Source of the DNA: Corbicula japonica
Taxonomy: Eukaryota > Mollusca > Bivalvia > Venerida > Cyrenidae
Assembly (NCBI GenBank): GCA_038501625.1
Contig: JAZAYU010000013.1
Coordinates: forward strand, 7,192,001-7,256,000
Reading direction: 5' to 3'
DNA length: 64,000 nucleotides
Of this stretch, positions 1 to 64,000 are shown piece after piece (the stretch's first letter is position 1; each line of letters opens with the position of its first letter). The notes under the pieces were generated by a model. That model had not been told where the DNA came from, did not search any database, and saw only the letters and a program-made list of their open reading frames with translations. The position numbers and the translations under genes are program-made.

Positions 1-3000
1 TCAAGTGTATGAATTGTGGTGATTTGAATATTTCTGAAGAAGAAAATAGTGATAGTCAAGCTAAAAATAGTTCAAGTAATGGAAGTAGACCCAAACCGCA
101 TGATGTAATGGATAAATTGTGCTCGAATTGTTTTCAAATGAATATTTCTTGTGGTAATGAAGAAAGTGATGAAAGTTTCCATAAACCTGGTGAGAATAAG
201 GAATTAAGTGTCAGGCATGAAAAGAATGAGATTCCTGAAAGTTCTGTGATGTATACCGCATGTGATAGTAGACAAGGCTCAAGACAAAGTGCAATAGGAG
301 GACAGAAGGATGGTGTTGCTGTCAGGTGTACTGTGATAGAACAATATGGAGAGGTTCCTAGTCCAAGGTGGAGGCACACTGCAGTGTTACATCATGGAAA
401 AGGTTAGCTGTATACAGAAAAATACTGATTTTCACTTTAACAGATCAAGTTAGATATGATTATACTTGTCACAGGGTGAGAAATTTGTGAAGCCAGACTG
501 AGACTTGAACCAGGGACCCCTTGCTTAGAGGCGACGTGCTCTCCCGACTGAGCTATCTGAGCCACTTACACATCTTCTCCCCAAATAGTGACTAAATCGT
601 TACTGCTAAATATTCTCGCCACATTTAGGAAAATTGTCATCAAAGTCCCGAGGTAATTTACATGAATTACCGTGACAGCATTGCATTGATAGTCTAAGAT
701 GCCTGGAATAATTTATTGCCGGCATCTTAGACTATCAAATTCAATGCAATGCTGTCACAGTCCCTTGTTGGATGCCATATGTCACAGGGTGAGTAATCGT
801 GTAACCAGACCAAGAATCGGACCCGGAACCCCTCACTTACAGGATGAGTGCTCTCCTGCTCTGCTATCAGGGTCTCTTACACATTTTCTCCCAAAATAGT
901 GACTAGATCTGTACTGCCACATACTAAAAAATATTACCATTGTTTGGGATGATCAAAATTGTACTGTGTGAATAATGAGTTTCAGTAGCTAGGCCGAGTG
1001 GGCAGAAATATGCATTTCCATTATTGCCCACTATGAAGCTCTATCAAACCGAGCTTTAATATTTTCATAATTGTTGTGTTGGGTAGCTTTAAAAGTTGTG
1101 TCTTCATCTATACATGTATTAACCCTTTCCTCCATAGATACACCTTTATTGCATAGGCGAACAGTTTAGATCCAGATCAGATGGCACATCCTTGCCATCT
1201 GATCAGGATCTAAACTGTTCGCTCTTTGATTTGTTTGGTTATTTCAGACCAAAATGCGACCAGTGCAGATCCTGATCAGATGGCACAGATGTGCCAGCTC
1301 ATCTGGATCTAAACTGTTCACCTATTCAACTGGTCACACATGCGTAAAAATGTGTATATAATTATGGAGGAAAGGGTTAAAGTTTGAGTTATTGTAAGTG
1401 CAATCTCACTAAAGTCACATCTAACAAACTGTTAGATCTGATGACGGCGCGCAGACACTTTACATAAGCTATAGCGGTTTTACCCGATAACTACAGTCCA
1501 CACTCGTTGTGTCAAACTCGCTTAAGTCGAAACATCGGTTATCTCGAATTAATTTCACGGTCCCATCAAAATTTGTTCTTTTTACATATAATATTACGCC
1601 GTTTAAGTCGAATTCGACTTAAACAATGTTTCGATAAGTCGAACTAAATTTTAAACCCGCCGACTCAATTATCCTTTGTAAAGACATCGGATAAGTCGAA
1701 GTTTGAAAATCGACGCGGTCGAACAATGCGCGTGGTATCATCAAAGTGATAGCTTGTCAGGTGGGCAAACTGTCATGATTATTTAATAATCAATAATGAT
1801 TGTGTGTTTTGTAAAATGTTCACTCAATTAATGCATTTAGATATTTTTAATGGCAATTAAAGACAAACAGCGATTAATTACGATAATGATGTGACCATTG
1901 TGCCCTTAAAATATGCGAGCATCCCTTTACGAAAACACATGCAACAATGACTGATCAAAATGCAGTCAATACTCCTCAACAAAAAAGATGCGCAAAAAGA
2001 ACGCTCAAAGAGAAAGATTATGAAACAAGGTATGCAGCAATCATGGAGGTCGAGCGCGAGAACATTGATTATTTAACTTTATGATGACGATGATCATTAG
2101 CCTATGTACATGTACATGTAATATTTAAAATCAATTTCATAATGTGTTTAATTGTTTTGTTTTGATATATACAATCAATGTTTGGTTTAAATAATATTAG
2201 AAAAATGCATTGAGATGTTAATGTTTTTGATATTGGACATACAAACGCTTATTCATGATAGATAAGAAGCATATACGGTATACTATACGTTCATTGGCGT
2301 CAATTCGGATGTGTCGAACTTCGGATAACTCGAATTAAAATCGACGGTCCCGGCGAGTTCGACACAACGAGTGTGGACTGTACTTTTAGAAATTGTCAAC
2401 ACAGGAAGCATGATTTATAACGTTCACAAACTGATCTGAAGATGTCATTACATTAGAAATAAATGCAATAATACATAAATATATGTGTCTTCAAATATGC
2501 ATTAAAAAGGCTGTAAACACTTTCCATGGTTTTAAATACTATGTTTACTTTCACTTTTGCGATTTTGTAGCCGACAATCTGATTGGTTCAAAGGGTTAGA
2601 GATAAAAGCATGTTTTAGTTACTCCTTGTCAGATCCTGATAGTGTAGCGGTTTTTAGGAGTTAACTTTAATCAGATTGACTGACAGTGTTAATATGAAAT
2701 TTGTATATTAGTTTCTCCTTTGAAACAGATTGTAGTGACCCAGGCCAGACAGTGTAAGCTTATCATTGTTTGCTCTTGTTGCAAATGTTAGGTGAGGACA
2801 AGAGCCTAAATACTATTATTAAAATCATGAATTTAAAAGATATTAACATGTTTTCAGAGCTAAGTTTGCAACTGTAGGTACTGTTGCAATCTGCTACATG
2901 TCACCAACATTGTATTTAAGAGACATGAATTAAAATGAGCTGCATGACTAAACGATGTTAAGTTGATGTAATAAAAGCTACAATTTAACAAACTTGAAAA

Positions 3001-6000
3001 TAGTATGTTTGTAATGTTTTCAGGAGGAGAGCAGGCAGTGTATATTTACGGAGGTAGAAGCCAGAATATCCTAGCATTCTCTGATTGTTTCAAGTTTACA
3101 GTGGAGACACAGCAGTGGTCAAAGGTACAAAGGAATTTCTTTGAGAGTCAGTTCAGTAAAACTTTTCCCAGTTAATAAATCTTTTTAGCTCACCTGAGCT
3201 GGCTCAGGGTGAGCTATTAGGATTGATGAATGTCCGTCGTCCGTCGTCTGTCGTCCGTCGTCCGTCCGCACTTAGTTCGTTAACACTCTAGCGGTCACAT
3301 TTTTGCTCCGATTGTCATGAAACTTGGTCAGGATGTTTGTCCCAATGATTTCTCGGACGAGTTCGAATATGGGTCATCTGGGTCAAAAAACTAGGTCACT
3401 GTTACTAAAAATAGAATTTTCTTGTTAACACTCTAGCGGTCACATTTTTGCTCCGATTGTCATGAAACTTGGTCAGGATGTTTGTCCCAATGATTTCTCG
3501 GACGAGTTCGAATATGGGTCATCTGGGTCCCAAAACTAGGTCACTGTTACTAAAAATAGAATTTTCTTGTTAACACTCTAGCGGTCACATTTTTGCTCCG
3601 ATTGTCATGAAACTTGGTCAGGATGTTTGTCCCAATGATTTCTCGGACGAGTTCGAATATGGGTCAACTGGGTCCAAAAACTAGGTCACTGTTACTAAAA
3701 ATAGAATTTTCTTGTTAACACTCTAGCGGTCACATTTTTGCTCCGATTGTCATGAAACTTGGTCAAGATGTTTGTCACAATGATTTCTCGGACGAGTTTG
3801 AATATGGGTCATCTGGGTCCAAAAACTAGGTCACTGTTGCTAAAAATAGAATTTTCTTGTTAACACTCTAGCGGTCACAATTTTGCTCTGATTGTCATGA
3901 AACTTGGTCAGGATGTTTGTCCAAATGATTTCTCAGACGAGTTTGAATATGGGTCATCTGGGTCCAAAAACTAGGTCACAGTTACTAAAAATAGAATTTT
4001 CTTGTTAACACTCTAGCGGTCACATTTTTGCTCCGATTGTCATGAAACTTGGTCAGGATGTTTGTCCCAATGCTTTCTCGGACCAGTTCGAAAATGGGTA
4101 ATTTGGGTCCAAAAACTAGGTCACTGTTACTTAAAATAGAATTTTCTTGTTAACACTCTAGCAGTCACATTTTTGTTCTGATTGTCATGAAACTTGGTCA
4201 GGATGTTTGTCCCAATGATTTCTCGGACAAGTTCGAATATGGGTCATCTGGGTCCAAAAAAACTAGGTCACTGTTACTAAAAATAGAATTTTCTTGTTAA
4301 CACTCTAGCAGTCACATTTTTTCTCCGATTGTCATGAAACTTGGTCAGGATGTTTGTCCCAATGATTTCTCGGACGAGTTTGAATATGGGTCATCTGGGT
4401 CCAAAAACTAGGTCACTGTTGCTAAAAATTGAATTTTCTTGTTAACACTCTAGCGGTCACAATTTTGCTCTGATTGTCATGAAACTTGGTCAGGATGTTT
4501 GTCCAAATGATTTCTCAGACGAGTTTGAATATGGGTCATCTGGGTCCAAAAACTAGGTCACAGTTACTAAAAATAGAATTTTCTTGTTAACACTCTAGCG
4601 GTCACATTTTTGCTCCGATTGTCATGAAACTTGGTCAGGATGTTTGTCCCAATGCTTTCTCGGACCAGTTCGAAAATGGGTAATTTGGGTCCAAAAACTA
4701 GGTCACTGTTACTTAAAATAGAATTTTCTTGTTAACACTCTAGCAGTCACATTTTTGTTCTGATTGTCATGAAACTTGGTCAGGATGTTTGTCCCAATGA
4801 TTTCTCGGACAAGTTCGAATATGGGTCATCTGGGTCCAAAAAAACTAGGTCACTGTTACTAAAAATAGAATTTTCTTGTTAACACTCTAGCAGTCACATT
4901 TTTTCTCCGATTGTCATGAAACTTGGTCAGGATGTTTGTCCCAATGATTTCTCGGACGAGTTCGAATATGGGTCATCTGGGTCCCAAAACTAGGTCACTG
5001 TTACTAAAAATAGAATTTTCTTGTTAACACTCTAGTGGTCACATTTTTGCTCCGATTGTCATGAAACTTGGTCAGGATGTTTGTCCCAATGATTTCTCGG
5101 ACGAGTTCGAATATGGGTCAACTGGGTCCAAAAACTAGGTCACTGTTACTAAAAATAGAATTTTCTTGTTAACACTCTAGCGGTCACATTTTTGCTCCGA
5201 TTGTCATGAAACTTGGTCAAGATGTTTGTCACAATGATTTCTCGGACGAGTTTGAATATGGGTCATCTGGGTCCAAAAACTAGGTCACTGTTGCTAAAAA
5301 TAGAATTTTCTTGTTAACACTCTAGCGGTCACAATTTTGCTCTGATTGTCATGAAACTTGGTCAGGATGTTTGTCCAAATGATTTCTCAGACGAGTTTGA
5401 ATATGGGTCATCTGGGTCCAAAAACTAGGTCACAGTTACTAAAAATAGAATTTTCTTGTTAACACTCTAGCGGTCACATTTTTGCTCCGATTGTCATGAA
5501 ACTTGGTCAGGATGTTTGTCCCAATGCTTTCTCGGACCAGTTCGAAAATGGGTAATTTGGGTCCAAAAACTAGGTCACTGTTACTAAAAATAGAATTTTC
5601 TTGTTAACACTCTAGCAGTCACATTTTTTCTCCGATTGTCATGAAACTTGGTCAGGATGTTTGTCCCAATGATTTCTCGGACGAGTTCGAATATGGGTCA
5701 TCTGGGTCTAAAAACTAGATCACTGTTACTTAAAATAGAATTTTCTTGTTAACACTCTAGCGGTCACATTTTTGCTCAGATTGTCATGAAACTTGGTCAG
5801 GATGTTTGTCCCAATGATTTCTCGGACGAGTTCGAATATGGGTCATCTGGGTCCAAAAACTAGGTCACTGTTACTAAAAATAGAATTTTGTTGTTAACAG
5901 TCTAGCGGTCACATTTTTGCTCCGATTGTCATGAAACTTGGTCAGTATGTTTGTCCCAATGATTTCTCGGATGAGTTCGAATATGGGTCATCTGGGTCTT

Positions 6001-9000
6001 GGTCACTGTTACTCAAAATAACTTTGTTGTACTCAGGTGAGCGATAAAGGGCCATCATGGCCCTCTTGTTTATGTTCACACGAAGTATAGAGTTGCACTT
6101 GTACATCTGTACAACTCTTCGTCCGTTTGTTCCCCAAATCTTGTGGCATCAACTTCTCATTAACTATTGGGCGAACTTCTTTCAAACTTGCACAGATGAT
6201 CAAGCAGGATGTGTAGATGATAGAAAAAGAAAGGATTTCTTTCCTGTTACCATTTTTACTTGAGTTATGGCCCTTTGTTACAAATGTTGTAGAGGTGGGG
6301 GGCATCAGTCCGAGGACACATTCTAGTTTTACATTGGTAAGTAAAAGATGGAACATTAAATAAAAATAGCTAGATCAAACAATTCCCTGAAATTCTATTT
6401 ACATCTAAACACAAACCTAAGCAACACAAAACAAAACATGTTACTGATAACAATATATGGTGTCTCTATATCTAACAAATGTATACAAAATGAGATGTTT
6501 GTAAAATTGTATTTGATCTTGTTTTCTGGTCATGTAAATAGATGACAAAAAATAAAATGCTGATCTCTCTTTTCATCATAAAAATTTTTAAGGAAATGAC
6601 TGAATCATCATGATGAGTTAGTCATGACTTTAAACATATAGAGGGGCTAAAACTATATATTTATAAAACCTGGGCACAAGATCATAAAACAAAATCTGGA
6701 GATCAGTCTCAAATCTCAAGCATCTGATTGGCTGAAATGGCGACTGATCTTTTAGGCTGGGGCCCTCAGGCCTATATCTATCATACTGAAAACTGAAGCC
6801 TCACATAGAAAAGCCTTTACCTTTTTAACTAATTATTCAAATCAGTGCGCTATTCATTTGCATAAAATAGTTCACCGAATTAAAGGTTTCTACCCATCAT
6901 CTGTACTTTACAAGTTTTGTTCTTGAACAACTTTTACCGTCTTTTCCTGTTTTTGTCCACAGTATTATTGTTTCGCAAATTGTATCAGTCTTTTTTTATA
7001 TTATTATATAGTTGTTATAATGTTAAACCACTAATCATTTATAAATATAAACAATATATAAATCTTACGGTTCTTGACCTTTAACACACCACAGTTTTCA
7101 CATAGACGCTTGATTAGGAAACAGTTAACATCGAGTTAACACAGATTAAAAAAATAGTTCTAGATGTTTTAGTATACAAATAAAACATTTGATAAACTTC
7201 ATTCTTTATGTCCAATTCATTTCTTTAAGTAATTGTACGAGTTTTATTTGCTAACAAATCATAAAGAAGCAATCACAATCAAAATTATGAAAGGCATACA
7301 TGTACCACGTTCTATATTTAAATAAACAGTCGAGAGGGTCATTACAAAAGTCAAGTCCATTTAACAGAATGTCTTATTTCGAGTCATTTAAAAACTGTAA
7401 TATGACATATGGATTGATTTTTATACGCCCGTTTGAAAAACAGGACATATTATGGGAACACCTGCGGCCGGCAGGCGGGTTGGCGGGCGGGCGGCGTCTG
7501 CAGGGTTTCTGCTCTCTAAGTCAAAGAGTTTTCATCAGGTCTTTATCAAACTTGGTGAATATGTTGGTCTGCATAATGTCTTGATCAAGTTCCATAACCA
7601 GCCAAATCCCCCCAGGCACTCCTGAATTATGGCCCTTTAATTGTCCAAAATTTGGGTTTCCGCTCTCTAAGTCAAAGAGTTTTTGTCCAGTCTTTATTTA
7701 TCCCCCTGCAAATTTATCCCCCCGCCAAAGGCGAAGGGGATATTATTAATATTATTAGAAATGCCCTTCGTCCGTCAGTGCATCTGTCCGTCCGTCCGAA
7801 ACAATTTTGTACGGAGCATAAGTCCAAAACTACTCGAGGGATTTTATTCAAACTTCATACACTGACAGAGCACATTGGAAGGTAGTGCAGTGTGCAAGAA
7901 CAATAATTCTACCTTGCCTATTTTTGGAGTTATTTCCCTTTATCATATTTCCTTGATAAATTTTGTCCAGAGCATAACTCCAAAACTTCTTGAGGGTTAC
8001 ATATGAGAGCTGCTTGATGTGAAATTGATGTTCTACGGAACATTTTTTTGTGTTTTTGTCTTACGAGGGAACCATGATTATGTTGACATGATTGTTGAAA
8101 AACAGCTCAAGCACTCAATGAGTTGGAAAATCCTGCTCCCAAAAATATTGTCATTACCATTGAATTTACCACAAATATGACAGGCGTATTTTGTGTCTGT
8201 TTGGCACTCTTGTTAGATATTGTTATTGATACGAAATTGTATGGTTTTTATCTGTATACTCATTCATTTAATTAGTTCCTTTTAAGGCACTTCCAACCTT
8301 AGTAACAATCATTACGTCCTCAAATGCCCCAGCCTTTCTGCGCTTTCAGCTCTTTGATATGATCTTGGGCCCAGAATTTACAGGCCAATATGCAGTAATG
8401 TCTTCATTTAAAGTGATTCAGGGGAAGAAGGGCATGTTACCTTAACTTCAACTTGTACTTGATATGCAGCAAATTTTATAATGATATTTCAGATAGAATC
8501 TTGTGGTTCACACCCAGAAGCGAGACAGTCTCACACTGCCTCAATCTGGAGCAACTATATGGTGATTGCTGGTGGTCTTGACTCAGACCTGCAGCCATTG
8601 AACTCTGTCTTCTTGCTGGATCTTGACTTGTGTACATGGACTACATTAGACTGTGATATCAACCCAAGGTAGGGATGCAATTATCACGTCTTCTGGTGAG
8701 ACAGAAAAAAGGTCAACCAACTGTCTTATTTTATATTTGTGTGAACTCAATACATGTACACTGCAACTCCATTATATCGCGGACCTCGGGGTCCAAGCCC
8801 GCCAACCGCGATATAAACGGAGCGCGATATAAGTACATAAGCGCGCTAAAACAAGGAGAATTCATTTGTTTTTGCTGTCAGATGCATGTATATAGCGGTG
8901 TTGCATAATTAACATGCCATGAAATCTACGGGTACATCAGGGAGTACGAACCGTGCTGGACAAATGTTTTAAACAACTATTTTATATTAATTATTAAGAT

Positions 9001-11300
9001 TTATTTTTAATAAAAAGAAATTAATTAATGTACAAAACAAAGATCGCCGTTTACAATTTCCAAAGGTGATATTATTGTTTTCGGTACTTTCAACTGATCG
9101 ACGATCTGTTGGTCGGTCATGGTCGGCGATGTTAGTTCGTCGTCATCCTTTGTTTACCAGCTTGATATATTGATGAGCAGGTAATGTCAAAACAACAAAT
9201 TGTTTTGACGTTTCCTGCTCATCTCTATTTTGGTCAGCAACTTGCATTAATTGTCGCTAATTTGCGGTTTGTCTCGTGAACGAAATTCTGCCGGTACCGT
9301 ATCAGCTTGGTGTTTTTCTCACCTATTGTTCGTCACAAACGGGGTTTCATGTCAAATCAGAAGCAACAGAATTGTAAAAAAAACAACTTTCATCTATTTA
9401 ATACGTTTGATGTTAAATTGTATCTGCTGCTGAATGTGTACATCGCCTCTTAAGTCCCTGTATACAAAATGTAATAAACAGCTTTCGCCGATAATGACGT
9501 AATACGACACGGAAAAAGCGCGCGTTTCGTGAATTTGTCGCCAACGTTGATTTAATCATTTGATCTTTTTTTTTACCACCCATGAAGAATGAACAAACAT
9601 ATACATTGTAAATGTGCAAAAAAATTGGGATCCACGGACCAAGCGTGATATATTGGATATCGAGATATAACGGATCGCGATAATACGGAGTTGCAGTGTA
9701 TAATTTATAATTGGGATAAGCATGAATTTGAACATTATGATATGGGAACTTTAGTAATATTTTCTAATCTTCATCAAATTTGGTCAGAGTGTTTATACCT
9801 TGGGTAAAATTTGATAACCATTATCTGCGGAGTTTTGGGCCTTAAACAAATGATTGTTTACTGAATTAGCACTGGAAAGTCTTTATCTTATTACATGTAT
9901 CACTGAACTTGTTTATATGGGAATAATATCTGTGTTCAGTTCTTCATTGGATAGCAGTAGTTGCAGCAGAGTTACAGGCCCTTGCAAATATTTCTCTGAA
10001 ACGAATATCTACTTTCTTTATCTGCTATTCACTTAAGATGGCAGTTGTATTGCACTGTCATTGATAAACAATAAAAGTAAAGGAAATTGCAATTCAATTA
10101 AACTTTGTCCAAAAAAATGTTACTAAATATATCTTCATTTTATGTATGTTTATTTTATTTATGTTCTGTATTGGTATCATGGAACAGCATGTTGATATGT
10201 ATCTGTGAATGTTGTTTTTTTCAGATATTCACATACTGCTCATGTTATAAATGACTTCCTGATTCTGATCGGTGGAGTAAACATGTCCCATACTCCTCCG
10301 GGTGTTGCTATGATACATCTCCCATCAGGCATCAGTGCAGAGTTCTCACTTCCTGTAAGTATGCATGTACCTTGACAAAATGCAATGAGGAAAGCCTACT
10401 AGCCAACAGCCTTCATGTTTTGATGGCAACTGTTGTGTGGTTTTACTTAACCCTTTACTCCATATATACTCTTTTTATCCCATGTGCAACAAGTGTAGAT
10501 CTAAATCAGCTGGCACATCTGTGCCATCTAAAATGGATCTGCAATGTTTACTTTTTGGTCAGAAATAACCCAATTAATCAATAGTGGAGATCCTGATCAG
10601 GCAACATGGATTAAAAATTTAAATTTAACCCTTTCCTCCATAGATACACCTTAATTGCATGGGCGAACAGTTTAGATCCACATCAGCCGGCACATCCGTG
10701 CCGTCTGATCAGGATTTAAACTGTTTGCTTTTTGAATCATTAGGTTATTTCTGACCAAAATGTGACCAGTGCAGATCCTGATCAGACGGCACTGATGTGC
10801 CGGCTGATCTGGATCTACACTGGTCGCACATGCGTAAAAAGGCGTATATATGGAGGAAAGGGTTAAGAAATGGCTAAGATGGAAACTTATGGACCCTCTA
10901 TTCTTCTGTTGTGACAAGGAAACACTAACTCTGTTTTTCAAGAAAATTGAAAATGTTGATAACTGCTGCTGAAAATGGGTAAAAATGTTTCCCTATACTA
11001 GGAACTTGTGCTGATCCTTGAATATGTAGACAGTTCTCTGAAACTTTGGGTTTCTGCTAATAGGAAACAAAGATTTCACATCAGATGTTTCTTTTGCAGG
11101 ATGTTAGTAAAGAGAATCTAGTGATGCTACATAGACATTCCAGCGTTGCCATTGACAACAACAGAATCTTGTTGCTAGGTGGAGGGGGGAACTGTTTCTC
11201 ATTTGGAACACATCTCAACTCTTCCCCTATTATAATTGACTTAAAACAAGCTCTGGACACAATGGAGCAACATGTGCTCAAGAGGATTGGAAGTGTGTGA
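1..11300 (+). CDS. LCMT2: TYW4/LCMT2-type tRNA wybutosine-synthesizing enzyme, C-terminal Kelch half (5' partial, 5 exons)
   Basis: Known of the family: TYW4/LCMT2 is a SAM-dependent enzyme that finishes wybutosine at position 37 of tRNA-Phe; it has an N-terminal carboxyl-methyltransferase-like domain and a C-terminal Kelch/beta-propeller domain. Seen: exons 1-402, 3024-3124, 8493-8668, 10225-10354 and 11100-11300 join in frame across GT-AG introns. They give Kelch-type blades (PSPRWRHTAVLHHG, AVYIYGGRSQN, EARQSHTASIW, RYSHTAHVINDFLILIGG) and end in LLLGGGGNCFSFGTHLN, which I recognise as the TYW4 C-terminal signature. The stop is at 11298-11300. The methyltransferase half would lie upstream of the window. 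Residues before the first blade are low-complexity with two C-x2-C pairs and look lineage-specific. As I recall, the human gene has no introns in its coding region, so this split structure is notable. Other Kelch proteins are possible, but the C-terminal motif makes this call fairly sure. Confidence 0.83.
467..640 (-). repeat. tRNA-derived SINE copy 1
   Basis: On the minus strand the sequence contains a tRNA-like head with box A (TAGCTCAGTCGGGAGAGCA) and box B (GGTTCAAGTCT), followed by a non-tRNA body. The head starts near 572 and runs down to about 474. A second diverged copy in the same orientation lies at 778-940, so this is a SINE and not a single tRNA gene. Confidence 0.6.
671..772. repeat. 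Hairpin (foldback) between two SINE copies
   Basis: Arms of about 35 bp (GTGACAGCATTGCATTGATA ... and its complement ending GCAATGCTGTCACAG) flank a short AT-rich loop. It separates the two SINE copies inside the first TYW4 intron. Confidence 0.6.
778..940 (-). repeat. tRNA-derived SINE copy 2 (diverged)
   Basis: It shares the GTCACAGGGTGAG...ATTTTCTCCCAAAATAGTGAC order with the copy at 467-640. Its box A and box B are more eroded. Confidence 0.5.
1119..1380. mobile_element. TTAA-flanked double-hairpin MITE, copy 1
   Basis: The element begins TTAACCCTTTCCTCCAT and ends ATGGAGGAAAGGGTTAA. TTAA at both ends and CCC...GGG termini match the piggyBac target-site habit. Inside are two imperfect palindromes built on GATCAGATGGCACA and GATCAGGATCT. 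At least ten related copies lie in the window. Confidence 0.8.
1494..2380. mobile_element. TA-flanked pogo/Tigger-like non-autonomous element
   Basis: Terminal inverted repeats start CAGTCCACACTCGTTGTGTC at 1494 and end in the complement at 2380, with TA on both sides (1492-1493 and 2381-2382). The inner ends are rich in TTCGAC/AAGTCGAA motifs. No transposase reading frame is visible. TA target plus CAGT termini suggests the Tc1/mariner-pogo superfamily (inference). Confidence 0.75.
2381..3023. other. Rest of TYW4 intron 1
   Basis: AT-rich sequence with no recognisable gene or repeat. A pyrimidine-rich stretch runs into the acceptor AG at 3022-3023. Confidence 0.5.
3187..6071. repeat. Bivalve-type interspersed element with a 145-bp tandem array
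   Basis: The element opens with a short palindrome (AGCTCACCTGAGC...GGTGAGCT) and GTCCGTC repeats, and closes with CTCAGGTGAGCG and GGGCCATCATGGCCCTCTTG. Between them, units beginning TAACACTCTAGCGGTCACA start at 3281, 3426, 3571, 3716, 3861, 4006, 4151, 4298, 4443, 4588, 4733, 4880, 5025, 5170, 5315, 5460, 5605, 5750 and 5895. The period is 145 bp, or 147 bp where two extra A occur. The array has no long open frame. It lies within TYW4 intron 2. Confidence 0.85.
6072..6335. repeat. Repeat related to 57190-57470
   Basis: Shared blocks with the later copy are TATAGAGTTGCACTTGT, TCTTGTGGCATCAA, CTTGCACAGATGATCAAGCA and GGCCCTTTGTTACAAATG. Short ORFs here on both strands are repeat sequence, not genes. 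Confidence 0.6.
6665..6745. repeat. Half copy of the CTGKGCC foldback family
   Basis: GGGCACAAGATCATAAAAC, then CAGTCTCAAATCTCAAGCAT and TGATTGGCTGAAATGGCGAC, match one arm of the full copy at 63690-63842. Confidence 0.55.
6746..7424. other. TYW4 intron 2, unassigned
   Basis: AT-rich; I see no gene, splice-supported exon or recognisable repeat. Confidence 0.4.
7425..8215. repeat. Bivalve-type repeat with GC-rich head
   Basis: It starts ATACGCCCGTTTGAAAAACA and is followed by a GCGGGCGGGC run. It then has two units containing GCTCTCTAAGTCAAAGAGTTTT, and a second element head at 7708 (CCCCCCGCCAAAGGCGAAGG, then GTCCGTC runs). It ends near TTTGGCACTCTTGTT. The apparent ORFs at 7300-7885 lie inside these repeats. 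Confidence 0.6.
8759..9698. mobile_element. TA-flanked element with CACTGCAACTCC termini
   Basis: The left end CACTGCAACTCCATTATATC and the right end ACGGAGTTGCAGTG form inverted repeats with TA duplicated at 8757-8758 and 9699-9700. GATATAA/CGCGATA motifs repeat inside both ends. No transposase frame is visible, so this is a non-autonomous Tc1/mariner- or pogo-like element (inference). It sits in TYW4 intron 3. Confidence 0.75.
10447..10590. mobile_element. TTAA double-hairpin MITE, truncated copy
   Basis: It begins TTAACCCTTTACTCCATATA and carries the first hairpin (GATCTAAATCAGCTGGCACA), but it breaks off after GGAGATCCTGATCAGGCA. It lies in TYW4 intron 4, just before a full copy. Confidence 0.6.
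10625..10866. mobile_element. TTAA double-hairpin MITE, full copy
   Basis: TTAACCCTTTCCTCCATAGA ... TATATGGAGGAAAGGGTTAA, with both palindromes well kept (CAGCCGGCACATCCGTGCCG and CAGACGGCACTGATGTGCCG). The ORF across it on the minus strand is a by-product of the repeat. Confidence 0.85.
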
Positions 11301-11316
11301 ATGAGGTTTGCTTAGT

Positions 11317-11526
11317 TTAACCCTTTCCTCCATTAATATGCATTTTTATGCATGTGCGATCAGTGTTGATCCAGATTAGCCGGCACATCCGTGCTGTCTG
11401 ATCAGGATCTGCAATGATCGCATAAAAAAGCAAACAGTTTAGATCCTGATCAGATGGCACGAATGTGCCGGCTGATCTGGATCTAAACTGTTCGCCCATG
11501 CAATAAATGTCTATCAAAGTTTTAAC
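11317..11526. mobile_element. TTAA double-hairpin MITE just after the TYW4 stop
   Basis: This copy begins TTAACCCTTTCCTCCATTAA only 16 bases after the TYW4 stop codon, so it probably lies in the 3' untranslated region. Its second hairpin is followed by CAATAAATG (AATAAA at 11502-11507). The terminal GGAAAGGG part is missing or eroded. Confidence 0.75.
11502..11507 (+). terminator. Candidate polyadenylation signal AATAAA of the TYW4 gene
   Basis: It is the first AATAAA downstream of the stop at 11300 that I noticed, and it lies inside the MITE. Use of this signal is inference; no transcript evidence is available. Confidence 0.35.
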
Positions 11527-11814
11527 ATGCTTTACCATTAACTTCAGGGAATATAAACCATGGGATATGTCTTGCTGTTGTTACCCTAAGTCTTGGGACA
11601 GGGTTATTATTGGGGCGCTATTATTTTTCAGGAAATCAATCGTTTTTGCCTCCCTATATGTTGGGACACTATTATGATTGGTATTTTTTCAGTGTCTTTA
11701 TGTTTAGAGACTTTTTCTTAAACAATATTTTTCTGCCCTAGATTTTGGGCCACAAAATATTTTAGTTATAATTATTTTTAACTATCACAAGACTACGGGT
11801 GATTGCAGTTTATT

Positions 11815-11996
11815 CCATGGGTGAACAGTGTAGATCAAGGTCAACCTGCACATCTGTGCAGTCTTATTAGGATCAACACTGTTTGTTTGTGTAAATATGA
11901 CTAAAGAAGATGCTGATCAGATCAGAATGAACCATGTGCAGGCTACTCTGGATCTTCAGTGGTAGCATATGGGTTATCTGTGGAGTAAAGAGTTAA
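11815..11996. mobile_element. Degenerate TTAA double-hairpin MITE
   Basis: It matches the family in GGGTGAACAGTGTAGATCAA, GCACATCTGTGCAGTCTTAT and the end GTGGAGTAAAGAGTTAA. It is strongly diverged and has lost the left terminus. Confidence 0.5.
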
Positions 11997-13710
11997 AGCT
12001 TTCACTTGTTGCTTTTGTAACCAAGATGAATTTTGGATGCATGGTATCTATAAACTGTTGTTCATATGTTATTTTGATCCTCAATTTTGTTTTTATTCGC
12101 ATGAACTGTATAGGGGACATCTAATGTCCATGACTTTAAATAATTTTACAATGATCATATTTTAGTTAAATCATTTTTTTGAAACTCTGCACTTAAGTTT
12201 GATTTATGTCGATAATTTTCAGCAAAAAAAATCTAGCAAAAGGTCTAATGTATAATAGTTTTTGGTGTATGTTGTAATATCCAGTAGATTCTATTGCTTT
12301 CATTATCCATCTGGTGATTTTAGAAACCACATACCATTATAGAATCTTGTTATTTAGAAACTATTCACTTTTATGCATACTATTTAGATATCTGTATTTA
12401 AGTAGTTAATTTGTAATAAACCTAATGTTTAAGAAATGCAAGTTATTTGCTGAATCAAATAACATTTTAAGACAATGTATGGTTACTTCTGAACTAATTG
12501 ACTACTGCTTCAGGGATTCTTTCCTTCTTTAACAGGGGCCATTTACAAGAGTCTTCTGTTATCAAAATTTATTAAAAATCATGCAGTTTTACCCAACAAG
12601 TTTCTTAATTTGTTTTTTTCATTCCCCTTCAGAGACTCTATTGCACTATTTTCCCAATAATTGGGGTCCCTTTCCCTGGCAATGAAAAAATTAGCCATGT
12701 ACTTGCATTTCTTGAGCATTTATGTTCAACTTTGTGATTATAATTATGACACACCATGAGAAAACAAGGCTAACTGTTGTTATGATCAGAGTATATACTA
12801 ATCAGAATGGACATTCACATGGTTCTAAAAGAATCTTAACTATTTTGATATATTTATAATGCTTCTCTGACTGAATGGCAAACAGCTAAGACCCTGATTA
12901 TACTGACCAAATGGCAGGCTGATCTGGGTCTACACTGGGTGCAAACGATAATAGTGCCATTTTGTCACGGTCAATTCCCGTGTATTACTTCGATATGTAA
13001 AATGACAACAGATGTGTAGTCACAATGGTGTGTTTGTAATGGGACCTTTTATTGTCTACTTGATACACCATTTTAATGCTTGTGTTGTCATCAAAGTGGC
13101 TTTGACACTGTCACTTAAGCTATAGCACAATTCAGTAAACTAACAATGCAGTTATGGCAAAAATATTTCTATCAATTTACTGAATAACAAATTAAAAAGT
13201 TTGTTCAACTCGGGAATATTCAATCAAAATGAAAAGAATTCAATGAATTCACAGGCTGTCAAACTGCAGAAATTCATAATAAAAATTTACACAAAATAAT
13301 AAATTACCTACATAACATAATATTCTTTCGTGTATTTTAATTAAAGCCAAATTTCAAACATTCAAGATAGGTACCAACACTGGCCTTTAAAGATGTCCAT
13401 ATTAGGACACTGTATTAGGATTTAATAATATAATACACTAACATTTAAATGTGGCTGTAGTTTGGAGGGTGGGATGAAATAAATTTAACAGAAGAGAACG
13501 AGATAAAACAAACTAGAATTAGCTAGTCACCTGTGTGCCACTGTCTGCACAAGGAATATGTTTTTAGTATAAATACACAAAATTTTGACATGGATACTGA
13601 TGACCACCTAAAGTCTATCTGTTGAAATCATTAACCCTTAATCGTTTGAAAGCGTGCTTCAGTTTCAACATTCTGTTTGCACTCATGTTATAGTATATAA
13701 ATATTACATG
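11997..13710. other. Unassigned AT-rich DNA
   Basis: No splice-supported coding exon is seen. A fragment resembling one hairpin of the TTAA MITE occurs near 12880-12945 (CTGATCTGGGTCTACACTGG). Confidence 0.4.
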
Positions 13711-13822
13711 TCTGACAGGGTGACAGTAAAATTGTCAACTTGAGGAAATACTGTCGACCGAGGCAAAGCCGAGGTTGACAGTATTTTCGAAAGTTGACAA
13801 TTTTACTGTCACCCTGTCAGAC
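13711..13822. repeat. Long perfect hairpin
   Basis: The left arm TCTGACAGGGTGACAGTAAA continues into TTGTCAAC and CAATACTGTC-like sequence, and the right arm is its complement ending TTTTACTGTCACCCTGTCAGA. The loop contains GACCGAGGCAAAGCCGAGG. Related ACAGTATTTT / GACAGTAAAT motifs lie at 14085-14125, so it may be the end of a larger foldback element. Confidence 0.65.
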
Positions 13823-14384
13823 AATTTTAACATTTATTTTATTATACCTAAAAACTATTCAAACAATAGCGCAGCTGGTTGTTCAATTCGGTGGGGTTGT
13901 CCACAATTTCACTTAATTCCATGTTTTTTGACCCAGAGTCTTTAAATCTGCTCGTTTATGGTAGAAAAACGTTTGTTGCTTGACATTATTGTCGTCTGTT
14001 TACAACGGAAATGTAAAAATAGATATTGCGCATGCGCGAATGGTTCAGTATAATTTTCGAACATTCTGTACCTATGGTAGCGAGTGACAGTATTTTTCCG
14101 ACAGTAAATTTTTTTTGGACAGTACTTATATGTCATGGTGGCCTATGGAAGATTAACATTGTAAATGAAATTGAGGTATATTAATACATCATGTTCAATG
14201 TTTTTAATTTGCCAACATAAGGGAATACATCCTCCATCTGGTTGTTTATCAGTAAATATGGTACGTATAGTTCAGTCAACGATGTGACCATCTGAAGAAT
14301 CTCACAAATCTCGTGTAGAATAATAAAGATTGAGTCATCGATTATCTGAAGTAATTAAAATGGCATTTAAGACCATTACCATGT

Positions 14385-14640
14385 TCAAACAGTTAAAACT
14401 CAGTGCTTGTTCACAGCTCTGCGCTTGTAATCGGCAGACCCTCCCCACTGTGAGTTTGAATCTTGCTGGGGTCCTAACAACTTTCAAGCGAGGAAATTGC
14501 TTGCGGATGTCGGTGTTCAATTCTGATTCATCACAGGAAGGATGGTAAGGTGAATTGCCCATCTGTAACCGATAAAACATGTTGAAAACTGGCATAAAAC
14601 CCAAACAAACAATGTTGACAAACAAACAAACTAAAATATT
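14385..14640 (+). repeat. Probable tRNA-derived SINE
   Basis: GCGCTTGTAATCGGCAGACC then GTGAGTTTGAATCTTGC resembles a tRNA-like region with an eroded box B. The body ends in a tail of AAAC/CAAACAAACAA type. Box A is not clear. Confidence 0.4.
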
Positions 14641-15945
14641 TGAAGTATTGCTATTAAAACTTAAATGTCATACCCAGTGTTACATGCTGTATATAGTATT
14701 GCGACTCCTGGTTTACCTGAAAAAAGTACATTCACATCGTGTGTAGATTGTTTATTTCTTCTGAAAGCTTCAACGATTACAAATGTAATCACTAGTGCAT
14801 TGTATTTCAACAATTTATTGCATTTAAGTACAAGCTATAAACAATATAGTTACACATTATGTTGCAACAGTATTGGGATTATTGATAAAAGTCTATACAC
14901 TATCTCATAACTTATAAGATGACAATGTGTGTACACGTACTTCTTTGAAAGCATGAAGATTGAACAGTAATATCATTGATGGTTATAAAAAAACTCTCTT
15001 GTTCATATTTTCTGACTTCTGATTTATGCATGAAGTCATTGTTGTTATCATACTGTTGAGTACTAAGGGTTCACTTTGCTCTTGGACATGTTCTTCTTTC
15101 TGTCTGATGTATTTTTAATGGCGTTGCTGGTGTGCATATGCCATCCAAACCATGCCAATTGTCATCATGACTTAGAGGAGAAAAAAAAGCTCTCAGGTAA
15201 ACCTGATGGTAGGGCTGTTGGCTGAAATTGAATTTGGTTTGTTTGATGAAGCTAAAATTGCTTGTTATATGTTTTCAACACATGTTGAATGTTATTTCTT
15301 CTTTAAATGCAGCATTGCGTCATTGCATGGCATATGATTTCTAACTTTCTGTGGATGTTTAAGACGAGAAGCTTGATGACCAAGTTGATGATTTTTGACT
15401 ATTTTATGATTTCATGGTTGCAAAGATTTTTAACTCAGGATTTCAAAGAATGCCCTATTGTAAAAATGGACAGAGCGCCAGACCATCTTGCATTAAAGAC
15501 ATCGGTAATTTTAATTGACGGTCAAGTTTTTGATAGAGATTATGCACGAGTAAGCAAGACACTGTCAAACCCCTGTTATTGTATTTACTGAAGTGTTAAA
15601 ATTGAGGCCCGACTGCTAAATCGGTAATAGTATAATGAACAGGTCAATCAATAACTTATTAAATAACCAGACATGGCGACTTTTTTAAGAATGTGCATGG
15701 GAATTTAAACAGCAAAAGAAATGCGCTTTATGGTTAGTTGATCATTTGTAAACATTGATGGTGAAAATATAACTTTACTACTTTTATACACGCATGTGGT
15801 TGAACAATCAGAAGGGCGTCATAATAACATCCCTTGGTTTGACATCAGGAAGTACTGTTATAAGTACAGTTGCAAAAAAGCAAGTATAATTATACAGTAT
15901 AAATAAGGAAGGCTGTACCTTTCCCTTTCAATTTGTTCTTCTGTC
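14641..15945. other. Unassigned DNA
   Basis: Only short ORFs without recognisable domains or flanking splice signals. The longest, at 15307-15591 (+), has no family resemblance that I can name. Confidence 0.35.
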
Positions 15946-16235
15946 TTGTCACTGTGAGTGAATTTGTTCCAGATGCATGCATTGCTTTTTTGTCACCCTT
16001 TCGAAGAAAAAGGCAATACTTAGGGATTGCTTTGTCTGTCTGTTATATTTTTTAACATTTTTTTTTTATCAAACTTTCAAATTTTATTGCTTACGATAAC
16101 ACAATCATGATGATGCAAAATTCTTTAGGTCAAGGTCACATTTGATGGAGTTATGCCCTTTTCTTGGATTTTTTATTCTGACAGAGTATTGGAGGGCGAC
16201 ACAAGTGTTCAACAGAAAACCCATCTAGTAAAATT
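15946..16235. repeat. Fragment of the 'gggcgacacaa' repeat family
   Basis: It runs from TTTTTTGTCACCCTTTCGAA to GGGCGACACAAGTGTTCAAC and GAAAACCCATCTAGT. These ends match, in inverse order, the ends of the larger element at 31880-32998. Confidence 0.55.
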
Positions 16236-16846
16236 ATTGTGACAACCTTACTAATTTTGGAGGCGCATTTTGTCACATTTAAACACAACAAGATTAGATC
16301 GGGTTTCCTTCTTTTATCAATAATAATTCTTAATAGTATGTGTAATATACACAACAATTCTAATATAAATAATTATCTCAAGTTTCACTAGTAATGTAAT
16401 AGAAATTATGTTGGTGAAACTTTGTAAAATCAACTTAATAAAATATTAATACCCCATAAGTAATAAAAAAACCCCCAAAATTCCAATAATTTTCCTGACT
16501 GTTCTGACTTCCAAATGAAAAATCTGAGCTTATATAGTGCTTGGCTAGAATTCGGCCGAATCCAGCAGACAGCGGAATTCAACCAGAATGCGGCAGAATC
16601 CAAGAACTATAATAGCTAACTTTGCGGAATCCCGCAAAATACTTAATAATGTTGAATGAAAGTTTACAAGGTTTTACCCTAAATACACGGACAAATATTT
16701 TGCGAAATTCATTTAAAACCTAATATGAGTGTTTATGGGTTTACTGATGGTGTCTTGGTGTGGCTTTCTTTATTGCTGTAATTTCTTCGGTACTGCTGCT
16801 GGTTGTTTTTTTTGTAATACGGTTGGTACGTGTGAAATTTCTGCTT
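16236..16846. other. Unassigned DNA with GAATTC/GCGGAAT iterations
   Basis: Around 16545-16635 there are short repeats of the kind TGCGGAATTC. No gene is seen. Confidence 0.3.
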
Positions 16847-17045
16847 GTTATGGGCATGGTAGTTGATGGTAGCTGTTGCTGGGTTTTTCATTATTTGTAG
16901 AATTTACGTTTTCATTATTTTCTCTGGTATTCAGTCTCTCAGTGAGACCGTTAAGTTCCTCGATTAGATTACCAAGGGCTAGACCCATTGTTTTAACCTC
17001 ACCTCTCAGGAAGGTTATCTCTTCCTTGAGTTCTTCGTGGGCTTA
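16847..17045 (-). pseudogene. Short coiled-coil-like coding fragment
   Basis: The minus strand reads through about 65 codons (HEELKEEITFLRGEVKTMG, IEELNGLTERLNTRENNENV) before a stop at 16847. The heptad pattern looks like a coiled coil followed by an Asn-rich tail. It could be the end of a retroelement ORF1 or a cellular exon; no start codon or splice acceptor stands out. I cannot name the protein. Confidence 0.3.
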
Positions 17046-17312
17046 ACCAGGTAAACTTGCTATTCTATTTAAAAACATCACTATTGGAAAACACAGGTTA
17101 TCGAATGACATATTAAGATAAAATTAGAAAACTTCATACAGCAACATTGGTACAGTACCCCACCCATTAAGAATTAACAGGCAATAACTTCAGTGCAAAA
17201 ATAAATGCATCAGCGAGAACCAATTAGGGTTCACATTATGCCAGTCATTTTCCCAGTCACTATCTGTAAAAGAACAAGATAGTACAGTTTATGAAAAAAG
17301 TATATTTCCTAT

Positions 17313-17536
17313 TAACCCTTTCCTCCATATATACACCTTTTTACTCATGTGTGACCAGTGTAGATCCAGATCAGCCGGCACATCCGATGCACTGATCGCA
17401 TTTTGGTCGAGATAACCTAACAAATCAGAAAGGGAAAAGTTTAGATCCTGATCAGACATCAAGGATGTGCCAGCTGATCTGGATCTAAATTGTTCACCCT
17501 TGCAATTTAGGTGTATCTATGGAAAGGAAAGGGTTA
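17313..17536. mobile_element. TTAA double-hairpin MITE
   Basis: TTAACCCTTTCCTCCATATA ... CTATGGAAAGGAAAGGGTTAA; both hairpins are present with small deletions in the first. Confidence 0.8.
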
Positions 17537-18707
17537 AGTTTTTTTACTCCATCGGGATGTTGGAAAGTCTGGTGATGTTAAGGCTGATGACGTCTGCTTC
17601 TAAGACTAAAGTGGCAGAATCTGCAGAAATTGTCAGCAGTGAAGTTTTTTAATAGGGCAGTGGTCTGTCTGCTATTGGATCTGAAGGGAACCATACACTG
17701 GTTTGGTGGAGGGACTGTGCTTGTTGATAGCAAAACATTGTTATTAAACTGGTTCACTGCTCCGGGCCCTATTGCACTTAATTTCCATGGTCTAGTTTTG
17801 GTCAGTATTCCGTTAGGCCCTGTTGCTCTTAGCTTGTATCACCAAGTTGTGTTGAGAACTTTGTAATCCCTTAATATGACCCTTTCACACTTACAAGTAA
17901 TATCCATGGCCAAGTTTTGGTCAGTACTTCGTACTCCCATAAGGCACAATTACACTTAGCTTCCACGGTCTGGTTGTGGTGAGAACTTTGTAAGTCCATG
18001 TTAGAAAACAGATGATATTTATGATAGGGGCCACTATATTCCCCCCCCCCCCTCTCCAAATATTTTTGGGGGATCATAAATTTATTATGCAAAATTTAAT
18101 GTAATATTCTTGAATAATAGAAAGTGTGAAATATGATAATAAGTTTTTAATAATTCAAGATTGATAAGTACATAAATTTAAATGTTTACGATCATGAGTT
18201 AATGTTCTTGTTATTGCTTTTATTTACCATTTGTGTGTCTAGATCCACTCCAGAACCCATCTTCTGTTTTCTTTGCAAGAGAAATGTTCTCTGGCAATAG
18301 CCAGCTCATGTATTGGAATGTCACTTAGACAATACATTATACATAGGAAGGCCAAATAGGTTACATATGCATGCATATTCTTGGCCAGAATGTTGTGGAT
18401 AGTTACTTTAAATTACATCATTTAATAATATGTGCAACACAAAAATAAGTGTCAACCAATTTTGTTTGGTCCTTGTGTACTTAACTTCCACGGCCTTGGT
18501 GTAGTGAACACTGTTTTCTGAGATGATATCTATAATATACAAAAAGAAAATTAGTATTATATTACCAATTTTGTGTTGTCCTTGTGTACTTGACTTCCAC
18601 GGCCTTGATGAAGTAAGCACTGTTACCTGAGATGTTATCAATAATATGCAATAACAAAATTAGTATTAAAATAAGTTTTATTATTATTACAACAAAATTA
18701 TTTATTT
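17537..18707. other. Diverged short tandem repeats, no gene
   Basis: About 17690-18000 and 18470-18625 contain repeats of the type CTTAGCTTCCACGGTCT / CTTGACTTCCACGGCCTTG. ORFs across them are incidental. Confidence 0.4.
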
Positions 18708-20290
18708 CTATTTATAAAGATATTTTTGCACCGATTGGAATTTTCTGGTGTTATCCTTTGTTGAACAACTGAACTTATTAGTAACAATATCTCTTCCTTT
18801 TGGAATATTTTTATAATAATCAGGATTTTCTTCCCATTTGAAACCTTTAAAACTTAATTGCTGTGACATAGCCCAACCATATAAATTGTTTGCATCAAGA
18901 TATAGTAAATATTTTTCCATTAAGAAATCATTTAAGTTTCCTCCATTCTTTAATACCGTATATTCCCTATTAAACGCCCCTCCCCTAATAAATGCCCCCC
19001 CAGTCTTTTTTCAAAAGTAAACAAGTGACTTACAATGACATGACAATCTTTAATCTCTCAGTATTAATCCAAATGAATACATTTCATCATTTCGGTGTGA
19101 AAAATTTCATTTCAGGTTAAGTTTTTTAAAAATAAGTTATAGGAAAATGACAAAATTGTTTCCTACGGTTATTTATTAAAAAATAACACAATTATTGAAA
19201 ACTACATTTTGTCAATAGTTGGTCTCTATTAAACGCCCCCCCTTTGCAAAATGTAACGCCCCTGGGGGCGTTTAATAGGGAATATACGGTAGTTCTAAAC
19301 ATTTTTTCATTTCATTTTCATCTAATATTCTATTTCCCCTATCATGATAATTAGGTGTATATTATAATTTATTAAATGCTTTGACATGTCTTGGGCCTAG
19401 AACACCAGAGAAACCACCTCTGATACCTTTCTCAAACATTTGTAACATATCAACATTGGTTAATAATTCTAATTCAATTCCTGTATATTTTAATCCACAT
19501 TGCCATGTTAAACCAGGAGCAGAGTAACAATAACAAGGATCTATTTCATGATATTTTAAAAAGAATTTTCTAAATTTTTCAAACGCATCTGCTAAGATAA
19601 GAACATCTGTTTTAAGATATAAATTATGATAGTCTAATAAATTTTTACAATTATAATGTTTCCAGACTCTCTGCGCATGTTCATACTCTTCATCTGTAAT
19701 TGTTTTTTGGGTTAATGTGGAATAAAATTCTTTAATATCTGGCAATTTCTCTTCTTTTAATTTTTCTATAGAATCTACATATTCATATGGATAGAATCCT
19801 TATTGTTTTAGTAAAGAAATATTTCCATCAAACTCTTTTTCTAAAATAGGAAACTCATCCATTGATTTAGCGATGTCTGATAAGCCTTTTAACATAAATC
19901 TATATGAATCTAGGAATCTTAATTTTTTATAATAGGATCCATAATCTATAGAAATATAATTTTCTGAGTTTTTAGAAAGAAGTTTTACTTTATTATATTC
20001 ATCTTCATATTTCATCAATTCTTCAATTAAAAAGTGGAAATCATAATTTGATCCATTATGAAAGAACACAGGTATTATTTTTGATTTCTTTCCTTCTTTA
20101 GAATTACAAGAATAACAAGCGGCTCCTCTATATTTACCTGAAAGATGATTATGTTCTCTTACTTTTTTATTTTCTTCAAATTCTTTTTCACAAATATAAC
20201 ATTCAATTGCTTCTTTAAATTCGTTTTCTTCATACTTATTTAATATTGGTTTTTTCTGTTCATTAAGATAGATCTCATAATTTATTTTTA
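18708..20290 (-). pseudogene. Polinton/Maverick-type protein-primed DNA polymerase B, fragment
   Basis: Read on the minus strand from about 20288 downward. First comes a cysteine/histidine region (ECYICEKEFE, HNHLSGKYRGAACYSCN), then an exonuclease-type motif (IPVFFHNGSNYDFHF), a thumb/palm-proximal region (YHNLYLKTDVLILADAFEKF) and the palm A motif (LYLDANNLYGWAMS). These are typical of DNA_pol_B_2 enzymes of Polintons and related virus-like elements. It is broken by in-frame stops near 19800 and 19360, a MITE at 18956-19289 and a frame change across that MITE. It ends at 18708, before the later polymerase motifs. Upstream it abuts a bivalve repeat at 20290. It is a relic that makes no polymerase; the element's capsid and integrase genes are not in the window. 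Confidence 0.85.
18956..19289. mobile_element. TA-flanked MITE inside the polymerase relic
   Basis: Perfect 25-bp inverted ends (CCGTATATTCCCTATTAAAC..., complement at the right end) with TA at 18954-18955 and 19290-19291. CGCCCC blocks are repeated near both ends. It is 334 bp with no ORF, and it inserted after the polymerase fragment was already in place. Confidence 0.85.
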
Positions 20291-21493
20291 TACCCCCACA
20301 AACGAAGTTTGAGGGGGTATATAGGAGTGAGCTTGTCGGTCGGTCGGTCGGTCGGTCGGTCGGTCGGATTCTTCGTTTCCAGATGATAACTCATGAAAGA
20401 CTTGACAGAATTAAATAATTTTTGGTACACAGGTATATCGTCATAAGATACAGGTCAAGTTCGATTTTGGGGCTTGTGGGATCAGTGTCAAGGTCACTGT
20501 TACTAAAAATAGAAAAATGGTTTCCGGATGATAACTCATGAAACACTTTACAGATTTAATCCTTGTTTGGTAAATAGATGTAACATCACAAGATACAGGT
20601 CAAGTTCGACTTTGGGGCTGGTGGGGTCAATGTCAAGGTCAGTATTACTAAAAATAGAAAAAGGGTTTCCAGATAATAACTCATGAAAAACTTCACAGAT
20701 TAAATCCTTTTTTGGTACATATATGTAATATCAGAAGATACAGGTCGAGTTCGACTTTGGGGCCTGAGGGGTCAGTGTCAAGGTCACTGTAACTTAAAAA
20801 AGAAAAATTGTTTCTGGACTATAACTCATGAAATACTTCATAGATTTAATTATTTTTTGGGACACAGATGTAACATAACAAGATAAAGATTAGGTTTGAC
20901 TTTGGGGCCTGTGGGTTCAAGGTCAAGGTCACTGTTATTTAAACTTCAAAACTTCGTTTCCACTCAGTAACTATAGCTTGGAATGAGATTCTTAAATGAA
21001 ATTTGGTGTATTGATGGTTTTTGTGAAGATGACTTTTGGGTTTTCAAGGCCTGTGGGGTCAAGGTCACTGTTACTAAAAATAGAAAATAAACTGTATGCT
21101 CAATAACTTTGGTTCAGAATGAGATATTGTGATGAAAATTGCTATATAGGTAGTGTCTGTGAAGACGAAACTTGGTATTGAAATTGGGCCTGATGGGGTC
21201 AAGGTCACTGTTACTAAAAATAGAAAAAATGGTTTCTGGATGATTTCTCATAAACAATGTTTGGCACACAGTTCTTAGATAAAAGTTAGATAAAGGCCAC
21301 TGTTACTAACATATTTAAACCATTTCTGCTCAATAAATTTAGAAGGAATGAGATATTGTGATGAAACTTGCTGAATATGTGGCTACTGTGAAGACGACAC
21401 TTTGGATTGAAAGTGGGGCACATTATGCCATTGATTCGAAGCATTCCCAGTTCAATTATCAAGCATACATGTGGGGGTATTTAATCACTTTCA
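20290..21493. repeat. Bivalve-type CCCCCACAAACGAAG element, copy 1
   Basis: It starts TACCCCCACAAACGAAGTTT and is followed by GGTCGGTC repeats. It then has degenerate ~140-bp units with TGATAACTCATGAAA and GGTCACTGTTACTAAAAATA, and ends CATGTGGGGGTATTTAATC. The unit motif GTCACTGTTACTAAAAATAG is shared with the 145-bp array at 3281-6020, which implies a common ancestry of the two element types. Confidence 0.7.
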
Positions 21494-21795
21494 GATTACT
21501 GAGTTTTAGATCTTTCTTTACTTAAGGTTAATTTATTTCCAAAACAATAATCAGTTTCGAAATTTTAATTTGAAAACAAAAGTGCAATAAATACATACAA
21601 GTCAAACACTATAAACATAATATCACTGTTCTGAGTTCTTTTGTCCGAACCGCTCATGGTAAGAGCTGTCACATCCGCTGATCATGTATGATCACTCCTT
21701 ATATGGAATATATACAATAGTAAAGAGTTGTCCCGCCCACTGATCATGTATGATCACTCCTTATATGGAATAAGAAAATCAATATCACATACATA

Positions 21796-22535
21796 TCAAA
21801 CCTCTTGTGAGTGAGTAAGTCCATCTACTGGAATACTGTCTTCATGTCTCCAAAAGGTGGCAAACTCATCGATTGTTAACATTTGTTTGATAAGTTCTTG
21901 TTTTGAAAGAATATCATTGATTGAGACATTAATGTTCAGAAAACCCTTAAATCCTCTAAGTAGATTAGAAAGTTGTCTTAATTTACGAGGATGAGGTATA
22001 GATATATCTATCTTAGATGATAACCATGTGTCCCACGTTTCACTGAACGATCTCTTTTCCTTTTCCTCAAGAAACCAGTTTCTCACATCATTAAGGAAAT
22101 CACCGAAAGTAAGGTTAAACAGCATACCTTGGGCATTATGTCTTCCCAAGTGTTTGTGTGCTTCTTGTAACTGTTTAACAATGTCTTCTCCACTTTGTGG
22201 ATTAAAAACAAACTTCCCCTCGAAATTGCCCTTGATAAATCCACCTTTCTGCTTCTTAGAAAGGTGTGAAGTTCTTCAGGGGTCATGATAGTTTGCTTTC
22301 TTTTCTTTCCCAGTTTTTCTTTAAATAAGTCCTGCACCTTTCTTTTCGGAGCTTTTGGAAGATTTACCGGCCCGAAATTCTTAGCACGTTCGATGGCCTC
22401 AATCATTCTCTGATAGAAAATGATATTTTCATCCAAAGTGTTAATTTCTCCCGAACTCCATGGACAGTTCTGTGGTTGAGACTGCATTTCGGAATCTGGA
22501 ATAATCAATGGATTTACACTTCTTGAATAATCCAA
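21796..22535 (-). pseudogene. Unrecognised ORF with one frameshift
   Basis: Two overlapping minus-strand frames (22535-22083 and 22149-21796) appear to be one coding sequence shifted near 22130. The first part has KAPKRKVQDLFKEKLGKKRK (basic, possible nuclear signal) and TPEELHTFLRSRKVDLSRA; the second has TWLSSKIDISIPHPRKLRQL. I do not recognise the family. It lies between two copies of a bivalve repeat and close to the gag-like ORF at 23562, so it may belong to the same decayed retroelement, but this is a guess. Confidence 0.35.
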
Positions 22536-22829
22536 TAAACGAGAATGAGAGTCCCGGCACTCTTAAATTTCCTTTTCTAGTTCTTTTATAGAAATACTTT
22601 CTTGAGACATGAAAATCCTTCTCGATATCCTACACACTTTCCTAACACATTAATTCACGTCTTCTCACCACTTTACATTTTTACACTTTTTTACTTTTTA
22701 CGTTTTACTGGTTCTTGAGGGGGGTACTGGAAGAGGGGTGGTTAATTTTTTTAAAATATGGGGTAGTTAATTTTTTTTAAAATAGGGGATAGTTAATTTA
22801 AAAAAAAAGGGGGGGTGGACTGGTTCAAT

Positions 22830-23215
22830 ACACTTACTACTAAGTCACTGCTAACATATTCAAACCGTTTCTGCTCAATCAATTTAGAAGGAATGAGATA
22901 TTGTGATGAAACTTGCTTTATATGTGTCTACTGTGAAGACGACACTTAAGATTGGGCCACTTTGGTAAAGGTCACTGTTACTAAAGACAGAAAAACTTTT
23001 TATACGTTAGTGAGAAATGAGATATTGTGATGAAACTTACTGTTTAGGTTGCTATTTTTGAAGACTGCTTGGGATTGAAAATAGGTGTGTGGGATCAAGT
23101 TCAAGGTCACTACTACATGTGTCCAGGTTTCTAGTGTTAGTTACATTACGCAATTGATTCGAAGCATTTCCAGTTCAAGTATCAAGCACACATGTGGGGG
23201 TATTTAATCACTTTC
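22830..23215. repeat. Bivalve-type CCCCCACAAACGAAG element, 3' part of copy 2
   Basis: It shares with copy 1 the blocks TTTCTGCTCAAT, GAATGAGATATTGTGATGAAA and the end CATGTGGGGGTATTTAATC. The head is missing. Confidence 0.6.
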
Positions 23216-23561
23216 AGTGATAATTCTAGTTAAATCCTGTTCTCGAAAAGACATCAAAGCTCTTTTAAGCATATGTCTTTTGACTTCATTTTCTAACCAC
23301 TACCTATTTCAACAAAATCTACGGGCATATAGTTGATGGTCTGTAAGAAATTGTATGATTAACTTAGACTTACCTTCGTAGAAGGGAAGGCAATGGTTGA
23401 TCTCAATTTCATCCGATTGCTAACTCCCTGAGGGCTCACTTACATGAATGAGCCTTAATATATGGTTTCTGACAAATTGTTTGTTTTGCTCCCCCTTCCG
23501 CTGTAAAAAAGGCTTGTCATTGGTCAGTTGGGTGAGCTTGATTTTAGACTCCCCAAGATGT

Positions 23562-24362
23562 TTAATTTTTTCCCCAAGTTGTCCCCAAACAATTCATGGC
23601 TGATGTAGAATTGTCACATAACGGTTTGTATGGCTGCAGGAGATCTTTCCTTATTTCTTCCTTTCTGATAATGCTAATTTTGGCTACTGAATGTGTCAGG
23701 ATTTTAAAAGCATCAATAATTTGGTTCTTGAGTGCTTTGTCTTCCGATTTCTGGGACCGATCTAGCGCCTTCAGATATGGAACCAACGCAAATTGTGCGT
23801 GTTCCTGTGACTTTTGTAAGAAATAGTCTGTATTTTTTGTTTCCCGTTTTAGTTGTGACCATAGGATGTCGTTAACTTTTGGAGTTTGAAGATACTCCAC
23901 ATTTTGAGGACGTTTGTGTCGTTCTTGTAGTGTCTTCCACTTTTCTGGCTGGACCTTGGTAGAGATAGCAGTTTTTGTTAATGCTGCCAGGTTTTCATCT
24001 ATTGCGTCTCCAGTGTCAGTGGACTCCTCAAAATAATCGAGTAGGTCGGATAACCCATCTACCTCCTTGTACTTTTTTTCCGTTTCCTCCTCTTGAAAAA
24101 ATTTACTTAGACCCTCTTCTAATGAATCCGTACTTTCATTGTCACTGCCACTGTTGGATTTTTCCGGAGCTGTCTTTTTGTTTCTTAGATGTTTCTTAGA
24201 TGGACCCGGCTCAACCACAGATTGTGATTGTCTGTTCTGGGACTTAAATTCCCTTATTTCTGTCTGGATCGTTTTTACAGTCTCTGCTAAATCCTTAAAA
24301 GATTTTGTGGTCTTCTTGAAATCTTCGAGATTCTGGTTTACAGCCTCCCCTGTTTCCACCAT
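23562..24362 (-). pseudogene. DIRS-type retrotransposon gag-like ORF, relic 1
   Basis: A 266-codon minus-strand ORF. The N-terminus is coiled-coil-like (FKDLAETVKTIQTEIREFKS), followed by an acidic stretch and then RHKRPQNVEYLQTPKVNDIL...W with a helical C-terminal part. The pattern 'KRPxNvexLxxPkVNxxiW' and a following Gln-rich helix are what I know from gag-like proteins of DIRS-type elements. The same pattern recurs at 25100-25522. No RT lies beside it, so it is either an isolated fragment or an exapted copy. Some animal genomes carry many such orphan ORFs. Confidence 0.5.
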
Positions 24363-25099
24363 GGTCTGTAAGGATTTTTCTTTGGAGGTCGAATGAGTAT
24401 CCGTTCTGAAATTTGAAAAAGGTTAAACTACTTTTATCTGTAAGACTCTCGAGTAACATTATATCAAATTTTGGTACTAAGACAATTAATGTTGTATCTT
24501 AAAGTGTTAACAACCCATAATTCTATTATAAGTATTTTTAGCAACAACCCCATGGTTGATTTGCGCACATGAAAACAGCGAATCATATCGCTTGTTATCT
24601 TCAATGACCCCATCTGGCTTCAGGGAGTAACAATTGGATGAAATTATACTATCCTCAGTGCTTCTTTTCTCAGAATGCACAATTGACCAGCATCACTATA
24701 CACACTACTTATATCACTAAAGCATGGCTGATCCTTAACCATCACTCTTTGCATACACTTCCTGACATTACATTACACCTTTTTCATTAGCACACACATC
24801 GATGTGGAATACCTAGACATAATATCATGCACTCCATTACTAGATTCATTAATGTATTCTCATTATTTAGCAAAGTCAAGTCAAAATTCAGTGTGAGGTA
24901 AATCAAGTATAACAACTTCTTCAACATCAGGAAAGATTGTAAGATTAAACAAGACTTACCAGATTTGTAGGTTGGTTTGAATCTCTTTTCTCCTTTGAAC
25001 TGTGTTGTTGTTGTTGTCTGTACTGTTGATGGTGGATGGGAGTGTAGTTCCCTCCCCACTTCCTTTTCTCTAAAAAATCCTTCTGGGTGGTCTATGCGG

Positions 25100-25522
25100 T
25101 CATTTTAATGTTCTTAGAACTCTCAAGCTGTTTGGTATGTTCTGACAGTTGGTCACTAAAAGACCGGTAGCTGACACTGCGTTTTCATCAGCACATTTCA
25201 GCTTAAATTTGGGATCAAGTTTCTTTTTAATAGACTCCTGTCTTTGCTGATTAACGATGACGATCGATTTGCATACCAGTTTAAAAGTGTCACCAATCAA
25301 CTCTTTCAGGACATTGCAGTCTGGCTTTTCAGTTGTGCTGGTGCGGTCCATGGCTGCAACCTGGGGAGTGGCAATTGCGTTCAGATGGTTGATCATTTTC
25401 TGTCTCTGGATATCAGCTGACTTGGTTGGAATTTTTAGCTGATTCCAGAGAAATCCATCTATCCGCAGAACTTGAAGACTGTCGACATTGGAGGGCCTCT
25501 TGTATTTCTCACAGACTAACAT
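25100..25522 (-). pseudogene. DIRS-type gag-like ORF, relic 2
   Basis: A 140-codon minus-strand ORF with YKRPSNVDSLQVLRIDGFLW followed by helices and VCKSIVIVNQQRQESIKKKL. It is parallel in layout to the ORF at 23562-24362 but clearly diverged from it (duplicated or independently inserted). An ORF at 25816-26079 on the same strand (FLQKGEAILNIFKLSVGG, C-x2-C) may be its N-terminal part in another frame. Confidence 0.45.
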
Positions 25523-25815
25523 TGTTTTTTCTGTACAAAGACTGGACGGGTGTAAAGCTTTGTTTACAACTTTTGCAACAGTAGGTCCTCAAACAATCTG
25601 TTCCACAAAAAATTCATCTTAATCCTGCAACAGGTTGTTTCCATCATTTTTATGCAAAGTAGTTTGGGTTTTATGACTTTTTCAGCAAACAGTTGATGCC
25701 TTCATAGTCGAAAGAGTGTGAATTGTCTACTTAGTCAGTTTCACTTTCAGATCTGATCTGTGTAACTTTTGCTGGTGTTCCATAGCTGCCCTTGCCAGTT
25801 TCGTCTTGTAGACAT

Positions 25816-26079
25816 TTAAGATCGTTTAGGGTCTGTTGCACAGTTGAAGCAATAGTTTTCATTTGTTTGTTGTGCCCCTCCAACGCTCAATTTAAATATA
25901 TTAAGTATCGCTTCTCCTTTCTGAAGGAAGCTGGCCAATTTGTTTACATCTGACTGCGCGCGCACATCGTTGTCTGTATCACACCCGCCCTCATCTAAAC
26001 ACTGGATATCTACAACATAGTTAGAAATCCAGGTTGAAGCAAGTAATGAATTCATTAAGTAATGTTGAATGTCGTTCAA
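25816..26079 (-). pseudogene. Short ORF upstream of gag-like relic 2
   Basis: 87 codons, with SDVNKLASFLQKGEAILNIF and a C-x2-C near the end. It is not recognised, and is listed because it lies on the same strand directly upstream of the gag-like relic. Confidence 0.25.
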
Positions 26080-26099
26080 TACGATAAATTTTGAAAATA

Positions 26100-28100
26100 C
26101 ATTTTTATGAGTGCAGCATCAGCTGTTCTATTTTAAGTCCGAGTCGATCAAGTCCACGGACCCAATTTGAAGAGAAGTTGAATTTCTTTTGAGGATCATC
26201 TCAGATCATGTTTGTTTTTCCGTTCAGGAAAACAAGTCATTCAGACTGTCGCAGACTAATAATCTATCTGACCTGTACTAAATTATGTCTGCCTAGAATC
26301 GTGGAGTCAAACGTTGCATTGCTTACCTGTATTAATTTTTGGCTTATGTTATGAATGAATATATCCACTATAATATAGCAGTGTAATATCACATATAATG
26401 AATGGGATTAATGTGATTTTAAAGATATTAAAGCTCTGAAAATATTGTCTGTGACTGTATTTCACACAAAGTAAGCCTTGTTCTGATTTCTCACAAATTG
26501 TGAGCTACGTCATCTCTCAGTTTGATCCCATGAAATTTCTAAAAAAAAACTTATTTTGACCCTTAGGATTTAAGCTGAAGGGTCATTTTTCTTTAAATTG
26601 GGGGTAGATTCAAGTTATCTATGCTTGCTTAGTCCAATGCTCGGCTACTTCTGTTTACATCTGTTGTATGTCGAATTAAAGTTTGAAATCGAAAGTAAAT
26701 TGTTTGTTTTTTGTTTAACCCAACATGACAGTGTAAAAAGAAAGCCAGGTCAGTATCATCAAAGCGCTTGAATGCGGACAGCAGACGATAGGTTTCAAGC
26801 AATAACAGATGCTGGTTTATCTAAAACTCTAAACCAAAACGTATTTCTTAAAAACAAAACATAATGTACATTATATTGGGTGTGAACTGTTGTGGAAAAA
26901 TGTAACCATACATATCCAAAATTATGAAATGATAACACAGTTTTTCTTAAAATGCTATCTAAATCAACGCCCCACCCACAGAATAAATACTGGAGTAAAA
27001 ATAGAAAAGCACCACAATAGAACTAGGATAAAATTGTTACGATTCAAAAGTTTATTAAAGCCCTTTTTTAATGTTTAAATTAACTTGTTTAACTGGTTAT
27101 ATTGATAATGTTGATAATGTTTGCAACTTCTTTATAATTATTCGTTCAGTCTAAAGAACAAAATAAACACATAGTTGATGTAAGTTCTCAATAATTCCCA
27201 TTATTTAAGCTATTTAATTACTAATCTATTATTTTATAACCTTAAATTTTAAAATTTACTGTAAATTGGCTATTAAACTACCTGGCCGAGCATTGGACCG
27301 AATCTACTGAAATTTAGTTGTGTTGAACCTGTTAAAAACTGTGCTGAGTTTACCCATCAACTGACGTCATCCAGGGGCTTGCGTGTATGACCTAATTTTG
27401 TAAATACATGCTGACTACATAGCAACATTGAACATTGAAGGACGGTCGGAAAATAAAATATTTCTAGAGAATAAGTTATGAAACTGGCCCAGCATCGGTA
27501 ACCTGACTCTATTTTTGGTTTACAATTGAGAGAATCCCTTAAAAATGGACAAAATGACCGTTGAGATTTAACAGCTAGTGGAACCTCTGCACATACGTAT
27601 GTTCAGAATGCAGGACAGTAAGATAACTTTCTTTAAGAACTTTGAATCAAAACCAAAGCTGACATTAATTTATAATAATATTCCATTTTACATACTAATT
27701 AATCATGACACATGAAACAAGGTTGAACAATAATACAAATCTAATTTATGTTAAACTGAAACAGCATCTTCACACATGACCTATGTAGACCCTGGGTCTA
27801 CAGTGTTCCTTTTCATAATCATTCATAATAACCATCACCAGGAGTAATGAGTTGAAAACATGAAACAATGGATGGATTTGCTGAATGAAATACATCTCTG
27901 CAATAAGTGTAGACCCTGGGTCTACAGTGTTACCAAATTTAAATAAAATCCCTGCAGATGTTGACTTATTTTTATTTAATAAACATACACCTTAATTAAA
28001 ATATTTGAAGTCTTTTAACAGCTTTCCTTTGGTCACACACAAAAAAAAATAAATTAACCCATAAATTAACCACTCAATGATCTATATTAATTAAGATGTA
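26100..28100. other. Unassigned AT-rich DNA
   Basis: No gene seen. A short palindromic motif, GTAGACCCTGGGTCTACAGT, occurs twice (about 27785 and 27908). Confidence 0.4.
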
Positions 28101-28104
28101 AGTT

Positions 28105-29243
28105 TCAGTCAACCAGATTGAAATTCATCGGTGAGTCTGACAAGAAGATGTCGAAAATAAAAGTCCCTGATTCGGGGAAGGATTCCATTATGAATTCTTC
28201 ATCGTAGTGCACATCAATCACACACTGTTTCTCTACGGTCCACGCAATTATCTTGCACATTACCGAGTTGGTGCAAAACATTGCAATCTGTACTTGAGAG
28301 TAATACCCATTTTTGCCCTTTGGGCTCAATTTCAGATCACCATTTTCCACTATAACATCGTATTTCCTGAAGATACTAGGTCTTTCAGTCGTCTTATTGG
28401 GCACTTAATTTCTGTGAAAGTTCTTTGGTCAATAATCCCATCTGGACTGGCGGCAATGTAGGGTTCTTCCTCACTAACAACAATGCCTGATAAATGCACT
28501 GTCATGCCCGAGATGGATTCAAACCATGCACGAGCTACCGATTCAAATTTGTGTTCATGACTTGTTGCTGTACTTCCTTTGAATCTGGTGTATATATACT
28601 GAACAAAAATAAAAAGTATCCACTTTTTATGCTTACATTCTCATTAACATAGTTTCATATAATCAGGAACGCTTTGAATGGTGTTTAATTGGTTAAACTC
28701 AGTTGTTTTTAATTTCAATTGTTCATTAATATAATCTTCCACACCAAGACCTAAGCAGCGGCAAGACGAATAACAATTAATAATGGATTACAAAACACTA
28801 CATATTCAATTTAAAGGGAGGTAATTGGAAATGGTTAGAATTTCTAGCGTAGTTTATAGAGGACTAGTTGTTTTATTGATGAATGTTTTGTGATTTTATT
28901 GATCACAAGAGGTTGAAAGATTGATTTTATTCAAACCAAATAGAATACTTCAAAGAATCAATGACTTTTTCCTGGACTATTCATTACAACGAAGGGAAAG
29001 ATAACTAAGTTGTGGCTGCAGATTTTCAAGAACATATTTTCTCTTTGCAATGATAACAGAAATGCAAAGTTGTTCACACACAGAAGTCTCAGTTTTCATT
29101 TTCAAATTTAACAAAATTTAAGATAGGAAAGTGGATACTTTTTATTTTTGTTGAGTATATGATTGTTCACAAATTTATTTGGATCAGCTCTTAGAGTTTT
29201 TGGCAAATCACTCACTCTGCTGCTTGTTATTCTTAACTTCCTA
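28105..29243 (-). pseudogene. YqaJ-type (PD-(D/E)XK) exonuclease-like gene relic, split by a transposon
   Basis: The minus strand encodes, in order, RITSSRVSDLPKTLRADPNK (29230-29161), then beyond a 559-bp insertion SHEHKFESVARAWFESI, AASPDGIID and EIKCP (active-site Asp and Glu-x-Lys of the PD-(D/E)XK fold), then GYYSQVQIAMFC and a stop at 28105. This order is that of YqaJ-like viral-recombinase/exonuclease domains, which are numerous in mollusc genomes. There is a frameshift between the EIKCP motif and GYYSQVQ (around 28365-28405). Removing the insertion with one copy of ATAT restores the frame. The 5' end is cut off at about 29243, where another element end begins. The function is lost here. 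Confidence 0.65.
28598..29156. mobile_element. 559-bp TIR element with ATAT target duplication
   Basis: Inverted ends ACTGAACAAAAATAAAAAGT / ACTCAACAAAAATAAAAAGT flank AT-rich sequence with no ORF. ATAT occurs at 28594-28597 and 29157-29160. The host YqaJ reading frame is continuous only if one 4-bp copy is kept, which supports a 4-bp duplication. The superfamily is uncertain. Confidence 0.75.
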
Positions 29244-29600
29244 CCTGTGCGAAATTTGGACTGGAATTCTTATCATTCTTAAAGAATTCTTGTGAATTCT
29301 AAGTACTTTTTTTTCCTAGAGAATCCAAAGTGGTTGGATTTTATTGGAATAAATTGGCGGTATTGGCATACTTTTCCTAGAAAATCCTAGGATTTCCAGT
29401 TGGCAAAACTGTGGAATATATAGGAATTAACCAATGGGAAATCAGGGGAATTCTCGAGAAATCCAACATGTTAGAAATCCCAAGTATTCCAAATAAATCC
29501 AAGATGTTAGAAATAATATGAATTCATAGGAATTCATAGAAAATCCTACAAAATCCAAAAGTTAGAAATGATACGAATACTTAGGAAATCATTAGAAATT
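29244..29600. mobile_element. Element end with GAATTC-type subterminal repeats
   Basis: It starts after TA with CCTGTGCGAAATTTGGACTG, then has many short repeats around GGAATTC, AATCCTAGGA and GAATTCATAG. The layout (TA, C-rich terminus with TGCGA, then ~10-bp inverted motifs) parallels the large element at 30732-44184, but the motif differs. A right terminus is not obvious; AAATTTCG at about 29597 could be an eroded one. Confidence 0.4.
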
Positions 29601-30054
29601 TCGTCAATAGCTATGACTATTAAATACCTTATATTAGCCAGCACAGCAGTGCTTTCTAATCAGGATATACAGTCTTTGCTTTAGATTCATTAGGTTATAT
29701 CTGACAAAGAAGCTAAATATAAATCCTAGTCTGGATTAACACTTTTGCACATGCAATAAAACCATATAAATGGAGTTAAGGTTCTGTGCAGATTACATAA
29801 AAATGTCATATAAAAATGTCAAGAGTTATAGTACCCTCAGTTCTACAGCTGGTACTATTATATATGGTAAAGGATTAATGGTTTGATGATGATATTGAGT
29901 ATTAATGAAATTTCAGGTTAAAACCATATTATAACTACCAAAACAAGAGACATTTTATGCAATATTTGCAAAGAAATGAACATTCTTTGAATCAGACTTG
30001 GTGGTAACAAACTGATATTATCAATCTTTAAGCCTGGATCTGCAATCTAACTAA

Positions 30055-30055
<1 letters not shown>
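29601..30055. other. Unassigned, with a degenerate TTAA-MITE-like hairpin
   Basis: About 29640-29770 resembles a strongly decayed copy of the double-hairpin MITE (CAGCACAGCAGTGCTTTCTAATCAGGATAT-type order). No gene. Confidence 0.3.
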
Positions 30056-30089
<34 letters not shown>

Positions 30090-30729
30090 TATTCGTGCAT
30101 ATATATGTCATATCGATTAAAATTTTATAGAAATTACATACAAGTTCAGATATCACAGATTAGTATCAACATTTAAGATTTTAACATCACTAGATGCTAT
30201 TTAACCAAAAAAATAAAAATAAATTTGATCTCGAGACATATATAGAACACAGGATGACCCATGAAAGTTTTTCAACTTATTTCCAATGGGGTCCCTTTGA
30301 ATAAATGTCAAGGTTCAAAATGATGGTCACATTCGCAGACTAGATTTTAAAAATATAAAAATTGAGAATGTGTAATATTCTTGAGATCAAATCAAAGCAC
30401 ATATTATTGTCACAAAAGCTATTTTTGACAAATATCACAGTATTCTGACTATTAATGCAATAGAGACTAACGGCAATACAGACATATATATTGCAAAACC
30501 AATCATATAAAAAAGTTTTAAAACTTAGACAATTAATAAAAAATAAAATCAGCTTCTTCCTTAAATTTCATATTTTCTACAAGTACAGATTTTACCTTAC
30601 TTTTAAATTCAAACTTATTTCTCACATTCTTAACACATGGTGGAAGACTATTCCAGTCCTGAATTGCTTGATAATAAAAAGTATCTATAGTAAAACTGTT
30701 CACTGACTGTACATAGAAATTGGACTTAC
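30056..30729 (-). mobile_element. 3' part of a CR1/jockey-type LINE
   Basis: On the minus strand, starting at the transposon junction, it reads SKSNFYVQSVNSF, FYYQAIQDWNSLPPCVKN and a stop near 30536. This is the typical C-terminal end of CR1/L2/jockey-type reverse transcriptase ORFs (DWNSLP). The 3' tail is an (AATC)n run, seen as TGATTGATTG at 30057-30089 on the plus strand; simple-repeat tails are usual for these LINEs. It continues the LINE at 44187-46923, from which it is separated by the 13.45-kb transposon. Confidence 0.8.
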
Positions 30730-30731
30730 TA

Positions 30732-31080
30732 CCCCTGCGAGAAATTCTAGAACTGTTCTTGAACTTGTTCCAGAACAGTTCATGAACATTAAATGGCAGT
30801 TCAAGAACTAAACCGTTCTAGAACTTTCAAGAACAGTTCTTGAACAAGTTCAAGAACCGTTCTTGAACAAGTTCAAGAACCGTTCTTGAACAAGTTCAAG
30901 AACCATTCTTGAACAAGTTCAAGAACCGTTCTTGAACAAGTTAAAGAACAGTTCTTGAACATGTTCAAGAATGGTTTAGTTCTTGAACTGCCATTTAATG
31001 TTCATGAACTGTTCTGGAACAAGTTCAAGAACAGTTCTTGAACATGTTACAAGTTCCAAGAACAATTCATTAACTTCTCA
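30732..31080. repeat. Left subterminal repeat block of the large transposon
   Basis: Dense iterations of GTTCTTGAACAAGTTCAAGA, AACCGTTC and TTCTAGAAC. The block is also a foldback: 30752-30830 (TTCATGAACATTAAATGGCA...) is complementary to 30965-31045 (...TGCCATTTAATGTTCATGAA). It is probably the binding region for the element's own proteins (inference from CACTA elements). Confidence 0.85.
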
Positions 31081-31334
31081 GTCTTAGCTTCTTACTAGTA
31101 GTCATCAAAAAAATTGTAAACAGAGGGACACACTGATGGACCACACTGCACAAATTAAACTCAAATGAGTAATGCATCATGGTGAACATTACAAGACTAT
31201 GGTGAGGTTTCATAGAGAAACAACAATTAACATAACTTTCAAGAACTTTTCATGGACATTTAAAAGACATAGAAAAGTCAACAAGCTGATGAAGTGGATT
31301 AGTTTCCGTTTGTTAAGGTTTCACAAGTCTTGAT

Positions 31335-34300
31335 TTAGTCTTTTTTCTGCTCTCTACGTATGACCTTTTGCAGGTTTTCAAATTTCTTAATAAAGGTCTC
31401 TTTGTCAAATAGGGTAAACTTGCTGACAACACAATTTTCTAACTGCTGAAACTTGGTCTGATTCAACTGGGGTTTAACGTCCTCCATGCATTTTATCGTT
31501 CTTTTTCCTGTTCTTGTTCCCGAACAAAGTTCATCAGTTGTGAAGAAGTGTAAGCATAAGTTTTTAAATTTGTTATGCACTCCTACACCCTTAGCAACAA
31601 CATCTTCAATATCCCCTTCACCGGTCGTATCTTGTGTGGTAGTCTTGTCCAAAACCATGGGTTGTTGAACAGTGTGGTCCACAGTGGCTGATTCAGGTGT
31701 CGCAAGACTGCTGTCAGCAGAACTTTCTTTCACTGATTTCCCCGTCCTGCTTGTTTTCTCCAACTCTTCTATTCGTTCCTCCAATTTCCTATATTTCTTT
31801 CTGAGGCTTCTTACATCCTCCTCCAGGCGTTTAATTTTCTCTCTGAAAATTTATGCATAAAATATATTATTGTATAACAAGAGCTGCTGCTCTGTTAGCG
31901 ACTAGTATACCTAATGTGTGTCTCACTACAAGAAAGCTGTGTGGTTCATTTTAACTAGATGGGTGTTCAGTTGATCACTTGTGTCGCCCTCTGGTGCAGT
32001 CGGAATAAAAATGAAAGTACAAAAAGGGGCATAACTCCATCAAATGTGACCTTGACCTTAGAAATATAGTATTGTCACGAGCGTATTGTCATAGGGTATA
32101 TAATTTGAAAGTTTAATGAAGAAATATTAATAAATGGCAAAAAAAAAGCTAACGTTAAGTTTTGTATAAAGGGGAATAACTCAATCAAATGTGACCTTGA
32201 CCTAAAGAATGTGGTATTATCATGATCATGTTGTGAAAAGGAATATAATTTAAAAGTTTGATGAAGAAATATTAAGAAATGGCAAAGTTATAGCTAATGT
32301 TAAGTTTTTGTAAAAGGGAAATAACTCCATCAAATGTGACCTTGACCTAAAGAATGTGGCATCATCATGAGCGTGTTGTCATAAGGAATATAATTTGAAG
32401 GTTTCGTGAAGAAATATTATGAAATGGCAGTTATTGCCAACGTTAAGTTTTGTTTTCTAAAATTTAAGTACAAAAGGGAAAGGGGAATAACTCAATCAAG
32501 TGTGACCGTGACCTAAAGAATGTGGTATTATCATGATCGTGTTGTGAAAAGGAATATAATTTGAAGGTTTGATGAAGAAATATTAAGAAATGGCAAAGTT
32601 ATAGCCAATGTTAAGTTTTCCTAAAAAGGGAAATAACTCCATCAAATGTGACCTTGACCTAAAGAATGTGGTATCATCATGAGCGTGTTGTGATAAGGAA
32701 TATAATTTGAAGGTTTCATGAAGAAATATTAAGAAATGGCAAAGTTATTGCCAACGTTAAGTTTTGGTGTCAAAAATTAAGTACAAAAAGGGGCATAACT
32801 CCATCAAATGTGACCTTGACCTTGAGAATTTGGTATCATTTCGAGCGTGTTGTCATTAGCAATATAATTTATAAGTTTGATGAAGAAATATTAAGAAATG
32901 GCAAAGTTATAGCCAACGTTAAGTTTTCGTGACGGACGGACCGACGGACGGACAAAGCGATCCCTCTGTATCGCCATTTCTTCGAAAGGGCGACACAAAA
33001 ATGGGCATAACTTTTAAATAATTGTAAGAGTTTTGTGTCTTGGTGGTTTTGATTTAGATTATCATAGTTTGAAGTTGATATCTCTGGTAATTTCAGATGT
33101 ATAGACCCAGTGCATATTTTGGCTAATGCAAAAACTTAAGAAACATTAGAACCATCAAGCAGCATTCAAAACAGAGATAAATTGTCAAGAATGAATTCTT
33201 ACCCTGACACATCTTTTCTGCTGGAACCATGAACCCTGTTGCTCAAATACTGGTTGCTTTCTGGAGTCCCTACATAGATAAGCATACAAAATAGTGCTAT
33301 AGTACTTCGATGACCGTGACCAATCTTTATTAGCGTCGAGTCGTTGGTTTTAATCCCATTTCTGGCATCTTTGTTTCTTGATTAACCATTTTTAAAATTT
33401 GTCTCTGGACAAAAATTTATATTGATAGTATTCTTGAAAAATTCTGGAACATGCTGCTTTAATATATCAAGGCTAATGAACCACATCACAGTGTATGGTA
33501 CAGACATGGGGATTAGTAACCTACAAATAAGTCAGTTCAAGGTAAATTAATCCAGTCTCACTCCAAGCTACAATTTAAGTGAGGTGTGTATCTTTTTACA
33601 ACATTTTTAAGTTAATAAGATTTATGCCTATGTTAATCATATTTGATACTATCTCACTAACATATTTTAAGTGGAGAAATGGAAATTTATCAGCTGATTA
33701 CCTTCAAACTGCAACAGTTTATTTGGAGCGTGAGCTGACTTTGATGAACCCTCTGACTTTTCTACATGTCTTTTCTTTGGTGTCACTGCAAATTATACAA
33801 GAAATAACTTTTTTTTAAAGCATTGTTGAAAAAGATTTTTATACATAAGAAATATAGAACAGCAAAGCAGACACAGTTTAGTAATTTTATTGTATTGTTA
33901 TAGCTGTTGAGAAACAGTCCCTGCCTTCTAAGTATGGCCTCCGGATTAAGCGACCAAATCATGGAAACCCCAAAGAAGCAATGTCATACATTTAGTCTTG
34001 ATCTACATTTATTCAGTTTCAATAAAATACCTCTTGTAGAGTTTGGACTCAAGATGAATAAATGTCATTAAAATATATTAAATATAAATAATAATTTTCC
34101 CCAATAACCTCTACTGCCTGGTCGGAGACAAACTGTATGTTGAATGTCTACATTTGGGAGCCGTATTGTACATGCCAAGCCAGAAAATAACTTTACTGGA
34201 ACCTTCAGCTGAAAGGTCATGATAATATTTCATATTAGTAATAAAAGTTACCATCAGATTTCCCAGATTTTTGTGGAGAGTGAGCCCATGCTAGTGCCGA

Positions 34301-36329
34301 ACCCTCAGACTCTTCTACATGTACGTGTCTTTTCTTTGGTGTCACTGCTGCTGAACCCTCTAACTCTTCTACATGTACTTGTCTTTTCTTTGGTGTCACT
34401 GCAAAGTATAAATAAATTTAGAATAAAACAGAATGAACAACTTAAGTCCTGCCAGTTTCCTTTTGACAAGAACTAGGGGAGTTATTGTCTTTCCATTCAG
34501 TTGTGTGATTTCATGTTTTATACGTAACATGTTAGTAAGTTACAAAGGGCAAGAATCATAATGATTTGACTTAAGGTAAATGTGACTTCTCTTCACTGTA
34601 AACAAATAAAGTTCATTGGAAAATAAAAGTTGACCAAGTACAAATTCGAAATAAATCGCAGTAAATTTACAATTTTTCTATGAATTATGAAGAAAGTTAG
34701 AAAGACATGGGGGTTTTATATTATCAGTTTAAATTTTACCATCAGATTTCACAAATTTTCGTGGAGAGCGCCTCAGTACTAGTAATTCTTCATTCTCTTT
34801 TAGGTCTTTATTCTCTCTCTTGTCTTCAACCTCTGGAAAGCATTATAAGAAACATTAGCATGATAGCTGAATAAAACATTGAAATAGGGTTTTCTTGACG
34901 GCACGTATAATTTCATTTTAACAAGAGTGATGTTAGCAAAGCAGCATGGAGGCACACGTAACAAGAATTAAACTGCATTAATATGAACTTATACGACTCT
35001 GTAACCAAGATTTTGACCAAGCAGGCCCCATATTTTAACTTTATCTAGATATTATCAAGAAACAATTTCTGACCAAGTTTGTTAAAGATCCGACGATGCT
35101 GTTACGTGGACAATTATCGACTTACATTTGCAAACTGAAGAAAACAAGAATACTTTTTTAATATATTTAATTTTTACATGAAATAATTTTTTTGTTTTAC
35201 TTTATAACTATGCCATGCACCATTTTCGACCTGCGGGAAACCTGATTAGGCGTCAATATTTTGTCACTGATCAATTCCAATACATCAAATTGAAAAATTG
35301 TAAATAATCTCAACTTATTTATAAAATTCATCATCCTAACCAGAAATTTTGGTAAGTATAAACTTATTAAAACACTTACTGTTTTCACCCAAAAACTTGT
35401 CAGTTGGATCTGCAGTTAAAGACAGGAATTCAGTTTTCAACCATGATGTCATTTCCTTTTTGCCTGAAATATGAATATTACTCATGAACCAAATGGATGT
35501 CAGATGAGGTACTGAGGTAGATTAAATTCAGAATAATATAATTAGAGAATGCACATTTGTTCTTAATGCTGGAAAGCCTATTATGTCGTAAGGCAACAGA
35601 AAATTAATAGATTCTCCAAATTTTGGGGAAAAAAATGGGGCCGGTGGGTGGATTTTATTTTCTATTCAATATCATTTAATCTATGTAGAATTGTCATACA
35701 ATTAAAGGGTGGAGGTGATTTATTAGAGAAAGCCTCAATATTGATTTTGGTAAAATGAGGCTTTTTTTGCCATAGAATCTTCTTTGAAATTCTATTTATC
35801 ATTTTACATTCAATGAACGCCACTGCTTCAACCGGAATGACCACATTTAATCAAAATCAATTTTCAACATTGGTCCAAGAAAAGGTTGGAAAGCAAGGCT
35901 ATGTAACATACAAGTAAAAATTAGTGCACAGGGGTTTCGAAAACAGAACCAGTTTTCTCCAAAATTTCTCCAAGATAAACCGGCCGCCCCCACCCCCCAA
36001 AAAGAATTGAGGGTCTACACTGGATAAAAAACATCGTTTTTATTTTTTTTATAGATGGGGGCCGTTATCAAAGCCCTTGTGGTAAAATGCATATATAATA
36101 AAATTGACATCCAAGTCATTAAAACTATCTTACCTCCCACATTGAGAATGCGAAACTCCCAAAGCCCCGAAAACCCAACAAAAACAGCTAGTCCACACAT
36201 TCCCGGCTTATAGTCATCCAGTGGCATCTTTGGTGATGATACATAATTCAAATCGTGAACAGATAGCCTGTTATTATCGGTTAACCATCGCATAACCGCA
36301 AACTTATTTTCTGCTAACTTTTTCGACAT
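31335..36329 (-). CDS. BEN-domain-like nuclear protein of the large transposon (7 exons, 392 codons)
   Basis: Exons in coding order: 36329-36134, 35463-35380, 34832-34740, 34398-34252, 33785-33702, 33269-33203 and 31842-31335. All introns are GT-AG, every phase agrees, and the total of 1,179 nt is 393 codons including the stop, with no interruption. The N-terminus (MSKKLAENKFAVMRWLTDNN, SSPKMPLDDYKPG) resembles the short domain found at the start of some BEN-domain proteins. Then come TPKKR-rich basic repeats (three near-identical copies, likely nuclear signals), a coiled coil (EKIKRLEEDVRSLRKKYRKL, about residues 225-255), a Ser/Thr-rich linker and a C-terminal domain (NLCLHFFTTDELCSGTRTGK ... 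about 312-390) that resembles BEN domains. BEN domains bind DNA. Its place opposite the transposase suggests an accessory DNA-binding role, like TNPA. The BEN assignment is by eye and moderate; the gene structure is stronger. The start ATG at 36327-36329 is the first Met in the open frame, which itself extends further upstream. Confidence 0.72.
31880..32998. repeat. Bivalve-type repeat in intron 6 of the BEN-like gene
   Basis: It runs from ACTTGTGTCGCCCTC to TTCTTCGAAAGGGCGACACA. About six units of roughly 145-165 bp contain CATCAAATGTGACCTTGACC and GAAATATTAAGAAATGGCAA. It ends in GGACGGACCGACGGACGGAC. A nested insertion, in the intron only, so the gene stays intact. Confidence 0.7.
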
Positions 36330-36582
36330 TTTTTTTTGTTCTTGAACGCTGATTGCGCCAAAATTACGTGTATGAATCGGCAATTTTAATTGGCAGACTA
36401 TATCAGGATAGAGCCAATCCAGCGGTCTTTTACTTGTTTTTGAATCCGATTCCAATATCACGATATTAGCAGAGGTCAGGAACCAGATAATACGTAAGTA
36501 AGTAAACGCTTGATTGGATTTCTTGGAACCAACGGACCAATGTAATTAGTCGTTACGAAAAAGTATAGGCAGAAATTAGAAA
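36330..36582. promoter_or_regulatory. Shared intergenic region of the two divergent transposon genes
   Basis: 253 bp separate the start codon of the BEN-like gene (36329, -) from that of the transposase (36583, +). Both promoters must lie here or in upstream leader sequence. No TATA box is convincing. Location is seen; promoter function is inferred. Confidence 0.4.
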
Positions 36583-39500
36583 ATGGCTTCCAAACACGAC
36601 AGATTTGAAAAAGTCTTTTCTGGCGACAAGATTCAATATAAATGTTCGTTGTGCTCACGGCAATTAAGTTCGAAACAGAACATACTGATCCATTTACACA
36701 AGTTACACAGTCTATGTAAGATATTAAAGTTCTTTTTACAGTATTATTAATTATAATTCGGCTGGGAAATCGGTGACAGGACTTTTCGCTTCCTTGACGT
36801 TCAACTTTGGTCTTTTCACCTCGTAAAAGTTTCGGCCCTAGCCTATTTATTATATGGTTCAATAAAGGCGGATTAATCAGGAAATACCATCACTTTTTAG
36901 CGAAACAACTTAAGTCTTTTAAAAAATAGAAGATTTATTTCAAGTCTCAAGATTAACAAGAAACATGATTCACCAAGACATTTATTTTTGTTTGTTTGTT
37001 TAATTTCAAATTCAGCTATCTTTCTCCTTCAAAGAATTATCTCCAATTATCAAAAATTGCTTACATTGTTATCAGTGATAGTGTGCACTAAGAGCTATCC
37101 ATCCATACCAATATGTTTTGTTGCAAATTATTTTTTTTATTTTTAAACTAATTTTGACATACAGTAGACTCCACGAAATCAGGTATCGGCTATAAGAATA
37201 TATCGGCAAATGGGGTATGATTTTTGAACACAAAACCATTTCCTATATAAGCAATGTAAATTTTATCGGTCATACGGGTATTGGATTAGAGAATATATCG
37301 CCCAATCAAATAGAAATTTTGCAATTTTTTTTGCCAAAACTGATTGAAATCGAATATTTTCATCGCCTGTTTACAGGAAATGACACCGGATGTACCGTTT
37401 ATCGTCCGTATTAAAGCTGATGACGCCCTTATTATTTGCCAATTATCAGCTGATAAATCCAATTAAATATTTTGACAGCGATGAACAGGGACAGTGAAGC
37501 CTCCAGGCAAACTAATTGTAACCTGTCACCGCTTTTAAACAGCTTATTCAATCAGGCGTTAAAAAATCTGTTACAAATACACAGCAGCCTATAGGACTAT
37601 CCGTTATTGAGACGTTATTGGTACATGTACTTACAATAATCCATGTTTAAATTCCATTGTCTCTTTTTAATTATCGCATAAATTAATCCGCACAATTCAG
37701 AAACAAACAAACAAAAAGTAATTTCTCAATCATGTTTAAATAACACTCATAGATTTTTGTACATTTCTTCGATCCTCCTTCCATGTTAATTTCATACAGA
37801 GACTGAATTTGATTGACAGTCAGTATGGAGGTAAACATTGATAACAACCATCAATGAAATGCAACTTCAAAGGAAATTGTCAGCTCATATCAAGACTGTG
37901 TTTTTGTCGGCTCTGCTTTGAAATTGTTTGATCTACAAAACTATGTATGTGACATTTCACATTTTTAGCTGGATTAAATTGGTTGATGATGCAACCATAC
38001 TGAAATATGATACTTAAGATAAAATTGGGATGTAATTTATTATGGAATATGTTCGCATTGGTTAGTGTTTTAATACTTATTTCACATTCACGTTGTAAAT
38101 GTCGCGGTAGCATAATATAATTTGAAACTTCGATTTTGTAGCAGAACATGACAGAAGGGTCTGTTAATCAATAAATAAACATACAAAATAATGCATATTT
38201 ATCCAGAACAGGATCTACCTGACCTCCCTTGTCAACAAAAATATGCAGATTTCATGATGAATACGATTACCGGCCAATCGAGTACTCTGGTCAATAGAAT
38301 ATTTTTAGCTGACAATTTGTGTATTCGATTTGCCGGAGTCTACTGTACTATTTTAACAGTTGAAGTTTTGGAGGGGGAGAGGGGGGCATATATGTTTTAC
38401 AAACATCTCTTGTTTATTATATTAGTACATCCTGGGAGGAAAAGGTGAAAATGCCCCTCTCCATGGGTACCAGGTACCTCCTCTCCCAATAATTTGAATT
38501 ATTGAAGTGATATATGCATACCTCATTTTCAGTTCTTAGGAAAATAACAAATTCCAGTATTGTTACATTTAACTATTGTCTTCTTATTTTACATTGATAT
38601 TTCAGATATTGTTATATACACTTAATATTTACAGCTCCTGTAAAACGGCAGAAGAAATTGTATTTAACTGATAAAGACTTGGATGTTCCTCCACGTACAC
38701 TGTACAGATGGAAAAACAAAACAAAACAGACAAACACTCTTAGCTGTGAACAAGATCAGCTTCCAAGTAAAACAAGTACAAAATTTGCAAGTCATGGTAA
38801 GCTCATTAAAAGTTTTTATACATAATGTTTTTAGTTCCTTATATCTCTGCAACCAAAACTTGTTTTAAATTAAAACTTGATTATTAATATTATTTATCTT
38901 TATGATATGTCCACATACATTAATGTATATTTTCGTTATATACTGTAACTATCCGGCCTAAAATGTGTCCAAGTATATTTCACATAATCTATAATTTTTA
39001 AAAAAATCTTTATCTTGGCAACATTGAAATATCTATAATTTCAGGTGCAGAATCACTGGAGTGTGATGTAGAAATTTCATCTCAAGCAACAATTGATGTA
39101 GAAATTTCATCTCAAGCAACATCTTATGTAGAAATTTCATCTCAAGCAACATCTGATAGAGATATAAACAATGATAGTGTTTTCAATAATAGCAGTGGGT
39201 GCACATCAGAGTTGTCAGATGTTGGATCTTCATATTCCGGATATATGTCAGATACCTTTCATAGTCATACAGAAGAAGAAAGTTCAGACATAAACACTGT
39301 TTCAGATTCAAACTCTGACACAGATGTATCTTCTGATACGGAGTCTGAATATTCATCATGCTCGGATACTGAATATTCATCCTGCTCGGACACTGAATAT
39401 TCATCATGCTCGGGCACTGCAAATGCTGATTCTGGAGATCAAAATAACTTAATGACAAATGAACTAGAGGCACTAACAATAGTGTCTACTTTCCGTCGCC

Positions 39501-42500
39501 ACAACCTGACCACAAGTGCTTGCAAGGACATACTTGACACTGTGAAATCAGTTTGTAAAGACTCAAAGAATGCACATGTGTTAAATTACGATTACGTACT
39601 GTCCTTTGTTGATTCAAATCAATTAAATGAAGTGCATTATTGTGAATTATGCAATGAAGTGTTTCCAAAAGACTTAAATATATTCAGATGTAGCACCACA
39701 AACTGTGAGGGTTTGCGTTACAAAGGTCCACGATCGAAACAAAACAGCAAGGAAAGACAGCCTAGACAGTGTTTCATTGTTGCTGATGTCGAAAAACAGC
39801 TAACAGATTTTCTTCAGTCTCCTGGTAATATTTAGCTTGACTATTCTTGCTAGAAAGAAGGGCATTAAGTATTCACAATGTCCAAAACGTAGCGTTACTA
39901 AACTGGTCAGAACATACTGCAACCTTGTTAACACTATAGAGGACACTTAATTTGTCTTGATAAAATCAAGGTCAAATACAGAGTTCTGTGGGGTCAATTA
40001 ATGTCTAAACTCTTGTCTACCAAGTATTATAGTTATATCATTTTTATTGTCTTTAGACAAAAATAATTTTACAGTTAAACACATGTTTCGGTTGCCAAAA
40101 ATTTGTCCTTATTGGCTGATAGCTCAAGTTAGCAAATTATTAGCGTAGCTACATTTACTAAGATTTAGAAAATTTGAACAAAACATGTTAATATTGGTAT
40201 TTTCAATTCAATTTTTAAGTAGCTTCCATCTGTGAACCTGTAATTTTAAAAGATCTGATCTCTGGCATAAAATAAATTGTAAGAAAAAGAAAATTAACAA
40301 TAAATTCAATAATTTTAATGTTTTATACTGTTTCTAAAATAGTACATGTCACTTGTGACAGTGACAGTGAAATACACACCAAAGCAACAAACATGCAATT
40401 GAAACATTGATTGTATCAGAAACATCTATTTATTATATTACTTACATTTAACCCCTTCCTTCAGATATATACTTTTATTGTGTGGGCAAACAGTGTAGAT
40501 CCAGATCAGCTGGCATATCCTTACCATCTGAACGGGATGTACAGTGTTTGCTTTTTTATTCGTATCGTTATTTATGACCAAAATGCAACCAGTGCAGATC
40601 CTGATCAGATGGCATGAATGTGCATGCTGATCTGGATCTACATTGGTTGGTCATGTGTTAAAATGTGTATGGAGAAAAGGGTTGAAATATGGACAAAATG
40701 AGTCAACAGAAGCATAGTAAAATATCTTGTGTGCTATTATCGGTAGAATAAAATGGAACAGCTATATTTTATCACAGATTCGTGTATATGGTGATTTCGC
40801 TATTTATGTTTCTATAGAAATTGCTGCAGATCTTTTTAAAAATAAATTTCATTTACATGCTGTACTAAACAAGTTAATTTACGAGAACAGTTTTTGGCAA
40901 GCTAAGTTGCTACTTGTAGAAAATCTATTTCATACATATATATGCCTTCATTGGGTAGTTATTATACAATCCTTTGCCAAGAAAATAACAACCATTTCTG
41001 CTGTTAAGCCTTTTTTTCAAAAGTCTTCTGTTTATTAGAATCTTGTTCATACTTTATATTTTTGTATTCCAGATGTTATGGCTAATATTAGATCTCAGAA
41101 AACTGCGGCCCGTTCTCAAATGAACCAGGATACTATAACGGATATTATTGATGGAACAGCTTATAGGAAAATGCTGAATGGTGATGGGTTTCTGAATAAT
41201 GCTGACTATAATATAACTGCTGTGATAAATACAGATGGAGTCAACCTCTACTCGTCTTCAAAGGTTGAGCTGTGGCCAATATTCATGGCAATAAATGAAC
41301 TCAATCCAAGAATTAGATTTTCACGAAACAATGTTCTGTTAGTTGCAATCTGGCAAGGAAAAGGCAAACCTCCATTTAAACAATATATAGAATGTTTAGC
41401 ACCTCACATGAATAGCCTCTACAGGGAAGGAATCAACATGGTACTAAATGGTAATAAAATAAATGTGAAAGTCAAAGTAGTGTGTGGTGTGTTTGACTTG
41501 CCTGCAAAAGCAGGTATTCTAAATATGAATTACTATAATGGTACTAATGCATGCATCACATGTGAAGAGCCTGGGCTAACAGTACCACAAGGTAATGGAT
41601 CAGCCAGGTCTTATCCATACAGAAATGGTCAACATACATTACGGAAGCATGAAGATGTTCTGGATTGTATGCATTCAGCAACTCACAAAAACAAGATTAA
41701 AGGCTTCAAAGGGGTATCTGGACTAATCTCTATTGAATCATTTGATCTTGTTGATGGTATAGTCCCTGATTATATGCATGCTGTTCTGCTTGGAGTCACA
41801 AACACGCTTATGTGTAAATGGTTTTCACCAACGGAAAGCAGGAAAGACTACTTTGTTGGAAAACATCTGAATGAAATTTCTCTCCGTCTCCAGAATATAC
41901 AGCCTCCAACAAGCATTGAAAGATTACCACGAGACTTGGAAAAAAATTACAGAAATTTAAAGGCTACTGAATTACAAGCATGGTTACTTTTCTATGCAGT
42001 ACCATGTTTAGTTGGAATTCTGCCGGAGGTTTATCTGGCACACTTTACTTGTCTTTCAGAGGCAGTGTACATTCTCCTAGGTGATCAGATAACGCCAGCA
42101 AGCTTGCAGAGAGCACAACGCCTGCTTGACCAATTTTATTCCTCATTTGCGGATTTGTATGGTGCAGGATCGTGTGGACTAAATGTGCACAACACATGTG
42201 TTCATTTAGTCCATTTTGTGAAAATGTGGGGCCCACTCTGGGCTTGGAGTTGTTTTGGTTTTGAAGATAATAACGCAATGCTATTGCAGGCTGTACATGG
42301 AACAGGTGTAGTTACAAAACAAATAATGGGGCACAAACAAGTTGAAGCTACACTACGTAGAAAATCTCTTCATGAAGGTAAACAAAGATATTGGAAAACA
42401 ACATACAAAGCAGAAAACTGTGATGTTGCTGGAAAAATGACAGCAATTGGAAATGCTGGAATTGAAGATTTTCTTGTAGAACTGGGTATTGATAAGAATG

Positions 42501-42871
42501 TTAAACAAATTTCAAGGGTTATTGTGAATGGGCGTAATTTCTGTTCCTTGAAATATACACGCATGAAGAAGCGAGTCTGTAGCTATGTTTTATATTCTGA
42601 TGGTAAAGTGGGATGTGTAAAGTATTTTGTTATTGTTACAGATTCAAACATTGTTTATGCAGTTCTTGAAAAGTATGACTCTTGTGAAGAAGTACAATTT
42701 TCTCAGTTACCTGCTGCGAAACATCTTGTACCAATAAAAGCGACAGGCATTGAAATTGTGATTCCTGCTAACTACTTAATTGATACACTTGTGTACATAA
42801 ACGTCTGCCCTGAATTGAGTGCATGCGTTGCCCTGATGCCTAGCACTCATGGACATGCCATCTTTAAATAA
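36583..42871 (+). CDS. CACTA/EnSpm-like transposase (4 exons, 957 codons)
   Basis: Exons 36583-36715, 38635-38796, 39045-39824 and 41073-42871 join in phase across GT-AG introns; 2,874 nt gives 957 codons plus stop with no break. Order: C2H2 zinc finger at residues 21-42 (C21, C24, H37, H42), basic signal PVKRQKK (46-52), three DVEISSQAT repeats, an acidic Ser-rich stretch with three SDTEYSSC repeats, a C-x2-C...C zinc-ribbon-like region near residue 300 (CELCNEVFP), then the catalytic region. The latter has NTDGVNLYSSSKVELWPI (Asp near 413), GVFDLPAKAG (Asp near 500), CITCEEPG, PDYMHAVLLGV, YGAGSCGLNVH and GPLWAWSCFGFEDNN, the typical order of TNP2/Transposase_21-like CACTA enzymes; the Asp residues and a later acidic residue are catalytic candidates. 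It should cut and join the element's ends in the nucleus. The intact reading frame implies recent activity. Confidence 0.85.
36716..38634. other. Transposase intron 1
   Basis: 1.9 kb with no coding signal on the plus strand. TACAGTAGACTCC at 37162 could be one end of a TA-flanked MITE, but no partner end was found. Confidence 0.35.
40448..40686. mobile_element. TTAA double-hairpin MITE in transposase intron 3
   Basis: It begins TTAACCCCTTCCTTCAGATA and ends GTATGGAGAAAAGGGTTGAA. Both hairpins are recognisable, and the copy is moderately diverged. It lies in an intron, so the transposase frame is not affected. Confidence 0.75.
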
Positions 42872-42923
42872 CAATTTTGGTATCTACTTTTTGTTTATCC
42901 ATAAAGGGATAGGAAATAATAAT

Positions 42924-43337
42924 CACATATTTAATTAAACTCTTTAATTTCAAAACGTTTCAGCCATCGGCCTTCTTCAATTGAAATTGTCACAACAAGC
43001 TTACATTTTCTTATTATCACAACATACATACAGGAAGTTAAAAGAAATGTTTGTATGATGTCAATGACGTCATAGTTGACGTCTGATGTTGCATCAGTCC
43101 CACACAGGCTTTTTGGTGCCAAATTTATAAATAAATTACATTATAATTAAAATGAATAATTATAATGTAATGTAATTTATTTATTTATGTAATTTATATA
43201 TATATATTCCTTTAAATATAGATTTTGCTAAATATATATCATCATCAATTGATTAGAAAAATACATCACAAAAATTTCAACTGAAAAAGGCCAATTGCCG
43301 AAACGTTTTGAAATTAAAGAGTTTAATTAAATATGTG
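42924..43337. mobile_element. 414-bp TIR element downstream of the transposase
   Basis: Ends CACATATTTAATTAAACTCT... and the complement at 43337 continue for about 60 bp (TTTCAAAACGTTTC, then GGCC-rich GCCATCGGCC / GGCCAATTGCC). The middle is AT-rich with a second palindrome near 43130-43190. No ORF. It is nested inside the large transposon. Confidence 0.7.
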
Positions 43338-43894
43338 CATTTTGGTATCATTTGCATGTTCTTCATCCAAAATGTCAAATAGTTTGTACAGTTTAGTTAC
43401 ACCATCATGCTACATGTATAACTTTTAATATTACCTGACTGGTTGCTTTCATTAGAACACTGGATAAATGCATGCTTGATACCCAACCATGATGGTAACG
43501 GCAACATGTGCTTATTACACATGTATTTATGTGCATTTTTCTACCCAAATGTTAAGCCAAAAACAACTTTTTTTGCATTAGAGGAATATAATGGTATCAC
43601 AATTAAGCCTTATTATGTATGATAATTATAGGTTCTTCACAAGAGTCATACTTTTCAAGATTGGATCAGGAAATATGCACCATTTGTGCAGCAGAAATAT
43701 TCTTATGATGCCTTTATATTTACACAGAAATTTCTGTTATTCGATACAAATTGTTTTCTTGAACCTTAAGATAAATATATTAAATTAAACTACAGGTTCA
43801 TTAACTTGTGTTTCAATATTGTAGTTGTAGAACAAATATTCCAAAATTAACAATACTTGAGAACAAATTTTAAGTACCACAGCTCTTGCTTAAA

Positions 43895-44184
43895 ACTTAA
43901 AGAAATTCAATGAACAGTTCTAGAACTAAAAGAACCACTATCAGTTCTTGAACCATGTTCTAGAACCTCTATCAGTTCTTGAACCATGTTCTAGAACCAC
44001 TATCCGTTCTTGAACCATGTTCTAGAACTACTATCAGTTCTTGAAACATGTTCTAGAACTTCTATCAGTTCTTGAACCGTGTTCTAGAACTTGAATCCAT
44101 GTTCAAGAACATTGCTTTAAGTTCTAGAACAGTTCAAGAACGTTCTTGAACTAACTGTTAGTTCTAGAACTTTTTTCGCAGGGG
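43895..44184. repeat. Right subterminal repeat block of the large transposon
   Basis: Five or so tandem units of about 34 bp (TTCTAGAACCACTATCAG, then TTCTTGAACCATG) followed by AGTTCTAGAACAGTTCAAGA and the terminus. Same core motif as the left block at 30732-31080 but a different higher arrangement. Confidence 0.85.
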
Positions 44185-44186
44185 TA

Positions 44187-46923
44187 TATCTGCTATTATG
44201 AGAATGAATGTCAGAGACTAACTGAAAATTGTCATACATATAAGATGGACATTTTTTATTATAAATCTTGTGAACATGATTGAGTCTCAACTGCTTGACT
44301 CTATTTTCAACATTTAACCAACCAATGCTTTTAAAATCATTTACAGTTAATGAAGTCATAAAGTCATATCCATGAATAAACCTAATAACTTTATTCTGAG
44401 CAGCTTGTAATCTCTGTTTTAATTGTTTAGTAATACCACTGTACCATGAAGAACTGGCATAATCAAAATAGCACTGTATCAAAGAATTACACAATAACTT
44501 TTTCATGTCAATATTTAAACAATGTTTCTGTCTGTACAAAAATCTTACTCTAGAATTAACCTTTTTCACAATATTATTAACAATAGATGTAGCTAAGAGA
44601 TCATTGTCTAATATAGAACCAAGATACTTAACAGATGGTTGTGAATTAATAGTTTGATTATTGCACTCCACATTAAAATTTTTGATTTTCGACAATTTCC
44701 TTTTAGAACTGAAAAATATACATTCTGTTTTTCCAAGGTGTAAAGATAGCTTGTTATCAACTAACCACTTACTACAATTTTCTAATTCCTTGCCTAGAAC
44801 AGTACTAATAACCTTAGGGTCTTTGTGCGAGAAAAGTATAGCACTATCATCTGCATAGAGAATGAGTTTACATTTCTTGCTAATACTGATGCTCATGTCA
44901 TTGATATAACATAAAAACAAAAGTGGTCCCAGAATACTACCTTGAGGCACCCCACATGTGATTTTCATAGACTCGGACATGGCATTATTAACACTAACCA
45001 TTTGGTTTCGATCTGTTAAATAAGATTGAAACCATTCTACTGACTCAACACCCATCATATTTAGTTTTTGACATAAAATACCATGGTCCACAGTGTCAAA
45101 CGCCTTCTGTAGATCTAGCATAATCATTCCGGTATACAATCCTTTTGAAGTTTGACTTTTTATGTGGTCAGTGAGGTGTATGAGACAAGAATCAGTAGAA
45201 TAGTTACATCTAAAACCACTTTGAAATTCATATAAAAGTCCCTCTTTAATTAAAAAAGACTCCAACTGATTATAAACAGCTCTTTCTAAAATTTTGGAAA
45301 CAATGGATAGAATACTAACAGGCCTATAGTTTGAAACATCAGATCTATTATTCTTTTTAAACAGTGGTTTGACCTTAGCACATTTAAGATCCCTAGGAAC
45401 TGTATTTGAAGTAATAGAACTGTTAACTAAAAATGTAATATGTATCTTTATAAAGGGAGCAGCATCCTTCAAGTATTTGGCAGGAATATCATCTAATCCT
45501 GTACTTTTAGAACAATTCAATTTACAAAGTTCCTTATATATGTACTCTTCACTAACAGTATGAATCTTAAATTTACAATCATTAGGATTTCTATCCTTAT
45601 AGAACTGTCTAACAAGGTCAGATTGTACATTGAAAATATTAAAAGGAACAGGTAGCTTATCCACCAAAACAGATGCTACTGTTGTAAAAAAAGTATTGAA
45701 ATGGCTAGCAATTTTAGTTGGTTCAAAACAGTTCTCATTATCAATGCTCAATACAACATTGGGCGAAGATTTTGTTTTATTACTATTCCCTAGATCCTTT
45801 AACTGAGACCATAGTCTTTTAGAATTAAACTTATTTTCCTCTAACTGATGAGAAATATACTCTGACTTAGCTTTTTTTACCTGTCTTTGTACTAAGTTTC
45901 TATAAAAACAATATTTAATATACATTTCTTTTTTTTTATACTTCTTATACTTGTACAGATAGGAATCTCTAATACTTATATGTTCCAAAATAGTGGAATC
46001 TAACCAAGGCTCACTCCTCTGCTTAAGTCTGATTTGTTTAATAGGAGCAACACAATTTAATACACTGGAAAACATCTCTTTAAAAAATAACCAAGACTCT
46101 TCTGCAGAACCGGCAGTAAACATACCAGACCAGTCACAAATTTTAAGATTGTGTATAAAAGCTTCAGCATTGTAGTTTTTCAATGATCTAATTACAATAT
46201 TTTTATGCTTATTAAAAGTACCTTTCTGAAGTTTTCTAGTACAATATACAGGAAGATGGTCACTAAGCCCCACAGGCAGAGTACCAGACTGAAAATTTTA
46301 TCAGGATGACTACATATAATGTGATCAAGGAGACTGGAAGACTTATCACAAATTCTTGTTGGCTCTGAAATAATCTGAGTCAAATTAAAAATACTAAGTA
46401 ATTGTAAAAAATTTCTATATAAAACAGATTTTTTGTTCAAAAAACAGATGTTTAAATCACCAAGAATATACCATTCGGTGTCAGACCTAAACTTTACTAG
46501 TACAGACTCAAGAAGTGTTACAAAATCACTTTGTTTAGGTGGTCTATAACATGACCCAACTAAAATAGGTTTAGTTTTGGGTAATAAAATATCAGCCCAT
46601 ACAGATTCAAGATTGTCACATTCAAGATCTCTTCTTTCTGAAAAAGCCAGGTCTTCATGTATGTAGAGGCACACTCCCCCTCCTTGTCTGTCTCGGTCCC
46701 GTCTGATTACGTTGTAGCCATCAATCCTCACTTCTTGGTCAGTCACCGTATCATCGAGCCATGTTTCTGAAAAAGCTATCACTGCAGCTTTAAAATTTGA
46801 AGTAAAATGTCTGATTTCTGATATTTTGGGTAAAAGTGAGCGAATGTTAAAATGGATAAAATAACTAAATTCATTATAATGTAACAGCTTTGAATGAGAA
46901 TCAGTTTCTACGTAGCATAATTA
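44187..46923 (-). pseudogene. CR1/jockey-type LINE: endonuclease and reverse transcriptase
   Basis: The minus strand from about 46923 reads EFSYFIHFNIRSLLPKISEI, SETWLDD, GGGVCLYI, SCYRPPK, LGDLNI and LLDHII, which are motifs of the APE-type endonuclease. A one-base deletion in a T run (plus-strand A run at 46292-46295) shifts the frame. The second frame then gives the reverse transcriptase: NYRPVSILSIVSKILERAV, QSGFRCNYSTDSCLI, LDLQKAFDTVDH, GVPQGSILGPLLFL, the active-site LYADDSAILF, and a thumb with KYLGSILDNDLL. Coding sequence runs up to SHNSRY at the junction with the 13.45-kb transposon and resumes at 30729. The recorded frame to 44117 reads into the transposon end. The LINE lacks ORF1 here, so it is probably 5'-truncated. 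It is inactive because of the frameshift and the insertion. Confidence 0.85.
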
Positions 46924-47720
46924 ATACAGAATTTATAAAACTGAACTAAACAATGTACACATTCATTCTAAACATGCAGTACAATTGATACAAATTCACA
47001 GCAGATCTTTACAAAGAAGTTTGGGTGCGCATACAGTATGTCAGCCATATTTTTGAAAAGTGTTTTGCAGTATTACACTCTTGCCTAAATACTCATATAA
47101 TGTAAAAATACTAAGATAATTACACTGCAAGTACATTTGAATACTCTTTAAATCAAATACTCGGTAGCTAATTGTTATCTTTTTTAACTTTCAATATTTG
47201 GCTGCATAGTATTTTTAAAACAATTTTTGCAGCATTTGCCTCCCCTTATTTGAAAATGATGTACAATTGAAATATAAAACAACTGTCAAATATTTGCCTG
47301 CATAGTATATCTGTAAATTGCCTGCATAGTAAGTTTAAAAACTTATTTCTTTTGCAACATTTGCCTCCCTTTACTTGAAAACCATGTACATTTGAAATTT
47401 TCAAGAAAGTTCACATTACATATATATAAAACACCATAAATAAGTTCAGTGGGATAAATATTGGTAATGTTTATAATTGAAAATAAAGTAAACTAATGAA
47501 CTCCATTAAATGCAGTTACTGATTTTGAATTTCTCATGCAATTATATTAAACCTTAAACTTCATCCTTTACATTGAAGTCTTATGCACAAATCATATTTT
47601 CAAGAGGCAAGCTACATTAAAGGGCACTCACAGTTTATTGGATTGTGCACACTTTTTTTACTTGTGACATTGATCAGCACCCTTTTTTGCCACAAGTTAC
47701 TGATAAAGGCTTGGTGTCAT
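46924..47720. repeat. Repeats of the 'tttgcctgcatagt' family
   Basis: TTGCCTGCATAGTA and GCAGCATTTGCCTCCCTT occur here about two times each and again at 53545-53930. No gene. Confidence 0.5.
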
Positions 47721-48612
47721 TCAACTTGACTTCAATGTGTTAATTATAAAATTAAACGAGACCTGAATCAAACAGTTTGCAAATTTGTTTATATATGCAC
47801 ATGTTGTTGTATTGTCAGTGTAGATCCTTACATGTAAACTGGTTTTATTATTGCAAAACGATGTAATAGTTAACTGACAAGCTTTGATGTTAATGTGTAA
47901 AGTTTGTTCAAGAGAATCCCAGACACCGCTTAATCGTAGGTTTTCTGTTTCATTGTATCCTCCCCACCCAGAGCCTGACGCATCTGAGAAAAGTATCAGG
48001 TCGGGTTTACCATGAGATACTTTTTTAGAACTGTTCGGTAAATTATCAATCCACCACCTAATGATGGGTTCACATTGTTTGGGGATAATTAAAAAACTTT
48101 CAAATTTGCCCTTATGAGCTCGTAATGCACTATTTTTAACCTTTCCCAAAGGTTTGTAAAATAAGGGTGCATATCTCTAATGCTTCAGATAAATCTACTG
48201 ACCCAAAATAACAGTTTTCTCGCTTAGCATTGACTGCTGTATACAGTGTCTCCATTTTAAAATGAATATGTTTCATGAAATTAGTATTAAAAGCTTGTAG
48301 ATTGAGGATCACCCTAACACGACCATCTTTTTTAGGCCTGATAAATATTTTGGAAATGAATTCACCATCGCACTCGGGCTCCTCTCCCACTTCTTCAATG
48401 ATACGACATTTCAGAAATCTGTCAAGTTCAATTTTAATTTGTTCATTTTCTTCTGGAGCAAAAGTAAGAGGTTTTGGTATTGTTTTTTGAAAGGGAGGTG
48501 TTTCGAGTTCAACTGAGTAACCACATATAGTATTTAGGATCCATTGGTCTGTTGTTAGTTTTTTCCAATTTTTTAAATAGAGTTTTGTTTTTTCCTGCAG
48601 AAAAATTGTCAA
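47721..48612 (-). pseudogene. DIRS-type retrotransposon reverse transcriptase/RNase H, relic
   Basis: Frame 48612-48136: LKNWKKLTTDQWILNTICGY, FISKIFIRPKKDGRVRVILN and HIHFKMETLYTAVNAK are N-terminal RT motifs of DIRS/Ngaro elements. The frame ends right after SVDLSEA, so the YxDD active-site block is deleted. Frame 48149-47721: LILFSDASGSGWGGYNETEN, LEQTLHINIKACQLT and IYTDNTTTCAYINKFAN form the RNase H domain of the same type. The two frames touch at 48136-48149 in different registers, which marks the deletion junction. No tyrosine recombinase is seen beside it. Confidence 0.75.
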
Positions 48613-48788
48613 CTGTATTTTTTAGGAATGAATCAACTGGGGTACCTAAGGTTATTTGTGGTAGTGTTGGCGTGGCTTCTGTAGATGGCCCTGCTTTTTC
48701 TGTTGAAAACTGGTATTGTTGTTGTTTGAATACTTTTGTCCCTGCGTTGTTGGTTTTCTGTGTTGTTTGTGGTGAAAGGAGGAGTGAT

Positions 48789-49146
48789 TCATTGTGTTCG
48801 CTCCCCCTTTTTCCCTAAAAAAGGCAGTTGTTGCTGATTTTGGGTGATGTTTAATCGTGAGGTTTCCATCTTCTTGATTTGTTCTTGGATGTTATCCCCG
48901 AACAGTTGAGTCGCGGATGCCTGATTTTCACAGATGCTTTTAAATCTCAGTTGAATTTTACTTTTTATTTTTCCGACCCGACGAGCGTTGTTTTCTTTTA
49001 CCGTCAGACACGCCATTTTTTTTTATAGCATCCATGAGATAGTTTACTGCAGTGTCAGCATCTTTGCTTTTAGTGAGACAGTCAACAGCTTTCAGGACTG
49101 GCACTATTTGCATATTGATAGTGCCTATCACCCGTTGGTTCAGCAC
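48789..49146 (-). pseudogene. DIRS-type gag-like fragment
   Basis: Two minus-strand frames (49146-48958 and 49016-48789) carry QRVIGTINMQIVPVLKAVDC, MDAIKK and then KSKIQLRFKSICENQASATQ with LFGDNI. The 'DAI...' and 'LFGD(D/N)' motifs are usual at the end of DIRS gag-like proteins, and the fragment lies directly upstream of the RT relic, as expected. A frameshift near 49000 separates the halves. Confidence 0.55.
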
Positions 49147-49972
49147 ATCTGAAGTTCTAGTCAGGGTTGCCAGCGGACTTGAAAAGTCAGTTAAATTAGA
49201 TTTTTTTTCAAGGTCAGGGAATTGTCAGGAAATTTTGAAAATTGGTCATTGAAAAATAAAAATCCTGAAAAGTCAGTGAAAAGTCAGGGAAAAATAATTT
49301 TGAAAGAAAAAAAATTGTTCTATTTTATTAAAGATTGCATTTACTAATTTTCAGTTATAAACATTTTTATCATTGTGTATTATAATAAAAGTTCTTATAT
49401 AATAAATAAAATTGCCTGAAGACTGAAAGGCTCTGCAACCCTTTCCTCCACAAATTATAAAAACAAGGTGCTACACACAAAACCCCTGTTCTTTCCTCCA
49501 AGATCCAGCTCAAAGCAACACTCTGAACTTAGTTATTTCTGCTATATAGGCCTTACTGATGATAGTTTGTGTCTTTGACCATATAATTTCATCTATGGTT
49601 GGATTTTAAAATAATTGGCAGAAGTGACTGTCATAATGTGAACATGTCATGTACAAAATCTGTGTTCCAACATTAAGTTCACAGCAACCTAGCGTTTTGA
49701 ATAACAGTAGGATTTTTAAAAAATATTGCGACACGAACTACTGCTACATTTTCCAAGATACTGACTTGAAACTTTAAACAAGTGAGGTACTTGGTATCAT
49801 GTGTAGATGTGCCTGACATATTTTTTATGTGGCCAGTCCATCATTTTTATGACAGGTGCATGATTTTTTTTTTAATCTAGTGACACAAACTTCAAAAATT
49901 TTCTCAAGATTAATTTGAAAAATTAAACATACATTCTGCATCAACTGACCTATTTTCCATTAGGCCCAGAGT
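49147..49972. other. Unassigned DNA
   Basis: AAGTCAGGGAAA-type short repeats at 49170-49300; otherwise nothing recognised. Confidence 0.35.
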
Positions 49973-49977
49973 ATATG

Positions 49978-52531
49978 CACAGTGTACACCCGAAAGTCCG
50001 ACCCTACTTCCGATAGCGCTGACTATACGATATAGCAATTGTGAAGGAGGTGGTTAAAAAGCGGGTAAGAAATTGAATAAAGAGTAAATATTTAATTCTT
50101 TTACTTTAAATACTTAGACTAGCAAGAAATAGAGTGCGTCGAGTTATAAAATGAACTTGATTCATCGTTAACTTCGAAAAAATACGATCGATCACCAAAA
50201 TTTACCAAAAAAATGTCAATCGTGTCACTTCAAACGTCCATATCAAAGCTTTATTTACATTGTTTGGCCGAAATTCGTTTTACTATGTGAAGTGTATTCA
50301 TTACTGTATCACTTCATATAGTTAAATCATGTCCCAACCCGCTAGTTTTCGAAAAACTCGAATTTTCATTGGCACTGGTAGTGTGACAAGATGGTACGGC
50401 TACTAGCAAAGTCTAAAAAACAAATGGTCCGGCTACTAGCAGTCGTAATGTACGGCTTCTAGGGTTGACTAAATAATATTTTTCATCAATTTTGTTGTTG
50501 TTCTGACGTCATATTATAAATTATTATTAAATATCTCTAAAATAGTTTGAATATAGGCTAAAAATGAAATATTTTGATAATTTTCATCGCCTATTATCTC
50601 TGTTGCAGTATGCCGCAATCCCCGTTACAAATATACTTTCGACTTCTCTATTTTCGTAAATCATATTTTAAAAAATCCAAAATAGACTTGCTTCACTATT
50701 TTCTTTTAGCAGAACAGTCGCATTTTGAAACATCTGCTAGAAAGTACATAATTATGTGATATTTGGTTTCGGGTGAAATGATAACAAATCTTGAAAGCGA
50801 CGACAAAACTTGTGTATTGTTACTCCACATTGAAATGAATTGGTAAAAATTTGTGTTGCATAATTATTTCCATTTTACTCACCATTTGCAACGATGCAAG
50901 ATAACTCCTTAATCAACTCGACTAACTCTATAAGCCCAACCGCATTTCTCCAGGTCCGTAAAGCCTATTCCCCAAAACACGCACGGAAGCAGGCACGCAC
51001 GCAAGAGTTTTGTTGATTGTAAGAGGTGCTTTTGTACATGGTGATTTGGGCTTCAGAGTGGTTTGCAATAAGTGTCTGCTAATGGTTGCAATCTGATAAA
51101 AATCTTTTATAGATTGGCTAAAACATATTTTAGTCGAGCCCGCTTTTTTGAATGCCATTTTTGAAATAAGTATTAATTACTAAAATGTTGGATCGGCAGT
51201 GGTTGTTTGAAAGAACGATTAAGTGAATTGAAATATACAAGACGGACGAATTGAGGGGCGGACTGAAGGACAGACGGACATGAGCACATGCAACTCCCCC
51301 ATCCCCGATGGGGGAACAATAAATGTATGTCTTCATTTATGCCCGCTGTTGTAAACGGACAACTCACTAACCATGCTATGAAAATATCAAATAACTTTTG
51401 ATAGGTCTAAATGATAAGCACATACGTTAATTATGTTCGATCAATAACGATCAACATGCACCTGACCCCTTGTTCACAAAGCATTTTCAATCTCAACTGA
51501 GTTTGAGTTTGAAATTTTCATGGCTGATACATTTGAAATTCCATCAAATATATTTACTACTATTCTACAAAATAGTCTTAAATGGTATGTTGAAATTGAT
51601 GCAAAGTCCCATTTTCAATTTACTTTTTATATTTTAGATATATTGGGAAATGAAATACCGATCTCAAACTCAAATGATAGTGAAAACGCTTTGTGAACAT
51701 GGGGCAAGATCTATATACGGTATTTTCAGTACAATATTAATCAATGGTTATCACATTTTTTGCGTTACGACATCTTTCAAGGTATTGCGTCAATAAACGA
51801 TGTAGTCAATAGAATTTTAAGCAATTTTCATTAAGGCTGTGAGATTGTCAAACCATTTAATAGTGTACAATTCAGTGCCATTGTTTATTTCCATTGCATC
51901 CCATTGTAACTTGTATAGTAAATATCCAATGATTTCTGCGGCGACCCTTATTGCTACGCATCAAAAGTCTCTTATATACATATAATTTAATTAAATAAAT
52001 TCGTCATTAATGCTTATTTCTCAGACCACTGAATGATTCGGGGACGACTAGTAGCCGTACCATTTTTAGAAAGAAAACGCTAGTAGCCGGACTGTCAATT
52101 GGCTAGTAGCCGTACCATCTTGTCACACTACCAGTGCCAATGAAAATTCGAGTTTTTCGAAAACTAGCGGGTTGGGACATGATTTAACTATATGAAGTGA
52201 TACAGTAATGAATACACTTCACATAGTAAAACGAATTTCGGCCAAACAATGTAAATAAAGCTTTGATATGGACGTTTGAAGTGACACGATTGACATTTTT
52301 TTGGTAAATTTTGGTGATTGATCGTATTTTTTCGAAGTTAACGATGAATCAAGTTCATTTTATAACTCGACGCACTCTATTTCTTGCTAGTCTAAGTATT
52401 TAAAGTAAAAGAATTAAATATTTACTCTTTATTCAATTTCTTACCCGCTTTTTAACCACCTCCTTCACAATTGCTATATCGTATAGTCAGCGCTATCGGA
52501 AGTAGGGTCGGACTTTCGGGTGTACACTGTG
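49978..52531. mobile_element. Transib/RAG-like candidate: 2.55-kb element with ~428-bp TIRs beginning CACAGTG
   Basis: The left end starts CACAGTGTACACCCGAAAGT and the right end is its complement. The two arms match for about 428 bp (49978-50405 and 52104-52531) with one mismatch that I noticed (GATCGATC versus GATCAATC). ATATG is present directly outside both ends (49973-49977 and 52532-52536), a 5-bp duplication. CAC-type termini equal to the RAG heptamer with 5-bp duplications are known for Transib and RAG-like transposons. The interior has no transposase frame, so the copy is non-autonomous. GGTACGGCTACTAG-like motifs are repeated at the inner TIR ends. Confidence 0.7.
51455..51712. repeat. 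Foldback repeat nested in the Transib-like candidate
   Basis: TGACCCCTTGTTCACAAAGC at the left, its approximate complement GCTTTGTGAACATGGGGCA at the right, and inner CTCAAACTCAAA / TTTGAGTTTGA arms. No ORF. Confidence 0.55.
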
Positions 52532-52536
52532 ATATG

Positions 52537-53249
52537 TGGCTGACATATTTTTCCTTTGGATCAATCTATTAATTATTAATATTTATTGGATTGGAACAGG
52601 GATCTTCAAAACCTACATGCATTTTTTCTAAGTTTATCCAAGCACTGAACAGGCTAAATTGTGTGTTTTTGTTTCACTTGTATAGTGTAAACAGCATTGT
52701 ATTTGAGTTGTGTATAAACATATTTTATTTTACAACATGAAGGAAACATGTATGCGCGTTCTGTCTGAGGGGTTGTTTAACTTGCGTAAAATGGTATGTT
52801 GTTTGCGGGCCCATTTTACAAATCTATTATGTATATTTCTTTTACTCTGCATTTGATGATTATTCCAGTCATTAGTGAATAATGGATACTTAAGCTTCAT
52901 GTGTGATAATCTCTTGCTTTATACTGTGTTGTTTATTCATTTAGTTTATGTATGAAAAATAAGAATACATTATTTGCCAATTATCTAAGAAGTACAAGCA
53001 TGTATTGGTTAAATCTTATAAGAGTACAATCATATTTAATATTTCACTACCTATCAAACTTTATACTTGATATATAAATGATGCTTAAATTATTAAATAA
53101 TGTAATAATATATTGTTAAAATAATAGAGTTACATAGAGTTATTTCAGACTTTTCTTTTTTTGAAGCTTGTATTTTTTTTTAAAAATATAAGAACTTGAA
53201 GTTTGAACAAATATTAATGTAATATATATCCTTATGGCTTTGGGGTTAC
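52537..53249. other. Unassigned AT-rich DNA
   Basis: Nothing recognised. Confidence 0.35.
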
Positions 53250-54050
53250 AAAGCAATATTTACACTCATCTTGCACTATGCTGTGTTGAGGTCACTCTTG
53301 AAATAGTTTTCATTAAAAATAAACAATGACAAAACATTTGCTCTATTGCATGGCCACAAGAAAACCTGCTCACAAACACTTGACTTATGTTACATGCGAG
53401 ATCAGCAATATACACTCTTCTTGCACTTTGCTTTGATAATGTCTCATAATCTTTTAGTGAAAAAGAACAACATTGCTCTATTGCATGGCTACAAGAAAAC
53501 CTGCTCACAAATACTGGATTTATGTTACATGTGAGATCAGCAAAGTATAACTGTATTTGCCTGCATAGTAGTTTTTTTGCAGCATTTGCCTCCCTTTAAC
53601 TGAAAAATGCTGTACATTTGAACATTGTTTAAATTACATTTTCTCTGTTGCACAGCTACAACAAAACCTGCTCACAAACACTTGATTTATGTTACATTCC
53701 AGATCAGCAATATACATTCTTCTTGCACTTTGTTGTCTAGTAGTCACTTTATAATCTTTAAGTGAATTTAACCAACATTTGCTCTATTGCATGGCTACAG
53801 GAACACTGGATTAATGTTAAATGCAAGATAAGCATAGTATATCTGTTTATTTGCCTGCATAATAGTTTTTTCACAACAATTTTTTGCAGCATTTGCCTCC
53901 CTTTAATTGAAACATTTGAAATTTTCAACACATTTTACATTACATTTGCTCTGTAGCATGGTTAAAAGAAAACCTGCTCACAAACACTGGATTTATGTTA
54001 CATGCTAGTTCAGCAATATACACTCTTCTTGCACTTTGCTGATGGGTTTC
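53250..54050. repeat. Diverged tandem repeat, ~145-170 bp units
   Basis: Four to five units contain AAGAAAACCTGCTCACAAAC, ACTTGATTTATGTTACAT and GATCAGCAATATACACTCTT. They are interleaved with TTTGCCTGCATA / GCATTTGCCTCCCTTTAA blocks shared with 47180-47420. Confidence 0.65.
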
Positions 54051-54117
54051 AGATCACCTGTTCTGTTTCAGATACATTTTCTTCTGAAAATACAAGATAT
54101 ACATATGCATTATAAAC

Positions 54118-54350
54118 TAGATGGGCTTTCAGTTAAACACTTGTGTCACCCTCTTGTGCTTTGTTGTAATAAATAATGCAAGTATAAAATGGGGCATAAC
54201 TCCATCTAATGTGACTTTGACCTAAAGAATTTGGCATCATGAAGACTGTGTTTTCAAAAGCAATATAATTTTCAAAATTTGATGAAGAAATATTAAGATA
54301 TTGCACAGTTATAGTGAATGTTAAGTTTTTATGTCAATATCCATGTACAA
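54118..54350. repeat. 5' part of the 'gggcgacacaa' repeat family
   Basis: GATGGGCTTTCAGTTAAACA, CTTGTGTCACCCTCTTGTG and GGGGCATAACTCCATC match the start of the element at 31950-32340. Confidence 0.5.
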
Positions 54351-54758
54351 AAAGGGTCCTGTTTGTTAACCTTTAAATGACATTTCAGTGAATTCCAACA
54401 GGCCAATATATAAATGGTTGTGTAGTTTACTTAATCAAAAATTAAAAGTCCAATAACTTTGAAAAATCATCACACCATAATGTGCTGACAGTATGAATTC
54501 TATAAAGTGTCATTAAATTCCAACAGGCGAATTCTGAGAAATACCCAGACCAAAATGGACCTGTATTCTTTTGTACAGAAATTAAAATGGGCTTGGCCTA
54601 TTACTTTGTGACACTCATCAAAATGGATTTTGTTGACAAAGATACACATCATTCACTTTTATTGAAACTTCCCATGGTCTCTTGAAATTACATTAAGTGG
54701 TTGCTGAGATTTAGCCTGGGTAAAAGTTAGGAATGGATTGAATTTTTTTATAACTTAC

Positions 54759-56343
54759 CTGGTATATTGATCCCTCAGGATCTTGAGCCGGTTTCTCATT
54801 TTGGTCTCAACAACCTGATTACTGACATCAAAGTGTGTCGCAAATAGCACTGTATAAACAGAGGAACAATTATGACCATTAGCTTTTGAATTAATTAATG
54901 TTATAACTATACTTAAAGAAATAAGAAACACTACTTTTTTAAACATTAAATGTATTTCTTGTTTAAAGAAGTTGCGTTTCTAATTTCTTTACGTATATTT
55001 TGTTTATGGTATGATACAGACAATATATAAATAAACTTTGTTTATTTAAAATTTTGCGATAAATATTTTGAAAAAAGTCAGAATGATTGAGTAACCAAAC
55101 ACTAAGGTGGTTATTTCTCACTTCAATTTGCCAAACATTAAAGGTAAATATCCTCAAAGTGGTCTTTGAACACAGGTTTGCCGGTACATGTATATTTTCT
55201 GTATTTTTATTTTACCTGTTAAATAGCCCAGGCTTTCTGAGTCCAGTGCTGGTTTATTTGAACGACTTGACCCATGAAGAGTTGACGATGTTAATTCCTT
55301 GATTGTAAAGCACATTTTGGTTAATTCTCTTACAGCTTTTGGAAGAGTTGTGCGTGTTTTCAGTCTACTTTCAACTTGGATCTATAACCAATATTGGCAT
55401 ATTTAAGTCTTGTTTGCCTGGATATCATCCTGTGTTATTTTAATATGGAAGAAACCTTTAGCTAAATCATGCTGCAACACAAATAACTAATACATCTGAC
55501 ATTCTTTTCACATATATAAATATAAAAATAAAATATGTAATAATTCCTGATGTTTCGCCAAATTTTATAAATGACCATAATGGCAGATTTGATGTAAGTA
55601 ATGTTTGGTTTCTGTATAGTGACAACTTGAATAAGGTACAAATAAAAATTTGTAGTGAAAATTTGGACATGTTCTACATTTGAGTTCTTGTCACCTGTTC
55701 CAAGTTAGTCCTACTTTCTCGGCTGATCTGAACATACTTCTCATAAAACACTTGGCATTTACTGCACGACAATGGCATCAGAATTGGATTTGCCGGGTTC
55801 AAAGTATGGTCCTGGTGGTAAATTTCATCAGCGGGGCATCTGCTTTCTTCCGTTGCATGTAAAATTTTATGCAACATAGTACATGTACCTGGTGCCAAGG
55901 TTATAAAACTGAGATCAGAAACCAGTCTCAAATCTCAAGCATCAGATGCTTGAGATTTGAGACTGGTTTCCATGCTCAGTTTTATAACCTTAGGCGCAGG
56001 AGACTCCCAAATTTCTTTCACTGCGGAGTTTGATACAAACTCTTGTAAATCGCTGTGGTTTCGTATTCAAAAATGTTCGCGAACAAGTTTTTACGTGTAC
56101 TTACGGGAGTCCATTTTTTTTATCAGAGATTGGGGAAAAACATAGTACTATTTTGATATGGGAATGGGGCCGATATTCGGCCCCAAAAACAGCCAAACCA
56201 GTGCCCTCCGTTAAGAAAAAAACAACACCTGACAACTACATGCATTGTTTGTTCATGTAATAAAATAAAAAAAATAGATCGATCGGTTTTAAGCTGATCA
56301 ATCATTCTTACTTGTAACATCTGTGAAATATCCGCTCCGCCAT
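54759..56343 (-). CDS. Multi-exon gene of unknown function (first four exons; 3' end not found)
   Basis: Coding order: exon 1 56343-56312 (ATGGCGGAGCGG, donor GTAAG); exon 2 56052-55695, interrupted by a foldback element at 55889-55999; exon 3 55381-55216; exon 4 54849-54759 (donor GTAAG). Leaving out the foldback, all phases agree and no stop occurs. Seen residues: MAERIFHRCYNDLQEF, PLSCSKCQVFYEKYVQI (a C-x2-C), KTRTTLPKAVRELTKM and VETKMRNRLKILRDQYTR. The protein would be mostly helical and basic towards the end of the visible part. I do not recognise the family. The remaining exons should lie below 54759, and none was identified among the repeats there. Reading through the foldback gives a stop, so this allele may be broken unless the insert is spliced out. 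Exon 1 and the first part of exon 2 are less certain than exons 3 and 4. Confidence 0.5.
55889..55999. mobile_element. CTGKGCC foldback element inside a probable exon
   Basis: The left end CTGGTGCCAAGGTTATAAAA and the right end TTTTATAACCTTAGGCGCAG are inverted. The middle is a perfect palindrome around CAAGCATCAGATGCTTG. It is 111 bp. No target duplication is evident. Same family as 63690-63842. Confidence 0.75.
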
Positions 56344-56458
56344 GATTTGATGCATGTAATATTCGACTATGTGTTAACACATCAATTGACTACCTGTTTT
56401 ACAAGCCAGTTCAGTTTTACGAGCCAGTTCAAAATTTAAACCTTAGTCTCTATTTATA

Positions 56459-56640
56459 CAGTAAAACCCCTCATTATGGAATCTCGATATTACGGGCACC
56501 CTGGTATTATGGGCAATTTTTTTAAAGAACAGACAGTCATGTTCTCTTCTTCTTGATTTAAACCCACAATTGAGGACAACCTGCTATTAAGGACACTTTC
56601 CCTCAGTCCCTTAGGTGTCCTTTATAGAGGGGTTTCCCTG
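56459..56640. mobile_element. 182-bp TA-flanked pogo-like MITE
   Basis: Ends CAGTAAAACCCCTC and GAGGGGTTTCCCTG, with TA at 56457-56458 and 56641-56642. Inner ATTATGGAATCTCG / AAGGACACT blocks are typical of pogo-derived MITEs. Confidence 0.7.
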
Positions 56641-57189
56641 TAGTTACATTCAAAACCATTATTCCAATAAAACTACTTACGAAACTGCTTGATATCTGTC
56701 ATTGTTTGGCAGAAATTCTGACTTTTGGTTCAGGATTGTTGTATAGCGTTGTCAAAGACTAGCAGGAATTTTCACTTCTGTAATGGCAGACAGTCACATG
56801 ACAAAAAAATGGTGGCGGTCTAATTAATGATATTGGAATCGTCTATACCTATAGTCCTATAAAACTAAACATCATTATTTTGTTTATGATCGATTACATT
56901 TGGTTTTTCCTTCTCTTTGCTGTGTCTTTTCTTCTTCTCTTTTCTGCTGTCTTTCAAGTTTTTCTTTTCTTTCCCTTTTTTGTTGTTTTCTGGCCAGATA
57001 CTTTTCCCAGTTGTACAGGCCCAATCTTCTGGGTTGCGGTTGATGGCTACATTTATTGTTGATCACATTAGAAATGGTGTTCAGAAAAGGGCAAATGTTG
57101 CACAACATCCAGTCTATTTCAGAACTTTCCAAAAATCAGCCAATTGATGTAGACCATAGCAAAATGTGTTTTCACAAAAGATATTGTTA
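56641..57189. other. Unassigned DNA
   Basis: A pyrimidine-rich tract at 56895-57000 creates Lys/Arg-rich ORFs on the minus strand, which I do not accept as genes. Confidence 0.35.
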
Positions 57190-57470
57190 TGGTTTTTATG
57201 CTCCCACAAAGTGGGAGGCATATAGAGTTGCACTTGTCCGTATGTATGTCAATACGTCCAACCATATGTCCCCCATTTCTTGTGGCATCAATTCCTGGTT
57301 AACTTTTCGGCAGATTCTTTTCAAACTTGCACAGATGATCAAGCAGGAAGTGTTGATGATTGTATAGAAAAGATTTTTTTGCGATTATTTTTACCAGTGA
57401 TATGGCCCTTTGTTACAAATGTTTTAGCAGTGGGGGCATTAATGTCCCACAGACACAATCTAGTTTATTC
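57190..57470. repeat. Bivalve-type repeat with GCTCCCACAAAGTGGGAGGC head
   Basis: It starts with the short palindrome GCTCCCACAAAGTGGGAGG, then has the blocks shared with 6072-6335, and ends near GTCCCACAGACACAATCTAG. Confidence 0.65.
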
Positions 57471-58599
57471 CAAAAATAATAAAATATTATTAATGCAATT
57501 TATGGAGGCCAATCTTATTATGATTGTAGAACCACATTAAATCCAGCCCTTGAAACAGAAAGTGTTGGGGTGCCCTCTTTTACTCAGTGGGGCACGAATA
57601 AATCATTTTATTTAAAAATATAAGATAGTTGATCTCAGTAACATCTAAATAAAGAATTCTTATTCACGAAGGATGTTAGTGTTCTATACATTTTAAGTTG
57701 AAGCACAGAGTTAAGTTGGGCATGTAATAATGTTTTATAACCACCAGCAAGGTTATCATGATATGTTAATACATTATAATAATGACTTATATTCTTCTCC
57801 TTTTACTAGGTGGTAGACCTCCGGAAGTTGATTTTCTCTTACGGGTTCTCCTCAATAGTCTTAATGTTATTACTGGGTCAACATTGTCTCTGAATATTTA
57901 TATTGTTAGGTTAATTTGACATCTTTAAGGAACGAAGAATAATTAATTTCAAAACATGAAAACCTTGGTCAAAGACTTAGAGTGGTCCAAGACTTAGGTA
58001 AAAGATGTTCTGGCATTACCACCTGTAAGCCGGGTACAGATGGAAAATGTTCCGAATTGTGTTCCGGTGTCTTCATTAGCATATTCCATTGTCCAGAATG
58101 TGCTGAACAATGTTACAGATGCACCTTCAGTAATTTTCTTGTAACTTCGAACAAAATGATTTATTCTTAACACCAAAATAGGAATTAAATGTTATGCAGG
58201 GACCATGTTAAAATTTTTGCAAAATTGACTACACATCTGTTTTCATTTTTAACATGAGTCTATCTTATTATTGTTTGTATTCTTGGAAATCACATTTAAT
58301 GTGGTATTTGGTGATTGACAATAATTGTGATAATTTATTATGTTTTAACTATATGTTGCTGCAAAAGACACACATAAGGAATTAACAGTTCTTTTCATAC
58401 TTGTTTGCTGCAACTTTGTTAATGCTTTGCTCATGGTTTTTATGCTTGTACATGAAAAGGAAATTGCTTTTTTTTTCATTTCAGTGATTATTCAGGGAAA
58501 TTATCATTGTGTTAAACACTGCAGAACAAACATCTTTAGTATTTTTGATAAGGATTTTCAAATGTTTAATTTGCATGTGAATACTTGCTGTTAGTGAGT
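57471..58599. other. Unassigned DNA
   Basis: A short Cys-rich ORF at 57982-58170 (+) has no splice or family support. Nothing else seen. Confidence 0.35.
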
Positions 58600-58842
58600 T
58601 TAACCCTTTCCTCCATATATACGCCTTTTTATGCATCTGCTACCAGTGTAGATCCAGATCAGCCGGCACATTCGTGCCATCTGATCAGGATCTGCATTGG
58701 TCGCATTTTAGTTAGAAATAACCTTATGAATCAAAAAGCAAACAGTTTAGATCCTGATCAGATGGCACAGATATGCCGGTTGATCTGGATCTAAACTGTT
58801 CGCCCAATACAATAAAGGTGTATCTATGGAGGAAAGGGTTAA
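58600..58842. mobile_element. TTAA double-hairpin MITE, array member 1
   Basis: TTAACCCTTTCCTCCATATA ... CTATGGAGGAAAGGGTTAA, both hairpins well kept; it includes AATACAATAAAGG. Confidence 0.85.
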
Positions 58843-58879
58843 TTGCATTTCCTTGATTGTAATACTACTAAGTAAACGC

Positions 58880-59106
58880 ATTACTCCATAGATACACCTT
58901 TATTGCATGGATGAACGTGTAGATCCAGATCCGTGTTGTCTGATCTGGATATCTACATAGTTCATTTTTAGATTCATTATATTATTTCTGACCAAGATAT
59001 GACCAGTGTTGATCTGGAACAGATGGCACAGGTGTACTGGCTGATCAGGATCTACACTGATTGTAAATGTGTTAAAACTTGTATAATAATATGGAGTAGA
59101 GGGTTT
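58880..59106. mobile_element. TTAA double-hairpin MITE, array member 2 (degenerate)
   Basis: CATTACTCCATAGATACACC, one reduced hairpin, then GACCAGTGTTGATCTGGAAC and the end ATATGGAGTAGAGGGTT. Confidence 0.6.
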
Positions 59107-59139
59107 AAAATTCTGATGCTTTAATTAAGAGAAACTTGT

Positions 59140-59373
59140 GAACCCTTTACTCCAAGGATGCAACTATTACATGAGTTACCAGTATAGATCAGGCACAGCA
59201 AAAACTTCCATGCTGTCTGATCTGGATCTATTCTTTTTGCTTTTTGGTCAAGTAAACCCTAATTGATCTAAAAGGGAAGAGTGTTGATCTTGATCAGATT
59301 GAGGTTCTGACTGATCTAGATCTACACTCACCACCGTGAGATTAAAACATCTCCCATGGAGTAAGGGTATAAT
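59140..59373. mobile_element. TTAA double-hairpin MITE, array member 3 (degenerate)
   Basis: GAACCCTTTACTCCAAGGAT ... CCCATGGAGTAAGGGTAT, with TGATCTGGATCTA and CTGATCTAGATCTACACT. Confidence 0.6.
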
Positions 59374-59410
59374 ACTGCACGCTCTGTAACAAAGTATTGA
59401 TGTACATAAC

Positions 59411-59652
59411 TTAACCCTTTCCTGGATATATACGCATTTTTACGCGTGAGCGACCAGTGTAGATCCACATCAGCCGGCACATCCGTGCCGTCTGATCTGG
59501 ATCTGCTCTGGTCGCAGTTTGGTCAGGAATAACCTAATGAATCAAAAAGCGAACAGTTTAGATCCTGATCAGACGGCACGGATGTGCCGGCTGATCTGGA
59601 TCTAAACTGTTCGCCCTCGCAATAAAGGTGTGTCTGTACAGATAAGGGTTAA
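59411..59652. mobile_element. TTAA double-hairpin MITE, array member 4
   Basis: TTAACCCTTTCCTGGATATA ... ACAGATAAGGGTTAA; the second palindrome is nearly perfect (CAGACGGCACGGATGTGCCG then GCTGATCTGGATCTAAACTG). Confidence 0.85.
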
Positions 59653-60238
59653 AATCCTCATGTTACAGTTTGTTTTTTTTTACATTTTCAGAAACAATGT
59701 GGTATACATGTACATTATTTACAGATCCATATTGTTCAAAATTGTATATACTTGTAATGATCTTTACCAGGTAAACTGATTCATCAGCCAATATTGACAT
59801 TGGTTACATTTAATTTAATGGTACATGAATGTTTTGTTTTTTTGGTTCACAAGTTAAACTGTAAATTTTTTTCAAAATCAAACCAAAGATGGTTAATCAA
59901 TGTTTATGAAATGTTTATTGCAACATGTATTTGTATTTGCAATCTTTTTCTAATATTGCTGTATTTTGTTTACTGTATATATTTAAAATGTTAAACTGTT
60001 TCTGGGTTAGAATCATTCTTTTTTATTCAATTGTGATGGAATATTATCAAATGTTGTGTGATTGTGAATACCTGAGTTTTTAAAAACCATAATATTATGA
60101 TGGATTTCTGTATTTTGGAGATAAAAGATGCTAATCAGCAGTATTTCACTACAAGACATTTGTGAACTTGGATATAGTTAATATTTGAAGTTCACTGTTT
60201 TATGAGCCTGGTATAGTAATCTTTGTGCAAAATTGGTA
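59653..60238. other. Unassigned AT-rich DNA
   Basis: Nothing recognised. Confidence 0.35.
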
Positions 60239-60240
60239 TA

Positions 60241-60415
60241 CAGTTAAACGTTCCTTAGCAGCCACCTGCAAATAGCAACCACCTGTCAAACAGCCAGTTT
60301 GAATATGTCCTAAACTGACATTTTGTTCTCATTTTCACCTGTCTTTAACAGCCACCTGTGCACAGCAGCCACTTTTTGTCACTCCCTTGGGTGGCTGCTA
60401 AGGCAGGTTTGACTC
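60241..60415. mobile_element. 175-bp TA-flanked MITE
   Basis: The left end CAGTTAAACGTTCCTTAGCA and the right end complement (GTGGCTGCTAAGGCAGGTTT, then GACTC) are imperfect inverted repeats. TA flanks lie at 60239-60240 and 60416-60417. Inside are three AGCAGCCACCTG-type repeats. Confidence 0.65.
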
Positions 60416-60944
60416 TAAGTACAATTATTGAAACGAGAACATGTTATACCGTTATTGCACCAAGGTGACATTGATTTTAAATGTTTAGTCTGTCATACTA
60501 TTGTTTTACCTTGACACTCTTGAACTTCTATTTTGCAGGTTTAGGCCATAGATATATAGCGTCTTTTCTTTTCTTTGCATTAAAACCTTTATATATGGAG
60601 TAAAGGGATAATGTGTATTCAAAAAGCTGACATAACTGCTTTGAAATATTTAGAAATAAAATTTGATGGACAAAATTGGTATGCAATGACTGTGTGAAGC
60701 ATTTCAAGTGAGAATTGTACATGTACATGTATTTCTTCTCTTACATCACCTTAATTCTATAACATTGCGTTTGCTTTTTGGAATGTTTCATATTGCTTTG
60801 TATGTCTTGCACTTTTTATGCAAATTGGTTGTTTTTGGAATAAATTTGAAAAAATTGAAATATTTGTTTTGTTGTTCATGAACTAAGAAATGAATTACAC
60901 TATTACACTAAATCACATTGACCCTCAGAGAACAGTTAAAAGGA

Positions 60945-61066
60945 TGATGAGCCCAAGATTATAAAACTGAGAATGGAGACCAGTCTCAAACTTAAGTATT
61001 TGATTCGCTGAAATGGCGACAAGTCTCTACTTGAGCCAATCAGATGGTTGAGATTTGAGACTGGTC
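60945..61066. repeat. CTGKGCC foldback family, diverged copy
   Basis: GCCCAAGATTATAAAACTGA, GACCAGTCTCAAAC and GCCAATCAGATGGTTGAGAT. Its right arm runs straight into the 41-bp tandem array. Confidence 0.6.
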
Positions 61067-61670
61067 CCCACTGACTGGCTGTTTGCAACTCGTGTTTTAG
61101 CTGTGTCCCCACTGACTGGCTGTTTGCAACTCGTGTTTTAGCTGTGTCCCCACTGACTGGCTGTTTGCAACTCGTGTTTTAGCTGTGTCCCCACTGGCTG
61201 TTTGCAACTCGTGTTTTAGCTATGTCCCCACTGACTGGCTGTTTTCAACTCGTGTTTTAGCTGTGTCCCCACTGACTGGCTGTTTGCAACTTGTTTTAGC
61301 TAGGTCCCCACTGACTGGCTGTTTGCAACTTGTGTTTTAGCTATGTCCCCGCTGACTGGCTGTTTGCAACTCGTGTTTTAGCTGTGTCCCCACTGACTGG
61401 CTGTTTGCAACTCGTGTTTTAGCTGTGTCCCCACTGACTGGCTGTTTGCAACTTGTGTTTTAGCTGTGTCCCCACTGACTGGCTGTTTGCAACTCATGTT
61501 TTAGCTGTGTCCCCACTGACATGCTGTTTGCAACTGGTGTTTTGGCTATGTCCCCACTGACTGGCTGTTTGCAACTCGTGTTTTAGCTGTGTCCCCACTG
61601 ACATGCTGTTTGCAACTCGTGTTTTGGCTATGTCCCCACTGACTGGCTGTTTGCAACTCGTGTTTTATTT
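61066..61670. repeat. 41-bp tandem array, about 15 copies
   Basis: The unit is CTGACTGGCTGTTTGCAACT followed by CGTGTTTTAGCTGTGTCCCCA. Variants include a short unit near 61195 (missing CTGA), ACATGCTG for ACTGGCTG, and GGCTATG for AGCTGTG. It begins where the foldback copy's CTGGTCCCCA ends, so the unit may have been captured from that junction. Confidence 0.85.
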
Positions 61671-61756
61671 GTGTGTAACTTCCCTTGGCAAATAAGTGTT
61701 ATAAAAGAAGTTTGAATCAGATTAAGTTATGAAATCACAGCCTTTCAACATGCCCT

Positions 61757-62003
61757 TTAACTCTTTCCTCCATAAATACACATTTTTACTCATGTGCGAC
61801 CACTGTAGATCCAGATCAGCCGGCAAATCTGTGCCGTCTGATCAGAATCTGCACTGATCACATTAATTTTTGGTTAGAAATAACCTAATGAATAAAAATG
61901 CAAACAGTTTAGATCCTGATCAGACGGCATGGATGTGCCGGCTTATCTGGATTTAAACTGTTCACCCATTGAATTAAGGTGTGTCAATGGAGGAAAGGGT
62001 TAA
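61757..62003. mobile_element. TTAA double-hairpin MITE
   Basis: TTAACTCTTTCCTCCATAAA ... CAATGGAGGAAAGGGTTAA, both hairpins present. Confidence 0.8.
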
Positions 62004-63100
62004 GTGAAATTGTTCCAAGTAGACTTGATTACTGTGAATGTTTAATTTTTGCATATGTCTGGTTGGTAAAATATGCTAAATTTAACAGCAGCTAAATTTT
62101 ACCATGAAATAGCTTATCTGATAAGAAAAATAAAACTGCAAATTTGTGTCTGTGTAAATATGTCATGGTAACATTGACATTTAGCACCATGAAATTAAAT
62201 GATACATGACCTATATATAAAATGTAGGAGGTTTGTTTCATGGAACCTTGTTACCTCGGAAAAATATTACATGTATATCTCCTCCAAAACAGTGGGAAGA
62301 CAACTTTATTTTGTCCTTTTGGTCTGTCTGTCCATCTGTCTGTCTGTATGTTTTTATGTCTTGATGTCTGTTGACTCACAAATCATACATGAGTGCCGAG
62401 TACCCAGAAAAAATGCCTATATTCTCAGCAATTTCCATTTGGCAGATTTTTACATGAGTAATGGCCATTTCTTTTAGACAACGAAATGTTGATGGTCACA
62501 AAGTATAATCAAAGTATAGAGCAAATGTTTTGCATGTTCCAGTATACAGTTAATGATAGTTTGGAACCTTTCTATTACACATGGCTTCAGCTGCAATTGT
62601 GTAATGTGATGTCAGTCACATTATCATATTATTTAGGGAATATGATCATATTATTATGGGAATTCTATCATATCATTAAGGGAATACTACAAAGTATTTT
62701 TTTGCCAAAGTCTATTTCAAATTACCTCATGCATGTCCAAGGGGAAAAAAACTGCAGGCAGACCTATGCTAAGCCTATTTGAATTATCTCCCTTGTTATA
62801 ATGATTTCTTAATTTGCTATTGATCAGAACCAATTAACATTTTCAAATCCACTTTGATTTGATGTCTTCCTGCACTTCTCCCATGAAGGACATAATTATA
62901 CCCCCACCTCGAAGAAGAGGGGGTTTTACTATTTTATCCTTGTCTGTCTGCTTGTTCATCTGTTCTCTCCGTCCGTAATAAAATTTCCATCACAGTTGTC
63001 TAAACAACAATAACATGCAGCAGCCTGATATTTTGCATACTGCTTTATTCTATAGTCCCATATGGTGTAATGTGATTTAATGCTCCTTGCTCATCTAGTA
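62004..63100. other. Short repeats, no gene
   Basis: Microsatellite-like GTCTGTCTGTCCATCTGTCT near 62325. CATATTATTxxGGGAAT iterations at 62625-62690. A bivalve-type repeat head TACCCCCACCTCGAAGAAGA at 62898. ORFs at 62199-62782 are not supported as genes. Confidence 0.4.
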
Positions 63101-63102
63101 AT

Positions 63103-63213
63103 AGAATATGCGACCAGTGCTCATTCTGAGCAGACCGCACAGATGTGCCGGCTGTTCTTGATATTAATGGTGGCACATGGGTAAAAATGTGTATATATGG
63201 AGGAAAGAGTTAA
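63103..63213. mobile_element. TTAA double-hairpin MITE, right half
   Basis: GCGACCAGTGCTCATTCTGA, GCACAGATGTGCCGGCTG and TATATGGAGGAAAGAGTTAA. Confidence 0.7.
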
Positions 63214-63689
63214 GGTACTAGTTAGTAGAAAAAATCTACTCTGTTGGTTTCTATGTCTGTCCAACTGTTTTTGCCTCATTGTGATTCCATCCTCCTGTCA
63301 CTCCGACCATTTCATTGGATTCAAGTATGAGAGAAGACACATTTTTTACATTTAATGCTTGTATGTGGTACATCACATCAAATAAAACAAAAAAATATTT
63401 TTTTACCTTTATTTCCAGCATTGCTACATTTTGACAGCTAGTGCATGTATGGTACTTGAGAGATAAGGTGCCTTTATTAACAAGTAGTTGGTGTTTTAAT
63501 TCAACAAGTCAAAAGTTTATAACTGAACACAAGAAATATGGTTAAATATTATCCATTGCATTTCTACCAGCATGGCATTATCATCTGGATGTCATTTTTA
63601 GAGCTGGATACACTGTTATACACACTGCGGCCTGTAATTTTGAAAATAAAATCTGTGATTTTGAATGAAATACCAGTTCCTGGGAAGTG

Positions 63690-63842
63690 ATCTGGTGCCA
63701 AGGTTATAAAGCTGAGATTGGAAACCAGTCTCAAATCTCAAGCATCTGATTGGCTGAAATTGCGACTGGTCGCCATTTCAGCCAATCAGATGCTTGAGAT
63801 TTGAGACTGGTTTCCATGCTCAGTTTTATAACCTTGGGCACA
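63690..63842. mobile_element. CTGKGCC foldback family, full copy
   Basis: CTGGTGCCAAGGTTATAAAG ... TTTTATAACCTTGGGCACAG. The two ~70-bp arms are nearly perfect complements (CAGTCTCAAATCTCAAGCAT, CTGATTGGCTGAAAT). Confidence 0.85.
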
Positions 63843-63958
63843 GTATTCCTTCTCAAGAGTTACTTCCTCTTTTACTCTGTCCACCACTGCCAATAATGAA
63901 AACAATTTTATCACATAACTTCCTGTGTATAATAACAATAATATATATTTTCATTAAC

Positions 63959-64000
63959 TAGCTGCCATCTGATCAGGATCTACACTGTTTACTTTCAGAT
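63959..64000. mobile_element. TTAA double-hairpin MITE fragment at the window end
   Basis: GCCATCTGATCAGGATCTAC then ACTGTTTACTTTCAG is the first-hairpin right arm. It is cut by the window edge. Confidence 0.5.

Follow-up and report, generated by a model that had tools for sequence, protein, structure and literature searches.

A complete transposon, probably autonomous and of the TRC type, with a divergent BEN-like gene in the bivalve Corbicula japonica

Boundaries and insertion site of the element

A complete transposon was found in the window (the whole 64-kb stretch of C. japonica DNA analysed here). Its outer features, including the target-site duplications and the terminal inverted repeats (TIRs), are as follows.

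30732..44184: whole element, 13,453 bp, interrupting a LINE open reading frame
30730..30731: left TA target-site duplication
44185..44186: right TA target-site duplication
30732..30744, plus strand: left TIR CCCCTGCGAGAAA, its 9 outermost bases identical to the right TIR
44172..44184, minus strand: right TIR CCCCTGCGAAAAA
30745..31053: left subterminal array, 23 TTC-NN-GAA palindromes, 19 of them full GTTC-NN-GAAC
43917..44170: right subterminal array, 16 TTC-NN-GAA palindromes, 15 of them full GTTC-NN-GAAC

The two TIRs match at 12 of 13 bases, which confirms the inverted ends described in the initial annotation. Exact copies of CCCCTGCGA were present only twice in the 64-kb window, at 30732-30740 (plus strand) and 44176-44184 (minus strand). 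When one mismatch was allowed, three matches were found compared to an expectation of 2.2; by itself, the word is therefore not rare. The window held 151 pairs of a TA-flanked 9-mer and its TA-flanked reverse 2-20 kb apart, while the mean was 61 in 100 Markov shuffles. Three of the pairs in the window had at least 6 G+C, compared to 0.32 per shuffle (at least one in 27 of 100 shuffles); the pair of the element has 7 G+C, and the other two sit within a large inverted repeat near 50-52.5 kb that is unrelated to it.

The empty-site test is stronger evidence for the boundaries than these terminal-word statistics. When the flanks were rejoined with a single TA, the LINE frame continued uninterrupted over the junction, as the proposed TA duplications predict, whereas the three other joins tested broke the frame; by chance, one join length in three preserves it. 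The flanks match in TA only, CTA preceding the element and TAT following it, without a 3-bp duplication. The TA duplication arose through insertion into the LINE gene. The element had been described as complete and recent-looking, which the analysis supports. Nested repeats are present in the element, so the lineage is not pristine, and a further full-length copy bearing the two ends was not seen.

Transposase gene

Two divergent genes, one for a transposase and one designated gene B, are located inside the element.

36583..36715, plus strand: transposase exon 1, with a C2H2-like zinc finger that Pfam matches weakly
38635..38796, plus strand: transposase exon 2
39045..39824, plus strand: transposase exon 3, Ser/acid-rich repeats and Cys-rich stretch
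41073..42871, plus strand: transposase exon 4, catalytic domain and stop
41234, 41495 and 42263: catalytic-domain residues D413, D500 and E756 in exon 4, with C519/C522 and H731/H736
42413..42832, plus strand: BAH-like domain at the transposase C-terminus (residues 459-598 of the model, about 806-945 of the protein)
36330..36582: 253 bp between the transposase and gene B start codons, presumed bidirectional promoter
36134..36329, minus strand: gene B exon 1, encoding the conserved N-terminal domain
35380..35463, minus strand: gene B exon 2
34740..34832, minus strand: gene B exon 3
34252..34398, minus strand: gene B exon 4, containing a 54-bp tandem repeat
33702..33785, minus strand: gene B exon 5
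33203..33269, minus strand: gene B exon 6
31335..31842, minus strand: gene B exon 7, coiled coil, BEN-like domain (within 31338-31577) and stop

The splice models reproduced the two intact multi-exon genes of the initial annotation, with 958 codons for the transposase and 393 codons in seven exons for gene B, both including the stop. All introns are GT-AG, and no internal stops were found in either gene.

The transposase matched the Pfam family Transposase_21 with 43 bits compared to a cut-off of 28.6, in agreement with the proposed CACTA/EnSpm relationship. Its DDE residues, together with C(2)C and H(3-4)H between the second D and the E, were assigned from motif and fold, without superposed atoms; this arrangement is the DDE rule of the CMCT group (PMC12730594). 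Structure comparison showed that the transposase shares the DDE fold of RAG1/Transib. Identity to RAG1, ProtoRAG and Transib was about 10%, and the relation to RAG1 is visible by fold alone. Searching PDB sequences with a transposase profile gave four weak matches (best E=0.24), none of them a transposase. In pattern scans for transposase relatives, none of the 8 pattern matches in viral_contigs and none of the 39 in the prokaryotic genome_contigs was confirmed. The transposase tree was constructed with the window protein and 41 relatives; 42 had been picked from at least 120 listed, and P0068 was dropped because of short coverage.

Comparison of structure models revealed a BAH fold at the C-terminus of the transposase. 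We refer to this domain as BAH-like, a predicted resemblance by fold alone. No Pfam family was matched at E up to 10 by C-terminal pieces of the window transposase and two relatives. BAH domains usually carry an aromatic cage, which by eye is not conserved here. A relation to DUF4216 was also considered and remains a guess, since no Pfam match was obtained; plant TNP2 proteins terminate in DUF4218 and DUF4216 (PMC8978399).

Gene B and the subterminal palindromes

The C-terminal domain of gene B, searched in isolation, matched Pfam BEN with 21.1 bits (E=0.00035), below the cut-off of 23.2, and the whole protein gave 17.1 bits. Among its relatives, P0121 reached 19.3 bits for BEN, P0124 scored higher for DUF4806 (16.1 bits) than for BEN (14.5 bits), both BEN scores being below the same cut-off, and P0122 and P0126 had no BEN match in the Pfam scan. 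Against PDB sequences, the last exon together with P0121 gave 13 matches, mainly coiled coils, while 7 weak matches (best E=0.55) were obtained with the BEN-like domain by itself; no BEN protein was among either set. The AlphaFold model of the last exon was of insufficient quality for a structure search (pLDDT 54). Two relatives of gene B were found at E up to 1e-3 and six at E up to 10. Four bivalve genera, Dreissena, Mactra, Tegillarca and Ruditapes, have relatives sharing its N-terminal or C-terminal parts, indicating that gene B is older than the present copy; P0123 is another of the relatives.

Subterminal repeats had been annotated with GTTCTAGAAC as their unit. The repeats themselves were confirmed; the unit, however, is broader, namely the palindrome GTTC-NN-GAAC with centres that are mostly TT, TA or AA. 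The element holds 36 of the 39 copies in the window, 19 of them in the left array, 15 in the right array and 2 internal. With at most one mismatch, AGTTCTAGAAC gave 39 matches compared to 1.4 expected. In the left array, spacings of 11 or 12 bp make up 16 of 22 (23-bp period), and in the right array spacings of 13 and 18 bp alternate in 9 of 15 (31-bp period). One GTTCTTGAAC is located at 36338, immediately upstream of the gene B ATG.

Classification

The termini and the 2-bp duplication had been thought to mark an animal subfamily not yet described. This is not supported, since a CCC core and 2-bp duplications are reported for the animal TRC elements (Transposon Related to CACTA), which include SmTRC1 of Schistosoma mansoni and the Tribolium and Aedes TRCs (DeMarco et al. 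2006, PMC1636069). The Hydra element Spongebob_HMa (EnSpm-4N1_HM), placed in TRC of the CACTA superfamily, likewise starts with CCC and has a 2-bp duplication (PMC4298943). The Corbicula element carries CCC-core TIRs (CCCCTGCGA at both ends), TA on each side and a Transposase_21 domain; its TRC placement rests on these three features, SmTRC1 being compared by its published description. Spliced transcripts, here predicted from the gene models, and insertion into other repeats are further features in common with TRC elements (PMC1636069). In contrast, at 13.45 kb the Corbicula element is larger than the TRCs (4.5, 5.2 and 9.2 kb), and it has a divergent BEN-like gene, which the TRC description, in the part available, does not mention; the paper never uses the word 'subterminal', although it reports a region of tandem repeats and a TIR with internal repetition (PMC1636069). 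The duplicated bases, TA in the Corbicula element, are likewise not specified in that part of the description. Spongebob_HMa differs in its length of 5.8 kb and its otherwise unlike TIR, and its exact transposase was not recovered in that study (PMC4298943). The element is thus large, as annotated, but not exceptional, since the Aedes TRC has 9.2 kb and red algae have EnSpm families of up to 16-20 kb (PMC1636069, PMC6431247).

Subterminal repeat arrays at both ends are a trait of plant CACTA elements. Maize En/Spm carries such repeats too, together with a Transposase_21 enzyme and a second protein (putatively DNA-binding in the case of gene B), but has CACTA ends and a 3-bp duplication. TNPA results from alternative splicing of the same transcription unit; protein B with its BEN-like domain, in contrast, has a divergent gene of its own. 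RAG1/ProtoRAG/Transib differ in their 5-bp duplication, compared to 2 bp here, and no RAG2-like partner was seen in the element. The classical termini CACTA/CACTG are absent, the element ending in CCCCT; its CCC core matches TRC (PMC1636069). In maize, TNPA is DNA-binding and TNPD stabilises its binding (background in PMC1636069). ESTA, fungal EnSpm-like elements compared by description, belong to the same broad transposase group and have TA duplications, but differ in their fungal host range and in the TET/JBP gene that names their families (PMC12730594).

The best overall explanation, to which we give a probability of roughly 0.7, is an intact, probably autonomous animal TRC element (CACTA/EnSpm; CMC group, RAG1/Transib fold) whose parts would act as proposed below. 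Mirage is a separate CMC superfamily that uses TA duplications, and with its TA duplication the element might be classed there instead, which we regard as improbable. DUF1258, the Pfam family of the Mirage group (PMC3985635), matched window exon 4 at E=1e-7 with 32.2 bits (cut-off 33.1), the Ptychodera relative with 30.8 bits and the Mya relative P0007 with 34.8 bits, above the cut-off. However, it was absent from the matches of the full-length window protein at E up to 0.1, and Transposase_21 outscored it and cleared its own cut-off in all four transposases scanned (window, P0001, P0007 and P0026); the CCC terminus also fits TRC (PMC1636069). As Transposase_21 and DUF1258 cluster together in PMC3985635, the choice may be a matter of naming.

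The accessory parts can also be read differently. TTC-NN-GAA corresponds to a two-unit heat-shock element, and 39 such units across the two arrays could be host transcription-factor sites making the element stress-responsive. Working heat-shock elements, however, have at least three alternating units 5 bp apart; TTCnnGAAnnTTC and GAAnnTTCnnGAA each occur once per array, and the arrays lie at the tips, more than 5 kb from the presumed promoter. This highly improbable reading was rejected on the TTCnnGAAnnTTC and GAAnnTTCnnGAA counts. Host chromatin factors can contain BEN domains, and the few relatives of gene B would suit a captured host gene or a passenger with no role in transposition. We find this rather unlikely, as gene B is stop-free over seven exons within the element, is divergently paired with the transposase and predates the present copy.

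Possible transposition mechanism and significance

For this element, the following mechanism is proposed. The transposase and gene B would be expressed from the shared central promoter. Known BEN domains bind palindromic DNA, and protein B, through its coiled coil and BEN-like C-terminus, may attach in multimeric form to the GTTC-NN-GAAC palindromes and draw the two ends together, the role of TNPA in maize Spm. Using DDE chemistry, the transposase would cleave at the CCC ends and insert the element at TA sites. The BAH-like domain of the transposase may contact chromatin or nucleosomes and could influence where the element inserts or make the complex more stable. As a tentative extension, there may be a bivalve TRC lineage in which the task of plant TNPA falls to a BEN-domain protein that is promoted separately and serves only the subterminal palindromes, with a BAH module linking integration to chromatin state.

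The animal TRC branch of CACTA with CCC ends and 2-bp duplications is already known, its TIRs having been characterised in only three species in the 2006 study (PMC1636069). The BEN-like second gene and the BAH-like transposase end appear to be new: the literature search found no description of a BEN-domain gene in an EnSpm/CACTA transposon or of a BAH domain in a transposase, and Repbase entries may exist. A complete, apparently intact animal CACTA-type element is now in hand, with its two genes, its two ends and a test of the empty site. Should B bind the arrays, the bridging of the ends would be carried out by unrelated accessory proteins in animal and plant CACTA elements. The RAG2 PHD finger reads histones, and a BAH-type module in a RAG-fold transposase would parallel it; a BAH-like domain that does contact chromatin would be the second chromatin module, after RAG2, in a RAG-fold transposition system.

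Insertion site and ends of the element

The element and its host LINE were delimited as follows.

30732-44184: whole element, 13,453 bp
44117-46297, minus strand: LINE open frame with a reverse transcriptase domain (E=1.3e-36), its final 68 bases inside the element
46192-46920, minus strand: LINE endonuclease domain

Both flanks of the element belonged to one minus-strand LINE. When the element and one TA were excised in silico, a single LINE frame stayed open through the junction and ended at a stop codon in the left flank, an agreement expected by chance alone for one length in three. The frame was broken if both TAs were kept, both removed, or a third base removed, and a 3-bp duplication was ruled out by the flanks (CTA on the left vs TAT on the right). 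Because the frame was restored with one TA and the third flank base did not match, the TA at both borders is a 2-bp target-site duplication, as the initial annotation had proposed, or formally two extra element bases on one side.

The left end of the element starts CCCCTGCGAGAAA and the right end is the inverse of CCCCTGCGAAAAA. In the 64-kb window, CCCCTGCGA had two exact copies, which are the two element ends; with one mismatch permitted, 3 matches were found vs 2.2 expected. TA-flanked inverted 9-mers numbered 151 in the window vs a mean of 61 per shuffle, and since such pairs are frequent by chance the ends taken alone were only suggestive of an element. G+C-rich pairs (at least 6 G+C) averaged 0.32 per shuffle and appeared in 27 of the 100 shuffles. 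Three were present in the window, and two of these fell inside one large inverted repeat at about 50-52.5 kb. This repeat (arms about 49987-50254 and 52255-52522, about 2 kb between them) was recognised as a run of TA-flanked word matches sharing a constant centre.

Subterminal arrays

The subterminal repeats reported earlier were confirmed, the palindrome GTTC-NN-GAAC being the repeat unit and dense at both ends. Inside the element lay 36 of the 39 window copies: the left 320 bp held 19, the right 270 bp held 15, and 2 were interior. The other 3 lay in the 50.5 kb outside the element. In the left array, of the 22 spacings from one TTC-NN-GAA unit to the next, 16 measured 11 or 12 bp, with a period of 23 bp and 7.1 copies, and the array forms a large inverted duplication with 80-nt arms, 96% complementary. 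The right array alternated between 13 and 18 bp over 9 of 15 such spacings (31-bp period, 5.2 copies).

One interior palindrome, at 36338, lies just upstream of the gene B start codon. The interior count is little above the outside rate, so this copy is not evidence of an operator. The arrays were also tested as heat-shock elements, a reading that they do not fit.

Transposase gene and its relatives

The splice model gave four plus-strand exons and 958 codons including the stop, in agreement with the open gene first described.

36583-36715, plus strand: exon 1
38635-38796, plus strand: exon 2
39045-39824, plus strand: exon 3
41073-42871, plus strand: exon 4

The product matched the Pfam Transposase_21 profile (E=3.9e-11), a check proposed at the outset, and carried a weakly matching C2H2-like finger at its N-terminus (E about 0.08); its C-terminal part (42413-42832) is BAH-like in fold. 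A match of exon 4 to DUF1258, the Mirage group according to PMC3985635, fell slightly below the Pfam cut-off, and DUF1258 was missing from the full-length scan at E up to 0.1. In a side observation, 28 coding bases (42664-42691) were repeated exactly, inverted, at 43633-43660, about 0.8 kb past the stop codon. The wider alignment around them was unconvincing; the pair could form a hairpin within a long transcript.

Relatives numbered 170 at E up to 0.001. Named sources among the 120 listed included Mya, Haliotis, Argopecten, Saccostrea, Mizuhopecten, Mytilus, Ruditapes, Ptychodera (an acorn worm) and Chaenocephalus (an icefish). We aligned 42 of these 120 with the window transposase (43 rows), and 42 of the 43 rows entered the tree, P0068 being left out for short coverage. 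The window transposase joined the relative P0001, then P0003 and P0010, with starred support. Of the 39 inner branches of the tree, 14 were open. Relative to window exon 4, P0001 (5 members on 2 contigs) showed 3 substitutions and a single 2-residue indel. The icefish protein P0014 (Chaenocephalus aceratus) was 54% identical to the window transposase, and the remaining named rows of its clade were all molluscs, a position that may reflect either horizontal transfer or sample contamination.

Gene B

Gene B was modelled as seven minus-strand exons with 393 codons including the stop, so the second open gene stands as claimed. Within its last exon, a coiled coil is followed by a BEN-like domain. 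The BEN score was 17.1 bits for the whole protein, 18.8 for the last exon and 21.1 for the isolated domain (E=0.00035), the cut-off being 23.2. One search returned 2 relatives, and another, run at E up to 10, returned 6 that included this pair; five of the six came from Dreissena, Mactra (two), Tegillarca and Ruditapes; the N-terminal domain was common to Mactra, Tegillarca and Ruditapes. With the same profile start, BEN scored 19.3 bits in Dreissena P0121 and 14.5 in Tegillarca P0124, which scored higher for DUF4806 (16.1 bits). The Pfam scan gave no BEN match in P0122, P0123, P0125 or P0126. P0125, from 3 contigs, was identical at 172 of 175 residues across gene B exon 1 and the adjoining intron. 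As this match covers the intron, P0125 derives from another copy or allele, either as genomic DNA or as an unspliced transcript.

Relation to known elements and proposed role of gene B

The termini and duplication had been thought new, a claim already answered by published elements. DeMarco et al. 2006 described TRC elements of the CACTA superfamily in animals and fungi; for three animals the ends were determined, and there they showed a CCC core and duplications of 2 bp, as in the element here (PMC1636069). Hydra Spongebob shares both features with TRC (PMC4298943), CAC termini with a 2-bp duplication are known from a CACTA element of Ciona (PMC6004678), and fungal ESTA elements have TA duplications like those found here (PMC12730594). 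Among the papers listed by our searches of mostly open literature, Repbase excluded, we identified none, judging mainly by the listed entries, that treats a BEN-domain gene or a BAH-like domain in elements of this kind.

TNPA binds the subterminal repeats of Spm, and palindromes are bound by BEN domains of known proteins. Spm requires both TNPA and TNPD; TNPA acts on the Spm promoter and TNPD stabilises TNPA-DNA binding (introductory background in PMC1636069). By analogy with these roles and binding habits, the likeliest role of protein B would be to bind, coat and pair the palindrome arrays, letting the transposase cut at the CCC ends; a promoter shared by the two genes and chromatin contact by the BAH-like part of the transposase are likewise putative. 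The analysis itself established the insertion, the ends, the arrays, the open genes and the fold. We favour, at a probability of roughly 0.7, an intact, probably autonomous animal TRC element of CACTA/EnSpm, with B as a putative end-pairing factor. The several misses in the BEN evidence would also suit a captured passenger gene with no role in transposition, which we consider unlikely. These misses, and the absence of DUF1258 from the full-length scan, slightly lowered our confidence in the favoured explanation and slightly raised that in a passenger.

Age and nested repeats

The terminal inverted repeats were identical across 9 bases and neither gene was interrupted by stops, which fits the recent activity first claimed, yet other repeats are nested within the element.

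32022-32931: tandem array, six copies of a 145-166-bp unit, in the last intron of gene B
about 40442-40683: palindromic MITE-like repeat, in the third transposase intron
42921-43341: inverted pair, 65-nt arms, 92% complementary, spanning about 420 bp in all, shortly 3' of the transposase gene and possibly a MITE-like insert nested there

Given these three, a share of the element's size is probably added cargo. Published TRC sizes are 4.5 kb (SmTRC1), 5.2 kb (Tribolium) and 9.2 kb (Aedes) (PMC1636069). Units related to the tandem array also occurred at 54180-54330 and 16061-16234, and copies of the palindromic repeat (78-84% identity) at 1119-1311, 10619-10864, 58642-58842, 59430-59626 and 61776-61962.

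Elsewhere in the window, minus-strand frames at 47721-48621 and 21796-25588 look like broken pieces of DIRS-type retroelements; a Pfam scan of six frames there gave no domain above its cut-off. Another minus-strand frame (19800-20390) carried a recombination endonuclease VII domain (E=8.6e-9), and downstream of it a stretch resembled, by eye, a family B DNA polymerase. This frame is possibly a Polinton- or virus-like remnant.
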